Part shown: positions 1-54,226 of the stretch, in pieces
How the letters are laid out: the number at the start of each line of letters is the position of its first letter
Numbering within the stretch: position 1 is the stretch's first letter
DNA from: an uncultured Spirochaetaceae bacterium
GTDB taxonomy: Bacteria; Spirochaetota; Spirochaetia; Treponematales; Treponemataceae
Direction of reading: 5' to 3'
Assembly (NCBI GenBank): GCA_902799965.1
Contig: CADCCO010000009.1
Location: forward strand, 1 to 54,226
Length of the DNA stretch: 54,226 nt
Translations under genes and position numbers: made by a program
The notes under the pieces: model-generated
What the model was told of the DNA's origin: nothing
Database searches by the model: none
What the model saw: only the letters and a program-made list of their open reading frames with translations

Positions 1-581
1 CCTGCAGACTTTCTGACAAAGAGTCCACAAGTTGCAAGGCGTTAATTATTGTTGTGTTCAACAAATTTGTTTTTGAAAGGAGTTGCAGTTTGTTTGAATC
101 TAAATTTGCTTTATCATAGATAGCTTTCACACTTTCCATCTTTTCACGCGACAAGAGTTCCTTTAAATATATCATTTTATCAACAAGGGGCATTGTTTTT
201 AAAAACAAGTTCCAACACTGAGACATCAATGCAATCCAAAGCTTTGTAAAAAGCTTCCAACACTACAGCGTTTTTTTGAATGAGACGAGACTCAATGATT
301 TCTTTACGCTGTATATATAGCGTTAAAACAACAAAAAAAATTGACGAGAGAGATACCAATGTTCCAACAATCCCCGCAAAAGCAGTTCCAATCTTTGATG
401 TCACCTCTAAACAAAAGCCTTCACTTATGGATATTTTATATCCACTTTTACACAAGGCTATCAAGAAAATAGAAGAAGCAACGATGCCAATTATCAACGA
501 CGCAATAGAGAGCGCTAAAAGAATGCCCTTAAGAAAATCATTCTTCTTCTTGTTTTCCACAAATAATTCTTTATAATACAT
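1..581 (-). pseudogene. Two-helix membrane protein, Abi-like, frameshifted and running off the window edge
   Basis: From the ATG at 579-581 the frame encodes about 133 residues with two hydrophobic segments (about 18-44 and 64-90) followed by the motif LYIQRKEI. This layout resembles putative phage abortive infection membrane proteins, a resemblance judged by eye only. The frame stops at 180-182, just after a C4 run (GGGG on the plus strand, 187-190). Removing one base there joins it to a second open frame (ALVDKMIYLKELLSREK...) that stays open to position 1 and reads as the natural helical continuation. The gene is therefore probably frameshifted, or the run holds a sequencing error. It lies just downstream of brnTA on the same strand. 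The function is not known. Confidence 0.5.
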
Positions 582-611
582 TTTGCCTGCATCGAATAAT
601 ACTGGAAGCGC

Positions 612-884
612 CTAAAGCTGGGCTACGGGGCAATCATTCATTCTGGCCCAGCGCAAGGCTCCGTTAAGGCGGGTTTGGTAATCTTTCTTTCCGACGCTCT
701 GGAGCCAAGCCAAATTGTCGATGTCAATCCGAATCGTTATGCTCTTTTTAGCGGGCTTCCAGTATTTGAAATGTCCGCGGGCAAAGTCTTCCGCCGTCAA
801 TTCGGGAATGTCCGAGGTGTCAATCTTTTTGTCAGGAACGGCGTGAGCCTCCCGCTCAGCGATAAATTTCTTTAATTCTTTCAT
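612..884 (-). CDS. brnA: BrnA-family antitoxin
   Basis: A 90-residue protein whose C-terminal half carries the BrnA signature: a KYWKPAKKSITIRID strand followed by a short helix-helix region ending in LNGALRWARMN. BrnA antitoxins bind and neutralise the BrnT ribonuclease toxin and use a ribbon-helix-helix fold to repress their own promoter. Here the gene overlaps the 3' end of the toxin frame by 29 bp (856-884), the usual toxin-first order of brnTA. It is complete and of normal length. Autoregulation at the promoter upstream of brnT is expected from the family; the operator itself is not proven. Confidence 0.85.
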   Translation of the reverse strand: MKELKKFIAEREAHAVPDKKIDTSDIPELTAEDFARGHFKYWKPAKKSITIRIDIDNLAWLQSVGKKDYQTRLNGALRWARMNDCPVAQL

Positions 885-1173
885 AATACAGTTTCCTTTC
901 CCGTGACGTTGCGGGACGAGCCGAAATTATATGCGTCCGTTCCGCTTCAGTGTAGACGATTTGCGCCACAAGAAGCTGCCCTTTCGCATACCCAAAGCCG
1001 TTGTACCTAGCTTGGTTCACTTTTGAATGTCCGGAGTCGTAGATTTCATAGAAAAACGGGTCGTCAAAAGCGTCAAGGATTTCTTCAAAAGTGAATCCGT
1101 GCTTTTTGTTCGCCTCGCTTTTTTCGCTGAACCACTCAAACCGGCCTTTTACCACCAATTTGCCTTTTGGCAT
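856..1173 (-). CDS. brnT: BrnT-family ribonuclease toxin
   Basis: A 105-residue protein with the BrnT pattern: an F-x-W-x-x-x-K-x-x-x-N-x-x-K-H-G-F-x-F-x-E stretch near the start (residues 13-32), a DP-FF-EIYD segment, and the terminal block HIISARPATSRERKLY that typifies the family. BrnT is an RNase-fold toxin that inhibits translation and is held inactive by BrnA. The gene has a GGTGAG ribosome site and a consensus promoter upstream, so the module is self-contained. It appears intact, as does its antitoxin. Its place at the flank of a glycan locus suggests a stabilising or accessory role, which is inference. Confidence 0.88.
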   Translation of the reverse strand: MPKGKLVVKGRFEWFSEKSEANKKHGFTFEEILDAFDDPFFYEIYDSGHSKVNQARYNGFGYAKGQLLVAQIVYTEAERTHIISARPATSRERKLYYERIKEIYR

Positions 1174-1192
1174 TTCTCACCGCCCAAAAGTA

Positions 1193-1221
1193 ATTATAAA
1201 GTGTAAATACAATTTTGTCAA
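1193..1221 (-). promoter_or_regulatory. Consensus sigma-70 promoter of brnTA
   Basis: On the minus strand, TTGACA (1216-1221) and TATAAT (1193-1198) are separated by exactly 17 bp, a perfect consensus. The -10 box lies 19 bp before the brnT start. The spacer holds a small inverted repeat (TGTA at 1202-1205, TACA at 1208-1211) that could be part of a BrnA operator; that assignment is speculative. Confidence 0.75.
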
Positions 1222-1343
1222 TAAAAAAAACAACTCATATATCTAAGAAAATAGCTTCTAAGGTTACTAGCCGGACGGCAATTTATTCCTATAGACATAT
1301 ATAAATCGTTAGAATAATTCTCATCATCAACCAAAAACATTTT

Positions 1344-2750
1344 TTAGAGGCCCCCAATCACTTCATTAAATCTTTTCCCAAACACATCAAACGTAAAATT
1401 CTCTTCATAAGTTTTCCTTGCCGCCAAACGCATGTCGCCAAGTTCATCATAGCTTTCAATTATATGAATCATTTTCTCATACAATGAATTTTCATCGCCC
1501 GCTTTACAAACAAATCCGTTTTTGCCGTCGGTTATATATTCCGCCATGCCAGTGTTGTCGGACACAATGCAAATTTTTGAATTCATCATACCTTCTGTAA
1601 TAACCAACGACATTGTCTCTTCAAAACTTGGACAAACAACAACATCAATGTCATTCTTATACGCTTCAGCTATTTGCGCGCGTGACAAAGCGCCCATAAC
1701 CACTACAAAAGGCAAAGACTCCGCGCGCTCCAAAACACTTTTTGCATAATCATCATTACCAGCTTTTCCTATAATAAGAAAATCGCAATGATTCGGATAA
1801 GCTTTCAAAAAAATATCCTGCGCCTTCAATTGTTCAACACGTCCTATAATGGCAAATGTTATTTTGCAGTTCCCCTTACTTTCATTGAAACTTTTTTTAT
1901 ACACAGTTCCTTCATCCGAAATGCCATATGGAAATAGAGAACATTCTCGACCTGGAAAATATTCGAGGAAAGCCCGTTTTGCTATAGAACTTACCGCTAA
2001 AACATTGACTCTGGAAAGCCATGCCCCATCTTTGTATTGTGGGAATTGAGCAAAAGTACTCTCGTAAAATTTATAATAAATGTCGTTCGGCTCATGAATC
2101 CACAACGAGCAAGGCACAACGCTTGAAATCTTATAAGCAAGATCAACAAAAGGGAATCCGTTGACTATGGCATAATCAAAATGCGATTTAATCCAACCGA
2201 GCTCGATCTTTGTGACATTGCAGAATGCGGGATAAACAATTATCTCAAAACCATAACCACACAACTCGTCCAATATAGCTGAGTCTGCGGAAGGAACAAT
2301 CAACGAAACCTTACGGCCGCTTTCTCTTACAGCGCGAACCAAATTCACAGCCGCCATAGTTCCACCGCCATAATTCACTATTGAAAAAGACACCATGGCA
2401 ACAGATTCTTTCCTTTTTGATTCCACCGCATAAGGATTATATACCTCACACACTCCGGCAAGCCGCGACGAGATATACTCGTCATATAGTAAAATTTTCT
2501 TTGGGGGAACACCAAGGTCTAGAAGCTGATCCTTAATTCTTATTGCGTTTTTTTTTGCCACAAAGATGGCGACAAAATCAAACTCAACTTTGAAAAGTTC
2601 ATTTGGCGCTATAACAGGCACGCCTTCCCAAGAAACACCATGCTTGCTTGCGTCATTGTCCACAAAGCAAACGACAATATCTTTTTTTAAAATATGTCGG
2701 ATGAATTTTTTACAATAAATACCTGTTCCAAAAACAGCTATACGATTCAT
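1344..2750 (-). CDS. GT4 glycosyltransferase with N-terminal Rossmann module
   Basis: A 468-residue protein when started at the ATG at 2750, which forms an ATGA overlap with the upstream phosphatase stop and follows a GGTGGGAG ribosome site; an in-frame ATG at 2777 would add nine residues. Residues 1-95 form a Rossmann-like module (VFGTGIYCKKF, then VDNDASKHG and GVPVIAP). The rest is a GT-B group-1 glycosyltransferase with the EX7E pair in FEETMSLVITEG and an AIIGRVEQLK donor-domain strand. It probably transfers a nucleotide-activated sugar at the inner membrane. As the last gene of the KdsB-aldolase-KdsC operon, it may use the product of that pathway, which is inferred from position only. 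Confidence 0.8.
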   Translation of the reverse strand: MNRIAVFGTGIYCKKFIRHILKKDIVVCFVDNDASKHGVSWEGVPVIAPNELFKVEFDFVAIFVAKKNAIRIKDQLLDLGVPPKKILLYDEYISSRLAGVCEVYNPYAVESKRKESVAMVSFSIVNYGGGTMAAVNLVRAVRESGRKVSLIVPSADSAILDELCGYGFEIIVYPAFCNVTKIELGWIKSHFDYAIVNGFPFVDLAYKISSVVPCSLWIHEPNDIYYKFYESTFAQFPQYKDGAWLSRVNVLAVSSIAKRAFLEYFPGRECSLFPYGISDEGTVYKKSFNESKGNCKITFAIIGRVEQLKAQDIFLKAYPNHCDFLIIGKAGNDDYAKSVLERAESLPFVVVMGALSRAQIAEAYKNDIDVVVCPSFEETMSLVITEGMMNSKICIVSDNTGMAEYITDGKNGFVCKAGDENSLYEKMIHIIESYDELGDMRLAARKTYEENFTFDVFGKRFNEVIGGL

Positions 2751-3250
2751 ACTCCCACCGATTTCCCTACACGCCACATATTTCTTTCAACCAAAAAAGC
2801 CTCAACAATATCCCTCACAGCGCATTGCCCGCCGTCAAAAGGGCTTATATAATCAGCAACCGCTTTGATTTCTTTGCAAGCGCCGGCAGGACAAGCTTTA
2901 AAGCCGCATTCATTCATAAGAGCAAGGTCATTCAAATCGTCGCCAACGCAAGCCACTTCGCCATAGGTTATGTTTCTTTCGCTTAAGAAACTGTCAACAA
3001 ACGTTTTTTTGTCCTTGATTCCTTGAACAATAAAGTCAATGCACAACTCTTGCATGCGTCTTTTTGTGGCGGCGCATTCTCGTCCTGTAAGAACCATTGT
3101 CTTGCAACCAGCCTCCTTAAGCGCAAAAAAAGCGGCGGCGTCTCGAGTGTTGAATTTTTTAAACTCGTTTCCGTTGTTGTCATAATAAACGCCGCCGTCG
3201 GTCATAGTGCCGTCAACATCAAAAATCCACAAAAAAGGAATCTTTTTCAT
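2747..3250 (-). CDS. kdsC: KdsC-like HAD phosphatase
   Basis: 167 residues from the ATG at 3250, preceded by GAGGTGG; an upstream ATG at 3265 would bury that site. The motifs are those of the C0 HAD family of KdsC: FDVDGTMTDGG (nucleophile and acid-base Asp), NTRDAAAFFALKEAG, TGRECAATKRR and the metal motif GDDLNDLALM. KdsC removes the phosphate from Kdo-8-phosphate, and relatives act on N-acetylneuraminate-9-phosphate type products. It sits between an HMG-CoA-lyase-type aldolase and a GT4 gene, with overlaps at both ends, and a KdsB-like gene lies two genes upstream. The substrate is probably the phosphorylated ulosonic acid made by the neighbouring aldolase. The exact sugar is unknown. Confidence 0.78.
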   Translation of the reverse strand: MKKIPFLWIFDVDGTMTDGGVYYDNNGNEFKKFNTRDAAAFFALKEAGCKTMVLTGRECAATKRRMQELCIDFIVQGIKDKKTFVDSFLSERNITYGEVACVGDDLNDLALMNECGFKACPAGACKEIKAVADYISPFDGGQCAVRDIVEAFLVERNMWRVGKSVGV

Positions 3251-3251
3251 G

Positions 3252-4817
3252 TCAAGCCACCTCATAAGCGGATTTTGTGATGAACTTTATGTCCATATTC
3301 AATGAATTCAATGTCGTTGCCATCTCTTTGTCATAATCTTTGCCATGAATTGTATACGCGCGCATGTCCGGACGGCAATAATTCGTCTGCCCGTTCGCAT
3401 ATCCGTCAGCGCCCGCAACATGAACAATTTTCAAGCCGCATTTTTTTAACAACGTCAAAACCATTATCAAGCTGTTGATATTCTGAGAGCCTGTGCCGCA
3501 AAGCCCATTATAGTTAATTCGATACTTTACATCGCCGTCAACAATATTTGAGGTTGCAATCACAGAAGATTTTTTGTCAACCACAGATTCGTAGCGCTTA
3601 TTGTTATTGCAGAATGTGTAATCGACTTTAAAATCAGCCGGCGTAAAATTCACAGAAATTACAAGAGGTTTGCGTGAAGAAATAAAATCGTCTATCCGTT
3701 TCCGTTCCGAATTCAAAGACATTCCGGGAGCCAGCAATAGGATTTCTTTATTGGCAAATATTTTTGTCAAATCAGCAAGAGCCTGTGAATCGTTCAATTC
3801 CATGCTCTGATAATTTTCATAAAGGAATTCCGCATAAGCCTTGTCAAAAACATTTTTCTTTGCAGACTCGATTCTTGACAAAATATTATTTATATCCCTG
3901 TTTGTCAACGTGCCTTTATCCAAATAGAATTCCGCATAATTCCTATGAAGGTTATAATGAGCGGAAAGGAAATATGCCGGATTGTAGCCCCATTCGCTGT
4001 GACCATGCAAAGGCATTATATAATCCTGAATGGCGTCCATAAGACAATTCAAGTCGTAATTTTTGCCAGAATAATCGTTAAGATAATCGCATATCAATTC
4101 CACAGGAAGGTTCCCTGGAGCGCGCCCCATTCCCATAAGGCTTCCGTCTATTGTCACGCCGCGATCAAGGCGCATGTCCGCAAAACGCTGCGCAAGAGAG
4201 GAACTCAAGGACATATTTTCATGCAAATGAAGCCCCAGCCGTATGCTTTTATCCAAGTTATTGTCCGCAAGGGTCGCTATCCTGTCCAAATCTCGGCGTT
4301 TCATGCTGCCAAAAGTATCGACGATGCTAAACTGCCAAGGCATCATCTCATTGACCTGACGGATTATGCCAAGCAAGTCAGCGTCGCCATAGCCCATGAC
4401 ATTTATAGGATTAACGCTGACTTTATACCCCAAACTCTTGATTTTAGCGGCAAATTCAAGACCCTCTTTTATGTCATACTCGTGAAAAGTGACTCTTATC
4501 AATTCAATGCCGCTTCCGCTGTATGGAGTCAGATTTGAAACATCATAATTGGATTGCATCGCCATCGCGGAATACACTGTTTTCTTTTTTGAATCCGATT
4601 GTGGCAAAAAAGAATTCAACTCCTCTATGGTTTCGCAAACAGTCCGTCCATTTTGACTGTCGTCGCCGCTCCTCAAAAAGCCGACTTCAACGACATCTAC
4701 ATTTGCGTCGGAAAGCAATCCAACAATTGCCCGAGCCCTGTTAAAGCCCCAATTCCAATCATTGACGTAACCGCCGTCTCTAAGCGTGCAATCTAGAACC
4801 ATTAAATCGTTTGTCAT
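3252..4817 (-). CDS. HMGL-type aldolase fused to GT42/DUF115-like domain (copy 1)
   Basis: A 521-residue protein of two parts. Residues 1-300 are a DRE-TIM/HMG-CoA-lyase-like barrel: DCTLRDGGYVND (9-20) supplies the Arg and Asp of this superfamily, HLHEN (197-201) the metal histidines, and GMGRAPGN (229-236) the loop typical of DmpG-type aldolases. Residues 357-521 resemble the Rossmann-like core of DUF115/GT42 sialyltransferases, with LLLAPGMSLN, then VISVNF and VDYTFCNN. The gene overlaps the KdsB-like gene by ATGA and abuts the KdsC-like gene, and no KdsA or NeuB gene is in the window. I infer that it makes the carbon skeleton of the CMP-activated acid and perhaps also handles its transfer. 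A paralogue lies at 28773-30374. Confidence 0.72.
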   Translation of the reverse strand: MTNDLMVLDCTLRDGGYVNDWNWGFNRARAIVGLLSDANVDVVEVGFLRSGDDSQNGRTVCETIEELNSFLPQSDSKKKTVYSAMAMQSNYDVSNLTPYSGSGIELIRVTFHEYDIKEGLEFAAKIKSLGYKVSVNPINVMGYGDADLLGIIRQVNEMMPWQFSIVDTFGSMKRRDLDRIATLADNNLDKSIRLGLHLHENMSLSSSLAQRFADMRLDRGVTIDGSLMGMGRAPGNLPVELICDYLNDYSGKNYDLNCLMDAIQDYIMPLHGHSEWGYNPAYFLSAHYNLHRNYAEFYLDKGTLTNRDINNILSRIESAKKNVFDKAYAEFLYENYQSMELNDSQALADLTKIFANKEILLLAPGMSLNSERKRIDDFISSRKPLVISVNFTPADFKVDYTFCNNNKRYESVVDKKSSVIATSNIVDGDVKYRINYNGLCGTGSQNINSLIMVLTLLKKCGLKIVHVAGADGYANGQTNYCRPDMRAYTIHGKDYDKEMATTLNSLNMDIKFITKSAYEVA

Positions 4818-5548
4818 TTTAAGTTACCTGCGACGCGCGCCCGCACATACTCCAAGTCACTCATTGTATCAACAGACAAGGAATTATACTCTTGGACTTC
4901 TATAAACTTCAATTGTTTACCATAATCAAGAAAACGCAAAGTGTCAATTCCTTCAATCCTTTCAAAGCGTCCCGGCTTAGAGCTTTTGTAAAAATCAAGC
5001 ATTTTTTTGTTGTAGCCCAAAATTCCAACATGCTTATAATATTGATAGTCAATTGACTTAAAGGGATACGGTATAGGAGTTCGCGACATATAAAGGGCGT
5101 TCATTTCGTTGTCAAAAACGACTTTTATGTTGGAAGGGTCAAGGACATGGGAAGGTTGCGTAATTTTCGTTATTATGTTTGTTCCAAACTCCACACCATC
5201 AGGAATTTCATTTGGAATTGCCACCTTTACAGCGCAACAGTCTATCAAAGGCTCGTCGCCATTTATTTGAATATAAAAATCAGCGCTGACGGACTCCGAG
5301 ACTTCCTGCAAACGGTTGGCGCCTGTAGGATGGTCGTTCCGCGTCATAACGGCATCAATACCGTACTTTTTGCACGCCGACAAAATACGCTCGTCGTCAG
5401 TGGCCACCAAAAGTTCAGAAAATTCACTTATCTCTTGAACGCGGCTATAAACCCACCAAATCATAGGCTTTCCGCAAATATCTGCCAAGGGCTTGCCCGG
5501 CAAACGCGTCGAACCGTATCGCGCTGGAATTACGCCTACTACTTTCAT
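4814..5548 (-). CDS. kdsB: CMP-Kdo synthetase-like cytidylyltransferase
   Basis: 244 residues, close to the usual KdsB length. It opens with IPARYGSTRLPGKPL, the CTP-binding signature of the family, followed by VATDDERI, DHPTGANRLQEV (KdsB has DHxSGTDR or similar), NGDEPLI and SRTPIPY, and ends with SVDTMSDLEYVR. The reaction expected is CTP plus a 3-deoxy-2-ulosonate giving the CMP-sugar. The changed DHPTGANR and GILGY segments leave room for a substrate other than Kdo. It is the first gene of a four-gene coupled set (kdsB-like, aldolase, kdsC-like, GT4) joined by 4-bp overlaps and a one-base gap, which argues that all act on one sugar. Cytoplasmic enzyme. Confidence 0.83.
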   Translation of the reverse strand: MKVVGVIPARYGSTRLPGKPLADICGKPMIWWVYSRVQEISEFSELLVATDDERILSACKKYGIDAVMTRNDHPTGANRLQEVSESVSADFYIQINGDEPLIDCCAVKVAIPNEIPDGVEFGTNIITKITQPSHVLDPSNIKVVFDNEMNALYMSRTPIPYPFKSIDYQYYKHVGILGYNKKMLDFYKSSKPGRFERIEGIDTLRFLDYGKQLKFIEVQEYNSLSVDTMSDLEYVRARVAGNLK

Positions 5549-5559
5549 ATCAAAACCTC

Positions 5560-6831
5560 TTATTCATGCGGGAACAAACTGTCGAAATCCACGCGGGGAA
5601 AAACCTCCAGCTTTCCGCCGCGAGTGGCATTGTATATTTTTATGCCATGGGCATCGGCATATTTTTTCGCAGCTTGGTAGGCGTTAAGACAAAAATCTGG
5701 ATAAAAAGAATTGTTTTTTTTTGCTTCTAATTTATAAAAGTGATTCCCTGGTTGACCAGAAGCACCAAAAGAAAAATCAACTCCAAGAAGATAAATTTCT
5801 GAAAACCCCATATAGGCGGCAAACTGAAGGCATATATAGGTGATTGTACCGGCATCAAAACAACAAACAGACACATCCTCAGAGAAGGGAATATTTTTGT
5901 CAAAACGATTTACACTGACTGCATGAAATTGCAAAACCTCCATGTTATTTTGCTTATACAAATCACTTATAAATTTTAACGGAATGTCAAGATTTTTTAT
6001 AAAATTATAAAACTGTTCAATAAGGAGCAAATCAACAGATAGATAAAGGTCTGGTCTCCATTTTGTATATGAAAACGCCTCATAGATTCGATTCATACTT
6101 ATGCAAAACTCACCATTTTTTTGAAGCGTGTCTAAATCTTCCATTTTTAAGCTAGGACCGGTAGCAACAATAAAACATCGCTTTTTGGAATATTTATCTT
6201 TAAGAGAAGCTATATGTGGATTACGATAACTCGCTATCTGACTTGAAAAATCAAAAAGATTGTAAACTTTGCAATAGAGACTCTTAAAACTTTCCAGCGG
6301 TTCAGATAGAAAAAGATTATGCTCGTTATTTATTTGAGGAATTTCTTCACAATAGTTTTCTGGAAACATTTTTTTTAAAGCTTCACGCTGACGATTGCCA
6401 TAGTTTTTCGCAGGAACAATATACACCCTAATTTTTTCCGCAATACGACTGAACAGTTCTGCCGCCACAAGATTAACCCCGTAAAAAATACATGGGAGAT
6501 TTTCATCAAATTTGAATGGCAATTCATCATATATATTTTGTATATACAAAAATGAGCACTCTGCTGGTTGTTGCGAGAGAACAAAATACGGCAAAAAATC
6601 ATTGTCAGAGAGAATTTTTTTCTCCACATCAATATAGTCAACCATCGAAATTATTATAGGAACGCCGTTGTAAAGTTTTTTATAAGATTCATAGGACAGG
6701 ATATCTTTTTTTTCGAAATATTGCCCCTGCTTTGAAACATCGCCATCTATAAAGGCAAGCACTCTTTCACTCTTGAGCAATTCAAAAAGGCGGCCCCCTT
6801 TTTTCCCTGTCCCCCAAATAACATACCTCAT
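5560..6831 (-). CDS. DUF115 (MAF-like) glycosyltransferase with Rossmann front module
   Basis: 423 residues from the ATG at 6831, which makes an ATGA overlap with the radical-SAM gene upstream; the longer frame adds 12 unlikely residues. Residues 1-90 are a Rossmann-like module (WGTGKKGGRLFELL, FIDGDVSKQG). A second similar strand-loop (FYGVNLVAAELF, about 117-128) follows. From residue 217 a DUF115 domain is clear: FIVATGPSLKMEDL, ISMNRIY, LYLSVD and LLGVDFSFG. DUF115 proteins include motility-associated factors that transfer nonulosonic acids to flagellin and share a fold with GT42 sialyltransferases. It may use the CMP-sugar made by the genes just downstream; the acceptor is unknown. Confidence 0.7.
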   Translation of the reverse strand: MRYVIWGTGKKGGRLFELLKSERVLAFIDGDVSKQGQYFEKKDILSYESYKKLYNGVPIIISMVDYIDVEKKILSDNDFLPYFVLSQQPAECSFLYIQNIYDELPFKFDENLPCIFYGVNLVAAELFSRIAEKIRVYIVPAKNYGNRQREALKKMFPENYCEEIPQINNEHNLFLSEPLESFKSLYCKVYNLFDFSSQIASYRNPHIASLKDKYSKKRCFIVATGPSLKMEDLDTLQKNGEFCISMNRIYEAFSYTKWRPDLYLSVDLLLIEQFYNFIKNLDIPLKFISDLYKQNNMEVLQFHAVSVNRFDKNIPFSEDVSVCCFDAGTITYICLQFAAYMGFSEIYLLGVDFSFGASGQPGNHFYKLEAKKNNSFYPDFCLNAYQAAKKYADAHGIKIYNATRGGKLEVFPRVDFDSLFPHE

Positions 6832-8018
6832 GCCCGCTTCTCCACCGCATAATAGCACTTTCTGCAAATAAAATCGTCATCCCCATCCGTCGTCATCGCC
6901 AGCCAAACACGCTTCATCTCTTCACCGCGCACAATTTGTTCATACGAAGACTCATTCAAATTACCAACAATATGTTTCAAACCAAAATCGTTGCAGCACA
7001 AGGCAAGAGAACCATCAGGCAAAAGCACAAAATGGTTCATAGCGGCGGCACGCGAACAGCGAATTTTTCCATGTTTATGAACATGCGTGAGATTGCCGGC
7101 ATTTTTATCTAAATTTCCTGCCCGATCGCTCATCTCGCAATAAACCTTGAGTTTGCCCTCTGTCAATTTTAACACTTCTGGATGGGGCGTTGACTGACAG
7201 TTGGCATTATCTATAAATGGAGAACCGTCAGGCTTCTTGGCCTCAATGGCTTTTGCTAAAATTGCAAGGTATTCTTCCGTAATTGGTATATTGGCAAAGC
7301 CATCTGCATCAGCTGTATGTATGCATAAATATCGAAATGGAATTTTTACCAAACGGACAAATTCTTCCAGAGAAAGACCTTCAAAAGTCGTGAACAGCGT
7401 AGCAGAATGCCCGGATTCAACAGTATATTCCATCATCTTCAAGCTGTCTTTGTTAAAAAATGGTTCTACAAAGCCTGAAAAATCAACGATTGTCTCTTTT
7501 GGAAGTTTTTCAAGAAAGTTCTTATATTCTTCAAAAGTCATTTCAGACTTACGGTTCTTGTTGCCCTTAAAATAAGCCTTCAACAGATTGCTTTGAGGAC
7601 AAAAACGACAGTTGACCGCGCAACCAATTTTTGAAGTCACTTCAATTATTGGAGAACGATATCGCTCAGCATTCCATGGATCATAAGTTAAAATATCTTC
7701 AGGAAGCGTAATTATTTCACAAAACCCCAGATTCCTAAGGAAGTTTGCTATTCTCTTTTCACCACGCTCAAGAACAGCAATTACAATGACAGCATTTTTT
7801 TCTTTTGAAGCAAGTTCGCGCGCTGAAATTACAGGAAGTCCATTGTAAACAGCCTTATTGTTCTGAACATCTGAAACACAAAAACCTTTTACAGCAACAT
7901 CACTTTCTTTGCAAAGATTATAGGCAATCTGCGCCACCTTGCCAGCCCCAAAAAGATAAAGCGGACGATTCTGTACAGCTCTAAAAAAATCTGCAGTAAA
8001 TATTTTTTTAATTTCCAT
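6828..8018 (-). CDS. Radical SAM/SPASM protein with Rossmann front module
   Basis: 396 residues. Residues 1-110 hold the Rossmann-like module seen in many neighbours (LFGAGKVAQIA, GLPVISARELA). The radical SAM core starts near 125, with the cluster motif C133-x3-C137-x2-C140 (CAVNCRFC). The C-terminal region has IRCSRAAAMNHFVLLPDGSLALCCND and a final ICRKCYY, the cysteine pattern of a SPASM auxiliary cluster. Such enzymes use S-adenosylmethionine radicals to alter peptides or carbohydrates (epimerisation, dehydrogenation, crosslinking). No small peptide substrate gene is evident next to it, so a sugar or sugar-carrier substrate is more likely here; that is inference. It overlaps the downstream DUF115 gene by ATGA. 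Confidence 0.75.
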   Translation of the reverse strand: MEIKKIFTADFFRAVQNRPLYLFGAGKVAQIAYNLCKESDVAVKGFCVSDVQNNKAVYNGLPVISARELASKEKNAVIVIAVLERGEKRIANFLRNLGFCEIITLPEDILTYDPWNAERYRSPIIEVTSKIGCAVNCRFCPQSNLLKAYFKGNKNRKSEMTFEEYKNFLEKLPKETIVDFSGFVEPFFNKDSLKMMEYTVESGHSATLFTTFEGLSLEEFVRLVKIPFRYLCIHTADADGFANIPITEEYLAILAKAIEAKKPDGSPFIDNANCQSTPHPEVLKLTEGKLKVYCEMSDRAGNLDKNAGNLTHVHKHGKIRCSRAAAMNHFVLLPDGSLALCCNDFGLKHIVGNLNESSYEQIVRGEEMKRVWLAMTTDGDDDFICRKCYYAVEKRA

Positions 8019-8026
8019 TTCTGCTA

Positions 8027-8055
8027 ATTAAACATAAAATTTCAAAAATATTCAA
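8027..8055 (-). promoter_or_regulatory. Candidate promoter before the radical-SAM gene
   Basis: On the minus strand TTGAAT (8050-8055), a 17-bp spacer and TTTAAT (8027-8032) precede the start codon at 8018. The match is good but not perfect, and the region is AT-rich, so chance similarity is possible. Confidence 0.3.
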
Positions 8056-8061
8056 TCCCTT

Positions 8062-9153
8062 TTATCGTAGCCGATTTTTCACTAAAACCTTTAACTTCTC
8101 CATTCCGGCCTTCTCCCGCTCATTTTTCCATGTACCGGCTTCCTTATGAACAGAAAGCGTTTTATCAGAAAAAAAATTGCCAAGCCCGCCTAAAACATAG
8201 GGCGACATCACTTCCGCAGGATACAAAGCCACGGCACCAATATTCTGATACTCATTTTTTATCTCAAAACCATATTTCTTTAAGACTGGATGCAAAAAAG
8301 AATGACACGGCCTTTTGCCAGGTTTTCCATCAATCAAAAAATGTGAACTCTCAAAAGCGGCTTTCAACTCTTTTAGCAAAGGAAGTTTTGGAATTGCGCC
8401 AAAACCGCAGCCGTTGTTCACGCGATCAGCGCAGCCCATATTAAAAAAAGCGTCGTCGTTAAGGAGGCAGTCAAAACTCTTTTTTACTTCTACATCTGTA
8501 TCAAGATAAATGCCGCCGTAATTCCAAACTATGCTCAAGCGGGCATAATTTGGAACAAAGCCCCATGCCTTTGTCGCAAACGCCTCTTTTAAATAATCAC
8601 ACTCATCAAGATTAAGATTTGATTCATCCCAGCATATAATTTCATAATCTGGATTGAATTTTCGCCAAGTGTCGATATTTTTCTTATACTCATCAGGCAA
8701 AGGTTTTCCGCCAACCCACATATAGTGAATTTTCTTAGGGATTTTTGAGATCCCTTTTGTAAAATCAAATGACTTAGCAGGTTCTTTTTCGCAACGAACA
8801 AGAACGGCAAGATATGTTTCAAGCCCATCAAGTTCAAGTATTTTGTCAAGCTGGTCTACGATTTCTGCAGCATAGAAAGGAGATGTAATAAACAAGAGGC
8901 AATTCTGGACGCCAAAACTCTTTACGCGGCAAGTCAAGTCGTCTGCTCCAGAAACCAAAACATAATCATCTCCGTTCTTAACAAAAGTGTTCCAAACAGA
9001 CTTGTTGTTGTCCGCAATCATCTCAATTTTTTTATCGGAAAAATACAAGTCCATACAAGATTCAAGCGCCCTGCCCGCTCCAAATACGAATACCGTTTTA
9101 TTGCATATTATTTGCTTGAATTGCTGTGGCCCAACTCTTTTTACCGCCAACAT
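8062..9153 (-). CDS. GT32-like glycosyltransferase with Rossmann front module
   Basis: 363 residues. The first 115 form the recurrent Rossmann-like module (VFVFGAGRALESC, MIADNNKSVW). The catalytic part begins at about 137 with IPKKIHYMWVGGKPLP, the typical opening of GT32-type glycosyltransferases that resemble Och1 and capsular transferases. It contains ARLSIVWNYGGIYLDTDVEV with the metal-binding DxD at D218-D220. Such enzymes transfer a hexose from a nucleotide donor with retention of configuration. The protein is complete; donor and acceptor are not predictable. It lies between the radical-SAM gene and the DGSHR-protein gene on the same strand. Confidence 0.8.
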   Translation of the reverse strand: MLAVKRVGPQQFKQIICNKTVFVFGAGRALESCMDLYFSDKKIEMIADNNKSVWNTFVKNGDDYVLVSGADDLTCRVKSFGVQNCLLFITSPFYAAEIVDQLDKILELDGLETYLAVLVRCEKEPAKSFDFTKGISKIPKKIHYMWVGGKPLPDEYKKNIDTWRKFNPDYEIICWDESNLNLDECDYLKEAFATKAWGFVPNYARLSIVWNYGGIYLDTDVEVKKSFDCLLNDDAFFNMGCADRVNNGCGFGAIPKLPLLKELKAAFESSHFLIDGKPGKRPCHSFLHPVLKKYGFEIKNEYQNIGAVALYPAEVMSPYVLGGLGNFFSDKTLSVHKEAGTWKNEREKAGMEKLKVLVKNRLR

Positions 9154-9168
9154 TTCTTCCTCACCTTT

Positions 9169-10023
9169 TTATATCTCAAACTGCCTGTCTAAACGAAGTC
9201 GCACATCCTTTAGCAAGGCAATTTCATCACATGAAAACAAATCAGGAAGAACATCTTCTGTAAGAAGCACCTCTTTTCCAAGCCATTCCAATACATTCTT
9301 AATACCTTTATATACATTACAAGACAAAGTATCATTCTTATGATATATATTCAATGCAAAACGATGTGATCCATCAAAAATTTCAAAATTTTCTAACATA
9401 CCAGATGGACAATTCTTATTATATCCTTTTAGTTCAAAATTTTTTATTACCTCTAAGAACTGTCCAAGTCTTATTTCAGCTGTTTTATGAGAATTAATCA
9501 GATTAAAAGCTTTTATATATATATTCTGACCATATGTGTTCCTGCCATAATACTGCTCAATCATTAAATATCGTACAAAGACATGATAATACTCTCGCAT
9601 AGCCAAGTAAATTTCTTTTAACGGAACTTCTTTTTTTACAGCAATCGGTTTTCCAAATGCCAAATCAAATAATAAAGGATATATCCAAACATAATTAGAA
9701 AAACCATATTTTTCTAATTCCTGAACAATTTCATTTTTTAAGGATTCATGTACAGCTATACAAACAAGTCTGCTTCTATCTAACGCATCATCATTTATTA
9801 ATCTAACAGGAATTCCATCCATTATATTAACAGAACGTAAAAATGTTACAATAAAACCTTTCACATACCTCTCATACCCTACAGTTTTGAGAGCAGATAA
9901 AAACTTCTTGCAAACAAAACCAGTTCCAAAAACATATATTTTGTTCTTACTCATTGCAGAAAGCAAATCAGTAACATTATTAATGCTCATAGTTTTCTTA
10001 AAATGTTTCCCCCAAAACAACAT
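9169..10023 (-). CDS. Rossmann module plus ParB-like DGSHR domain protein
   Basis: 284 residues from the first ATG; an internal ATG at 9990 (MSINNV) is an equally possible start because neither has a strong ribosome site. Residues 28-115 are the Rossmann-like module (YVFGTGFVCKKFL). The rest is not a standard transferase: it has a helical region, then LGQFLEVIKNF and the motif IFDGSHRFAL (217-221 is DGSHR), which recalls ParB/sulfiredoxin-like domains that bind nucleotides. Proteins of this kind occur in polysaccharide loci without a known job. The gene and its upstream 131 bp are more AT-rich than the next gene, and I see no distinct element in that gap. Confidence 0.5.
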   Translation of the reverse strand: MLFWGKHFKKTMSINNVTDLLSAMSKNKIYVFGTGFVCKKFLSALKTVGYERYVKGFIVTFLRSVNIMDGIPVRLINDDALDRSRLVCIAVHESLKNEIVQELEKYGFSNYVWIYPLLFDLAFGKPIAVKKEVPLKEIYLAMREYYHVFVRYLMIEQYYGRNTYGQNIYIKAFNLINSHKTAEIRLGQFLEVIKNFELKGYNKNCPSGMLENFEIFDGSHRFALNIYHKNDTLSCNVYKGIKNVLEWLGKEVLLTEDVLPDLFSCDEIALLKDVRLRLDRQFEI

Positions 10024-10154
10024 CCTAATGCTGCATTAAATATCAAGATTCAATATAAAATCAGTATAGTGATTAAAAAAAGATTGTTATAAATTTTTCT
10101 TACACATCTATTTTTTTGAAAAATCATCAATAAAGATTAAAATATTGCACCCCT

Positions 10155-11273
10155 TTACATCTGCAGAGCACAAACGACACAATTTGTATTATCTCTGCCA
10201 CAACCGCCACACATACGGCAAAAGCTGATATACCCATCCTTTATTTCACCCAAACAATGTTCGGCAATCATATGTCTCTCAGAAACTGACAGTTTTTCCA
10301 AGTCAACAAAGTCTTTTCCTTGCAAAACATACTTCCCGATTTTTTCGGCGCTCCAAGCCACATGGCAATAAAAAATTTTTTTGTCGTTGTAGCCGTGAAA
10401 AATTGGAGAACAACTCTTCATATGAGCCGCGCATTTTTCTTTGTCTATGCAAGCCGGCTCAGTTGGAAAACCAAAAGCCAGCCAGTTGCTTTGTCGCGCA
10501 ATTGTATAATCGATGCCGTTATTTTCAAAAACATTCTTCAAATCTTCCAATCGTTTTTGATACGGAACACACTCTGTGTAATCGCTTACGCTGACCCAAA
10601 CATTAAACTTTCGAAGAGTGTCTAACGTTTCCTGCTTTGGAATCAAAGTGCCGTTTGTTATTATTTTTATCGTTCCAATCTTATTTCTATATGGCTCCGC
10701 AAGATATTGAACAAACTCCCCAATCTGCTTGTGCAAAAAAGGCTCACCGCCAAGCAAGGTGTAGCAAAAAACATAATCAACATATTTAAAAAGCGCGTCA
10801 ACTTCTTCTTTAAGTTGGCTTATGTCATACGACACGCTTTTTTCATAAAACGGAACGAACATATTGCAGTTCTTGCATTTTAACGTGCAGTCCATTGTCA
10901 AGGCGCTATGCAATTCCATAACGCAGTTCAAGCCTTTCACTTCCCAATACCAATGTGTTATAAAAGATTCAATGCCGCAATAGTCCTTAAATTCCTCAAG
11001 TCCTTCGGTCTTTAAAAAATCGGATATTTCTTGAAAAACTCTCCCGCCTGTCATTACAATGATTTTCTGGCCGTCAAGAGCCGCCAAGCCATCTTTTGGC
11101 GAAAGCGCGGGAACATCGGCTATGCAATTTTTTAATTTGTCCGTATTCTTGTCCATTATAAAATCTACGGAAAAGTCAGACTTTATCTTGCTAAAGCAGC
11201 TTTTTCCGACATTCCCATAGCCATAGAGAACAATATGCTTTAAGTTTTTCCAATCGTCTGAAAAATGGTTCAA
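10155..11273 (-). CDS. Second radical SAM/SPASM protein with Rossmann front module
   Basis: 372 residues. Residues 12-100 are the Rossmann-like module (IVLYGYGNVGKSCF, FIMDKNTDKL). A radical SAM core follows, with C129-x3-C133-x2-C136 (CTLKCKNC), LLGGEPFLH (the glycine-rich SAM-binding strand), ITNGTL and VSVSDYTECV. The last 30 residues are cysteine-rich (FCRMCGGCGRDNTNCVVC), consistent with an auxiliary iron-sulfur cluster. It is only distantly similar to the radical-SAM protein at 6828-8018. A role in tailoring a glycan or carrier is inferred from context. It is followed upstream by the HAD-domain gene with an 18-bp gap, suggesting one transcript. Confidence 0.75.
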   Translation of the reverse strand: MNHFSDDWKNLKHIVLYGYGNVGKSCFSKIKSDFSVDFIMDKNTDKLKNCIADVPALSPKDGLAALDGQKIIVMTGGRVFQEISDFLKTEGLEEFKDYCGIESFITHWYWEVKGLNCVMELHSALTMDCTLKCKNCNMFVPFYEKSVSYDISQLKEEVDALFKYVDYVFCYTLLGGEPFLHKQIGEFVQYLAEPYRNKIGTIKIITNGTLIPKQETLDTLRKFNVWVSVSDYTECVPYQKRLEDLKNVFENNGIDYTIARQSNWLAFGFPTEPACIDKEKCAAHMKSCSPIFHGYNDKKIFYCHVAWSAEKIGKYVLQGKDFVDLEKLSVSERHMIAEHCLGEIKDGYISFCRMCGGCGRDNTNCVVCALQM

Positions 11274-11291
11274 TTCGCAACCCCTCGCGCT

Positions 11292-13376
11292 TTATTCAAA
11301 TATGGCCGATTCCATCCTGCCAGCAATACCATTGTCGTAATAAAAAGCTTTTTTCATCTTTGCTGTAGGCTCAAACGCGCCCTTCATCAATATTCCAAAA
11401 GCCTTGTCAGCCCACCCCGAAGAATCCGTATATGAAACGCCGGAAGCTTTTCTTACCGCTTCAACATCCTTCATAAAATCAATTATTCCGTCAAGCATAT
11501 TCTCTCTGACGGCAAAGTTTTCCTGACTCTTTCCATTGAGTTTGTACTTTATCGTTCCGTCATCGCAAACACATTCCATCATGCCGTTCGGAGCCGTAAA
11601 AAACGAATCAGAAAAAACATTGTTTTTGCAAATATTAGACTGCTCGCCATGTTCGCCGCAAAAACAGCCTTTCATTTTATTTGACACAAGATATCTGTTG
11701 GCAGAATCAAGACGGACGCATAGATAATACCCTAAAAAATTTCGCCGCAAAACTTTTCCAAGATAATACTGGACAGTTCCATACAGCATAGTGTCTATCA
11801 CAGCGCAATCGTCTTTAATATTTAGCGTTTCAAGATATCGCAAGTAATTTTTTCTTTCGCGCTCCGCCTCTTTTAATATCTCGTCCGCATAAAAAAGCGG
11901 CTCTTTTTCTGCGTCGGACACTTCTATTCCAAACCTGTCATAAAAGAAATCTTTTCTTGTGCCATTATACGGAAAATCAGCCACTTCCGCAATATCGTCC
12001 TTTGTCCGAATGGAGGCAGTTAAAACAGCCCTCCTTGACGTTTCCAAGTAAACAAGTTCCGGCGCATTCTTTGCGCCAACCAGGTCGCAATAAGCGGAAA
12101 ACAGTTTCTTTAATAAATAGCCATCTCTTGCCAAAAAAAGGAGTTGGGCAACATTGTCTTTAACCGCTTGTTCCAAAAGCCAAGCGCAAAAAACATAGCC
12201 AATAGCCCCAAGCAAGACATACCCCGCTTCCCTTTCATTTGAAAAAACAATTTTCCCCTTGCTCTTATGAAAGCAAAATGAATCGTTGCATATTTTATTT
12301 GTCAAAGTCGAACACAAAATAGATTCAAAAGGCGAATTCGCAAACGCAGTTATGCCGCGCAAATACGAATTTTCCGCCAACTTTGCCTCGCTCCATACCT
12401 CATATGTCTTTATTCCAAAACGAGCGGGCATAACAACATCGCCATTGACATCATCGCCAATATGCAGAGCCTTTCTTCCCTTCATAATCTCTTTGGAATA
12501 AAATTCCCACAGCGAGCCGTCTTGCTTGTTTTTTTTATAATCGCAGGAAACAATGATATGGTTAATGTCAGCGGGCACGCCAACGGTTGTAAGAAAATCA
12601 TAAATAATTTCTTTTGGAAAATACATATCGCTCACAAGATACACATCTTTGCTTTTCGTTGCTTCGCGATACAAATCAGCGACAACCGTTCGAGCCGTTA
12701 TCAGAGCCTTCTCTGTGTCTATTTCCTCTTGCTTAGCGCAGTTTATGAATTCATCAGACCAACCAGACAAATCTTTTATCGCGTCATAAATTTCGTCCAG
12801 TGTGGGATTCGCTTTTACGCTTGCCGATTGCTTTCTGATTTGCGCGTAATTCAAATCGCCATATTTTGAACACAGCTTGCCTTCAACAATGCGAAAAACA
12901 TCCATATTGTCAGACACCCTTCTAACAACCAGGGTATCAAACACGTCAAAAGAAACCACGTCGGATTCTGAAATTTTTGCCCTCAAATCATCCGCATTTT
13001 TTTGCCAATATTCGTTGCTTTCAAAATCCATAGCCTTTTTGCAGGCCAATTCCCCATTGCGATAATATATTGGTATTTTATAATCCGCTATTCTTTGATA
13101 AATTGTCTCCCAATAGGCTCCAGAAGTGTTAATCACTATAATGTCGGCGACAGTCTCCGCTTTTTTTTGGTCAAGGACCTCTTTGCCAAACACATAAGAA
13201 CCAACCAAATCAACGCTTTTGTCAAGAACGCCCACGATGTCAAAGCCTTTTAGACGCTCCAACAAAGTTGCAGTCATGCGGCCTGTTCCGTACAAAGCGA
13301 TTCGTTTGTCCTTCTTGTCTGCAAAAGCTTTTTCAAAGGCTTCCACTTCGTAGTCAAACTTGCTTTTTAATTCCAT
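11292..13376 (-). CDS. Large HAD-domain protein with Rossmann front module
   Basis: 694 residues. Residues 24-110 form the Rossmann-like module (RIALYGTGRMTATLL, GVLDKSVDLVG). Residues 140-330 are a HAD phosphatase domain: SFDVFDTLVVRR with nucleophile D144 and acid-base D147, YLVSDMYFP, and GDDVNGDVVMP (GDD at 307-309). A further 350 residues include LLFLARDGYLLKKL, seen in large HAD proteins of capsule loci, and VIDTMLYGTVQYYLG. Members of this family occur beside glycosyltransferases in many genomes without an assigned substrate. A sugar- or glycerol-phosphate phosphatase or phosphotransferase is plausible. The protein is complete. Confidence 0.65.
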   Translation of the reverse strand: MELKSKFDYEVEAFEKAFADKKDKRIALYGTGRMTATLLERLKGFDIVGVLDKSVDLVGSYVFGKEVLDQKKAETVADIIVINTSGAYWETIYQRIADYKIPIYYRNGELACKKAMDFESNEYWQKNADDLRAKISESDVVSFDVFDTLVVRRVSDNMDVFRIVEGKLCSKYGDLNYAQIRKQSASVKANPTLDEIYDAIKDLSGWSDEFINCAKQEEIDTEKALITARTVVADLYREATKSKDVYLVSDMYFPKEIIYDFLTTVGVPADINHIIVSCDYKKNKQDGSLWEFYSKEIMKGRKALHIGDDVNGDVVMPARFGIKTYEVWSEAKLAENSYLRGITAFANSPFESILCSTLTNKICNDSFCFHKSKGKIVFSNEREAGYVLLGAIGYVFCAWLLEQAVKDNVAQLLFLARDGYLLKKLFSAYCDLVGAKNAPELVYLETSRRAVLTASIRTKDDIAEVADFPYNGTRKDFFYDRFGIEVSDAEKEPLFYADEILKEAERERKNYLRYLETLNIKDDCAVIDTMLYGTVQYYLGKVLRRNFLGYYLCVRLDSANRYLVSNKMKGCFCGEHGEQSNICKNNVFSDSFFTAPNGMMECVCDDGTIKYKLNGKSQENFAVRENMLDGIIDFMKDVEAVRKASGVSYTDSSGWADKAFGILMKGAFEPTAKMKKAFYYDNGIAGRMESAIFE

Positions 13377-13391
13377 ATATATCTACACCTA

Positions 13392-14693
13392 TCACTTTCC
13401 GTCAACGCAAAAAGCCGCGTACAAGGGCACGGACTTTATTCCGTTTTCAAATCCAAAATTCTTTGCGGAAATGCGAATGCAATACGCAGGCTTGTAAGCC
13501 GCCGAATAAACAGAAAGGCTTTTTGACTGCGTATGAGCGGAGGCCTTTACTTCTATCGGAATAATGTCCTGGCCTATGCGCGCGACAAAATCCACTTCCG
13601 CCTGGTTGCCGCTGGTCCAATAGAAAAGTTTCAAGCCATTGGCCGTCAATTGCGAGCAGACATAGTTTTCAGTAAGCCCGCCCTTAAAGTCGTTCAGCAA
13701 AGCGTTTTCATACAAAATGTCGCCAATAAGCAAATCCTGCATGCGGCAGCAAAGCCCAGTGTCGCTTATGTAAAATTTAAAGTCAGTGGCGGAACTGTTG
13801 GCTTGCAAAGGAAGCTTTACCCTCTCCAGCCGAAACACACGTTTTGCAATTCCCGCAAGGCATATCCATTCAATGGCGTCTTCAAAGTCAGCCGCGCGTC
13901 CGCCAGATTTTATGCATTTATATTGGAACTTTCTATTTTCCTTGGAAAGCTGCGCGCTGATATTTCTGTACACAAGACGGGTCTTTGAAATATCGCTTTT
14001 TTTATTGTACTTGCTCATGTCGTCAAGATACGCTTCTAAAATTTCCGATTGCAGAACGGAAGCAAGCTGAGAATTACCGTTCCTTGCATAATCAGCGACA
14101 ACAGCCGGGAGCCCGCCTATAAAAAGATACTCTCTGTAAAGCCCCAAAGATTTTTCATGCAAAGCTTCTTCCAAAGGCAAATCACCTCTAAAGCATGCCT
14201 TGATTTTTTCAAGCAAAAGATCCTCTTCCTTTGCCATCAAGTATTCTTCAAAATCCATGGGGTACATGTCCATGAATTGAACTTTGCCGACAGGAAAGCT
14301 GTTTTCACCGCGGTTTACAGAAACGCCAAGCAAAGAGCCAAGCGCGATGACATGATACTCATTGGCTTCCTCGCAAAAATATTTAAGAGACGTAAGCGCT
14401 TCCGGGCAATACTGAATTTCGTCAAAAATAATCAGAGTCTCTTGCGGAAGAATTTGCTGGCGCTTTAATGCCGCCAGGCTCAAAACAATTGACTTAGGCG
14501 AAAGGTTTTTGAACAAAGACGATAGATTTTTTTCTTTTTCAAAATTGCAATATACGGAATTTGCATAGGCAATTCCCGCAAAATAGGAAACAATGTAAGT
14601 TTTTCCTATTTGCCTAGCGCCTTGCAAAACAAGAGGCTTGCGCTCCGCGGACTGCTTCCATTCAAGGAGCTTTCCAACTATTTTTCGCTTCAT
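13392..14693 (-). CDS. DUF4143-type AAA ATPase
   Basis: 433 residues with the usual architecture: Walker A GARQIGKTYI (about 24-33), Walker B LIIFDEIQYCPEAL, the sensor strand HVIALGSLLG, then a DUF4143 C-terminal domain with GGLPAVVADYA, ISDTGLCCRMQ and a nuclease-like YWTSGNQAEVDFVARI...IPIEVKA stretch. These orphan P-loop proteins are widespread and mobile; some are proposed to act in stress or genome conflict, but no reaction is established. It is unrelated to glycan synthesis and looks like an insertion between the HAD gene and the glycerophosphotransferase gene. It has its own promoter. Confidence 0.85.
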   Translation of the reverse strand: MKRKIVGKLLEWKQSAERKPLVLQGARQIGKTYIVSYFAGIAYANSVYCNFEKEKNLSSLFKNLSPKSIVLSLAALKRQQILPQETLIIFDEIQYCPEALTSLKYFCEEANEYHVIALGSLLGVSVNRGENSFPVGKVQFMDMYPMDFEEYLMAKEEDLLLEKIKACFRGDLPLEEALHEKSLGLYREYLFIGGLPAVVADYARNGNSQLASVLQSEILEAYLDDMSKYNKKSDISKTRLVYRNISAQLSKENRKFQYKCIKSGGRAADFEDAIEWICLAGIAKRVFRLERVKLPLQANSSATDFKFYISDTGLCCRMQDLLIGDILYENALLNDFKGGLTENYVCSQLTANGLKLFYWTSGNQAEVDFVARIGQDIIPIEVKASAHTQSKSLSVYSAAYKPAYCIRISAKNFGFENGIKSVPLYAAFCVDGK

Positions 14694-14699
14694 AAGACA

Positions 14700-14727
14700 A
14701 TTATATATGAAAAAATGTAAAAATCAA
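14700..14727 (-). promoter_or_regulatory. Promoter of the DUF4143 ATPase, start codon adjacent
   Basis: Minus-strand TTGATT (14722-14727), a 16-bp spacer and TATAAT (14700-14705). The -10 box ends only 6 bp before the ATG at 14693, so transcription would begin at or next to the start codon, giving a leaderless message. Confidence 0.45.
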
Positions 14728-14785
14728 GTCAAATTTTACATTTTTTAGCGCATTTTTACCTCAAAATTTCACACTTTTTGGCGCA
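14710..14785. repeat. Inverted repeat and short direct repeats upstream of the ATPase
   Basis: An imperfect inverted repeat built on AAAAAATGTAAAA (left arm 14710-14724, right arm 14733-14746) overlaps the -35 region of the ATPase promoter. Just beyond it, TTTTTAGCGCAT and TTTTTGGCGCAT occur about 32 bp apart (from 14742 and 14774). This looks like an operator region; a terminator is unlikely because it lies on the upstream side. Confidence 0.35.
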
Positions 14786-14828
14786 TGTTTAACAAAATCG
14801 TGGGATTCAGATATGTTCCCATTGCGTT

Positions 14829-16076
14829 CTACCGTTCTACTACAAATTTCTCAATCGTTTCCGCCACCCGCTCGCTTGCCTTTCCGTCAAAAAGCAAACC
14901 AATATCATTTTCAAACTTCATTATATTTGACAAATAAACATCTGAGTCAAAGCTTATGATTTGCTCTTCAAGCTCATCATTATTCTCTGAAATAGAATAA
15001 GGTAAAATTGCTTTAATTTCCGGCACAATAGAATTATTGACTTTTACACACCTTTTATTATCAGATGACATTTCCCATTGTAAATCACCGCGAGACTCTT
15101 TATATGCATAAAGGTCGTCAACATAGATAAAAACAGGAATGCGCAACAAACTTGCGTCAAAAGCGGCGCTTGAATAATCTGTCAAGAACGCGTCCATCGC
15201 CGCCAAATCTTCGTACATATCGTCATCCATGCTTGCATCAATAACATTAACGCCTAAATCAAACTCGCTTTTGGCAAGAGCGGCTAATTGCGGATGCAGC
15301 CGCGCACACAAAAACCAATTTCCGCCAAATTTTTGCGAAAGACTTTTCAACAATCGATTAAAATCAACAGACCATATTTCAGACAAGACCGAACGCTTTC
15401 CATTTTTTGCAGTTTCACGGTAGGTAGGCGCGAACATAATAATTTTTGAATCTTCTGGAATACTATGCCTTTCGCGGAATCGCTTTCTTTGGGCTTCAAC
15501 ATTCCCAAAAAGAGCGTCGCACCTTGGAGAACCACTCATAAGAAACTCGCCGTCATACAAAAGGCCGCGCGGATACATATTCTTGCCCCACCTAGACTCA
15601 ATTGGAACCAAATCTATCATCTTCGAATCGTTCTCGCTTACAAGCCGCGCCATTTCTGAAAATGCAGCGCCTCGCCACAACCCTAATGCCTTAAAACCAT
15701 ACTCCCCATGCCAAGTATTTACATAGAATTGATTTTTACGTTTTACAGTTCCATAAGGCTTCCTATAATTGTCAATCCACACCTTTGATCGTGACAGCCA
15801 ATAGGCGCGGCTCCACAAAGTGTTCGGAACTTTTTTGACGTAATTGGGGAATTCCTTTGCCATGTCGTTCACAAACCAAACAAATTCTAAATTGGGATTC
15901 CTCTCATGCAATTTTTGAACGACATACTTTGGATTGCAGCCAAAGCCGCCTTTTCCCTCAAACGTACAAACGCTCACAAGATTTTTCTTTATCGGGAACA
16001 CGCGGCAAATATAAAAGGCCAGCGAGTTGCAAAAGGCTTTGAGTTTTCGATAAGTTATGTAATGATGTTCTTTCAT
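14829..16076 (-). CDS. CDP-glycerol glycerophosphotransferase family protein (TagB/TagF-like)
   Basis: 415 residues covering the Glyphos_transf GT-B domain: NTWHGEYGFKALG (TWHG at 121-124), MFAPTYRE (214-221), ARLHPQL (258-264) and FLTDYSSAAFDASLL (297-311), all hallmark segments of TagB/TagF. These enzymes move glycerol-phosphate or ribitol-phosphate from the CDP-alditol to a lipid-linked acceptor at the cytoplasmic face of the membrane. In this window the likely donor source is the TagD-type fusion at 22239-23591. The length suits a primase or single-residue transferase better than a long-chain polymerase. The FEGKGGFGCNPKYV start is also typical. Confidence 0.85.
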   Translation of the reverse strand: MKEHHYITYRKLKAFCNSLAFYICRVFPIKKNLVSVCTFEGKGGFGCNPKYVVQKLHERNPNLEFVWFVNDMAKEFPNYVKKVPNTLWSRAYWLSRSKVWIDNYRKPYGTVKRKNQFYVNTWHGEYGFKALGLWRGAAFSEMARLVSENDSKMIDLVPIESRWGKNMYPRGLLYDGEFLMSGSPRCDALFGNVEAQRKRFRERHSIPEDSKIIMFAPTYRETAKNGKRSVLSEIWSVDFNRLLKSLSQKFGGNWFLCARLHPQLAALAKSEFDLGVNVIDASMDDDMYEDLAAMDAFLTDYSSAAFDASLLRIPVFIYVDDLYAYKESRGDLQWEMSSDNKRCVKVNNSIVPEIKAILPYSISENNDELEEQIISFDSDVYLSNIMKFENDIGLLFDGKASERVAETIEKFVVER

Positions 16077-16104
16077 AATGAGCTAAAACTTATAACCCGC
16101 ATCC

Positions 16105-16896
16105 TCACACATTTGCATTTTTAAGCGCAAGATAACTACGGTTAAAATAAATGTTGCATTTTTTCCGGACTTTATCCGGTTCTATTTGTTTTAACATTTG
16201 AGAGCCATGCAGACTTTTGGAATAAGAAAAAGCCACATGATTTTTTATGTTCTGCTTTTCAATCAGAGAAAATATATCATCGCTGAGTTTTCTATAACTG
16301 CCGTCATCAGCATGCGCATACGACTCAACGCAAACGGTATTTTTTTTCAATAGACCATATTCAATATTTTTCTTTACATTTAAAGAAAACTTCTTGCGCT
16401 CGCTGGCGGAATATTCGTCAAAATATACAGATTGAGAAAAAAGATGCCCAAAACCGTTATTCCAATCTGACAAAAACCAACTTTCCGCTTCGGGAGACGC
16501 ATATACAAAGAACACTGGATATGTTTTGCCAAGTATATCAGCAATATTCTTTCTTATATCATTCTCATAAGATTCAATTTGCTCTTCATTTAAATAATCA
16601 AACCGCCCGTCAAGGTCGTCTTCAATCAAAATGCCCTTGTATGCACCTTTGTTGAATCTATCCATTATGAATGATTTTTTTAGAAACTCATATACTTTAG
16701 ATATGAGCGCATGGCCGGTAACGCCATTGTAACAGTCTTCCAATTTTTTGGGCGTGCCTTTTTTCTTCCTAACGCTATTGGGCATGCACTGCTCATAAAA
16801 AAAAGAGTCGTTTATGCGGCTAAGGAATACCTGCATATAACCGCAAGCTTCTGTATAACCGCCTGTAAAAAAACACGCAATTTTATCGTTTTTCAC
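16105..16896 (-). CDS. RloB/TOPRIM-like partner of the adjacent ATPase
   Basis: 263 residues from the GTG at 16896, which forms a GTGA overlap with the ATPase stop and follows a GGGTGG site; a GTG three codons earlier is also possible. It begins FFTGGYTEACGYMQVFL and contains GILIEDDLDGRFDYL, an acidic motif compatible with a TOPRIM or RloB-type nuclease, then FVYASPEAESWFLSDW. ATPase plus small acidic nuclease-like pairs of this kind occur as RloAB, AbiL or OLD-like defence modules. I identify the pair by the tight coupling and motif style; the family name is tentative. It is embedded in the glycan operon. Confidence 0.5.
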   Translation of the reverse strand: MKNDKIACFFTGGYTEACGYMQVFLSRINDSFFYEQCMPNSVRKKKGTPKKLEDCYNGVTGHALISKVYEFLKKSFIMDRFNKGAYKGILIEDDLDGRFDYLNEEQIESYENDIRKNIADILGKTYPVFFVYASPEAESWFLSDWNNGFGHLFSQSVYFDEYSASERKKFSLNVKKNIEYGLLKKNTVCVESYAHADDGSYRKLSDDIFSLIEKQNIKNHVAFSYSKSLHGSQMLKQIEPDKVRKKCNIYFNRSYLALKNANV

Positions 16897-18155
16897 CAAG
16901 GCCACCCACCAAGCGCGGGATCTTGCGTTCTATACAAATCCCCTAACAGCCAATCCCCCATCTCTTCGGCAATGTCTTTGTAATAAACGGGGCGAACATT
17001 TCCATTTAAATCGAACGCGTAAACAGAAACATCTTCGCCCTTCTTAAAAAGCTCCGTGAAGCTGTCAAGAAAATCAGGAGAATGAGTGCTGATTATACAT
17101 TGGCGATATGATTTAGATTCCATAATCACATCACCCATAACGCGCTGCCATGCAGGATGAAGATTTGTTTCAGGTTCGTCCAAAGCCAAAAGCTCATATT
17201 GATAATCTTTAGTTGGACAAAAAAGAATTCCCCATAGCAACGCCTTCAAAGTCCCTTCCGAAACGTCAGCAAGATCAGTTTCCTTGTCCTCTTCCAATAT
17301 GGCAAGCGAGATAGAATCCCTTTGGTCTATGACATCAATATCAACAATGCTTCGATAGAATAGCCGCATCATATCGACATACTTCTTTTTCCACAACAAG
17401 CTTTCATTTTTGCATTTATAAAACAAGTTGGCGAAGTTCCGTCCATCTCTCCGCAAAAATCGATCAAAACCTTTGGAATCAACTCTTCTGCGAATTTCTT
17501 TTACGTCAAATTCAGCAGAAGAATACGAATAAAATGACTTAAACGCCGTCTCTATGCCTTTTATTAACGAATTAATATCGTTCCTAAATGTCTTTGCATT
17601 ATAAAGAGCCTGTTCATCCAAAAGCAAGCGGTCAAACTGACTTATTACAGTTTCCGCGCCGTTCAGTTTCACAGGAATTCTTTTATTCTCCATTCCTTTT
17701 TTAGTAGCGGTAGAAAAAGTGCCTTGGCCAATTTTCTTTCCATGAGCCGTAAAATAATTAAATTTTTCCGCATACCTCTTTTGAGTGTCTGGTTCAGCGC
17801 TTAACTCTTCAAGATTTATATGGTAATCCTCTCTTTTTTCGCCAACCGAATATGCAAATTTATATACGACGGGCTGCGAATTATAATCAAGATGCCATTC
17901 AAAACTTACAGAATCGCTCTGTTCGGCATAACAGTTTTTTGAATGTTGCCAGCCATTCCTTGACATCGCATTCATAAAATCTGAGCCTTCATTTCCATCC
18001 GCGGCGTATTTAAGCATATTAGAATAAAAAGCAATGGCTTTTATCAAATTTGTCTTTCCAGAATTGTTTGGACCAATGAAAATATTTATCCTTGACAGCG
18101 CCAAATCGTCAACATTAACATTTCGAAAATTTTTGCATGAAAATTTGCTAATCAT
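16893..18155 (-). CDS. ABC-type AAA ATPase (RloA/OLD-like), defence-type
   Basis: 420 residues with a split SMC-like P-loop ATPase: Walker A FIGPNNSGKTNLIKA (about 27-41), the signature-like SEGTLKALLWGILF, Walker B LLALDEPETNLHPAWQ, and the H-loop IISTHSPDFLD. This layout defines the AAA_15/AAA_21 ATPases found in RloA, AbiL, Septu and OLD-like systems. The downstream gene overlaps by GTGA and is its probable effector. Anti-phage function is inferred from the family and the pair structure. The gene interrupts an otherwise glycan-only stretch and has its own promoter. Confidence 0.72.
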   Translation of the reverse strand: MISKFSCKNFRNVNVDDLALSRINIFIGPNNSGKTNLIKAIAFYSNMLKYAADGNEGSDFMNAMSRNGWQHSKNCYAEQSDSVSFEWHLDYNSQPVVYKFAYSVGEKREDYHINLEELSAEPDTQKRYAEKFNYFTAHGKKIGQGTFSTATKKGMENKRIPVKLNGAETVISQFDRLLLDEQALYNAKTFRNDINSLIKGIETAFKSFYSYSSAEFDVKEIRRRVDSKGFDRFLRRDGRNFANLFYKCKNESLLWKKKYVDMMRLFYRSIVDIDVIDQRDSISLAILEEDKETDLADVSEGTLKALLWGILFCPTKDYQYELLALDEPETNLHPAWQRVMGDVIMESKSYRQCIISTHSPDFLDSFTELFKKGEDVSVYAFDLNGNVRPVYYKDIAEEMGDWLLGDLYRTQDPALGGWPW

Positions 18156-18161
18156 CGCTAT

Positions 18162-18190
18162 ATTATATCCTACTCAATCGTTTTATTCAA
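18162..18190 (-). promoter_or_regulatory. Promoter of the defence-type ATPase pair
   Basis: Minus-strand TTGAAT (18185-18190, overlapping the stop codon of the preceding SDR gene), a 17-bp spacer and TATAAT (18162-18167). Only 6 bp separate the -10 box from the ATG at 18155, again predicting an almost leaderless message. Confidence 0.5.
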
Positions 18191-19242
18191 GGTTTTTCTC
18201 TCATCGCGTCCAGCGTAAGCTTCAAGCCTTGGTCTATATCATACAGCTCTTTCCAACCAAGTTCAAGAAGCCTTGAGTTGTCCAAAACTGCGCGGGTGGC
18301 TTTGCTAAAGCCTTTTCGCTCCGCTTCGGAGGGAAGCTCAAAGACAACTTTAGTTCCGACAAAAGAGGCAAGCTTTTGCGAAAGAGCTTTTAACGTTATG
18401 TCGGATTTTTTTGAAGAAACGTTATAGGCCTCGCCGCGCCTTCCTTTTAAAAGAATAGTCAGAATGGCGGTTGCCGCGTCAAAAACGTCTATGTATGAAT
18501 AAAACTGCGAGCCGTCGCTTTTTAAAACAATGTCTTGGTCCGCCGCCGCTTTTTTGATGAATTGCGAAAGCGCCTTGCTGTCGTCGCTTTTCATCGTGGG
18601 GCCGTAAACGCGGCAAACACGGGGAATAACAAAGTCAATGCCGAACTTTTGCCCGTACGCTTGGCAAAGAGCTTCCCCCACCCGCTTTCCTTCCGGATAG
18701 CCGGCGCGGACAGTGTTGCAGTCAATCCATCCCAAGTCGCTTTCTTTAAATGATTCTTGTCCTTCCCGCGCCTCGCCGTAAATTTCAACTGACGACAAAA
18801 AGACAAAGCGCTTTGCTCCACGAGCGGCGGCATAATCAAGAAGGTTCATCGTGCCCAAGACATTGGCGGTTATAGTTCCAATCGGGTCGGAACTGTATTG
18901 AACCGGATGCGTGTTGCTGGCCGCATGGATTATATAGTCAAAGCGTCCGCAATCTGCAAGCGGCTTGTTCACGTCATGGACAAGAGTAGAAAAATTTTGG
19001 TCGTCCAAACGCTCTCCGAACGCTGCCTTTAAATTTCCTTCGCTCCGTCCGCAGGCGCAAACAAAAAGATTAAGCGAGCTCGCATTGTTCAACTCCATAA
19101 AAACGTCAACAAGAACCCGCCCTATCATACCGGACGCGCCCGCAATCAACACGCGAGAACCGCGCAACGCGCTAAAATCAAGAGAAGAAAACAAATAATC
19201 ACAAGCGCTTTTTAGCGCAGACTTATATATAGCGTCGTTCAT
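18187..19242 (-). CDS. NAD-dependent epimerase/dehydratase (extended SDR)
   Basis: 351 residues of an extended short-chain dehydrogenase: VLIAGASGMIGRVLVD (the Rossmann GxxGxxG), YIIHAASNTHPVQYSSDP, FLSSVEIYGEA with the catalytic Ser region, and YPEGKRVGEAL with the YxxxK pair. The form resembles UDP-glucuronate decarboxylase or dTDP-glucose dehydratase relatives acting on nucleotide sugars. The N-terminal 27 residues before the Rossmann strand are longer than usual. It stands 7 bp upstream of the FkbM methyltransferase gene in reverse order of transcription, so both may share a message. The exact sugar is not predictable. Confidence 0.78.
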   Translation of the reverse strand: MNDAIYKSALKSACDYLFSSLDFSALRGSRVLIAGASGMIGRVLVDVFMELNNASSLNLFVCACGRSEGNLKAAFGERLDDQNFSTLVHDVNKPLADCGRFDYIIHAASNTHPVQYSSDPIGTITANVLGTMNLLDYAAARGAKRFVFLSSVEIYGEAREGQESFKESDLGWIDCNTVRAGYPEGKRVGEALCQAYGQKFGIDFVIPRVCRVYGPTMKSDDSKALSQFIKKAAADQDIVLKSDGSQFYSYIDVFDAATAILTILLKGRRGEAYNVSSKKSDITLKALSQKLASFVGTKVVFELPSEAERKGFSKATRAVLDNSRLLELGWKELYDIDQGLKLTLDAMREKP

Positions 19243-19249
19243 AAATTAG

Positions 19250-20325
19250 CTATGGAATCGCGTATAAAACAGTATCTTCGCCGGCCAGAGAGTAGTGCCT
19301 AAGATAGAGTCTATAATTCTCGTTCATTTGCAAAATCATTTCCGGCAATTCCCAAATATCCTCGTTCTTATGGTATATGCTTATCGCAAGCTTTGGCTTG
19401 CAACGCCTTATAGTATTTTCCGCGCCGATTAAAGCGTTTTTTTCAGAACCTTCGATGTCCATTTTTATAAACGAAACATCATTGTCCACGCAAATTTCAT
19501 CCAAAGCGCAAACAGGGATTTCAATTTCATGCGTGCTTGTGTTTTCTCTGCGCGCAACGTTCAAGCCTCCCGCCTCCGACACTTTTGAAAGCGCTCCGTC
19601 GCCTTGTGTAAAACGAAGCGTCGCGGACTTGTTCCACAAACCGGCAGTAAACAGCCGCCCCCCCCTGTCACAAGTAAAGAATTTAAATTCTTATTCAGCT
19701 TGGCAATATTTTCAGCATCAGGCTCAAAGACATAAACGCCTTCATAGGAATCTTTTGCCCAATTTTTAAACGCAAGCGTTGTCGCGCCATCAAACGCTCC
19801 AGCGTCGATAAAAAACTCGCGCGGACAACGAGCTTTTTCAAGAGCAGGCAAATCAAAATATGAGCGCCCCGTCAAACGGTCTTCAAAAGCGCCAAAATCC
19901 AAAATTCTTTCTTCCTCTATTCTGCTTTTGTCTAGTTGGGCATGGATTTCTTTATAATGCAGGCGGGAAGAAATTACAATCAAAGCGTCTTTATAGTTTT
20001 CCAAACATTCGCCAAACGAAATCACGGGAAGCCCTTCGCATTCCTTTTTATTAGGGTCATTGTCAACAAAAGCGTCAAAGCGGACATTGGAAAAAGTTTT
20101 GGCAATGTTTTTCCCCCACCATCCTGCTCCAAAAATCAACATTCGTTTTTGTGAGGAAAAAAAAGCGTCTACAATTCGACCTTCTTCCGTAGTTTTTACA
20201 ATATTAAAAACATAAGATATATCACCGGTAAGACTGTACATCAATCTGTTTTGAAAGATATACCTTGACTCATCATCTCCAAATCTTTCATAAATTCGTT
20301 TTATTGTTTCTGTTTCAACAGTCAT
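19250..20325 (-). CDS. FkbM-family methyltransferase, phase-variable, currently out of frame
   Basis: Two overlapping frames encode one protein. The first, from the ATG at 20325, has a Rossmann-like module (LIFGAGWWGKNIAKTF, VDNDPNKKECEGLPVISF) and the start of an FkbM methyltransferase (FIDAGAFDGATTLAF, YVFEPDAENIAKL). It loses frame at a run of eight G (minus strand; C8 at 19658-19665). The second frame carries the FkbM C-terminus (FIKMDIEGSEKNALIGAENTI). One added G restores a single reading frame of 358 residues. G8 therefore reads as an OFF state of a slipped-strand switch. FkbM enzymes O-methylate sugars. A second G9 run abuts the start codon. Confidence 0.8.
19658..19665. repeat. Poly-C/G tract (8) inside the FkbM gene
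   Basis: Eight C on the plus strand (G8 in the coding sense) lie exactly where the methyltransferase frame breaks. Tract lengths of 6, 9 or 12 would be in frame, while 7, 8 and 10 would not. This is the classical form of a contingency tract. Confidence 0.85.
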
Positions 20326-20334
20326 CCCCCCCCC
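20326..20334. repeat. Poly-C/G tract (9) abutting the FkbM start codon
   Basis: Nine C on the plus strand (G9 in the coding sense) lie directly before the ATG of the methyltransferase and share one G with the TAG that closes the decayed ATPase frame. Length change here would alter the distance to any upstream initiation signal, and the frame of any translation entering from upstream. Confidence 0.75.
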
Positions 20335-21283
20335 TACATGCAATACTCTTTGACATAATCCGCAAAATACGGCAGCGCGAACGACACTTATGCCTGCCGC
20401 GTTTCTATTATTCCACGCTTCAAAAGCCGGTCCCTGTACATGGAATAATTTCCCTTTTTGGCGCCCATCAATTTTAGAACCTCTTCGCGCTTGAACTCTG
20501 CTTTTTTTGTCAAAAGCCGCACCAAAAACCTGTCCTCTTCCGTAAACTCTTCCCATATTTTTTCATAGGAATAAGCGAACAGTTCCGCCTTTAAGTCTCA
20601 ATGTCGATGTTTAAAAGCTTTTTGTATAGCTCCGCCATTCTAATAGCGTTAAGCGGCTCTGTCTTTACAGTGGCGGCCCTTCTAAAAAAAGTAAGGTTCT
20701 TCACGTTGCTTAATTCTATAATGTTTTCGTAAAGGCCTGTGCAAACAAGGTAGACCGGATAGCCCGCCCTAAGCCACTTTCCGTATTCGGAGGCAAACTG
20801 AACCATCTCGGAAGACTTTGAAACTTCGTCAACGCCAACAAAAAGCTTTTTGCCTTTTTTTTGAAGGGTTTTAAGCATGTCGTCTATTTCAACGCCAAGG
20901 TCAAAAAAGTCATTGCCGCTAGAAACGCTCACGCCGCCGCCAGTTCCCAACACGCTTGCGGAAATGCTCAGGCTTTTTGTCTTGGATTTGCCTTTTGAAA
21001 AGCCTTCTTTTGCAAGCATGGCGGCGATCTGCGAAAACATGTCGCGGGAAGGATTAACGTCAAAGACAAGCCAGCCCTTTTTGATGTTTTGCGCGCTTCT
21101 AAGCTCGTCTTCTATTTTTGCAAGAATCACTGTTTTGCCGGAACCTCGCGCGCCCGTAATTTTGTAAACAGACTCCGTTGGATTTTCATAGTTAAAATTA
21201 TCCAAAATTTCACTTGTTTGCTCTGTGTAAACATATGAGTTTTCTGGATTTTTGCTGAATGTCGTGGTAAAAGGATTCTTCAT
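20334..21283 (-). pseudogene. P-loop ATPase gene, broken by a frameshift and an in-frame stop
   Basis: The open frame (20591-21283, 230 residues) has Walker A ITGARGSGKTVILAKIE, a Walker B region LFVGVDEVSK and the sensor strand YLVCTGLYENI. It ends with NIDIET and a stop. One base inserted at about 20598-20600 would continue it in a second frame as DLKAELFAYSYEKIWEEF, a winged-helix-like tail (FKREEVLKLMGAKKGNYSMY). That frame meets a TAA at 20388-20390 and then reads VSFALPYFADYVKEYCM, which looks like the true C-terminus, before a TAG. The restored length is 316 residues. The family is an orphan ATPase type with no proven function. Two lesions suggest real decay. Confidence 0.6.
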
Positions 21284-21292
21284 CTACAACTC

Positions 21293-21370
21293 TTTATAAC
21301 TCTTTATACTTTCTATTTCTTTTTATAACTCTTTATACTTTTTCATTTCCTTTATAACTCTTTATACTTT
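21293..21370. repeat. 29-bp tandem repeat, three copies, before the ATPase pseudogene
   Basis: The 20-mer TTTATAACTCTTTATACTTT occurs exactly three times (21293-21312, 21322-21341, 21351-21370), separated by 9-bp spacers of differing sequence. The array fills the 92 bp between the GDPD gene and the ATPase pseudogene. On the transcribed strand each unit reads as AAAGTATAAAGAG..., so it contains TATAAA boxes. It may be a repeated operator or promoter array controlling the ATPase. Confidence 0.8.
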
Positions 21371-21375
21371 TTTTG

Positions 21376-22242
21376 TCAAGGCTTTTCGCAATACTCTTCC
21401 GGCGCGTTGGTAAAAATGCCGGTCACGCCCTGCGCGGAAAGGGCGGACAAGTCTTGCTTTGGGCAGTCGCCCGCGTTTGGGTAAAACGGCTCGGGGCTGC
21501 CCCAGGCGCGGATTGGAAGGCTTGTAGAGTCCCGCACCCCGGCAACGTCAAGATGCCCCACGTGCGGATGCAAGCCGTCGCAAGAATGGCCTTGGGCAAA
21601 TTCCAGGCAAGCCTTTAGCGACGAATTTAAAACCGCGGTTTTGGCAAGCGGGTTCTTTTGCTTTATAATAAGAATCGACTCCGGCAAGAACGAAGAGTAA
21701 AGCGCGTAGTCTTCCAAGCCATAATCGCTCACGGCCTTTAAAGCCATTTCCTCTATGCCCTCGTAGCGAACGCGGCTGGTCTTTAGCTCAATGTTAATCA
21801 TAAGGCCTTTTTTTTGGCAAACCGGCTTTAGCAGGGCCAAGACTTCCTCAAGCGTAGGAACGCGCTCAAAGCCGCCCGGCGCTTGAATCTTAAGAGCCTG
21901 CAATTCCTGCAAAGTAAAGTCGCTAACGGCGCCGCTTCCGTTAGTGGTGGTGCGGTCAACCGTTTCGTCGTGGATGACGACAAGCTTCTTGTCCTTTGTA
22001 AGCTGAACGTCCAGCTCAACGCCGGTTATGTCCAGCGCCGAGGCGGCTTTAAAGGCTTGCAAGGTGTTTTCGGGATAAGCGTAGCTGCATCCCCGGTGAG
22101 CCCAAATTTCCATTTTGCCGACGCCCGGAATCAAAATCACGGAAGGGCCTTCGGTTTTTCCGCAAGAGGCCAGAAAAAAAACGAATGCAAGGAAGGACGC
22201 GCAAACGGCAAGAACGCGCAAAGGCGATACAATTTTTTTCAT
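21376..22242 (-). CDS. Glycerophosphodiester phosphodiesterase lipoprotein
   Basis: 288 residues. A lipoprotein signal peptide is clear: MKKIV, a hydrophobic core, then FFLASC with the lipidated Cys at about residue 27. The mature part is a GDPD barrel: WAHRGCSYAYPENTLQAF, GVELDVQLTKDKKLVVIHDETVDRTT and INIELKTS give the catalytic histidines and metal-binding Glu/Asp. GDPD enzymes split glycerophosphodiesters into glycerol-3-phosphate and an alcohol. Anchored outside the cytoplasm, it could trim or recycle glycerol-phosphate-bearing glycans or lipids. It overlaps the TagD-type fusion by ATGA, which suggests a linked role. Complete. Confidence 0.88.
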   Translation of the reverse strand: MKKIVSPLRVLAVCASFLAFVFFLASCGKTEGPSVILIPGVGKMEIWAHRGCSYAYPENTLQAFKAASALDITGVELDVQLTKDKKLVVIHDETVDRTTTNGSGAVSDFTLQELQALKIQAPGGFERVPTLEEVLALLKPVCQKKGLMINIELKTSRVRYEGIEEMALKAVSDYGLEDYALYSSFLPESILIIKQKNPLAKTAVLNSSLKACLEFAQGHSCDGLHPHVGHLDVAGVRDSTSLPIRAWGSPEPFYPNAGDCPKQDLSALSAQGVTGIFTNAPEEYCEKP

Positions 22243-23591
22243 CGAGCTTCCCTTCCAGCCTTGCGTTCCGCCATAAACTTTTCCATAACGCCGGCCATCG
22301 CGATTGACTCGCCCGCCGTAAGCTTAAAGGAGCGGTCGCCCTTTCCGTGAATAAGATGGACAAAGTCGCTAAGCTCGTACCTAAGGCCATAGCCCACCCA
22401 AGGAAAAACATAGCGGTCGATTTTGTCGGGATTTTCGTAGCGCACCTCAAACTCTTTGGTAAGCCACCAAGGCGAATGCGCCAAAATGTAGCCCTGCGTG
22501 CCGGAAATGATAAGCTGGCCTTCAGACTTTACGCCCAAGCCGGTCTTGGCGCAGGCAAAGGCGTTCTTTGTTTTTAGGAAGGCCTTTGTGTAAACGTCGA
22601 TTCCGTTTTCTGAAAGCATGCTTTCAAAGTGAACGTTGGAAAATTCTTTTCCCAAAAGCTTTACGATTGGGAGCAGCGCGTAGCTTCCGTATTCTGAAAA
22701 GCTTCCGCCAAATTCCACGTCGGTCGTTTCGCGCGTGCCCGGAGGAATAAGGCGGGTAAAGGCAGCCTCAACGTCGCGCACGGCGCCAATCACGCCGCTT
22801 CTCGCCATGCTTATCATTTGGATAAAACCGGGGCTGTAGGCGGTCTTTACGCCTTCTAGCAGAACGACGTCAAAGCAAGAAGCGATTTCAAAAAGCTCTT
22901 CCGCTTCCTGCGCGGAAAAACACAAGGGCTTTTCGCAAAGAACGTGCTTTTCGGCGGCCAACGCCCGCTTGGCGTAGTCGTAATGGGTTTGGTGAGGGCT
23001 GGCGATGTACACCGCGTCAACTTGCTTTAGGAACTCGTCGTAGTCGCTGGAAAAAAAATCCAGCTGGAACTGCTGCGCGAATTTTTTGGCGCTTTCCAAA
23101 TGCGGGTTACAAACCGCGCAAGCTTCCACGCCGCTAACGAATTTTGTTTCGGCCATAAAGCGCTTGGCGATTCTTCCCGTTCCCACAATGCCAAGCCGTG
23201 TTATAGAAAATTTTTTTTCGCGGATTTGCGTTGAAGAAACAAGCTTTGTCCGCGGAAGGTAAACGACCTCGCAAAAGTCCTTTAGGTAGTCAAACTTTCC
23301 TTCCCAATCGGAGCCGACCGTAAAAACGTCAACGCCGTATTTTTGAATGTCCTCGACTTTTTGGCCAAGGTGGTCTTCGATTATCACTTGGTCCGCAAAT
23401 CCGGTCTTGCGGACGTTGGCCATGCGCTCTTCTATCGAATCTATTATGTTCAGCTTTCCGCGAATCTCGTCGTAGCGCTCCGTTGTGACGCCTACGATAA
23501 GGTAGTCGCCCAACTCTTTTGCGCGCTTAAGCAAGTTGTAGTGCCCTTCGTGGAACAAGTCAAAAGAGCCGTATGTAATGACCTTCTTCAT
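22239..23591 (-). CDS. TagD-type cytidylyltransferase fused to Gfo/Idh/MocA oxidoreductase
   Basis: 450 residues in two domains. Residues 1-130 are a glycerol-3-phosphate cytidylyltransferase-like fold: ITYGSFDLFHEGHYNLL with the HxGH motif (HEGH), VGVTTERYD, GSDWEGKFDYL and the end motif RTKLVSSTQIR. Residues 132-450 are a Gfo/Idh/MocA dehydrogenase: LGIVGTGRIAKRF (NAD binding), AVYIASPHQTHYDYAKRAL and HVLCEKPLCF with the catalytic-lysine EKP motif. The first half should make CDP-glycerol or a related CDP-alditol, and the second probably oxidises or reduces a linked intermediate. The Haemophilus enzyme Bcs1 joins a reductase to a cytidylyltransferase for CDP-ribitol, a useful analogy. The donor could feed the protein at 14829-16076. 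Confidence 0.8.
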   Translation of the reverse strand: MKKVITYGSFDLFHEGHYNLLKRAKELGDYLIVGVTTERYDEIRGKLNIIDSIEERMANVRKTGFADQVIIEDHLGQKVEDIQKYGVDVFTVGSDWEGKFDYLKDFCEVVYLPRTKLVSSTQIREKKFSITRLGIVGTGRIAKRFMAETKFVSGVEACAVCNPHLESAKKFAQQFQLDFFSSDYDEFLKQVDAVYIASPHQTHYDYAKRALAAEKHVLCEKPLCFSAQEAEELFEIASCFDVVLLEGVKTAYSPGFIQMISMARSGVIGAVRDVEAAFTRLIPPGTRETTDVEFGGSFSEYGSYALLPIVKLLGKEFSNVHFESMLSENGIDVYTKAFLKTKNAFACAKTGLGVKSEGQLIISGTQGYILAHSPWWLTKEFEVRYENPDKIDRYVFPWVGYGLRYELSDFVHLIHGKGDRSFKLTAGESIAMAGVMEKFMAERKAGREAR

Positions 23592-23613
23592 AAGCGCAAT
23601 TATTGTAGCGCAT

Positions 23614-25362
23614 TTACAGGGGCTTGGCTAGAGCTCGGCCGTCCTTGAACTCAACCTTAAAGTCGCAGTCTTCAAGGGCGCTAAGGCGGTGGGCGATGCT
23701 TATGATTGTGATTTTTCCCTTTAACTTTAGAATCGTTTGCGTTATTTGCCGCTCGGTTTCATTGTCCAAGGCGCTGGTCGCTTCGTCCAAGACAAGGACG
23801 GCCGGATCGGTGTAAAGCGCCCGCGCTATTCCAATGCGCTGCTTTTGGCCGCCAGAAAGCTTTCCTCCCCTGTCGCCCACGCTTGTTTCAAGGCCGTCCG
23901 GAAGCGACTTGACAAAATCGTAAAGTTCGGACATTTTTAGCGCGCGCTCCATTTTTTCTTCGTCAACTTCTTTTTCGGGCCGGCCAAAAGCGATGTTTTC
24001 GCGAATCGTTCCGTCTATCAAATAAATGCTTTGGGGAACGTAGGCAAGGTTGTTAAGCCAGCCGCCAGCGTTCTTGCAAATGTCTTGTCCGTCAACCAGA
24101 ATGGCTCCGCTTTTTGGCGGCAAAAGGCCTAGCAAAATGTCGACAAAGGTTGTCTTTCCCGCGCCGCTTGCGCCGACGATTCCGCAAAATGCTCCTTTTG
24201 GAATTTTAAAGCTGGCGTCTTTTAGAACGTCTTTTTGCGGCGCGCTTGGATAGGCGAACGAAAGATTCTCGACCGAAATTTCTTTTTCAAACGGAAGCCG
24301 CTCTTCGCCGGCGGCCGAAAGTCCGTTTGCCGAACGCTCCTTGCTTTTTTTCACCGCGAGCAAATCGTCGTAGATTTCGTCAAACAGCGGCGAATAGAAT
24401 TTTATGTCGTTAAAAAGCGACACGATTCGGTTTAGGCTTGGCATTATGCGCACGGCCGCCAAGGCAAGAACGCCCAAGCCCGCCATCAAAGAGTCGGGGT
24501 CGCTTTTTAAAAGCATTTTAGCGGCGATGAGCAAAAGAATTCCGCCAATCGCGGCCAGCTCTATTATGGCGCGGGGAATTCTTTGTATGAACTGGTATTC
24601 TTTTGTGGAGTCGGTGAATTTTGAATAGGCTTTGCAAAACTCTTTTGTAAAGTACGCTTCGCGCCGCATAACCTTTGTTTCTTTTAGCGAGCAAAAGCCT
24701 TGGTTGACCCACTTGGCCATCTCGGCCGTGTTTTTAGATTGAACGGCGCCGTATTCCCCAATCTTTTTTCTAAAATGGTTCAAAACCAAAAAAGCGAAGG
24801 GCGCCAACAAAAAAGCCGCGCCCAAAGCGGAACCCCAATCCAAAACGGCAAGGAAAGACCATATCACGATGACCGTGATGAATTCTGTTATAATCGAAAG
24901 CGCGCTTACAAGTATGTTGCAAAAGACCGCCGTGCCGCCAGCGTTTATGTTCCTGTGCATAATCGCGATGTTGGTGTCAATGTGGTACAAGTAGGGTTTG
25001 GACATATAGTAGGCGTAAAGGCGGCTTGTAAAGTCCTTTTGGCTGTTCATGCTAAAGGAGATTTGAAGGCGGGCCTGGCGCAAGAGCGCGAAATTTTTGA
25101 ACACGTAAAAGGCCAGCATGCAAAGCGAAGCAAAGAAAATCATGCGCCTATGGTTTGTTACGCCAAAGCGCTCGACGGCGGAAGCAAGCGCGGCGTGTTC
25201 CGCAAGAAAGTTCGGATTTCCGATTATTCGGATAAGTGGATAGACAAGGCCAATGCCGACCGCCTCCATTGCGGCGCACAAAACCATAAGAAAGATTATA
25301 AAATAGCAGGCAGTCATTTGCCGGCGTGTGAGTATCTTAAAAACGCGCAAAAAGTTTTTCAT
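23614..25362 (-). CDS. ABC exporter/flippase (MsbA- or PglK-like half transporter)
   Basis: 582 residues. An N-terminal membrane domain (about 1-320, several hydrophobic helices beginning ACYFIIFLMVLCAAMEAVG) is followed by a nucleotide-binding domain with Walker A GASGAGKTTFVDILLG, Q-loop YVPQSIYLI, the ABC signature KLSGGQKQRIGIARAL, Walker B VLVLDEATSALD and the H-loop ISIAHRLSAL. Homodimeric exporters of this type flip lipid-linked oligosaccharides or lipids across the inner membrane. It is the only transporter in the window, so it is the best candidate to export the glycan repeat or a glycolipid built by the neighbours. No Wzx or Wzy gene was seen. Confidence 0.85.
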   Translation of the reverse strand: MKNFLRVFKILTRRQMTACYFIIFLMVLCAAMEAVGIGLVYPLIRIIGNPNFLAEHAALASAVERFGVTNHRRMIFFASLCMLAFYVFKNFALLRQARLQISFSMNSQKDFTSRLYAYYMSKPYLYHIDTNIAIMHRNINAGGTAVFCNILVSALSIITEFITVIVIWSFLAVLDWGSALGAAFLLAPFAFLVLNHFRKKIGEYGAVQSKNTAEMAKWVNQGFCSLKETKVMRREAYFTKEFCKAYSKFTDSTKEYQFIQRIPRAIIELAAIGGILLLIAAKMLLKSDPDSLMAGLGVLALAAVRIMPSLNRIVSLFNDIKFYSPLFDEIYDDLLAVKKSKERSANGLSAAGEERLPFEKEISVENLSFAYPSAPQKDVLKDASFKIPKGAFCGIVGASGAGKTTFVDILLGLLPPKSGAILVDGQDICKNAGGWLNNLAYVPQSIYLIDGTIRENIAFGRPEKEVDEEKMERALKMSELYDFVKSLPDGLETSVGDRGGKLSGGQKQRIGIARALYTDPAVLVLDEATSALDNETERQITQTILKLKGKITIISIAHRLSALEDCDFKVEFKDGRALAKPL

Positions 25363-25402
25363 AAAGCTGGAAAGTTATTATAGCGCGCGGGCGCTATTTT
25401 TT

Positions 25403-26290
25403 CTACACCCAAAAGTCCGTTTTTTCAAATTCAACCTGGGGCTTCCAGCCGGTGTCCGCCGTCAATTCGCGAATGTCGGCCACAAGAAACATCGGTTGGT
25501 GCGGATAGTATTCCTTAGCGCCAAGCTTTAGCGGAACGGCGGGCGCGATTTTCTTTTGCAAGAGCTCCACGTATTCCCAAAGAGGCCTTCCCCGCCCGCT
25601 TCCAAGCGGATAAAATTTTCCGTCAACGCCGCGCTCGGCCACGGCCAAAAAGGCGCGGGCCGCGTCGTCGCAGTGAAGGTAGTCCCACATTTGCTCGCAC
25701 TTTGTAAGCTCAGGGCTGCGGCCGGCCTTAAGCTCGCGGACGACATAGCTAATCAAAGTGTTTTCGCCGTCATTCTGGCCGTAAACGCTGAGGATTCTAA
25801 GCCAGTTGAAGCGCAGGCCCAACTGCTTGCACAGCACGGCCGAAAATTTTCCGGCCGCATGCTTCGCTATTCCGTAGCCGCTTTCGGGCTTTACGGGAAG
25901 CTCCGGCGTTAGCGGAACGGTCTGAACGCCGTATTCCGCCTGGCTTCCGGCGCCTATGAAAACAGAGCAGCCCGCGCGCTTGGCAAGGCGAACCGCGTCA
26001 AGCGCGCATTCGACGTTCTTAAGCTGGCAGTCCACGTCGTCGCGGCCGATCACGGAAGTCTTGTTCCAGGCAAGGTGCAAAAAAACGTCGTAAGAGCCTT
26101 CAAGCTCCAGCGCCTTGTAATCGGAAATGTCGCATTCAACAACACGGACGCGGCTGTCTTGCGGAATGTTCTCGGCGCGCGGCGAGCCTTTTCTTGCAAT
26201 GCAAGTTATTTCATAATTTTGCTTTAGCGCTTCGCGGACAATCGCGCTTCCGATCATGCCGGTCGCGCCGGTAAGAAGAATTTTTTTCAC
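25403..26290 (-). CDS. NAD(P)-dependent SDR, candidate CDP-sugar ketone reductase
   Basis: 295 residues of an extended SDR: ILLTGATGMIGSAIVREAL (cofactor loop), DVFLHLAWNK, FIGAGSQAEYG and SGYGIAKHAAGKF with the YxxxK pair, then WDYLHCDDAARAFLAV, a common substrate-loop segment. Similar reductases finish 3,6-dideoxyhexoses (abequose or paratose type) and YerF finishes yersiniose. It overlaps the HAD gene by ATGA and is the last gene of the stretch that begins at rfbF. I therefore propose that it reduces a keto group in the CDP-linked sugar. The exact stereochemistry cannot be read from sequence. Confidence 0.75.
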   Translation of the reverse strand: MKKILLTGATGMIGSAIVREALKQNYEITCIARKGSPRAENIPQDSRVRVVECDISDYKALELEGSYDVFLHLAWNKTSVIGRDDVDCQLKNVECALDAVRLAKRAGCSVFIGAGSQAEYGVQTVPLTPELPVKPESGYGIAKHAAGKFSAVLCKQLGLRFNWLRILSVYGQNDGENTLISYVVRELKAGRSPELTKCEQMWDYLHCDDAARAFLAVAERGVDGKFYPLGSGRGRPLWEYVELLQKKIAPAVPLKLGAKEYYPHQPMFLVADIRELTADTGWKPQVEFEKTDFWV

Positions 26291-26940
26291 GCAAGGGCCT
26301 CCAGTTGGGCAAGCAGCTCCGCCGCGCTCTTTGCGACATTAGCGCAAGCGGCGGCGCGCAATTCCGCTTCCGTTCCTGTTCCCCACAAAACGCCGATTGC
26401 AGGAATGCCGTTCGCGGTCGCGGCGCGCGCGTCAGTGTCCATGTCGCCTACGCCGACGAATTTTTGGCCCGAAAAATCGGCCATGCAGAGCGCGAAAAGC
26501 TCAGTCTTTGTTTTGCGCGAGGCGGCCGGCTCCTTCATAAAAGAATACGGCGTTGCGACGGAGACGAAATATTTTTTCCAGCCCAGCTTTTCCAAAATGC
26601 GGCCGGTCGCCAAGTCAGGCTTGTTGGTGACAATGTGGTGGACAAAGCGCGCGTCCGCCAAAATCTTTTCAACGCCGTCAAAGGGCGGCGTGTTGTCAAA
26701 ACCGCAATTGTCGTAATTTGCGCGAAAGGCGGAGACCACCTGGGCCTTTTTTCCCTCGTTCAAAACGCTTTTGTCAAAGGCCGCGTCCAAAATTTTGTCA
26801 ATCGTTGGGCCAATTCTAAAAGGCGCTTTTTGGTCGCATTCATTCAACCCAACTTCGCGGACAGACTTTACAAGCGCGGCGTAAACTTCTTTTTCGGAAT
26901 CAATCAAAGTTCCGTCCAAATCCCAAATGACATGAAGCAT
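26287..26940 (-). CDS. HAD phosphatase, phosphoglycolate-phosphatase-like
   Basis: 217 residues: VIWDLDGTLIDSEKEVYAAL (DxD nucleophile motif), HHIVTNKPDLATGRIL (motif II region with TN), a conserved lysine segment around KTKTELFAL and the metal motif VGVGDMDTDARAATANG. The cap insertion is of the small helical type. These enzymes hydrolyse small phosphate esters. Overlap with the SDR downstream by ATGA and an 11-bp gap to the TPP enzyme upstream place it in the branched-sugar operon, where it could remove a phosphate from an intermediate made by the aldolase. That role is inference. Confidence 0.78.
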   Translation of the reverse strand: MLHVIWDLDGTLIDSEKEVYAALVKSVREVGLNECDQKAPFRIGPTIDKILDAAFDKSVLNEGKKAQVVSAFRANYDNCGFDNTPPFDGVEKILADARFVHHIVTNKPDLATGRILEKLGWKKYFVSVATPYSFMKEPAASRKTKTELFALCMADFSGQKFVGVGDMDTDARAATANGIPAIGVLWGTGTEAELRAAACANVAKSAAELLAQLEALA

Positions 26941-26951
26941 AAAAGATCCGC

Positions 26952-28763
26952 CTATTGCAACGAAAGCGCTTCCGCTTTTATCGCCTTCATTTCTTCTTCC
27001 GGCAAGAAGGGGAACATGTCCTCCAAGCTTGGAGACACCATAGAGCCGTCCGGCAATCTTTTTGACGAAAGCTTGGGGCTAAAGAATTGTTCGGGATTCA
27101 CCACCGCCTCGACAATCATAGGGCCGTCCATTGCCAGCGCCTTTTTAACGCCCTCGCGCGCGGCGGAGTATTTTTCAATCTTCACAAAAGGAATTTGATA
27201 CGCGTAGGCGATTCGCTCAAGTTGCGGGAAGGACAAGTCGCCGCTTTCCTGCCCCACGCCAACCTCGCAATGGTTTGAAAAAAGATTCCGCTGCGTTTGG
27301 CGGATTGAATGATAGCCGGCGTTGTTCAACACGACAATCTTTAGGTTCAGCTTGTTGTGGAATATCGTCTGCAATTCCTGAATGTTCATCTGAAGGCTTC
27401 CGTCGCCCTCTATGCAAACCGTTCGACTGGCGCCGCGGCGGACGGCTACGCCCAAAGCGGCGGGCAAACCGTAGCCCATCGCCGCGCAGCCGGAATTGGT
27501 GAAAAGGCGCGTGTTCTTTTTTACAATCGCAGCTTGGAATCCTATAACGCAGGCGCTTCCGTTTGAGCAAACCACAGCGTCGCCGGCGGACAATTCCGAA
27601 AAAAGCGCGTCAACAAAGGCGTAAGGATTCATCGGGCTTTCTTCATTTTTCATCTCAGGAAGGCAAGCCGGATAGCGAAGGTTTATTTTACGCGCCCATT
27701 CAGTCCACTTTGAATGGCTGCAAAGCGCGGCGCTCGATTCGTTCAGCGCGGCGATTGCGTCTTTAACGTCGGCGAATATCGGCATGTCAATCTTTAGCGT
27801 AGGCTTTTCAAGCTCGGCGGGGTCGATGTCAACCATTATTTTATAGGCCGCCGGCGCGAAGTTTTCCCAATTGTAGCTTATTTGCCTTATGTTCAAGCGG
27901 CAGCCCAAAATCAAAAGCAAGTCCGAATATTGCGCCGTAAAGTTTCCGCCGCGCGTTCCGACAGTTCCAGGGCGGCCGGCAAAGCAGGGGTTGTCGTCCG
28001 CCACAAGGTCGTGCGCGTTCCAAGCCGTCACAACGGGAATTTTTAGTTTTTCAACAAGCGTCTGGAACGCCTCAAAAGCGCCGCCGATTCTCACGCCCTC
28101 GCCGGCAAAAATCACGGGCCGCTTTGCCGCGTTCAATTTTTTTATTATTTCGTCAACAGCGGCCGGCGCTACTGGCGGTGGAAGCTCGCGCGCGTCCTCG
28201 GCGCTGTCGTAATGGCGCAAGGCTTCAGTTTCTATCGTCGCGCCCTGTATGTTAAGAGGAACGTCAACCCAGCAAGGGCCGGGGCGGCCATGCGTCGCCA
28301 AATAAAGCGCCTTTTCCAAAACATAGGCGATATCGTTGGCGTTTTCAATCATCACGGCGTATTTTGTCATTGTCTTTACAGTGTCAACGATGTTGAATTC
28401 TTGGTCGCCCAATTGGCGCAGGGGAACGCGCGTCGAGCGGATTGTTGTGGAAAACTTGACTTGTCCGGAAAGAACGAGCATCGGAATCGAGTCAAGCCAG
28501 CCGCCCAAAACGCCCGTAATGGCGTTGGTTCCGCCCGGCCCGCTTGTGACGCAAACGGCGGCGATTTTTCCGCTGTAGCGCGCGTAGCCTTCCGCCGCGA
28601 TGGCGCAGGCCTGCTCGTGGTGGTTGTAAGTGGATCGCAATTTTGGATGGTGGCCAAGCGCGTCGTTCAAGTGCATCGCGCCGCCGCCCGTAACGGTAAA
28701 GACATCCGTAATTCCGTTGTTTGCCAAAAAGTCCGCTATGTAATCCGCAACTCGTTGTTTCAT
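26952..28763 (-). CDS. TPP-dependent acetolactate-synthase-like enzyme (YerE-like role proposed)
   Basis: 603 residues with all three domains of the acetohydroxyacid-synthase family. N-terminal: YNHHEQACAIAAEGYAR with catalytic E50, then SGPGGTNAITGVLGGWLDSIP. Middle: a Rossmann-like domain at about 190-350. C-terminal: IEGDGSLQMNIQELQTIF...VVLNNAGYHSIRQTQ, the ThDP-Mg motif GDG-x(n)-NN. No regulatory subunit or other branched-chain amino-acid gene is nearby. In polysaccharide loci with rfbF, rfbG and rfbH, a homologue (YerE) transfers a two-carbon unit from pyruvate to C4 of CDP-3,6-dideoxy-4-ketoglucose. All those genes are here on one strand, so the same role is proposed. It is adjacent to an HMGL-type aldolase fusion, which is not part of the known pathway. 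Confidence 0.75.
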   Translation of the reverse strand: MKQRVADYIADFLANNGITDVFTVTGGGAMHLNDALGHHPKLRSTYNHHEQACAIAAEGYARYSGKIAAVCVTSGPGGTNAITGVLGGWLDSIPMLVLSGQVKFSTTIRSTRVPLRQLGDQEFNIVDTVKTMTKYAVMIENANDIAYVLEKALYLATHGRPGPCWVDVPLNIQGATIETEALRHYDSAEDARELPPPVAPAAVDEIIKKLNAAKRPVIFAGEGVRIGGAFEAFQTLVEKLKIPVVTAWNAHDLVADDNPCFAGRPGTVGTRGGNFTAQYSDLLLILGCRLNIRQISYNWENFAPAAYKIMVDIDPAELEKPTLKIDMPIFADVKDAIAALNESSAALCSHSKWTEWARKINLRYPACLPEMKNEESPMNPYAFVDALFSELSAGDAVVCSNGSACVIGFQAAIVKKNTRLFTNSGCAAMGYGLPAALGVAVRRGASRTVCIEGDGSLQMNIQELQTIFHNKLNLKIVVLNNAGYHSIRQTQRNLFSNHCEVGVGQESGDLSFPQLERIAYAYQIPFVKIEKYSAAREGVKKALAMDGPMIVEAVVNPEQFFSPKLSSKRLPDGSMVSPSLEDMFPFLPEEEMKAIKAEALSLQ

Positions 28764-28772
28764 TCTTTTATC

Positions 28773-30374
28773 CTAAAAATATTTGCTTGGCGTTATCGCC
28801 TTAATTTCGATTCTTTCCTTGAAGGACGCGATGAATTTCTTCAATTCTGAATTCCTAAGCCCGACGTTCCGCTTGTCGTAAAGAAGCTTTGCGTATTCTG
28901 AATAGTAGCATTCGTCGATTTTGTCGCTGTAGCCGTCAAAGCCCGCGAGCGCGACGCTTTTCACGCCCAGCCGCGCGCAAAGGTTCAAAAGCAAGACAAG
29001 GGGGTTGTCGTAAATCGCGTCAACGTCAGACTTTAAGTTGGCGAAGTTCACCACATAGTCAACCTTTTCTTTTGCCTCGGTGACATTGGACGCGCAAACG
29101 ACTTTGGCGCGCTCGCTTTGCGCGTAGATCCTGCTAAAGAACTGGCTGTAGCGCTTTGAGTTTCCCATAAAAACATAGTCAACGGGAAATTCGTCGTTCA
29201 AAAAATTCACGCTAAAAACGACAGGGCCTTTTTCTTTTATGTAAGAATCGATTTCCGCCTCGCGCTCCTTTATCGACTTGCCGGGGCCAATCAAAAGAAT
29301 TTCCTTTCCCGCCAGTTCCGCCTTAAGCCTCTCGATGTCGCGGCTGTCGTCAATCTCAGTGTTTTGGAATTCTTGGTAAAGGCGCTCGCACAAATCCTTG
29401 TCGTACAAAAGATTTTTGTCGCCCTCGCGCGGAAGTCTTGAAAGAATTTCGTTTATTTGCTTTATCGAAAGGGTTTTCTTTTCCAAAAGCTGCGTCACGT
29501 AATTGGGGTGGCATTCGTTGAGCGCGGAAATGTAAAACATCGGCCTGTAGCCCCATTCTTTTTTGGCGAACTCTTTTGTAATGTCAATGTCAATCGCCTC
29601 TTGAATCTGGTTTATGTCGTAGCTCTTCCCAAAGCGCTCGTTCATGTACATCGCCACAAGCTCGGTGCAGGCGTTGCCCGCGCTCTTTCCCATTCCGAAC
29701 AGAGTTCCGTCAATGGACAAGTCGCGGCCTTTGACGTTTTCCATAACAGCGATTGTGTTTGAATACGCCAGCTGAAAATTGTTGTGCGCGTGGTAGCCAA
29801 GAATGATGTTCTTGTCAAGGCGCTCGTTCATAATCTTGCAGTAATGCAAAAGCTTGTCGCTGTGCATAAGGCCGTAAGTGTCAACGATTGTCACGGCGTA
29901 CGGAGAGATTTTGTTGATTTTATCGATAAGGACGCGCATTTCGTCGTCGCTAAAAGTGGTGACCGAAACCGGGTTAACAAAAACCTTGTAGCCCTTCTCT
30001 TTTATTTGGCGGCAAAAATCCAGCGCTTGGTCTTGAAGATGCTTCTTGAATATGACGCGGATTCCGTCCAAATGGCTTTGCGATTTTGGCGCGACGCTTT
30101 CAATCGAGCAAGTTCCGTAGTCAATCATCGCAACGACCATCGCGCTCGGCTTTTGCATTCCGTCAAAAACCGGCTCAATCGATTTTGTGTCGGGGTAAAT
30201 CGAACGGTTGGGGTCGTAGGCGCGGCGCGCGTCGACAAAGCCCACTTCTATCGCGTCAACCCCGGCGCTGTCCAAGCGGCTAAAAACGCTTTTTATGCTG
30301 CCCGCGCCGAATTCCCAGTCGTTCACGTAGCCGCCGTCGCGCAGCGTGCAGTCAAGAAGATAGAGCCTGCTCAT
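28773..30374 (-). CDS. HMGL-type aldolase fused to GT42/DUF115-like domain (copy 2)
   Basis: 533 residues, paralogue of the protein at 3252-4817. DCTLRDGGYVNDW (8-20), the metal pair H195/H197 in GYHAHNNF and FGMGKSAGNA (227-236) define the aldolase barrel. Residues 357-533 repeat the GT42/DUF115-like core (ILLIGPGKSI, then VVFSVNF and VDYVFMGNSKRY). The two copies share order and spacing of motifs but differ widely elsewhere, so they probably act on different substrates. Here the neighbours are the TPP enzyme (9-bp gap) and a membrane glycosyltransferase (ATGA overlap). Condensation or cleavage of a 4-hydroxy-2-oxoacid-like group on the branched sugar is one possibility. Function not established. 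Confidence 0.7.
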   Translation of the reverse strand: MSRLYLLDCTLRDGGYVNDWEFGAGSIKSVFSRLDSAGVDAIEVGFVDARRAYDPNRSIYPDTKSIEPVFDGMQKPSAMVVAMIDYGTCSIESVAPKSQSHLDGIRVIFKKHLQDQALDFCRQIKEKGYKVFVNPVSVTTFSDDEMRVLIDKINKISPYAVTIVDTYGLMHSDKLLHYCKIMNERLDKNIILGYHAHNNFQLAYSNTIAVMENVKGRDLSIDGTLFGMGKSAGNACTELVAMYMNERFGKSYDINQIQEAIDIDITKEFAKKEWGYRPMFYISALNECHPNYVTQLLEKKTLSIKQINEILSRLPREGDKNLLYDKDLCERLYQEFQNTEIDDSRDIERLKAELAGKEILLIGPGKSIKEREAEIDSYIKEKGPVVFSVNFLNDEFPVDYVFMGNSKRYSQFFSRIYAQSERAKVVCASNVTEAKEKVDYVVNFANLKSDVDAIYDNPLVLLLNLCARLGVKSVALAGFDGYSDKIDECYYSEYAKLLYDKRNVGLRNSELKKFIASFKERIEIKAITPSKYF

Positions 30375-31819
30375 CGCGCCTGCCGCCGTTCCTTTATTAA
30401 ATCGAAAGCCGCGCTTAAAACGACAAGCAAAAACATGGCGAAGACAGAAAGCGAAATGACAACAAAAGAGCCCGTCACAAGATAATAAGCGGACAAAACG
30501 AATTTATGCGGAACAATAAGAAAGGTCGTGGCCACGGCAAAAAGGCAGGCGAACGCGAAATCCAAAGCGCTTTCCTCGCCATCGTTTATAAAATGCAAAA
30601 GCGGAATCAACAAGTACAAGAGCAAATACATGCCTGAAAAATCAGGAACGTAAACGCAAAGAAGCGAGACGCTCAAAAGCTTTTTCCAAATCTTCTTGTT
30701 GAACGCGAACGAGAAAACGCAAAGCGCGGCGCAAAGAATTTTGCACAAGGCGATAGCCGCGCCGCTTTGAACAGAGGCTTTGCCAGTCAAAAAGAAATGC
30801 GCGAGCAAAACGAAATTCTTTATCGAAACGTTCACGCCCTCGGCGTTCTTGGTCATTCTGTCGCCAAACTTCAAGGCGTTCAATACGGATTCCGCCGCGA
30901 CTGACAGCCAAGCGAGCGCGTCCACGCCCTTGGCAACGCGCAAATACAAGGCGGCTGCAAAAAAAGCGGCCAAGCAAGCCGCTCCGGCAATTCCCGCGCG
31001 CTTCCAATTTTCCGCGTGGATTTGAAAAAGCAAAAAGCATGCCGCCGCCGCAAGCAAAGCGAAAAGCGCCAAATGGGCGGCCACTTTTACGAACGCGAGC
31101 GCGCTTTTCATATAGTTCATCAAGCCCATGCTTTTTTCAAAATTTATGATGAAGTCCAAATGGGCGCACGCAATGAAAGAAAAAACAAAAATGACAAGTG
31201 TTTCCAGCGCGACCGTCAAAAGCCCCTTAAAGTCTTTTTTTTCCAACAGCAGCAAGAGAAAGGCGCCCGGATAAAGCTTGAGCGACATAGCGAGCGCGAT
31301 GAAAAGATATGACAGCCTTTTCTTTTTTTCGTCGCCTGAGGAATAAAAAATCACGAACAAAAGCGAAAGCAAAAAAGCGAACGACATAATGTTGGCTCTT
31401 TCCAAAGCCCACAAAACAATGCCCGAAAACAAAAGCAAAACGGAATAAAATATCTTTCTCTTTGGCTCGCCCTTCACAAAAAAATATGTCGTGAACAAAA
31501 AGACGGAAGCGAAGGCCAAAAAATAAAGCGCCAAAAACATCGCGCCGCAATAATTGGCCCGCAAGCCTTCTTCCGACAAAGCCACGTCGGGATGCGGAAG
31601 CAAATGCAAAAGCTTGAACGGAATCAAAGACAAGGGCGGATAGGTTGTGTTGTAAGGACGGACCGCCATGTTGAACAAATCCATAAAGGAATCACCCGCA
31701 AAAGGATGAAGGTAAAAGCCCACGCCACGTCTGCTGAACAAAAGCAAAAGCGAAAGCGCGTACAACGCCAAAAAGCAAAAGACAAAAAACTTGTTCTTTG
31801 TAATTCTTGCGTTCAACAT
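30371..31819 (-). CDS. Polytopic membrane glycosyltransferase (GT87/DUF2029-like)
   Basis: 482 residues, largely hydrophobic with about ten predicted membrane helices. An early loop after the first helix reads FAGDSFMDLFNMAVRPYNTTYPPLSL. Acidic residues in this loop and the YPPLSLIPF segment are typical of GT87/DUF2029 polyprenyl-phosphate-sugar transferases of the GT-C fold. A later motif SLKLYPGAFLLLL is also seen in this family. It would act on the periplasmic face, using a polyprenyl-linked sugar. It overlaps the upstream aldolase gene by ATGA and is 10 bp from rfbH, so it is co-transcribed with the CDP-sugar genes. Complete. Confidence 0.68.
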   Translation of the reverse strand: MLNARITKNKFFVFCFLALYALSLLLLFSRRGVGFYLHPFAGDSFMDLFNMAVRPYNTTYPPLSLIPFKLLHLLPHPDVALSEEGLRANYCGAMFLALYFLAFASVFLFTTYFFVKGEPKRKIFYSVLLLFSGIVLWALERANIMSFAFLLSLLFVIFYSSGDEKKKRLSYLFIALAMSLKLYPGAFLLLLLEKKDFKGLLTVALETLVIFVFSFIACAHLDFIINFEKSMGLMNYMKSALAFVKVAAHLALFALLAAAACFLLFQIHAENWKRAGIAGAACLAAFFAAALYLRVAKGVDALAWLSVAAESVLNALKFGDRMTKNAEGVNVSIKNFVLLAHFFLTGKASVQSGAAIALCKILCAALCVFSFAFNKKIWKKLLSVSLLCVYVPDFSGMYLLLYLLIPLLHFINDGEESALDFAFACLFAVATTFLIVPHKFVLSAYYLVTGSFVVISLSVFAMFLLVVLSAAFDLIKERRQAR

Positions 31820-31829
31820 GAAAATCTCC

Positions 31830-33164
31830 TTAGCGTCGCGCCCCGGCCTTTATCACAGCCGCCATCTTGTCAATCATCGCGTCGGTCATGCCCGGATACA
31901 CGCCCACCCAAAATGTGTCGCGCATAATGCGGTCGGTAGTTTCAAGGCCGCCCACAACGCGGTAGGCGGCCGTTCCGCGGATTTGGTCAAAGCAAGGGTG
32001 GCGGGTAAGGTTTCCCGCAAAAAGCGCGCGGGTCTGAATGTTTTCCGCCTCGATTTTTTTGACCAGCTCGTTGCGGCTGACGCCTTCCTTGCAGGTAATC
32101 AAAAATCCGAACCAGCTTGGGTCGCTGTCGGGAGCGGCTTCCGGCAAAATCAGTTTGTCCTGGGCGCCTTCCAACGCCGCGCGCAGGTGATTGAAGTTGG
32201 CCTTGCGCCGTTCGACAAACGAAGGGAATTTTTCCAGCTGGGCGCAGCCGATGGCCGCCTGCAAGTCGGTGGCCTTTAGGTTGTAGCCAAAGTGGCTGTA
32301 AGTGTACTTGTGGTCGTAGCCAAGCGGAAGCGTGCCGAACTTCCGGTCAAAGCGGTGGCCGCAAACGCCGTCCTTTCCGCTCGGGCAAACGCAGTCGCGG
32401 CCCCAATCACGCAAGGAGCGGATTATTTTATGCAAAAGCGGATTCTTTGTGTAGACCGCTCCGCCCTCGCCCATCGTCATGTGGTGCGGCGGGTAAAAGC
32501 TTGAAGTTCCGATGTCGCCGACTGTTCCTGTCTTGCAAGCCTTTCCGTCCAGCGTGTATTCCGAGCCGAGCGCGTCGCAGTTGTCTTCGACAAGCCACAA
32601 GTTATGCTTTTTGCAAAATTCCGTCACGGCCTTTAGGTCAAAGGGGTTTCCCAACGTGTGCGCCAGCATCACGGCCTTTGTCTTGGGGCTTAGGGCGGCC
32701 TCCAACTGCGCCGCGTCAATGTTGTACTGGGGAATCGTCACGTCGACAAAAACGGGAACGGCGCCGTACTGCAAAATCGGCGTCACCGTCGTGGGAAAGC
32801 CGCAAGCCACGGTAATCACTTCGTCGCCGCGCTGGATTTGCCGTTCCCTTAAAAGCGGAGAAGTCAGCGCCATAAAGGCAAGCAAGTTGGCCGAACTTCC
32901 GGAATTGACCAACGAAACAAATGGCGTTCCAAGATATTCGCCAAGCTCTTTTTCAAACTGGTCGGTGTAGCGGCCGCTTGTAAGCCAAAACTCCAGCGCG
33001 GCGTCGGCAAGGTTCATCATTTCCTTTTCGTCAAAAACGCGGCTTGCGTAGGCGATTCTGTCGCCGTCCTTCCATTCGGGACGAACCATGAATTTCTTGT
33101 AGTATTCGCGGACGCTTTCCAATATTTCTTTTGCCGCCTCTTCTTTTGTCTTGTTCTCAAACAT
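31830..33164 (-). CDS. rfbH: CDP-4-keto-6-deoxy-D-glucose 3-dehydrase (E1)
   Basis: 444 residues from the ATG at 33164, close to the usual 437; the longer frame adds 28 residues from inside rfbG. It is a fold-type-I PMP enzyme in which the usual lysine is replaced by histidine (FYPPHHMTMGEGG, H227/H228), the mark of E1. The iron-sulfur cysteines are present as C196 (DNCDALGSEY) and C258, C260 and C268 (CVC then C). With a reductase partner (E3, RfbI/DdhD) it removes the 3-hydroxyl of CDP-4-keto-6-deoxyglucose. No E3 gene is in the window, so an external reductase is needed. It directly follows rfbG. Confidence 0.92.
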   Translation of the reverse strand: MFENKTKEEAAKEILESVREYYKKFMVRPEWKDGDRIAYASRVFDEKEMMNLADAALEFWLTSGRYTDQFEKELGEYLGTPFVSLVNSGSSANLLAFMALTSPLLRERQIQRGDEVITVACGFPTTVTPILQYGAVPVFVDVTIPQYNIDAAQLEAALSPKTKAVMLAHTLGNPFDLKAVTEFCKKHNLWLVEDNCDALGSEYTLDGKACKTGTVGDIGTSSFYPPHHMTMGEGGAVYTKNPLLHKIIRSLRDWGRDCVCPSGKDGVCGHRFDRKFGTLPLGYDHKYTYSHFGYNLKATDLQAAIGCAQLEKFPSFVERRKANFNHLRAALEGAQDKLILPEAAPDSDPSWFGFLITCKEGVSRNELVKKIEAENIQTRALFAGNLTRHPCFDQIRGTAAYRVVGGLETTDRIMRDTFWVGVYPGMTDAMIDKMAAVIKAGARR

Positions 33165-33165
33165 A

Positions 33166-34227
33166 TTATTCGCCAAAATATTCTTTGATTTGCTTGTCAG
33201 TAATTTCAGCCGCGTCCGCGCCGCTTTGAACGGCCTTTTCCCACTCAACGATTTTTTTCACCGCTTTGCGAATGTTCCATTGCGGCTTCCAGCCCAGTTT
33301 TTCTTTGGCCTTTGAGCAGTCTAATTTTAAAAAGCCCGCTTCATGGGGAGCGTCAGGCTCCAAGCCGCTTTTCCAACTGGCGCCGCGCCCCCACTCGGCG
33401 CAAAACAAGTCGGCCAAAGTTCCGGTCGTGACGCAAGAATCGTCGTCAGGGCCAAAGTTGTAGGCTCCGGCGAGCGGCTTGTCTTCATATTGCGCCTTTG
33501 CCAGCGCAAGGTAGCCGCGAAGGCATTCCAAAACGTGCTGGTAAGGCCGCGTGGAATTTGGGTTTCGCAAAATTATTTCTTTTCCCGCCGTGACCGCGCG
33601 AACGCAGTCGGGGATGATTCTGTCAACGGCGTAGTCGCCGCCGCCGATAACGTTTCCGCTGCGCGCGGTGCTTATAGCTGGATACTTCGTGCGCTCGAAG
33701 AAAGAATTTCTGTAGCTGTAAGTGACCAGTTCCGAGCAAGACTTGCTGTTGGAATAAGGGTCGTAGCCGCAAAGAGTTTCGTCTTCTCGGTAGCCGCTTT
33801 GCCGCTCTCGGTTAAGGTAAACCTTGTCCGTGGTCACGTCCACAAGAGAACGGACTGACGGACAGGCGCGGACGGCCTCAAAAAGATTTACGGTTCCCAT
33901 AACGTTCGTCTCGTAAGTTTCGGCGGGATTCTTGTAGGCGGTCCTGACAATCGGCTGCGCGGCAAGATGGATGACGATGTCGGGCCGCGCCTCAAGCATG
34001 GCCGCCTTCAATTTTTCGCCGTCGCGAACGTCTCCGAGCGCGGACTTTATTTGGCCTTCCGTTCCAGTCAGTTCAAAAAGGCTTGGCCTTGTGGGCGGCT
34101 CAAGAGAATAGCCCGCGACATCCGCTCCCGCCAAAAGCAAAACTCGGCAAAGCCAAGTTCCCTTAAAGCCCGTGTGGCCGGTAAGAAAAATTTTTTTGTT
34201 CTTATAAAAAGAAAGCAATTCAGTCAT
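33166..34227 (-). CDS. rfbG: CDP-glucose 4,6-dehydratase
   Basis: 353 residues, matching the family size. Cofactor loop IFLTGHTGFKGTWLC, then VIHLAAQPIVRTAYKNPAETYETNVMGTVNLFEAVR, VDVTTDKVYLNRE (Thr-Asp-Lys catalytic triplet in place of the Ser/Glu of other dehydratases), YDPYSNSKSCSELV (YxxxK) and the SARSGNVIGGGDYA segment diagnostic for CDP-glucose dehydratase. It makes CDP-4-keto-6-deoxyglucose from CDP-glucose. It is sandwiched between rfbF and rfbH with gaps of 8 bp and 1 bp, the classical order of the CDP-dideoxyhexose pathway. Confidence 0.93.
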   Translation of the reverse strand: MTELLSFYKNKKIFLTGHTGFKGTWLCRVLLLAGADVAGYSLEPPTRPSLFELTGTEGQIKSALGDVRDGEKLKAAMLEARPDIVIHLAAQPIVRTAYKNPAETYETNVMGTVNLFEAVRACPSVRSLVDVTTDKVYLNRERQSGYREDETLCGYDPYSNSKSCSELVTYSYRNSFFERTKYPAISTARSGNVIGGGDYAVDRIIPDCVRAVTAGKEIILRNPNSTRPYQHVLECLRGYLALAKAQYEDKPLAGAYNFGPDDDSCVTTGTLADLFCAEWGRGASWKSGLEPDAPHEAGFLKLDCSKAKEKLGWKPQWNIRKAVKKIVEWEKAVQSGADAAEITDKQIKEYFGE

Positions 34228-34235
34228 GCAAAGCC

Positions 34236-35021
34236 CTATTTTTTAAAATGCCCCCAAACGTCCCAGGGCGCTTTTTCCGTGGCCCAAATGGCGTTCAAGT
34301 CTTCCTTGTCCTTCAGCATGTCCATCGGGTGCCAAAAGCCAGAATGTTTGTAGGCGTGCAGCTGGCCGTCTTTTGCTATGCGCTGGAGGGGCGAGCGCTC
34401 CCACATAACGTTCGCCGAATCTTTGGGAATGTAGTCAAGAGCCTTGTTTTCGCAAACAAAAAAGCCGCCGTTAATCCAAGAGTCAATCGGCTTTTCCTGG
34501 AACTGGCTTATAGTTCCGTCAGCCTGAATGTCCAAGGCGCCAAAGCGGCCTTCCGGCTGGACGGCGGTAAGCGTGACAAGCTTTCCGCTTTTTGCGTGCG
34601 AATTCACAAGCTTGCTTATGTCCACGTCGCCCACCCCGTCGCCGTATGTCAGCATAAAAGGCTCGCTTCCGATGTAAGACTTGGCTCTTGCGATGCGCCC
34701 CGCCGTCATAGTGTCGGGGCCGGTGTAAAGCATCGTGACCTTCCAAGGCTCGCTTCGCATTTTGTGAATCTGAACGTCGTTGTTGGCCATGTCGATGGTC
34801 ATGTCGCTGTAGCGGTTGTAGTAGTTTAAAAAGTAGTCTTTTATAACGTGCCCTTTGTAGCCGGTTAGAATCACAAAGTCATTGTAACCGTAGTGGCTGT
34901 AAATTTTCATTATGTGCCAAAGAATGGGATATCCGCCGATTTCCACCATCGGCTTGGGAATGAGTTTAGTTTCCTCTCCAAGCCGCGTCCCCATCCCGCC
35001 GGCAAGAATCAATGTTTGCAT
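34236..35021 (-). CDS. rfbF: Glucose-1-phosphate cytidylyltransferase
   Basis: 261 residues from the ATG at 35021; upstream in-frame ATGs overlap the promoter and are unlikely. Motifs: LILAGGMGTRLGEETKLIPKPMVEIGG (nucleotide binding), HYGYNDFVILTGYKGHVIKDYF, LTYGDGVGDVDI, VQPEGRFGALDI, WINGGFFV and GFWHPMDMLKDKEDLNAIW. This set is specific to RfbF, which makes CDP-glucose from CTP and glucose-1-phosphate. It is the first gene of the rfbF-rfbG-rfbH series and has a promoter 22 bp upstream of its start. Confidence 0.93.
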   Translation of the reverse strand: MQTLILAGGMGTRLGEETKLIPKPMVEIGGYPILWHIMKIYSHYGYNDFVILTGYKGHVIKDYFLNYYNRYSDMTIDMANNDVQIHKMRSEPWKVTMLYTGPDTMTAGRIARAKSYIGSEPFMLTYGDGVGDVDISKLVNSHAKSGKLVTLTAVQPEGRFGALDIQADGTISQFQEKPIDSWINGGFFVCENKALDYIPKDSANVMWERSPLQRIAKDGQLHAYKHSGFWHPMDMLKDKEDLNAIWATEKAPWDVWGHFKK

Positions 35022-35043
35022 ACGCCTTGTTTTCCAAAAATTC

Positions 35044-35072
35044 ATTATAGCGGAATTTGGGGAAAGGCGCAA
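35044..35072 (-). promoter_or_regulatory. Promoter of the rfbFGH operon
   Basis: Minus-strand TTGCGC (35067-35072), a 17-bp spacer and a perfect TATAAT (35044-35049), 22 bp before the rfbF ATG at 35021. An AAGG-type ribosome site follows. It would drive at least rfbF-rfbG-rfbH and probably the genes on to about 25.4 kb. Confidence 0.55.
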
Positions 35073-35087
35073 GCGGGAGGCGGAAAC

Positions 35088-35103
35088 ACGGCGGCTTTGC
35101 CGT
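35088..35103 (-). terminator. Weak hairpin at the end of the GT2 gene
   Basis: Five-base arms ACGGC and GCCGT with a six-base loop lie at the stop codon of the gene at 35103-36215. On the minus strand only three T follow closely, so it is at best a weak terminator or attenuator before the rfbF promoter. Confidence 0.25.
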
Positions 35104-36215
35104 CAGAGAATTTTGGCGTATGGCTGGCCGAACAATTTTTCGTAAAGCTTTTTTAGAATCATCGCAATTCCGCCCTTTATGCCAATGTACTCCAAATACA
35201 TTGACGGGTTGAACGCGCGGGAGTTCTTGTAAAGAAGCCTAAAGTCGGCCACGGTAAAGTTGAACCGCTCCTTTATCTTTTGCCTGGCCGTTGGGTCTTC
35301 CATGCAATCGTGCAAGTATTCGTAGCCCGCGATTTTGCAACTTAGGTTTTCGTGCTTTTCAAGATAATAGCAAGCCGTCGCGAACGGGAAGAAATCAACG
35401 TCTTTTTCGGACAAGGCAAATTTCTTTTCATATCCGCCCAAAAGGCGCTCCAGCTGGACGATGTCCTTTATTCCATAAAAAAGCTTGGCGCGCATTATGG
35501 ACTCGTAAAAATCGTATTCGTCCACGCGGTTGTCAACCCTTACCGTAGAGCTTTGAAGCTTGTGAACCCTGTAGTCGCAAACCACGTCGCGGGTAAAGCC
35601 AAAATTCGCCCCGCGCATCATCATTTGAATCCAAAGGCTTTGGTCAAATTCGATGATCAGCGACTTGTCGATTTTGAGGCCGTCGGCGGCAGTTCTTTTG
35701 AACAGGCAGGCGGGAAGCGGAAGAAAGCTTTTTTTGTCAAAGAATTTCTTCAAGAGCGAAAGATTGTCGTCCTCAAACGAAAAGTCGGCGAAGCGCTCCG
35801 ACCACAAAAGCTTCTTTGGAGAGCCGTTCTTGTCCACAAGACGCGCGTCGCCAAAAACGATGTCCTTGTCATGGTTTGAAGCCAAGTATGAATGGAGCTT
35901 TTCAAGGCAGTCGCTTTTCATAACGTCGTCGGCGCAAAAAAGCTTTATGTACTTGCCCCTTGCCTTTCCTATAAGCGTTTCAAAAATAAAGCCGCCGCCC
36001 GCCCCGTTGTTAAATTCCAAGTCAACGTGAACGATTCTAGGGTCGTCAAAGGAACGAGCTATTTCACGGCAATCGTCTTGAGTGGCGTGGTTTATCAATA
36101 TGAGTTCAAAATCTGTGAATGTTTGGCTTAAAACCGCCTGTATGGACTGCCTTAAAAACGCTCTGTCATTGTAGTAAGAAATCAAAACAGAAATTTCAGG
36201 CGCCGCTTTGCTCAT
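35103..36215 (-). CDS. Family 2 glycosyltransferase
   Basis: 370 residues from the ATG at 36215 (MSKAAPEISVLISYYND); the longer frame adds 17 residues that read back into the promoter region. The GT-A fold is shown by ISVLISYYNDRAFLRQSIQAVLSQTFTDFELILINH and LFCADDVMKSDCLEKLHSYL, where CADD is the metal-binding DxD-type motif. The rest contains KKSFLPLPACLFKR and a helical tail. It transfers a sugar from a nucleotide donor with inversion. It is the first minus-strand gene after the divergent promoter region and is complete. Confidence 0.83.
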   Translation of the reverse strand: MSKAAPEISVLISYYNDRAFLRQSIQAVLSQTFTDFELILINHATQDDCREIARSFDDPRIVHVDLEFNNGAGGGFIFETLIGKARGKYIKLFCADDVMKSDCLEKLHSYLASNHDKDIVFGDARLVDKNGSPKKLLWSERFADFSFEDDNLSLLKKFFDKKSFLPLPACLFKRTAADGLKIDKSLIIEFDQSLWIQMMMRGANFGFTRDVVCDYRVHKLQSSTVRVDNRVDEYDFYESIMRAKLFYGIKDIVQLERLLGGYEKKFALSEKDVDFFPFATACYYLEKHENLSCKIAGYEYLHDCMEDPTARQKIKERFNFTVADFRLLYKNSRAFNPSMYLEYIGIKGGIAMILKKLYEKLFGQPYAKIL

Positions 36216-36257
36216 TTCCAAGTTCACTATCCTGCCAGTATTTTCGTATAAAGGTAA

Positions 36258-36286
36258 AATATACACTTTTTGGGGACTAGTGTCAA
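36258..36286 (-). promoter_or_regulatory. Strong leftward promoter
   Basis: Minus-strand TTGACA (36281-36286), exactly 17 bp, then TATATT (36258-36263). It stands 42 bp before the GT2 start at 36215, a normal leader length. It lies in the only divergent intergenic region of the locus and probably drives a long leftward message. Confidence 0.65.
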
Positions 36287-36365
36287 TTATGGGGCAAAGG
36301 CCCGGAGCAATTGACCGTTTTTGGAAGATTTTTCTTAGATTTTTGTGGATTTTTTTAAATAAGTC

Positions 36366-36374
36366 TGCTATAAT
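36366..36374 (+). promoter_or_regulatory. Extended -10 promoter of the rightward GT2 pair
   Basis: TGCTATAAT (36366-36374) is a perfect extended -10. No good -35 is visible, which is usual for this class. The box ends 7 bp before the ATG at 36382, so a leaderless or near-leaderless message is predicted. Confidence 0.45.
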
Positions 36375-36381
36375 AAAACAA

Positions 36382-37203
36382 ATGTCAGAACCGCTTTTTT
36401 CAATAATTACGATTAATTACAACAACAAAGCCGGCCTAAAAAAGACGATGGACTCGGTGCTGGAGCAAGACTTTCAAGATTATGAATACATAATTATTGA
36501 CGGCGGAAGTTCTGACGGCAGCAGGGAGCTTATAGAATCGTATTTGGCTGACCCAAAATGCAAAAAGCGCGTTTCGTTTTGGAGCAGCGAGCCGGACACA
36601 GGCATTTACAACGCGATGAACAAAGGAATAGCGCGGGCCAAAGGCGCCTTTGTCAACCTGCTGAATTCCGGCGACGCTTTTTGCAAAAACGTCCTTGCCC
36701 AATTGGCGCCTATAGCAAAAGAAAATTTTGGCAAAATACTTTACGGCGCCGTCAACTTTTATGAAGGCGGAAAATTCGTTCTAACATTGGGAAGAAGCGC
36801 GGACGGCCTGCCGCAAAATATGATAGCGCACCAGTCATGCTTTGTTCCATTGGAACTTTACAAAAAGCACGGCCCATACGACGAATCCTACAAAATAACA
36901 AGCGACTATGAAAAATTCTTGCGCTTTTACGCAAACAAAGAGGAATTTATTTTTACAAACCTTATAATAGCGGACTATGACAACGAGGGCATAAGCGCGA
37001 AAAAAAATGATTTGGTTCTGCAAGAAAACCGCAGGGCCAGGGAAAAATACGGCTTTTATGTCCAGCCAAAAAAGCCTTTAATCAAGCCTCTTTTGCATTT
37101 TCTTTTGCCGGGCGCCTGTTTTTGGCTCGCAAAATTTTTGTTAAAGCCATTCAGGCCGCAGCAAGCGCAAAGCCAAAGCGTCAGCTCTGCGGCGCTCATG
37201 TGA
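36382..37203 (+). CDS. Family 2 glycosyltransferase
   Basis: 273 residues from the ATG at 36382 (MSEPLFSIITINYNNK). The longer frame starting at 36208 runs through the divergent promoter region and is rejected. GT-A motifs: FSIITINYNNKAGLKKTMDSVLEQ, YIIIDGGSSDGSRELI and VNLLNSGDAF (the SGD motif), with IAHQSCFVPLELY in the acceptor region. This subgroup resembles WcaA-like colanic acid and capsular transferases. It is one of two genes on the plus strand and is followed after 19 bp by another GT2. Complete. Confidence 0.83.
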   Translation: MSEPLFSIITINYNNKAGLKKTMDSVLEQDFQDYEYIIIDGGSSDGSRELIESYLADPKCKKRVSFWSSEPDTGIYNAMNKGIARAKGAFVNLLNSGDAFCKNVLAQLAPIAKENFGKILYGAVNFYEGGKFVLTLGRSADGLPQNMIAHQSCFVPLELYKKHGPYDESYKITSDYEKFLRFYANKEEFIFTNLIIADYDNEGISAKKNDLVLQENRRAREKYGFYVQPKKPLIKPLLHFLLPGACFWLAKFLLKPFRPQQAQSQSVSSAALM

Positions 37204-37222
37204 CTAAGAGAAGAGGAAAAGA

Positions 37223-38203
37223 ATGGCTTACACCGGCATAAAACTAAGCGTCGTCGTTCCCGCGTATAACAGCGAAAAATTCATTTTGGAATGTTTGGAC
37301 AGCATAAGGGCGCAAGAAATAGACGGCTATGAATGCATAGTTGTTGACGACGGCTCAACGGACAATACAGGAAAAATTTGCGACGGCTACGCAAAGAAAA
37401 ACCCGCAATTCAAGGTAATTCATCAGAAGAACGCCGGCGTTTCCACGGCAAGAAACAAAGGCATTGAGGCCGCGCTCGGCGAATTCATAACCTTTGTGGA
37501 CGCGGACGACTTAGTCGCTTTGGGAGCGTATAAAAAAGCCTTGCAAAGAATCAAAGAAGAAAGTTGCGACGTGTATTCCTTTGGAATCGCGGATTACAAG
37601 GGCACAGCCGACATTTCGCTGTATGACTTTAAAGAAGAAGAATTCCAAGACATGTTCATAAAGTATCCCGTTTACATGAACCATGTGTGCAACAAGATTT
37701 TCAAAAAAGAACTGCTGGAAAAAAACGGCATACTGTTTGACCCGGAAATACGAACATCGGAAGACTTGCTGGTAAGCTACAAGGCTTTGGCGCTTTCCAA
37801 AAAGACAATTTACGCCAACGAGCCCGACTACCTTTACAGGGACAATGAATTTTCCGTGACGCACATATACATGAACATCACGACAAAAAGATTTAGAAGC
37901 GACGAAAACGCGGCCGTGGTCAAAAACCTTCTTGACTTTTCAAAGAAGCATAAAACAAAAGCAAAAAAGCTGGCCAAGTATTTGGAATTAAGGGATGCGC
38001 TGAGCTACATCGTGGACTATTCGCCTTTCAGCGTAAAAGACTACAAATCATACGCGCCGGGAATCAAGATTTGGACCTACAGTTTTGTTCCAGTTTACAT
38101 CTTTGTAACCGTCGCGATGAGCCTAAACCTTTCCTTTTTGGTCCATTTGTTTCATATCCTTCAGGGGGCGAAGCGAAGGCTAAAAAAGGCGGTGAAAAAA
38201 TAA
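37223..38203 (+). CDS. Family 2 glycosyltransferase
   Basis: 326 residues with an AGAGGAAA ribosome site before the ATG. GT-A motifs are strong: LSVVVPAYNSEKFILECLDSIRAQ, CIVVDDGSTDNTGKICDGYA, GVSTARNKGIEAALGEFITFVDADD, with DADD as the metal site. The C-terminal part holds IRTSEDLLVSYKAL and a hydrophobic segment at about 280-305 (FVPVYIFVTVAMSLNLSFLV) that could attach it to the membrane. It is co-transcribed with the GT2 before it and converges on the SGNH-like gene, with only 7 bp between the two stop codons. Confidence 0.85.
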   Translation: MAYTGIKLSVVVPAYNSEKFILECLDSIRAQEIDGYECIVVDDGSTDNTGKICDGYAKKNPQFKVIHQKNAGVSTARNKGIEAALGEFITFVDADDLVALGAYKKALQRIKEESCDVYSFGIADYKGTADISLYDFKEEEFQDMFIKYPVYMNHVCNKIFKKELLEKNGILFDPEIRTSEDLLVSYKALALSKKTIYANEPDYLYRDNEFSVTHIYMNITTKRFRSDENAAVVKNLLDFSKKHKTKAKKLAKYLELRDALSYIVDYSPFSVKDYKSYAPGIKIWTYSFVPVYIFVTVAMSLNLSFLVHLFHILQGAKRRLKKAVKK

Positions 38204-38210
38204 AGCTGCG

Positions 38211-39311
38211 TCACTGATAGTCTTTTGGATTAGGACAACAATTATTTATGGCTTTGTATTTTGAATCAAATCGCTTTTTTACATCTTGCGTCGCGCGGCA
38301 ATCCGCGTCGTATTCCGCATAATTCTTGTCGTTTCTGCGGTCAGGAATGTCGTAGCGAGCTTTTAAAACATTCCCCAAATGCCTTGAAAAGCGAACGTTC
38401 CCCCAATATGTCATATGCACCATGTCATGATAATCTGTTGTCATATCAGTTTGGATATCCGCAAAATGCCCGTTAAAATCATAGAAATCGATTTGCGCCT
38501 TCTCCAAGAACTGAATTATGGCCCGCCTGTAGAAATCAGTGACAAAAGGATTTGCCAGCGGCGTAAAAATAAAAAATGCTTTGGCGTTGTTTTTATCCGC
38601 CAATCTTTTTATTTTTAGAATAAAATCAATCGCGACATTTGAAAGATTGTAGACATTGCCAGCAAGCGAAGAATCATATGAAAAATCAGAAGCGATGCCC
38701 ATAAGAGAAATATTTCCATTAAAGACATTCTTTGGCGAATTTGAAAAATAATCATAGTCAAATTTTGAAAGCTCAGTCCATCTGCTGTGATATTTTACAA
38801 GGGGAAACATCATTTCGACTATTTCTTCCGGCTTGACTCTTTTTAGCGCAGCCTTAATCTTGGCGCGTCCCAAACGCAATGGGTCAAGAGAATAATGCAG
38901 CTGCGCGTTTGAGTCATATTTGCTGTCAGGAATAACACTCGTTTCAATTACGATTAAGCGCGGCTTTTGCCTCTTAAACATTTCTTCAACATAATAATAT
39001 GTCAAGGCAAGATTTTGCTGGTCCGCGGAGAAATCGTAAGACGCAATTCCGTGTTCCGTCCAAAGAACATTCGGATTTATGTTGGTATGGCAATAACTTG
39101 AGCCAAAGAAAACTACGTCCAAAGAATTCTTCTTTTTTTCATAAAAGCCGTCAGCTTTTTCTCTCAAATCATAATGCCGCGCAAAAGAATTTAACGAATT
39201 GAATTCTGAAAACGCCCCATAATGCTTTAAAAGAAAAAGCTTGTTTAAAAAGAATAAAGACAAAACAAAAAGCAAAATCCAAAAAGCATATTTAAGGGGT
39301 TTTAGAAACAT
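38211..39311 (-). CDS. SGNH/DltD-like partner of the O-acyltransferase
   Basis: 366 residues from the ATG at 39311, which has a GGAGGG site. An N-terminal membrane anchor (AFWILLFVLSLFFLNKLFLL) leads into an extracytoplasmic SGNH-like domain with VVFFGSSYCHTNI (S71/S72 as nucleophile candidate), IVIETSVIP, FFIFTPLANP and the terminal DMVHMTYWG (catalytic Asp/His block). Proteins of this kind follow MBOAT enzymes and complete transfer of the acyl group to the polymer, as in alginate (AlgX/AlgJ), cellulose and Dlt systems. The gene abuts the MBOAT stop. The substrate is inferred to be the exported glycan. Confidence 0.72.
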   Translation of the reverse strand: MFLKPLKYAFWILLFVLSLFFLNKLFLLKHYGAFSEFNSLNSFARHYDLREKADGFYEKKKNSLDVVFFGSSYCHTNINPNVLWTEHGIASYDFSADQQNLALTYYYVEEMFKRQKPRLIVIETSVIPDSKYDSNAQLHYSLDPLRLGRAKIKAALKRVKPEEIVEMMFPLVKYHSRWTELSKFDYDYFSNSPKNVFNGNISLMGIASDFSYDSSLAGNVYNLSNVAIDFILKIKRLADKNNAKAFFIFTPLANPFVTDFYRRAIIQFLEKAQIDFYDFNGHFADIQTDMTTDYHDMVHMTYWGNVRFSRHLGNVLKARYDIPDRRNDKNYAEYDADCRATQDVKKRFDSKYKAINNCCPNPKDYQ

Positions 39312-39322
39312 TCTGCCCTCCG

Positions 39323-40792
39323 TCAAAACTTAAAGTAAACAAAATCCGCCGCGTTGTAGCCGCTGCCATACACGCCAAATATAATTATCGCCAACGCGAA
39401 CAAAATTGAGCATATCCATTTAAACGCGGAGTTTTGCGCAAGAAAATTGCTGGCCAAATCAGTCTTTTCCCTAAGACAATCAACCAAAAGCATAAAAAAG
39501 AAGGCGGCAGAAAGCGCGAACCATTCCTTAAAATCTAGACCAAATTTCAAAAGAGAGCCATCCGTCAATTCCCAAAAAGCCGGCTTAGTTGCCATAAGCT
39601 TTGCGTAAAGCAAAGAGTCACTCAAACTGTTTGAACGGAAGAAAATCCACGCAAACATAACAAGAACGAATGTGACAATTCTTTGAAGAAGGCGCCATGA
39701 AAAAACTTCTGAATTTATCCTCAAGGCAAGCTTTGCCCTGTCCCGAACCGGCTTTAGAATTCGGCCGAACACTTGATACAAGCCGTGCAAAGCGCCCCAT
39801 GCGACAAAGTTAAGCGAAGAGCCGTGCCAAAAGCCGCTAACCAAAAAAGTCGCCATTAGGTTTGCATAAGTTCTGACTGTGCCCTTTCGGCTTCCGCCAA
39901 GGGGAATGTAAACATAATCCTTTAACCAAGAAGAAAGCGAAATGTGCCAGCGCCTCCAAAACTCGCCGACGCTTTTTGAAAAATACGGCATGTAAAAGTT
40001 TTGGCTTATAGCGATGCCCAAAGTCCTAGCGGCTCCAAACGCTATTAACGAATAGCCGGCAAAGTCAGCGTATATTTGAATCGAATACAAAGCCAAAGCC
40101 GCAAACAACACGCAGCCGCCACAATTACTAAAATCCGCAAAAACAGCGTTCACAAAAACAGCCGCCCTGTCAGCGACAACCATTTTCATAAAGAAACCGT
40201 AAAGCATATAAAGAAGGCCGCTTTGAACATTCTTAATGTCAAATTTTTCCTTAAAATCCAGTTGCTTGAAAAACTTTTCCGCGCGCTCAATGGGACCGGC
40301 GACAAGCTTTGCAAAGAAAAGCATGTAAAGCGTGAATTTCAAGAAATTTCTTTGCGCGGAGATTTTTCCTTTGTAAACGTCAACCAAATAGCTGATTGCT
40401 TGAAAAGTCAGATACGAAAGCCCAATTGGCGCGGGAAAAGACATCGTTGAAAAGTCCTTGCCTTTTCCAGCCAACGAGAAAAATTTTCGCAAAAAAACAT
40501 TTCCAAAATCCGTCGCCTTGCAAACAATCAAAAAGGCGGCTATCAGCGCCAACAAAGAAAAAAGAACAGCCTTGCTTTTTGTTCTTTCCACGACGAAAGC
40601 GCCAAAAAAAGTTAAAAGAATTAAAAAGCCCGTGGCAGGCAAAAATGACGCTAGAGCCTTTGCGTTGAAAAAGCAAATGAACAAAAGGCTAACAAGCGTC
40701 AAATAGACATAACGAAAGCGTTTTGGAACCAAATAATTAACCGCCAAAACGCCAGCAAAAAACAAAACAAATCCTGGAGTGTTAAAAAGCAT
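39323..40792 (-). CDS. MBOAT membrane-bound O-acyltransferase (AlgI/DltB-like)
   Basis: 489 residues with about ten membrane helices. The MBOAT signature is clear: FYMPYFSKSVGEFWRRWHISLSSWLKDYVYIPLGGSRKG and VSGFWHGSSLNFVAWGALHG, which contains the catalytic histidine (WHG). AlgI and DltB relatives pass an acyl group through the membrane to an extracytoplasmic acceptor. Together with the downstream SGNH-like gene it forms a standard O-acetylation cassette. It overlaps the upstream membrane glycosyltransferase by 11 bp, suggesting translational coupling. Confidence 0.9.
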   Translation of the reverse strand: MLFNTPGFVLFFAGVLAVNYLVPKRFRYVYLTLVSLLFICFFNAKALASFLPATGFLILLTFFGAFVVERTKSKAVLFSLLALIAAFLIVCKATDFGNVFLRKFFSLAGKGKDFSTMSFPAPIGLSYLTFQAISYLVDVYKGKISAQRNFLKFTLYMLFFAKLVAGPIERAEKFFKQLDFKEKFDIKNVQSGLLYMLYGFFMKMVVADRAAVFVNAVFADFSNCGGCVLFAALALYSIQIYADFAGYSLIAFGAARTLGIAISQNFYMPYFSKSVGEFWRRWHISLSSWLKDYVYIPLGGSRKGTVRTYANLMATFLVSGFWHGSSLNFVAWGALHGLYQVFGRILKPVRDRAKLALRINSEVFSWRLLQRIVTFVLVMFAWIFFRSNSLSDSLLYAKLMATKPAFWELTDGSLLKFGLDFKEWFALSAAFFFMLLVDCLREKTDLASNFLAQNSAFKWICSILFALAIIIFGVYGSGYNAADFVYFKF

Positions 40793-42626
40793 TTTCTTTC
40801 ACCAAATAAACGTCATGGAATATAGGCTCGCTCAATTTTTGAACGCAAAGCTCTCCGCTTTCAAAACCATAATCAATTGTGTCATGTTGATTAACGAACA
40901 AGCAAGGAAGGTCGCGTGAATATTTCTCTTGAATTTCAGAAAAGTCCTCAATAAAAACAACCTTGCTGTCATCGCTTAAATAGGGAACCAAACAGGAATA
41001 CTGCCACTTTCCCCTTCCCCGAATAAAAACTGTCAAAGAGGAATCCTTTAAGCAATTGTAAACGTCTATGTGAGAATCGTCCAAATGCTCCACAACGTAT
41101 TTTTCGCCATCGGACGGAACCAGCGACAAAAGTAAAAGCAGCGAAGCAAAGCCAGGAAGGACCGCTTTTGGAATTTTCGCGCCGGCGGCATTCACGAAGC
41201 ACAAGGACAAGCAAAAGAACAAGGGCGCGATGTAACGCAATTCCTTCATATCGATTGGAGCGAAGAAAAAAAACGCGAACATTCCCGCAAAAAGCAACCC
41301 AAGCAACATAGACAAAGCGGCGTTTTCGCGCCTTCTTGCATTAACGGCAACAGTCCATATTCCCGCAAGACAAGCAAGAGCGCAATAAGAGACAAAGAAA
41401 AAATTTTTCAACACGCTCGTCCGCAATCCGTCTTTCATCGCAATCAGGTTAAGCTTTATATTTGAAGGGGCTAAATTTAAAAGAGCTCCGCTGCCCCTGT
41501 AATCCATATTTCCATAATTAAAATACAGAATCTTTGCAAGAACCAAAGACGCTATAAACATGCAAACAAAAAAAATTAACTGATTCCAGTTCTTCTTCTT
41601 TACGCAAAGAACGATTATAGAAAGCCCGCAAAGGACTATCAAAATCAAGTTAAAATACGCAGCCAGCGTGGCAAGAGCCAAGACAAAAGCGCCAATAACA
41701 AAGTTTTTCTTAGTTTCAATCTTTGAATCAGCAAACACAGCCTGCAGCGCGCAAACGACATAATAAAACAAAACAATCACAAAAGTTTGCTGTAGTTCAT
41801 ACGGACGCATAAAAACCGTAATGGAAAGGGCCTCGGGATTTATAAAAGCGGCGAACAGGCAAAGCGAAAGAACAGCGCTGTTATTTGTAAAACGCTTTAA
41901 AAGCAGCGTCATAAAAATAAATGACAGCGAAAACAAGAAAACATTCAAAAGACAGGCTCGCCAGAAAATGTACCTTAAATCGCATGTCTTAACGCCCGTA
42001 AACCACAATCTTAAAGCTGAATAATAAAAGTTCGTATGCGGAGAATCGTTATTGTTTTGGTGCATATGAAAAACGTCGCTCAAAGAATCCAAGACGCTCG
42101 CGTTGTCAAAAAAGGAAATCCCCTTCAGCTCTTTGCCCGTATATTCCTTGTAAAGCTCATAATCCTTGCCCCAAAAGCCATACTCGTTTCTGTTGCAAAT
42201 CGCTATGCTCATGCCCTCGTCTACATGCATAGTCTTTTTTTGGCTTATGTAAAAAAGCCTGGCGGAGACAAGCAAGACAAAAACAGCCAGAATGCACATC
42301 CATTGTAGCTTTGACTCTTTTATGCTTTTCAGCTCCGTCCTAAAATGAAAAATGCCGTCGTCGCAATCACAGAATTCCAAAAAAGAAAACAACGCGGCTT
42401 CCAAGGCAAGCAAAAATAACGCTGCAAAAATTTTAAGTTCCGCGGCGATAATCCTCGCATGCCAAACATCATGCGTCAAAGGCCGCCCGACACGACTTTC
42501 CGCAAACGCAATAATACATTCGCGAACCTGAGGGACAAAAAGCAAGCATGAACAAAGGCCAACTGCCGCGAAAAGAATTGCAAGGATTCTGAGGAATTTT
42601 CTATACGACTGGGATAGAGGATTCAT
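40782..42626 (-). CDS. GT39-like polytopic membrane glycosyltransferase
   Basis: 614 residues from the ATG at 42626 (MNPLSQSYRKF); a TTG four codons upstream is less likely. It is predicted to have about ten helices. The loop after an early helix holds KKTMHVDEGMSIAICN, like the acidic first-loop motif of protein-mannosyltransferase and ArnT-type GT-C enzymes, and FRAC... helices follow. The C-terminal 100 residues form a soluble domain (YVVEHLDDSHIDVYNCLKDSS, VFIEDF). It would use a polyprenyl-phosphate sugar on the outer face of the inner membrane. Donor and acceptor are unknown. Complete. Confidence 0.62.
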   Translation of the reverse strand: MNPLSQSYRKFLRILAILFAAVGLCSCLLFVPQVRECIIAFAESRVGRPLTHDVWHARIIAAELKIFAALFLLALEAALFSFLEFCDCDDGIFHFRTELKSIKESKLQWMCILAVFVLLVSARLFYISQKKTMHVDEGMSIAICNRNEYGFWGKDYELYKEYTGKELKGISFFDNASVLDSLSDVFHMHQNNNDSPHTNFYYSALRLWFTGVKTCDLRYIFWRACLLNVFLFSLSFIFMTLLLKRFTNNSAVLSLCLFAAFINPEALSITVFMRPYELQQTFVIVLFYYVVCALQAVFADSKIETKKNFVIGAFVLALATLAAYFNLILIVLCGLSIIVLCVKKKNWNQLIFFVCMFIASLVLAKILYFNYGNMDYRGSGALLNLAPSNIKLNLIAMKDGLRTSVLKNFFFVSYCALACLAGIWTVAVNARRRENAALSMLLGLLFAGMFAFFFFAPIDMKELRYIAPLFFCLSLCFVNAAGAKIPKAVLPGFASLLLLLSLVPSDGEKYVVEHLDDSHIDVYNCLKDSSLTVFIRGRGKWQYSCLVPYLSDDSKVVFIEDFSEIQEKYSRDLPCLFVNQHDTIDYGFESGELCVQKLSEPIFHDVYLVKENAF

Positions 42627-42642
42627 TTTATAACTCAAAACT

Positions 42643-43956
42643 TCAAAGAGCGTAAGTCTTTTCGCAAAAATTTGCGTTTTTAATTAACGTTTCATATACA
42701 GAAACATAGGAATTTAAGATTTTATTCTCATCAAAATCTCGGACAGATTTTTCAACGCAGTTTTTAGAAAGCTCCGCAAAATGCTCCGAGCACCATTCAA
42801 CACCGTCCGCAAGCTCTTTTGTATTAAATGGCGTTGCAAGAAAACCGGTTTCTTTGTGGACAACAATATCACTTGTTCCACCCGAATTAAAAGCGACAAC
42901 CGGAACGCCGCAAAAAATCGACTCTAAACAAGTATTAGGCAGATTTTCAACCAACGAGGGGCATATAAACACATCGCAAGCATTGTATAAAAGCGCAAGA
43001 ATATTTTCATTTGAAATAAAGCCCGCGCTAAAAAACGGGATTGAAATCTTAGACGCGAATTTTTCCGTAACGTTTCCAAATACGACAAAAAAATATTTTT
43101 CGGGATTCTTAAGTTCTTGCAAGGCTTTTAACAACAAAAAACTGCCTTTTATGCCTTTTGGGTTGTCAATGTCATATGCGGCTCCAAAGCCCAAAACAAT
43201 CTTGTCGTCCGGAATATTCAACACCCGTCGAATGTCTTTTTTTTCTTTAACGTTAAACACAGAATGAGGAATTATGTTCGGTATTGTAACACAAGGCTTT
43301 TTAGAAAAAAGCGAGCTTTTTTGGATTTCCTCCCTTTCCCAATTGCTAGGAGAAATAAAAAACATTTCTTTTTGCGAAAGGTATTTTCGCTTCAACTCCC
43401 ATGTCGAGCGGCAAACATCAGGACCTCGTGTTGTTTTAGGTTTGTTCTTCCTTGTATATTCTTGCGTATAGCGAAAATCATTTTCCAACACATTTGGATA
43501 ATGCTCCGCTCCGCAAAAGGGCCATGTGTCATGCATAGTCCAAACGATAGGCTTTTTGATTTTTGCAATGTCCTTTACAGAAAGCATATCAAAGCCAATC
43601 CAATGCAAGTTAACCACATCGCAATCAAAAGAATTTATCCAGTTTACGTCAACAAGCGATTTTTTGCCTGTTGAATGAAGAATGGGATTACTCGTGCGAA
43701 AAGAAGCCGCCGCAACGACGCGAGGAAACAATTTCCTTGCCATTCGCATAAACAAATTTACAATTCGGACAAACAAAACACAGAGTTTTGATTTTTTTGT
43801 CTTCGGAATTTCAACGACAAACGGCGAGGCGCTTTTTTTTTCAACGACCGCCATTGTCGCCTCCACTCCATTTTTATTAAGAGATTCAGCAAGACGGAAG
43901 CAAGCGATTGCGGCCCCACCGCCAACGTCAGTAAAATTAACCAACAATACTTTCAC
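42643..43956 (-). CDS. GT4 glycosyltransferase
   Basis: 437 residues. It begins MKVLLVNFTDVGGGAAIACFRLAESL, the glycine-rich acceptor loop of GT-B enzymes, and carries VWTMHDTWPFCGAEHYP, a segment shared by WcaC-like capsular transferases. The donor domain has LGFGAAYDIDNPKGIKG and FICPSLVENLPNTCLESIFCGVPVVAFNSGG, where the EX7E pair is ENLPNTCLE. It overlaps the upstream glycosyltransferase gene by ATGA. It retains the anomeric configuration of a nucleotide sugar, probably at the cytoplasmic membrane face. Complete. Confidence 0.88.
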   Translation of the reverse strand: MKVLLVNFTDVGGGAAIACFRLAESLNKNGVEATMAVVEKKSASPFVVEIPKTKKSKLCVLFVRIVNLFMRMARKLFPRVVAAASFRTSNPILHSTGKKSLVDVNWINSFDCDVVNLHWIGFDMLSVKDIAKIKKPIVWTMHDTWPFCGAEHYPNVLENDFRYTQEYTRKNKPKTTRGPDVCRSTWELKRKYLSQKEMFFISPSNWEREEIQKSSLFSKKPCVTIPNIIPHSVFNVKEKKDIRRVLNIPDDKIVLGFGAAYDIDNPKGIKGSFLLLKALQELKNPEKYFFVVFGNVTEKFASKISIPFFSAGFISNENILALLYNACDVFICPSLVENLPNTCLESIFCGVPVVAFNSGGTSDIVVHKETGFLATPFNTKELADGVEWCSEHFAELSKNCVEKSVRDFDENKILNSYVSVYETLIKNANFCEKTYAL

Positions 43957-45023
43957 TTTCCGATTATCCTTTTTGCAACAGCAAGCGCATGTGTTTTTTT
44001 ATTTACAAACCGCAAAACTCTAAAGAAAAAATTTTCTTTTCGCTGCATCTTGCGTAAAAACCAGCTGTCTTTTTGAAAAAAAATGGATTTCATTTTTTTT
44101 ACAACGTATGCTTGAGGTTTTGCAAGCATTTTGTCTATGTCTTTTATAAAAAGAACGTAACGATGCTTCCCTGACAAAACATGCCAAATAGGAATATTTT
44201 CATCCCCGTCTTTGACGCGATAATAAAAATCGGCTGTCCACATTCTTTTTATCCATTCTTCTCTAACATAACAAGAAATAGAGTGCTTGGCATAGAAAAA
44301 AGACAAAAAATGCGCCTCTTCATTAAACTTTACGCATTCGGCTTTTGGATTCGCTTCAAACTTTCCAATCATAAACTTATACAAAGAGGGAAATTCCTGC
44401 ACAACACGCTCTATAAAATCATATCTGGCGCAAAAGAATTCACCGTTCATATAATGAATTCTATCCATATTCGCGCCAAGATATTCATTCGCAAGATTAG
44501 TCATATCCCTTTCTGTTATGCCATTTATGTCAACATCTTCAGAACAGCCAAAATAGTCATCCCCCCAATAAGTGACGGCCGGACTATTATCCAACATGCC
44601 AAACAACGGAGCGACATCTTTCATAATGAGGCAATCAGAATCCAACATTAGGAGCTTTGAATCCTTAGGGAAACGCTTGACAAACTCGTCAAGAATGTCA
44701 AATTCATACAACTGATTTCCCCAGGAGCCATAATATCCATTAGGAAGCTTGAAAGTAAAATCGCGAACAATTATTCGCACGCCCATCTTTTTCAGTTCTT
44801 CAATTAAATCCAAGCCGTCAACAACAACGGAAGCTTCCGAGCAATTTGTAAAAAGCAAGAATTCGCAATACGTCAAATACCTTTTTGCAAATTTAAAAAA
44901 CACATAGACGCATCGCCAATAAATATCCTGATGCTCTTTTGAAGACGAAAGCATTGAAGTCTGTGGAAAATTCGTTTCCTCACCCTTTTTATCCAAATAA
45001 ATCCACGTTGCGATATAATTCAT
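43953..45023 (-). CDS. GT-A type glycosyltransferase with DxD
   Basis: 356 residues from the ATG at 45023 (MNYIATWIYLDKK). An in-frame extension to an ATG at 45143 would add 40 residues, but these come from an acetyltransferase remnant and out-of-frame GT2 sequence, so the shorter start is preferred. The sequence LLMLDSDCLIMKDVAPLF contains the DxD metal motif and MNGEFFCARYDFI an acceptor-side motif; FNEEAHFLSFFY follows. The family is GT8/GT24-like in layout but not firmly placed. The first 28 codons are duplicated at 48522-48604, where the gene is truncated. Confidence 0.7.
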   Translation of the reverse strand: MNYIATWIYLDKKGEETNFPQTSMLSSSKEHQDIYWRCVYVFFKFAKRYLTYCEFLLFTNCSEASVVVDGLDLIEELKKMGVRIIVRDFTFKLPNGYYGSWGNQLYEFDILDEFVKRFPKDSKLLMLDSDCLIMKDVAPLFGMLDNSPAVTYWGDDYFGCSEDVDINGITERDMTNLANEYLGANMDRIHYMNGEFFCARYDFIERVVQEFPSLYKFMIGKFEANPKAECVKFNEEAHFLSFFYAKHSISCYVREEWIKRMWTADFYYRVKDGDENIPIWHVLSGKHRYVLFIKDIDKMLAKPQAYVVKKMKSIFFQKDSWFLRKMQRKENFFFRVLRFVNKKTHALAVAKRIIGK

Positions 45024-45063
45024 TATTTTATCCTCAACAATTTTTTTGCGCAAAATTTTATGG
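44941..45063. repeat. 123-bp direct repeat, left copy
   Basis: This stretch matches 48522-48644 in the same orientation with three mismatches in 123 bp (44946, and two in the next 20 bp); the last 95 bp or so are identical. It spans the start of the glycosyltransferase gene and the last 11 codons of a GT2 gene. The two copies enclose the 3.5-kb conflict island. Confidence 0.9.
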
Positions 45064-45143
45064 GGAAAAATTACACAAAATTGCCAGATATTTGCGCCCA
45101 TACCAACGTCTTGAGCTTTACAGTCTGAAAGAGGATGAATCAT
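45064..45143 (-). pseudogene. N-terminal remnant of a hexapeptide acetyltransferase
   Basis: From the ATG at 45143 the first 27 residues (MIHPLSDCK..., [10 protein letters not shown]) closely match the start of the complete acetyltransferase at 53297-53782. The match stops at a TTTCC sequence, where it is joined to the 3' tail of a GT2 gene. It is a recombination scar and not a functional gene. The joined frame happens to stay open into the following glycosyltransferase. Confidence 0.75.
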
Positions 45144-45155
45144 TATTTAGCACCC

Positions 45156-45230
45156 TTATAATGATTTCAAAAAATCATCATAATTCCTGATGTATTCTTT
45201 CTCATCGAAATATTCACTTGCCAATACCAA
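45156..45230 (-). CDS. Mini-ORF with the DEKEYIRNYDD motif (copy A)
   Basis: A 24-codon frame starting with TTG at 45230, with GGAAGG 7 bp before it, encodes a peptide ending DEKEYIRNYDDFLKSL. It starts 2 bp after the TOPRIM-like gene stop. A related peptide, DEKEYIRNYDDLLKSL, is encoded at 48319-48408 at the other end of the island. Codon changes between the two are mostly silent, which supports selection on a peptide. It could be a small antitoxin, a leader, or the residual 3' end of a lost gene. No function known. Confidence 0.4.
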   Translation of the reverse strand: MVLASEYFDEKEYIRNYDDFLKSL

Positions 45231-45232
45231 TA

Positions 45233-45970
45233 TTACAACCTTCCCAATTCCGAAAAGCATTTTTGTATCTTTTCATACTTTTCCCATTCGATATTTTTTA
45301 GGATATTCTGTCTTTCGGAAAAATGCTCGGCAGGAGTACGCACTGAAAAATACACATCCATTTTTGCTTTTGTTTTATCTCGTCTGTGCTTTAAGTATTT
45401 TTCTTCAGAATCTACTGTTTCAACAAAGTCGTTTCCTTTCTTGATTATCTGCTTGTCGTACTCATCTTTTTCTGCTATGGCGTCCAAAAGAAATGTTTCG
45501 ATTGCGCCGTTTTCATCAAATGGAATCAGCAACAACAAAATTTCAACCGATATTTCTTCAAAAATGCTATTATGCATCTGAAATGTCAGCCATTTTCTGT
45601 TTTCAATTTTTACAGGACCGCCCATTGCATATTTCTTAACAGTCTGCTCTATTGCCACCTCAATTTTTCCGCCAGCAAATTCATCGTCATTATCTGAAAT
45701 AACAACGATCTTTGAAAAAGCTTCGTCCGAATTGGATGAGTTTGAATTCTTTTTTAGCAACAAATTCACCCTTTCAGCAATTCGCGTGCAACCGCCAGAA
45801 GATATTATTGTCAAAACATCACTGTTTCTTTTGAATTCCCTAGCTTTTATCTGTTTATCAGCCTTTCGCAATGCACTTTCTTGATAATCATCCCAAGCGC
45901 ACACTTTGCGCATATAATATTGGATAAAGGTATAATCTGTTGGTCCTTCAGTGATTATTGCAGAATTCAT
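45233..45970 (-). CDS. TOPRIM/DUF3226-like partner of the adjacent ATPase
   Basis: 245 residues. The start AIITEGPTDYTFIQYYM has the Glu of a TOPRIM domain (EGPTD), and KIVVISDNDDEFAGG the acidic DxD motif, with IISSGGCTRI between them. These features match the small nuclease-like subunits paired with OLD or RloA-type ATPases. It overlaps the ATPase stop by one base (TAATG). A defence role is inferred from the pair. The remaining C-terminal half is charged and helical with no further motif that I recognise. Complete. Confidence 0.6.
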   Translation of the reverse strand: MNSAIITEGPTDYTFIQYYMRKVCAWDDYQESALRKADKQIKAREFKRNSDVLTIISSGGCTRIAERVNLLLKKNSNSSNSDEAFSKIVVISDNDDEFAGGKIEVAIEQTVKKYAMGGPVKIENRKWLTFQMHNSIFEEISVEILLLLIPFDENGAIETFLLDAIAEKDEYDKQIIKKGNDFVETVDSEEKYLKHRRDKTKAKMDVYFSVRTPAEHFSERQNILKNIEWEKYEKIQKCFSELGRL

Positions 45971-47073
45971 TAACGCAACTCCAAATTAAAAATATCACTG
46001 GCTTCTATAGCGTCTTTTGCAGTAAGACGACGCGCAACTGTTTTTTCTTTTTTGTATAAGGTGTACAAAGATATTTCTTCCTTTAATTTATCTGAAAGAC
46101 TCAATACAGTCTTTAGGGCTTCTAAACTATGTGTTGTCATAAAAAGTTGCACATTTAATTTTTTACAGGTATTAATAATCCAATACAATACATCAGACAT
46201 AGCAGAAGTATGAATCGCAGTTTCAAATTCATCGAGCAACAAGATCCCGCCTTTTGCAGCTACAACAGCAGACATAAGGAGGATTGATTTTTTCATCCCG
46301 TCGCCGTACATATTTAACGGAAGCGCGCGATTTTTGCTCTTTGTTAAGATACTATAATAAACTCTCCCATACACAAGATTTAACCCTGTCTCAGAAGTTG
46401 GCATTGTTGCGTTTATACTTACAATATCTGAATCAAAATCTTTTAACACTTCAAGCATTTCTCCATATAACTGAGGATTGTTTAGTATTTCATCAAGATA
46501 AATAACACTATCAGCATGTTTTGTTGGTGAAATATATACCACAGGAGATAACAACGAATAATCGGAATCGTTTTTTACTCTCAAATATCGAGAATACTCA
46601 TTAAGCTTATATTTTTTCTCAGCAGTCCCTTCTGAAATCAAAATTTCTACAATTTGAGTTTCAGATTCAATTATTTCCTCACTTTCACTTTTCGTTCTTG
46701 GGATCCCCATCTCTTTTTTTATCTGATTTTGAGAAAGAATTGTGGATGAATAATCTGCAAAAACCTTCACTGAATGTTCCTGTAAATTACCATCAGTCAT
46801 AGTATAAGAAATCTTTTTCTCATCCGAATTTACATTAATTAAATCTGAAAAAGCTTCAAAATCAGATATTGTACGAATACCATTTCCTCGTCTACCATTG
46901 TCAAGCCATACTGAAAGGCTTAAGGGAGCTGCTAATGTTCGTAAAATCTCCAATACACTTGTCTTTCCAGAATTATTATTCCCAGTAAAAACATTCACCA
47001 AAGAAAAATCGTTTAACTTGAGGTTCTGGATTCCCCTATATGACTCAACAAACAAAGAATTTATATGATTCAT
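45970..47073 (-). CDS. ABC-type AAA ATPase, OLD/RloA-like, defence-type
   Basis: 367 residues: Walker A VFTGNNNSGKTSVLEILR (about 28-45), signature region MYGDGMKKSILLMSAVV, Walker B GGILLLDEFETAIH and H-loop LFMTTHSLEALK. The protein has the short coiled insertion usual for AAA_15/AAA_21 ATPases of abortive-infection modules. It forms a coupled pair with the TOPRIM-like gene and differs clearly from the other pair at 16.1-18.2 kb. The 151 bp upstream (47074-47224) is AT-rich, probably holds its promoter, and shows no other element. Confidence 0.75.
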   Translation of the reverse strand: MNHINSLFVESYRGIQNLKLNDFSLVNVFTGNNNSGKTSVLEILRTLAAPLSLSVWLDNGRRGNGIRTISDFEAFSDLINVNSDEKKISYTMTDGNLQEHSVKVFADYSSTILSQNQIKKEMGIPRTKSESEEIIESETQIVEILISEGTAEKKYKLNEYSRYLRVKNDSDYSLLSPVVYISPTKHADSVIYLDEILNNPQLYGEMLEVLKDFDSDIVSINATMPTSETGLNLVYGRVYYSILTKSKNRALPLNMYGDGMKKSILLMSAVVAAKGGILLLDEFETAIHTSAMSDVLYWIINTCKKLNVQLFMTTHSLEALKTVLSLSDKLKEEISLYTLYKKEKTVARRLTAKDAIEASDIFNLELR

Positions 47074-47224
47074 TTTATGCCATTTACCCTATCATTTTAT
47101 TAATAAAAAAATCCGTTGGGTTTTATCGATTACCTGCAAAATCACACCTAACTACACCCTTTAATTCATAAAATACAATTATAGAACAATTCCTCAATTT
47201 TTTCAATATACAGAGCCACTCTAT

Positions 47225-47662
47225 TCAACTAACACATTCCATAATTAATTGATTTATCTTGCTTATATCGGCTTCATGCATCAAATTGTAATTGGATAGC
47301 AACAATTCAAGGGAATAATTGCTTAGAATTTGCGCAAAGGTAATCGCATTTTTCCACTGGCAATACGCAAGAACATAGCCACTCCAATATTCTGCCTGCG
47401 GGCAATATGGCTCAGAAAGGCTCTCTGAAATCTTGTCAGAAATGTCTGCATTTCCCAAACATATTTTCGCAAGCTCAAGCCCCGATTTGCCGCATAAAAA
47501 ATCGGGATTTCCTATCTCAATCTGGTGCGGAATAATGGATTCAAGAAATTTTTTTTGAGCTTCTTCTGGAGAAAACTTCATATTGCATAACATAAACTGA
47601 AAGAAAAAACCTAGATTTTTCTGTACGTCAGAGAGATATGACTCATCATAACTTGATGTCAT
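47225..47662 (-). CDS. Hypothetical partner of the DUF3990 protein
   Basis: 145 residues, mostly helical by composition, with no motif I recognise. It opens MTSSYDESYLSDVQKNLGFFFQFMLCNM and ends SNYNLMHEADISKINQLIMECVS. It overlaps the 3' end of the DUF3990 gene by 17 bp, so the two are co-translated. Coupling to an ADP-ribosyltransferase-fold protein suggests an antitoxin or accessory subunit, by analogy with toxin-antitoxin operons. There is no direct sequence evidence for that role. Confidence 0.5.
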   Translation of the reverse strand: MTSSYDESYLSDVQKNLGFFFQFMLCNMKFSPEEAQKKFLESIIPHQIEIGNPDFLCGKSGLELAKICLGNADISDKISESLSEPYCPQAEYWSGYVLAYCQWKNAITFAQILSNYSLELLLSNYNLMHEADISKINQLIMECVS

Positions 47663-48317
47663 TTAAAAGCTCCGGTTTTCTTACAATGTCAATTAAATAT
47701 ATTGAATCTTCAGAATAAGCCGTTTTTCTTAAGTTTTCTAGGTATTCTTTTCTGGCTGCGGCATCCCTTGATTTATATTTTGGAAAATAAATCTTGCAAT
47801 CAGTTTTTTCCGATTTTAGATATTTAATTGCTTCAAACGCTTTTTGTGATTTCAAAACAACTTGGACTCCCAACGCGCCAAGCTTCATCGAACTTGCCAA
47901 CGCTTGGATAGGAATAATATTCTCCAAAAAATCGCTTGCAAAAGAAAAATACGAATCATTAGCCCTATAACCGCAAATGACGTCATATTCCTGATAATTA
48001 ATCGAAAACCTATTAATAAGAAAATCCAAATTGCTTCTTCCCGCAGGCGACTTTGGAGAGAAAATTCGATTCTGCATTAATATTGAAAGCCAATGTAGAA
48101 TGCTAAAATTTTCTTCTGAAAGATTTAGAATAGTAAGCTTCTCTGCGTCTAGTTCATAACAGTTTGCATATCCGTCATTGTTCTTCTGACACGCCCATTC
48201 CTTTGCCAATTCTTCAGATTCCGTGCAATAAAATCCCAACCCATAATCGTTTTTGGGGTTTCCAAAACCAAACTGAGGATGTTCTATAATGTTTGGAGAA
48301 CCATGAAAAATCCGCAA
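47646..48317 (-). CDS. DUF3990 protein (ADP-ribosyltransferase-like), putative toxin
   Basis: 223 residues starting at TTG 48317, two codon positions after the mini-ORF stop. The N-terminus RIFHGSPNIIEHPQFGF...NDYGLGFYCTESEELAKEWACQ is the DUF3990 signature; this family belongs to the ART (ADP-ribosyltransferase) fold clan, with HGS and the DYGLGFYCT strand as NAD-site features. DUF3990 genes commonly occur in small operons with partner genes and behave like toxin-antitoxin modules. The partner at 47225-47662 overlaps it. The toxin role is inference from the family. Confidence 0.72.
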   Translation of the reverse strand: MRIFHGSPNIIEHPQFGFGNPKNDYGLGFYCTESEELAKEWACQKNNDGYANCYELDAEKLTILNLSEENFSILHWLSILMQNRIFSPKSPAGRSNLDFLINRFSINYQEYDVICGYRANDSYFSFASDFLENIIPIQALASSMKLGALGVQVVLKSQKAFEAIKYLKSEKTDCKIYFPKYKSRDAAARKEYLENLRKTAYSEDSIYLIDIVRKPELLNDIKL

Positions 48318-48318
48318 A

Positions 48319-48408
48319 TTAATTATTTTCCTTTAGGCTTTTCAGTAAATCATCATAGTTCCGGATATATTCTTTCTCATCATAATCTTCATCAATAGCC
48401 AAAATCAT
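48319..48408 (-). CDS. Mini-ORF with the DEKEYIRNYDD motif (copy B)
   Basis: 29 codons from the ATG at 48408 with AGAAGG 6 bp upstream; its TAA lies 1 bp before the TTG start of the DUF3990 gene, so it may be a coupled leader or small antitoxin. The core DEKEYIRNYDDLLKSL repeats that of the mini-ORF at 45156-45230. The flanking 90 bp on the upstream side are also related between the two sites. Too short for family assignment. Confidence 0.45.
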   Translation of the reverse strand: MILAIDEDYDEKEYIRNYDDLLKSLKENN

Positions 48409-48499
48409 TCACAACCTTCTCTGCAACCATCTGTAGCATTTTATGACAACGGATTCAAGAACACTGGTTTTCGGTTACTTTCTATTTTCCCTTAAGTGT

Positions 48500-48604
48500 T
48501 TATGCAACAAAATAACTCCATGAAGAAGAAAGCATTGATGTCTGAGGAAAATTCGTTTCCTCACCCTTTTTATCCAAATAAATCCACGTTGCGATATAAT
48601 TCAT
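48500..48604 (-). pseudogene. Truncated start of the DxD glycosyltransferase gene
   Basis: The ATG at 48604 overlaps the GT2 stop (TAATG) and encodes 28 residues identical to the start of the protein at 43953-45023 (MNYIATWIYLDKK...MLSSS), then runs into unrelated sequence and stops at 48500. It marks the point where a once contiguous GT2-glycosyltransferase pair was separated by the conflict island. Confidence 0.8.
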
Positions 48605-48644
48605 TATTTTATCCTCAACAATTTTTTTGCGCAAAATTTTATGG
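48522..48644. repeat. 123-bp direct repeat, right copy
   Basis: Same orientation as 44941-45063, three mismatches in 123 bp. It includes the 3' end of the intact GT2 gene and the start of the truncated glycosyltransferase. The copies lie about 3.58 kb apart, with DUF3990, ATPase and TOPRIM-like genes between. Confidence 0.9.
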
Positions 48645-49515
48645 AAACACCATAAGTCTTAATATATAGCGCAAACGGAAAATTTTTTCGCTCTCCGCTT
48701 TTGTACTTGTTGAATTCATTTTTAAATTCATATTCCGACACGTGACGATTTAAATATTTTCGGGATTTTTTGCTTAGTTTATACGTTCGAAGAACTTCCT
48801 TTTCAACATTATACCGTGATTGAGAAACCGCATCCATATTTTGCTTTGACACAGTTCCAACTCCGACTCTATATCCGGACGAAACAAAGGGCGTAAAGTA
48901 AAACTTATCGCAATTATTTTCATAATCTAAACAAAAAAGCAAATCGGCCCATACTCCCAAATCATAACGATAAGGAGCTATATTTTTCAAAATATTCCTG
49001 CTCAATCCAACCTCACGGTATGATAATTTGCCAGAAAGCCTATAATACATCAAATCTTTTTCATTTCTCAGAGAATAGTTGTCAACTAATTTTACATATC
49101 CGTCTGGATACAATTCTTCAGTATTTGTAACAATAACAAATTTATCATTTGTTACATCAATCTGATTATCACTAACAACCTTATTTAACTCCTTAAAAAC
49201 ACCTTTTTTAAGATAATCATCTCCAGAACAAACAGATATTATGTCACATCCAGATTTTATACCAAAACTGAACACTTGATTAAAATTTTGAAACAATCCG
49301 AGATTTTTTTCATTCCTATAACAATCTATTATATCATTATACCTTAGCTTAAAATCAGAAATAACATTCCAAGTCCCATCAAAAGAACAATCGTCACATA
49401 TTATTACTTTATCAGGTAAAACTTCATTATCAAAAATAGAGTCTAAAGCAGTTTGGATAAACTCTTCTTGATTGTATGTAACCATCAGAACACAATGTGT
49501 TGGAAGCTTCCTCAT
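48604..49515 (-). CDS. Family 2 glycosyltransferase
   Basis: 303 residues: CVLMVTYNQEEFIQTALDSIFDNE, VIICDDCSFDGTWNVI and IISVCSGDDYLKKG (GDD metal motif) define the GT-A domain. The C-terminal 90 residues are basic (KKSRKYLNRHVSEYEFKNEF) and may hold it at the membrane. Its last 11 codons are part of the 123-bp direct repeat. From this gene rightward the DNA is markedly more AT-rich than the rest of the locus. Complete; donor unknown. Confidence 0.82.
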   Translation of the reverse strand: MRKLPTHCVLMVTYNQEEFIQTALDSIFDNEVLPDKVIICDDCSFDGTWNVISDFKLRYNDIIDCYRNEKNLGLFQNFNQVFSFGIKSGCDIISVCSGDDYLKKGVFKELNKVVSDNQIDVTNDKFVIVTNTEELYPDGYVKLVDNYSLRNEKDLMYYRLSGKLSYREVGLSRNILKNIAPYRYDLGVWADLLFCLDYENNCDKFYFTPFVSSGYRVGVGTVSKQNMDAVSQSRYNVEKEVLRTYKLSKKSRKYLNRHVSEYEFKNEFNKYKSGERKNFPFALYIKTYGVSIKFCAKKLLRIK

Positions 49516-49543
49516 GTTTCACACCTCATTATTTTTATTTTCA

Positions 49544-50644
49544 CTAAAATTTATTTACAGTGTCAATAACAAACCTTATCTGTTCATCTGGCAAACAAGG
49601 ACTCATTGGCAGACTTAATTCCTGTGCATGTATTTTTTCTGTAACAGGTAAATTTATATTATTCCATTCCTTATAACATTCCTGCTTGTGAGGAGGAATT
49701 GGGTAATGAATGTTAGTTCCAATACCTTTTGATTCAAGATATTTCTGAAGTTCATCACGCTGTTCACAAAGAACAGTAAAAATATGAAATACATGTGCAG
49801 TCCAATCAGATATTTTTGGCAATGTAATTTTAGGATTCTTAATTCCTTCTATATATTTCTTTGCGACAGCTTTGCGTAATGCAACATCATCATCCAGATG
49901 CTTAAGTTTTACATCAAGAATAGCAGCTTGAATTTCATCAAGACGGCTGTTTCGCCCTGTATACTGGAATACATATTTTTTCTGACTTCCATAATTTGCA
50001 AGACTTCTTACTGCTTCTGCAAGAGATTCATCGTTTGTAGTTACAGCACCTGCATCACCAAGGGCTCCAAGATTTTTTCCCGGATAAAAGCTATGCCCTG
50101 CAGCATCACCAAGTGAACCTGTTTTTTTACCGTTGAACATACAGCCGTGTGCCTGCGCGTTGTCTTCTATTAGTTTGAGATTATGCCTTTTACAAAGCTC
50201 GCCAATTTTATTTGTATAAGCGCACTGTCCGTAAAGATGAACAATTGTGATCGCTTTTGTTTTAGAAGAAATTTTTCCTTCAATTAATTTATCATCAATC
50301 TGAAAAGTATCAATACTTGGCTCAACAAGGATTGGAACAAGACCGTTCTCTGTTATCGAAAGAATTGTTGCAATGTATGTGTTAGCAGGAACAATAACTT
50401 CATCACCAGGTTTCATTACACCAAGTTCAATGTATGCTCTGAAAATCCAGATAAGAGCATCCAACCCGTTTGCACAGCCTACGCAATATTTTGTTCCTAT
50501 ATAATTTGCATAGTCTGATTCAAACTTTTCATTTTCTTTTCCCTGAAGATACCAGCCACTGTCAATTACACGCAGTGCTGCTTCATGGATTTCATCTTTG
50601 TATTTGTTTGTTACATCTTTTAATGAAAGAAATGGTACATTCAT
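49544..50644 (-). CDS. PLP-dependent sugar 3-aminotransferase (FdtB/QdtB-like)
   Basis: 366 residues of the DegT/DnrJ/EryC1/StrS family: [40 protein letters not shown] and the PLP lysine in [16 protein letters not shown] (K190). The start [34 protein letters not shown] is close to FdtB and QdtB, which aminate the 3-keto group of dTDP-linked 6-deoxyhexoses. A hexapeptide acetyltransferase at 53297-53782 would acetylate the product. The 3,4-ketoisomerase (FdtA/QdtA) and dTDP-glucose genes are not in the window. Complete. Confidence 0.82.
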
Positions 50645-50650
50645 TATATT

Positions 50651-51055
50651 TTACTCCATAATTATATTTTCAAAAATAATTCTTATTACACTTAGTAATA
50701 ATAATAGAATACCAACTACAATAATAGCGTTTCTTATTTTATCCAAGTGATGTTTCCAAAAAACAAACATCAATAGCGCAAGTGAAATAAATAGAACTAC
50801 AAGATAAACAATTATCCAAATAGCGATATACTCACCTTTAATTCTATAAGAAATCCCCCATATTCCATTACCTATAAATGCAGATGGTAATTCTCGGATA
50901 AATGTATTAAGTTTTTTTATGCCAGTACTTTTTGAGTTTTCATTTTTTCCTGTAATATAAGGTACATTAATATTTGATAAAATAAAATCAAAACATGGAA
51001 CAATACAAGGAGCTATAATTGCAACTAATAAGTCTATTATTATTGTTACAATCAT
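50651..51055 (-). CDS. Small membrane protein of unknown function
   Basis: 134 residues from the ATG at 51055, which overlaps the stop of the gene before it (TAATG) and follows GGAG; a TTG five codons earlier is less likely. Three hydrophobic segments are visible: residues about 2-24, 77-99 and 109-128. There is no recognised motif. It is coupled to the 215-residue gene upstream and lies 6 bp from the aminotransferase gene. The two unknown genes probably act as a pair. Confidence 0.6.
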   Translation of the reverse strand: MIVTIIIDLLVAIIAPCIVPCFDFILSNINVPYITGKNENSKSTGIKKLNTFIRELPSAFIGNGIWGISYRIKGEYIAIWIIVYLVVLFISLALLMFVFWKHHLDKIRNAIIVVGILLLLLSVIRIIFENIIME

Positions 51056-51702
51056 TATGTAGTTCTCCAATTATCTACAAGTCTATTAACTTCTTCATTA
51101 ATTCCTTTCACTATTTTTCGCCAAGTAGAGTATTTGCTTATAATTTTTAAATTATTTACTTCTGGATATTCAAACGGTACATACATTGCATTTACAGTTT
51201 CCTTTCCAAAAGAAATTGAATACTTTTGTAATAATTGCAAATCATATAAGCCTTTAATATCCGACAACTCTTCATTAACTAAATCTTTTTGAATAAAATA
51301 CATTTGTGGTTGAGGTTCTTCTTTATCAGTCCAGTCAATGAGCAATCTATCAAAAAAATGTTCTCTTACCGTTTCTAATTTACGCTCTAAAGAAAATTGA
51401 CTTCTAAAATCTGCTACATGAAAACTTAAATAGCCATCTGAACATGCAAATCCTCTAAGCATATTTCTAATACATATATTATTCTTTACCTCAGAAAATT
51501 TTTTAAGGAACTTTCTTTCAAGAAATGTAACGTCAGGAGTATGATTTCTATTATATTCATCTAATTCCGTAAATAGTTGATTAGAATCCAATGTATATGC
51601 TTTATTTTTATCTATTGTTATTAATGAGCAATTCTCTTGTAACAAAACAGAAATTGTGTGCTCACTTGTATTATCTTTTCCTGATAATTTTATCGTTATC
51701 AT
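51055..51702 (-). CDS. Hypothetical protein, unrecognised
   Basis: 215 residues, soluble by composition, with no signal peptide. I recognise no family. Features: an N-terminal beta-rich part (ITIKLSGKDNTSEHTISVLLQENCSL), a middle with FLERKFLKKFSEVKN, and FFDRLLIDWTDKEEPQPQMYFIQKDL. It overlaps the membrane protein gene that follows and is 9 bp from the ATP-grasp gene before it, so it is co-transcribed with sugar genes. Codon use is AT-rich like its neighbours. Confidence 0.55.
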   Translation of the reverse strand: MITIKLSGKDNTSEHTISVLLQENCSLITIDKNKAYTLDSNQLFTELDEYNRNHTPDVTFLERKFLKKFSEVKNNICIRNMLRGFACSDGYLSFHVADFRSQFSLERKLETVREHFFDRLLIDWTDKEEPQPQMYFIQKDLVNEELSDIKGLYDLQLLQKYSISFGKETVNAMYVPFEYPEVNNLKIISKYSTWRKIVKGINEEVNRLVDNWRTT

Positions 51703-51711
51703 AATAAAACT

Positions 51712-53274
51712 CTATAAAACTGAATTAAGGATATCTAAATTAGGAATTATATCTACCCCAATTCTTTGAAGAAAAAAATTACTTCGAAAACCATAATCGA
51801 CAGTATAAAACTTACAACCTGCTTGTTCTGCAGCCTTACAATCCGATTCTGTATCGCCAACTAAACAGTCAATTTGATAATTTCGTAATACCTCAGTTTT
51901 TAATCGTGAAGTTTCTTTACAAGAATCAATAATTTCTATCTCTTTGAAGTATTGTTCGATACCACAGTTTTTTAGTTGCTTTAAACACCCAGCTTTATTA
52001 TTTCTTGCAGTAACAAGGTATAATTCATTTTCTTTACTCAATTTTTCCAAGATTTCTCTTGCTCCAAAATAAAGAGAATCATTTTTCAAATAAGTATCTT
52101 GTTCTATAAGAGAAATCCATTCCGCATTAATTTTCTTGGCTGTTTTCTCATCAATATCTTTTGAAATAAGCCACTCTATATTATTATGTCCTTCAGCTTT
52201 GAAAGGTACCAAATCATTAGTTTCTATGCTTATTCCAAGCTTTTTCAGAACATCATCCATAACAATTTTATGTCGTTCTCTCGAATCTAAAAGTGTGCCA
52301 TCCAAATCAAAGGCAATTCTCTCTTTTACCTGTTTTGTAACAATATCTTCATAAGCTCTAACAACATATTGTTCTTCAATATCTTTATCAACAGTCAGAA
52401 GAAACGTCTGCTCATCTTTTTCAAGCATTATATTTGCAATGGCAGATACTTCATCCCAACCTGCCACATAGGAAAGACTCATACCACCAGCTGTACGCAG
52501 ATTCAAATCAGTGCACACATATTCCCCGACAGGATTTTTCATAAACTGCATGTTAAAAATATATGGCAGGTCTACACCTTCAGCTAATATTTGAGCGTAT
52601 TTCTGCAATTCCGGATTCTTAAATATCCTTGTTTTTGTACAAACTCCGGCTTTGTTTGCAATACGCTCACGACAAACTGAATATATCTTCCTATTATAAC
52701 AAAAACATTCCAGCGTATATTCTGGTTCTGAACAGATTTCCTGTAATAAATATTCAGTTACATCAACTGCATTTTTTATTTCGAAACCTTTCTTTACTCC
52801 AACTCCTATAGAACCGACCCCATGAATTGGCTTCACAAAATATTTTTTTTCGTCAATTAACTCTTCTCTTGCAAAAAATTTTGGAACTGGAATACCAATG
52901 CTTTCTAAAAATTTATTAGTTAATATCTTATCTTTATAAAAATCCAATTTCTTGGATATACCAAAAGATTTAACTCCAAGTTTTACTAAATCCTGATTAT
53001 CACAAGAAAACAAAAACTGGTCTGAATCAAAACTTGGAATAATCCAGTCTACTTCTGCCACTTCACAAATCTTTAGTATAAAGGAATAATAATTTTTGTC
53101 AGAAGAGAAAGGTGTCTGAAAAAACTAATCAAGATAAGACTTTGTCGGAATCAACCATTCTTTATTTATATCACAACCAATTATATAAAAATCATCCGCA
53201 AAATGCTTTTTAATAGTTTTTGCAATGTGATAACAAGCATTAGTTCCGCAAGTAAGGAGAAGAAGCTTTATCAT
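51712..53274 (-). pseudogene. ATP-grasp/HAD fusion gene with an in-frame amber codon
   Basis: The true start appears to be the ATG at 53274, with AAGGAG 8 bp before it, encoding MIKLLLLTCGTNACYHIAK, the usual Rossmann-like opening of carbamoyl-phosphate-synthase-like ATP-grasp ligases. After SYLD the frame meets TAG at 53125-53127 and then continues without shift as FFQTPFSSDKNYYSF, which fits the family. Beyond it are KPIHGVGSIGVGVK (ATP-grasp loop), TDLNLRTAGGMS, and from about residue 335 a HAD phosphatase (RIAFDLDGTLLDSRERH, GDTESDCKAAEQAG). A GTG at 53061 could start a shortened protein but has no ribosome site. It is probably inactivated or a sequencing error. Confidence 0.65.
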
Positions 53275-53296
53275 ACTGCCACTCCTTGGTTCAAAA

Positions 53297-53782
53297 CTAC
53301 TCTACAGTTGTACCCCCCCCCTCACCCACGTCAATTTTACGTATACATCGGGCAGGATTACCGTACCACAGTTCCCCAGCAGGAACATCGTGAGTAACCA
53401 CGCTACCAGCTCCAATCATTGCATTTTCTCCAATAGTAATACCGCAAAGTATTGTTGCATTAGCCCCAATACTTGCTCCTTTTTTTATTAATGTTTTCTT
53501 TAACTCCCAATCGGGATTTTTTGAACGAGGGTAAAGGTCATTTGTAAAAGTTGCATTTGGACCAATAAAAACATTATCTTCTACAATAATACCATCCCAA
53601 AGTTGAACACCGCTTTTTATTGTAACATTGTTACCAACAGATACTTCATTTTCTATTAGAACATTGGCACAGATATTACAGTTATCACCTATCTTAGCTT
53701 CTGGAAAAATCACGCAAAACTGCCAGATGTTTGTATTTTTACCAATATGATTTGATTTACAGTCTGAAAGAGGATGAATCAT
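53297..53782 (-). CDS. Hexapeptide-repeat sugar N-acetyltransferase (WbpD/FdtC-like)
   Basis: 161 residues of left-handed beta-helix: repeated I-G-x-x-x-x-I hexapeptides ([66 protein letters not shown]) and the terminal PARCIRKI typical of WbpD, WlbB and FdtC/QdtC acetyltransferases. It should acetylate the amino sugar made by the 3-aminotransferase. A G9 tract lies in the last codons, so the C-terminal residues and the stop depend on tract length; with G10 the stop would overlap the next gene's ATG. The core is complete. Confidence 0.85.
53313..53321. repeat. Poly-C/G tract (9) at the 3' end of the acetyltransferase gene
   Basis: Nine C on the plus strand (G9 in sense). At G9 the protein ends GGGTTVE; one G fewer ends sooner; one G more extends the frame by about 13 residues so that its TGA forms ATGA with the start of the ATP-grasp gene. 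It could tune translational coupling. Confidence 0.8.
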
Positions 53783-53792
53783 TTAAATTACC

Positions 53793-54226
53793 TTATTTTT
53801 TTAACATTTTTGTTTTCATAATTTTTGATAAAGGTTTTACCATTAGTTCATACATAACTATCGTAATTAACATACAAATAATAAATGATAGAAAAAATGC
53901 TTCAAAGTTATTAAAATCCATATTTAGCATTTTCTTTATTAATCTATATGAATCCCAAGTAAAAAATTGAGCTAAAAAAAACACATATGATATATTAGAT
54001 AAATATTTTAATATTTTACGATGAAATAAATTATCAATTTTACTATCATTTATATTAATTCCAAAATAAAAAATAAAGAAAGAAATTGGTACAACAATAA
54101 CATTGTATAAACAATAATAACCTATCTTAAAATAAAATTTTATAACTGTAACTACAACAAAAAGTAAAACCTGCATTATTACACAAATTAAAACACTATA
54201 TATTTGTCGGGGGGGGGGGGGGGGGA
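53793..54226 (-). CDS. Acyltransferase-3 family protein, 3' part only
   Basis: The frame encodes hydrophobic helices (VLLFVVVTVIKFYFKIGYYCL, ISFFIFYFG, FLSFIICMLITIVMYELMV) and LKYLSNISYVFFLAQ, resembling the C-terminal helices of acyltransferase-3 (OafA-like) O-acetylases. An ATG at 54176 exists, but the same frame stays open upstream through RQIYSVLICVI into the poly-C tract and the window edge, so the gene is cut by the end of the sequence. The tract inside the coding region indicates phase variation of O-acetylation. The enzyme is an inner-membrane protein. Confidence 0.6.
   Translation of the reverse strand, partial: PPPPPRQIYSVLICVIMQVLLFVVVTVIKFYFKIGYYCLYNVIVVPISFFIFYFGININDSKIDNLFHRKILKYLSNISYVFFLAQFFTWDSYRLIKKMLNMDFNNFEAFFLSFIICMLITIVMYELMVKPLSKIMKTKMLKK
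54209..54225. repeat. Poly-G/C tract (17) at the window edge
   Basis: Seventeen G on the plus strand at the very end (C17 in the sense of the acyltransferase gene). It lies in frame with the upstream part of the acyltransferase and is the longest homopolymer here. It may also be where an assembly stopped. Confidence 0.85.

Follow-up and report, generated by a model that had tools for sequence, protein, structure and literature searches.

The locus studied here lies in a stretch of 54,226 nucleotides (the window) from the genome of an uncultured Spirochaetaceae bacterium, a 2.55-Mb assembly of 169 contigs with a completeness of 82.9%. Genes for a KdsB-like cytidylyltransferase, a 521-aa aldolase fusion protein, a KdsC-like phosphatase and a GT4 glycosyltransferase follow each other on the minus strand (Table 1). 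The kdsB-like gene is joined to the aldolase gene by an ATGA overlap, a single base separates the stop codon of the aldolase gene (3254-3252) from the start codon (ATG, 3250) of the kdsC-like gene, and a further ATGA overlap (2750-2747) joins the kdsC-like gene to the GT4 gene. This layout, as given in the initial annotation, was exact to the base, and the families were confirmed by Pfam and NCBIfam. The unit extends farther upstream, with a DUF115/MptE-like gene ending 11 bases upstream of the kdsB-like gene and then a radical-SAM gene. The DUF115-like protein scored 22.9 bits with the WaaZ (Kdo transferase) model TIGR04437, whose cut-off is 200. Between 1344 and 5548 the minus strand gave no terminator-like site, but such sites were scarcer than in shuffles across the whole stretch, so the terminator scan was uninformative; the promoter scan of the window was uninformative as well.

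Table 1. Features of the two aldolase cassettes and their neighbours in the window
Feature	Position	Strand	Evidence or predicted role
GT4 glycosyltransferase, Rossmann-like module at N-terminus	1344..2750	-	PF00534 79.4 bits; PF22674 22.3 bits, below cut-off
KdsC-like HAD phosphatase	2747..3250	-	TIGR01670, 3e81; predicted removal of sugar-acid phosphate
C-terminal sialyltransferase/MptE-fold domain, residues 338-521	3252..3806	-	predicted cytidine-nucleotide binder
Helical linker, residues 273-337	3807..4001	-	model secondary structure; occupies position of the C-terminal helices of DmpG
Aldolase barrel, HMGL-type (DmpG-like), residues 1-272 of 521 aa	4002..4817	-	predicted pyruvate aldolase
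KdsB-like cytidylyltransferase	4814..5548	-	TIGR00466, 1gq9; predicted CMP activation of ulosonic acid
MptE/DUF115-like protein, weak WaaZ match	5560..6831	-	PF01973 66.2 bits; candidate CMP-sugar transferase
Radical-SAM/SPASM protein	6828..8018	-	PF13186 35.7 bits; co-directional, overlaps DUF115-like gene
Phosphoglycolate-phosphatase-type HAD protein	26287..26940	-	PF13419 60.3 bits; NF009695 74.5 bits, below cut-off
TPP enzyme	26952..28763	-	PF00205, PF02776, PF02775
Aldolase paralogue fused to a C-terminal domain like that of the 521-aa protein	28773..30374	-	PF00682 94.2 bits; aligned with first aldolase
DegT-family (RfbH-like), SDR (RfbG-like) and nucleotidyltransferase (RfbF-like) genes	31830..35072	-	PF01041, PF16363, PF00483; predicted CDP-dideoxyhexose supply

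The barrel of the 521-aa protein was assigned to the HMGL-like family PF00682 (65.5 bits, cut-off 29), and DmpG-type pyruvate aldolases were its closest relatives by both family scores and fold comparison (1nvm), the alignment of the protein with 1nvm reaching residue 340. When the window aldolase was aligned with 42 of the 120 listed homologues, R13, D14, H197 and H199 were invariant across the 43 rows and matched R17, D18, H200 and H202 of DmpG; we take R13/D14 to be the RD motif and H197/H199 to be the HxH metal site of HMGL-like barrels. The position of DmpG His21, presumably a catalytic residue, is occupied by an invariant Tyr17 in window-type aldolases, which counts against the aldolase reading, as does the poor quality of the structural model at residues 11-21. 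In addition, the protein fell far below the equivalog cut-off of the 4-hydroxy-2-oxovalerate aldolase model TIGR03217 (61.7 bits, cut-off 286). Besides these two differences from DmpG/BphI, whose known cases are catabolic, the window aldolase is fused to a Rossmann-like domain and has no adjoining aldehyde dehydrogenase. Another comparator is BVU_2661 of Bacteroides vulgatus (3dxi, the N-terminal domain of a putative aldolase), a structural-genomics entry for which no functional description was found in the open-licence literature.

Structure prediction of both domains, a check that the initial annotation had suggested, gave a DmpG-type barrel and a C-terminal domain folded like CMP-sialyltransferases, Maf and MptE (VIA-align). 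For the GT42 part of the earlier GT42/DUF115-like label, a GT42-type fold was seen; for the DUF115 part, the 521-aa protein gave no PF01973 match at E 0.01, nor was there any other Pfam match in its C-terminal part, and it is the upstream neighbour that matches PF01973. Foldseek gave no match to this domain at E 0.001, and the superfold assignment rests on VIA-align. In an alignment of 64 rows (62 of the 67 available locus pieces plus the two window domains), putative nucleotide-site residues were conserved, while the column matched by eye to CstII His188, which we take to be the catalytic His of GT42 sialyltransferases, held H in 6 of the rows, the window included. On these residues, nucleotide binding by the fused domain is better supported than transfer. 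Compared with GT42 CstI/CstII, Maf glycosyltransferases and MptE-type HPPK, the window domain is distinguished by its fusion to an aldolase, by the missing Pfam match and by a likely catalytic His that is mostly unconserved.

Both flanking enzymes of sugar-acid metabolism could be assigned above cut-off. The KdsB-like protein passed the equivalog cut-off of TIGR00466 (172.3 bits against 155.2), with KpsU as the nearest solved chain (1gq9, 180 bits). The KdsC-like protein passed the subfamily cut-off of TIGR01670 (129.2 bits against 106.95); it was nearest to the KDN-9-phosphate phosphatase model NF058599 (133.3 bits, below the equivalog cut-off of 180), and its nearest solved chain was 3e81. 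In the alignment with E. coli KdsB, the motif HxGIYxY ... LEQLR carries His181, Tyr185, Glu210 and Gln211, which we assume to be the Kdo contacts. The Kdo-binding part of KdsB is its C-terminal domain, according to one report (PMC3149649). The Glu-Gln pair was present in all six KdsB controls from KdsA-bearing genomes and in four solved KdsB chains with displayed alignments, but in none of the 43 aldolase-linked copies, the window protein (Asp-Thr) included; matches aligned across fewer than 200 residues were left out of this comparison, as were nine duplicates, three from the window gene and six that were second copies of loci. The replacements were of several kinds (IDTLR, NDMMR, INELR, IDHLR, IEILR). 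Since the pair is absent from the aldolase-linked copies, the ulosonic acid product is probably not Kdo, and the product probably differs among bacteria, more than one acid being made. Kdo itself was considered as the product and is unlikely from the motif, loci L061 and L089 being closest to the Kdo type. A strict pairing of KdsB type with aldolase type was not seen either, as IDTLR/IDTMR-type KdsB proteins accompany aldolases of several clades.

Such an aldolase adjoins a CMP-sugar-activating enzyme in dozens of other bacteria. At least 80 loci were obtained from a scan of named genomes, drawn by the aldolase family alone, and a cytidylyltransferase of CMP-ulosonate type was located within 1.5 kb of the aldolase in 52 of the 80 listed loci (36 KdsB-type, 16 NeuA/PseF-type). 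The expectation of conserved linkage in other genomes was thereby borne out, and chance linkage was rejected. The absence of a KdsB/NeuA-type enzyme within 1.5 kb at the remaining 28 loci counts against the main reading presented below (a CMP-activated ulosonic acid made through a pyruvate aldolase), as does the absence of both phosphatase types within 1.5 kb at 32 loci; a KdsC- or phosphoglycolate-type phosphatase was within this distance at the other 48. A TPP enzyme was found within 2.5 kb at 17 listed loci, with L062 the one locus having both a TPP enzyme and a cytidylyltransferase nearby. Neither was near the aldolase at 12 loci, nine of which carried a cytidylyltransferase farther along and three of which (L045, L064 and L090) had none. 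All five NeuA-type proteins tested were nearest to the PseF model, each below cut-off. Within the genus of the window, some aldolase match was present in 57 of 98 genomes, many solely to a shorter barrel protein, and the KdsB-aldolase-KdsC row was found again in G096 (locus L113).

On the aldolase tree (a quick tree with SH-aLRT support only and three long branches), the window gene fell within a set of 16 rows whose partners were all KdsB-type (SH-aLRT 100). Across well-supported branches the KdsB label changed 10 times or more; this count is approximate, since each partner label was taken from the better-scoring neighbour and at L116 both cytidylyltransferase types adjoin the aldolase, while the near-identical aldolase of L117 is labelled KdsB. 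Clustering of the NeuA label did not exceed that of shuffles, 90 of 500 of which were as low. A single kind of aldolase is thus accompanied by either of two CMP-ulosonate-type synthetases that exchange with each other, and a 2-ulosonic acid would be their simplest shared denominator.

A second recurrent cassette was revealed at 25403-35072, consisting of an aldolase-fusion paralogue, a TPP enzyme, a phosphatase, an SDR gene and genes which we presume to be RfbH, RfbG and RfbF counterparts. Among the loci listed, the nearest named relative of its aldolase was from Treponema (L073), which points to a Treponema-like organism. Similar gene sets recur in further loci, and at L070 the aldolase and phosphatase are fused into one protein of 752 aa. 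TPP-linked rows grouped on the aldolase tree (24 rows, 4 changes). The presence of a TPP enzyme with no KdsB/NeuA partner at 16 of the 80 listed loci counts against the main reading. One guess is that the second-cassette aldolase adds a pyruvate-derived branch to a CDP-3,6-dideoxyhexose. We take YerE-type branched CDP-sugar synthesis to be the nearest known counterpart; it likewise involves a TPP enzyme and genes of the CDP-3,6-dideoxyhexose kind, whereas the second cassette additionally bears the aldolase fusion and the phosphatase.

A dedicated KdsA or NeuB, which would speak against replacement by the aldolase, was looked for elsewhere in the genome. No KdsA was found at its cut-off in the window genome, where the single PF00793 match was a DAHP synthase that, judged by eye, is joined to a prephenate dehydratase. 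There was no NeuB within the window, but one was present on a different contig, among genes that by eye were unrelated (a restriction system, a sensor kinase and histidyl-tRNA synthetase). A third contig, C40, encodes an 860-aa fusion protein whose SpsF-like cytidylyltransferase (PF02348, 84.3 bits) could be the partner of this NeuB, so the latter does not look dedicated to the aldolase operon. Fifty cassette genomes were searched in the same way, the cytidylyltransferase lying no more than 1.5 kb from the aldolase in 43 and farther along in seven. KdsA was above cut-off in seven (two Akkermansia, Paludibacteraceae, Cyanobacteria, Gastranaerophilales, a Lachnospiraceae and an uncultured bacterium) and missing from 43; a strong NeuB (above 100 bits, a threshold set in this analysis) occurred in 23. 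KdsA overlooked through incompleteness was considered: it is possible for the window genome alone, yet those 43 genomes also had none above cut-off. At E 0.001 the KdsA model matched 38 of the 50 genomes, 31 of them only below cut-off, and these matches, judged by the length of their frames and by the weak NeuB matches overlapping them, were read as DAHP synthases. Neither KdsA above cut-off nor a strong NeuB was present in 23 genomes, seven being named strains (Mediterraneibacter glycyrrhizinilyticus, Niameybacter massiliensis, Proteocatella sphenisci, two Paenibacillus, Robinsoniella peoriensis and Flavonifractor sp. An82), and their weaker NeuB matches (24-44 bits) all overlapped weak KdsA-model matches. 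The other 27 genomes held one synthase or the other somewhere, which counts against a clean replacement; these enzymes could serve either their own glycans or the aldolase-linked one. Within the loci themselves, KdsA or NeuB was found at one of the 80 listed (L062).

The best explanation of the unit, to which we give a probability of about 0.6, is that it makes a CMP-activated 3-deoxy-2-ulosonic acid through a pyruvate aldolase, as proposed in the initial annotation and supported by sequence, fold and context. Gene order, protein families, predicted folds, the linkage conserved across loci and the lack of KdsA at its cut-off are observed, while the individual reactions, pyruvate as donor, the nature of the aldehyde and what the fused domain does are our inference. 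The metal-dependent barrel would join pyruvate and an aldose phosphate into a 2-oxo-3-deoxy acid phosphate, the KdsC-like phosphatase would strip the phosphate to give the free ulosonic acid, and the KdsB-like enzyme would convert the acid into the CMP-sugar. A reversible pyruvate aldol step would thus stand in place of PEP-dependent KdsA or NeuB and be drawn forward by phosphate removal and CMP activation. The fused sialyltransferase-fold domain may serve as a feedback or tethering site that binds the cytidine nucleotide of the product, not as a transferase, and the CMP-sugar could be transferred by the GT4 protein or the DUF115/WaaZ-like neighbour. No gene naming the aldehyde substrate was found, and this counts against the CMP-ulosonate reading.

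Both enzymes through which CMP-Kdo and CMP-nonulosonic acid synthesis is known to begin, KdsA and NeuB, are PEP-dependent. The window resembles the KdsA-KdsC-KdsB pathway in its KdsC-like and KdsB-like proteins above cut-offs and in the same expected order of phosphatase and CMP activation, but differs in an HMGL-type aldolase instead of KdsA and in the replaced Glu-Gln pair of the Kdo site. The NeuB/NeuA, PseI/PseF and Leg pathways are alike in the NeuA/PseF-type partner seen at 16 of the 80 listed loci, whereas NeuB lies inside one of them and the C-C bond would derive from pyruvate, not PEP. As described in PMC4744853, the classical pathway of a Gram-positive has kdsB, kdsD, kdsC and kdsA within one island, in contrast to the aldolase cassettes. 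The initial annotation knew of no described pathway with such a gene set, and our search of the open-licence literature found none.

Other explanations have to be weighed. The ulosonic acid might be salvaged or be made by a NeuB or KdsA encoded elsewhere, with the aldolase performing another step such as the addition of a branch or side chain. The NeuB of the window genome, the 27 cassette genomes with a synthase and the paralogue in a CDP-sugar cassette without KdsB/NeuA agree with this, yet it is unlikely, given the 23 genomes (seven named strains among them) with neither synthase, the near absence of KdsA/NeuB from the loci and the unrelated surroundings of that NeuB. It is quite unlikely that the barrel has an in vivo activity other than that of a pyruvate aldolase, namely a Claisen-type condensation with acyl-CoA or the cleavage of a 2-oxo acid, because family scores clearly favour pyruvate aldolases and the setting is biosynthetic, the gene overlapping that of the activating enzyme amid glycosyltransferases.

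A variant that keeps the main pathway would have the fused domain itself transfer the CMP-ulosonate to an acceptor. Against such transfer stand the rarity of H in the putative catalytic column (even though the window has it), the occurrence of the same domain in the TPP/CDP cassette without a CMP-ulosonate synthetase, the phosphatase and activation steps that would separate the reactions of the two domains, and the nearby GT4 and DUF115/WaaZ-like genes; we consider this variant very unlikely.

For the wider family, we give slightly less than an even chance to a third, PEP-independent route to CMP-3-deoxy-2-ulosonic acids, in which DmpG-type aldolases with a cytidine-nucleotide-sensing domain would replace KdsA/NeuB in gut Bacillota, Treponema, Akkermansia and Bacteroidales, yielding a set of non-Kdo acids not seen before; in a sister branch, the fused aldolase would be coupled with TPP enzymes to form branched CDP-sugars. 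If true, such a route would explain the CMP-ulosonate-type synthetases in bacteria without KdsA or NeuB, and acidic sugars on the surface of many gut bacteria would escape searches keyed to these two enzymes. It would also provide a source of new aldolases for the synthesis of rare ulosonic acids.

A lone NeuB, the PEP-dependent nonulosonic acid synthase, was identified outside the window in the same genome assembly (G000), on contig C2, and an SpsF-like cytidylyltransferase was found on contig C40 as the N-terminal part of a large protein, in which, as judged by eye, it is followed by a PseG-like part and then by a methyltransferase. The C2 NeuB and the C40 protein would perhaps constitute a separate nonulosonic acid system.

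Features in the window and on other contigs of the assembly
Feature	Location	Remarks
Lone NeuB	contig C2, locus L010, 9015-10133	surrounding genes unrelated, as judged by eye
860-aa protein	contig C40, locus L151	SpsF-like cytidylyltransferase at N-terminal start
Stand-alone HMGL-type protein, 337 aa	contig C4, locus L012, 5535-6548	DATLRDGG motif
BrnT-type toxin homologue	window 856-1173	PF04365, 57.7 bits
Sigma-70-like consensus	window 1221-1193	perfect
Proteins with an apparent Rossmann-like module	window 1344-13376 and 19561-20556	GT4, DUF115-like, two radical-SAM, glycosyltransferase (8062-9153), 9169-10023, HAD-like (11292-13376), FkbM-like
Second recurrent cassette	window 25403-35072	aldolase fusion (28773-30374), TPP enzyme, HAD phosphatase, SDR, RfbH/G/F-like genes
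Glycosyltransferase-like protein	window 43953-45143
Hexapeptide-type acetyltransferase	window 53297-53782
PDC-M38A/B match	window 45233-47073	candidate anti-phage system; overlapping gene pair, E 4e-104 and 6e-93
Further candidate defence-model matches	window 13392-14693, 16105-18155, 47646-48317	inside sugar locus; PDC-S01, HEC-01A/AriA-like ATPase, PDC-M42A

The BrnT-type gene lies directly beyond the end of the unit, and the promoter scan of the window placed the sigma-70-like consensus ahead of it. A similar short Rossmann-like module seems to occur at the start of, or inside, six or more nearby proteins that belong to different families, the pairwise matches between them being weak (E 0.0008 to 0.9). 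The acetyltransferase and the glycosyltransferase-like protein are identical over their first ~27 residues, beyond which the latter diverges into sequence of glycosyltransferase type; by visual comparison of the sequences this looks like a partial duplication. Among the candidate defence genes, the partner gene of the HEC-01A/AriA-like ATPase had no match to defence models.

The second copy of the aldolase fusion belongs to another recurrent cassette, and at another aldolase locus (L070) phosphatase and aldolase are joined as a single fusion. The stand-alone HMGL-type gene on C4 is adjoined by a histidine-phosphatase-like gene, and shorter HMGL-type proteins of this kind are common in the genus of the window organism.
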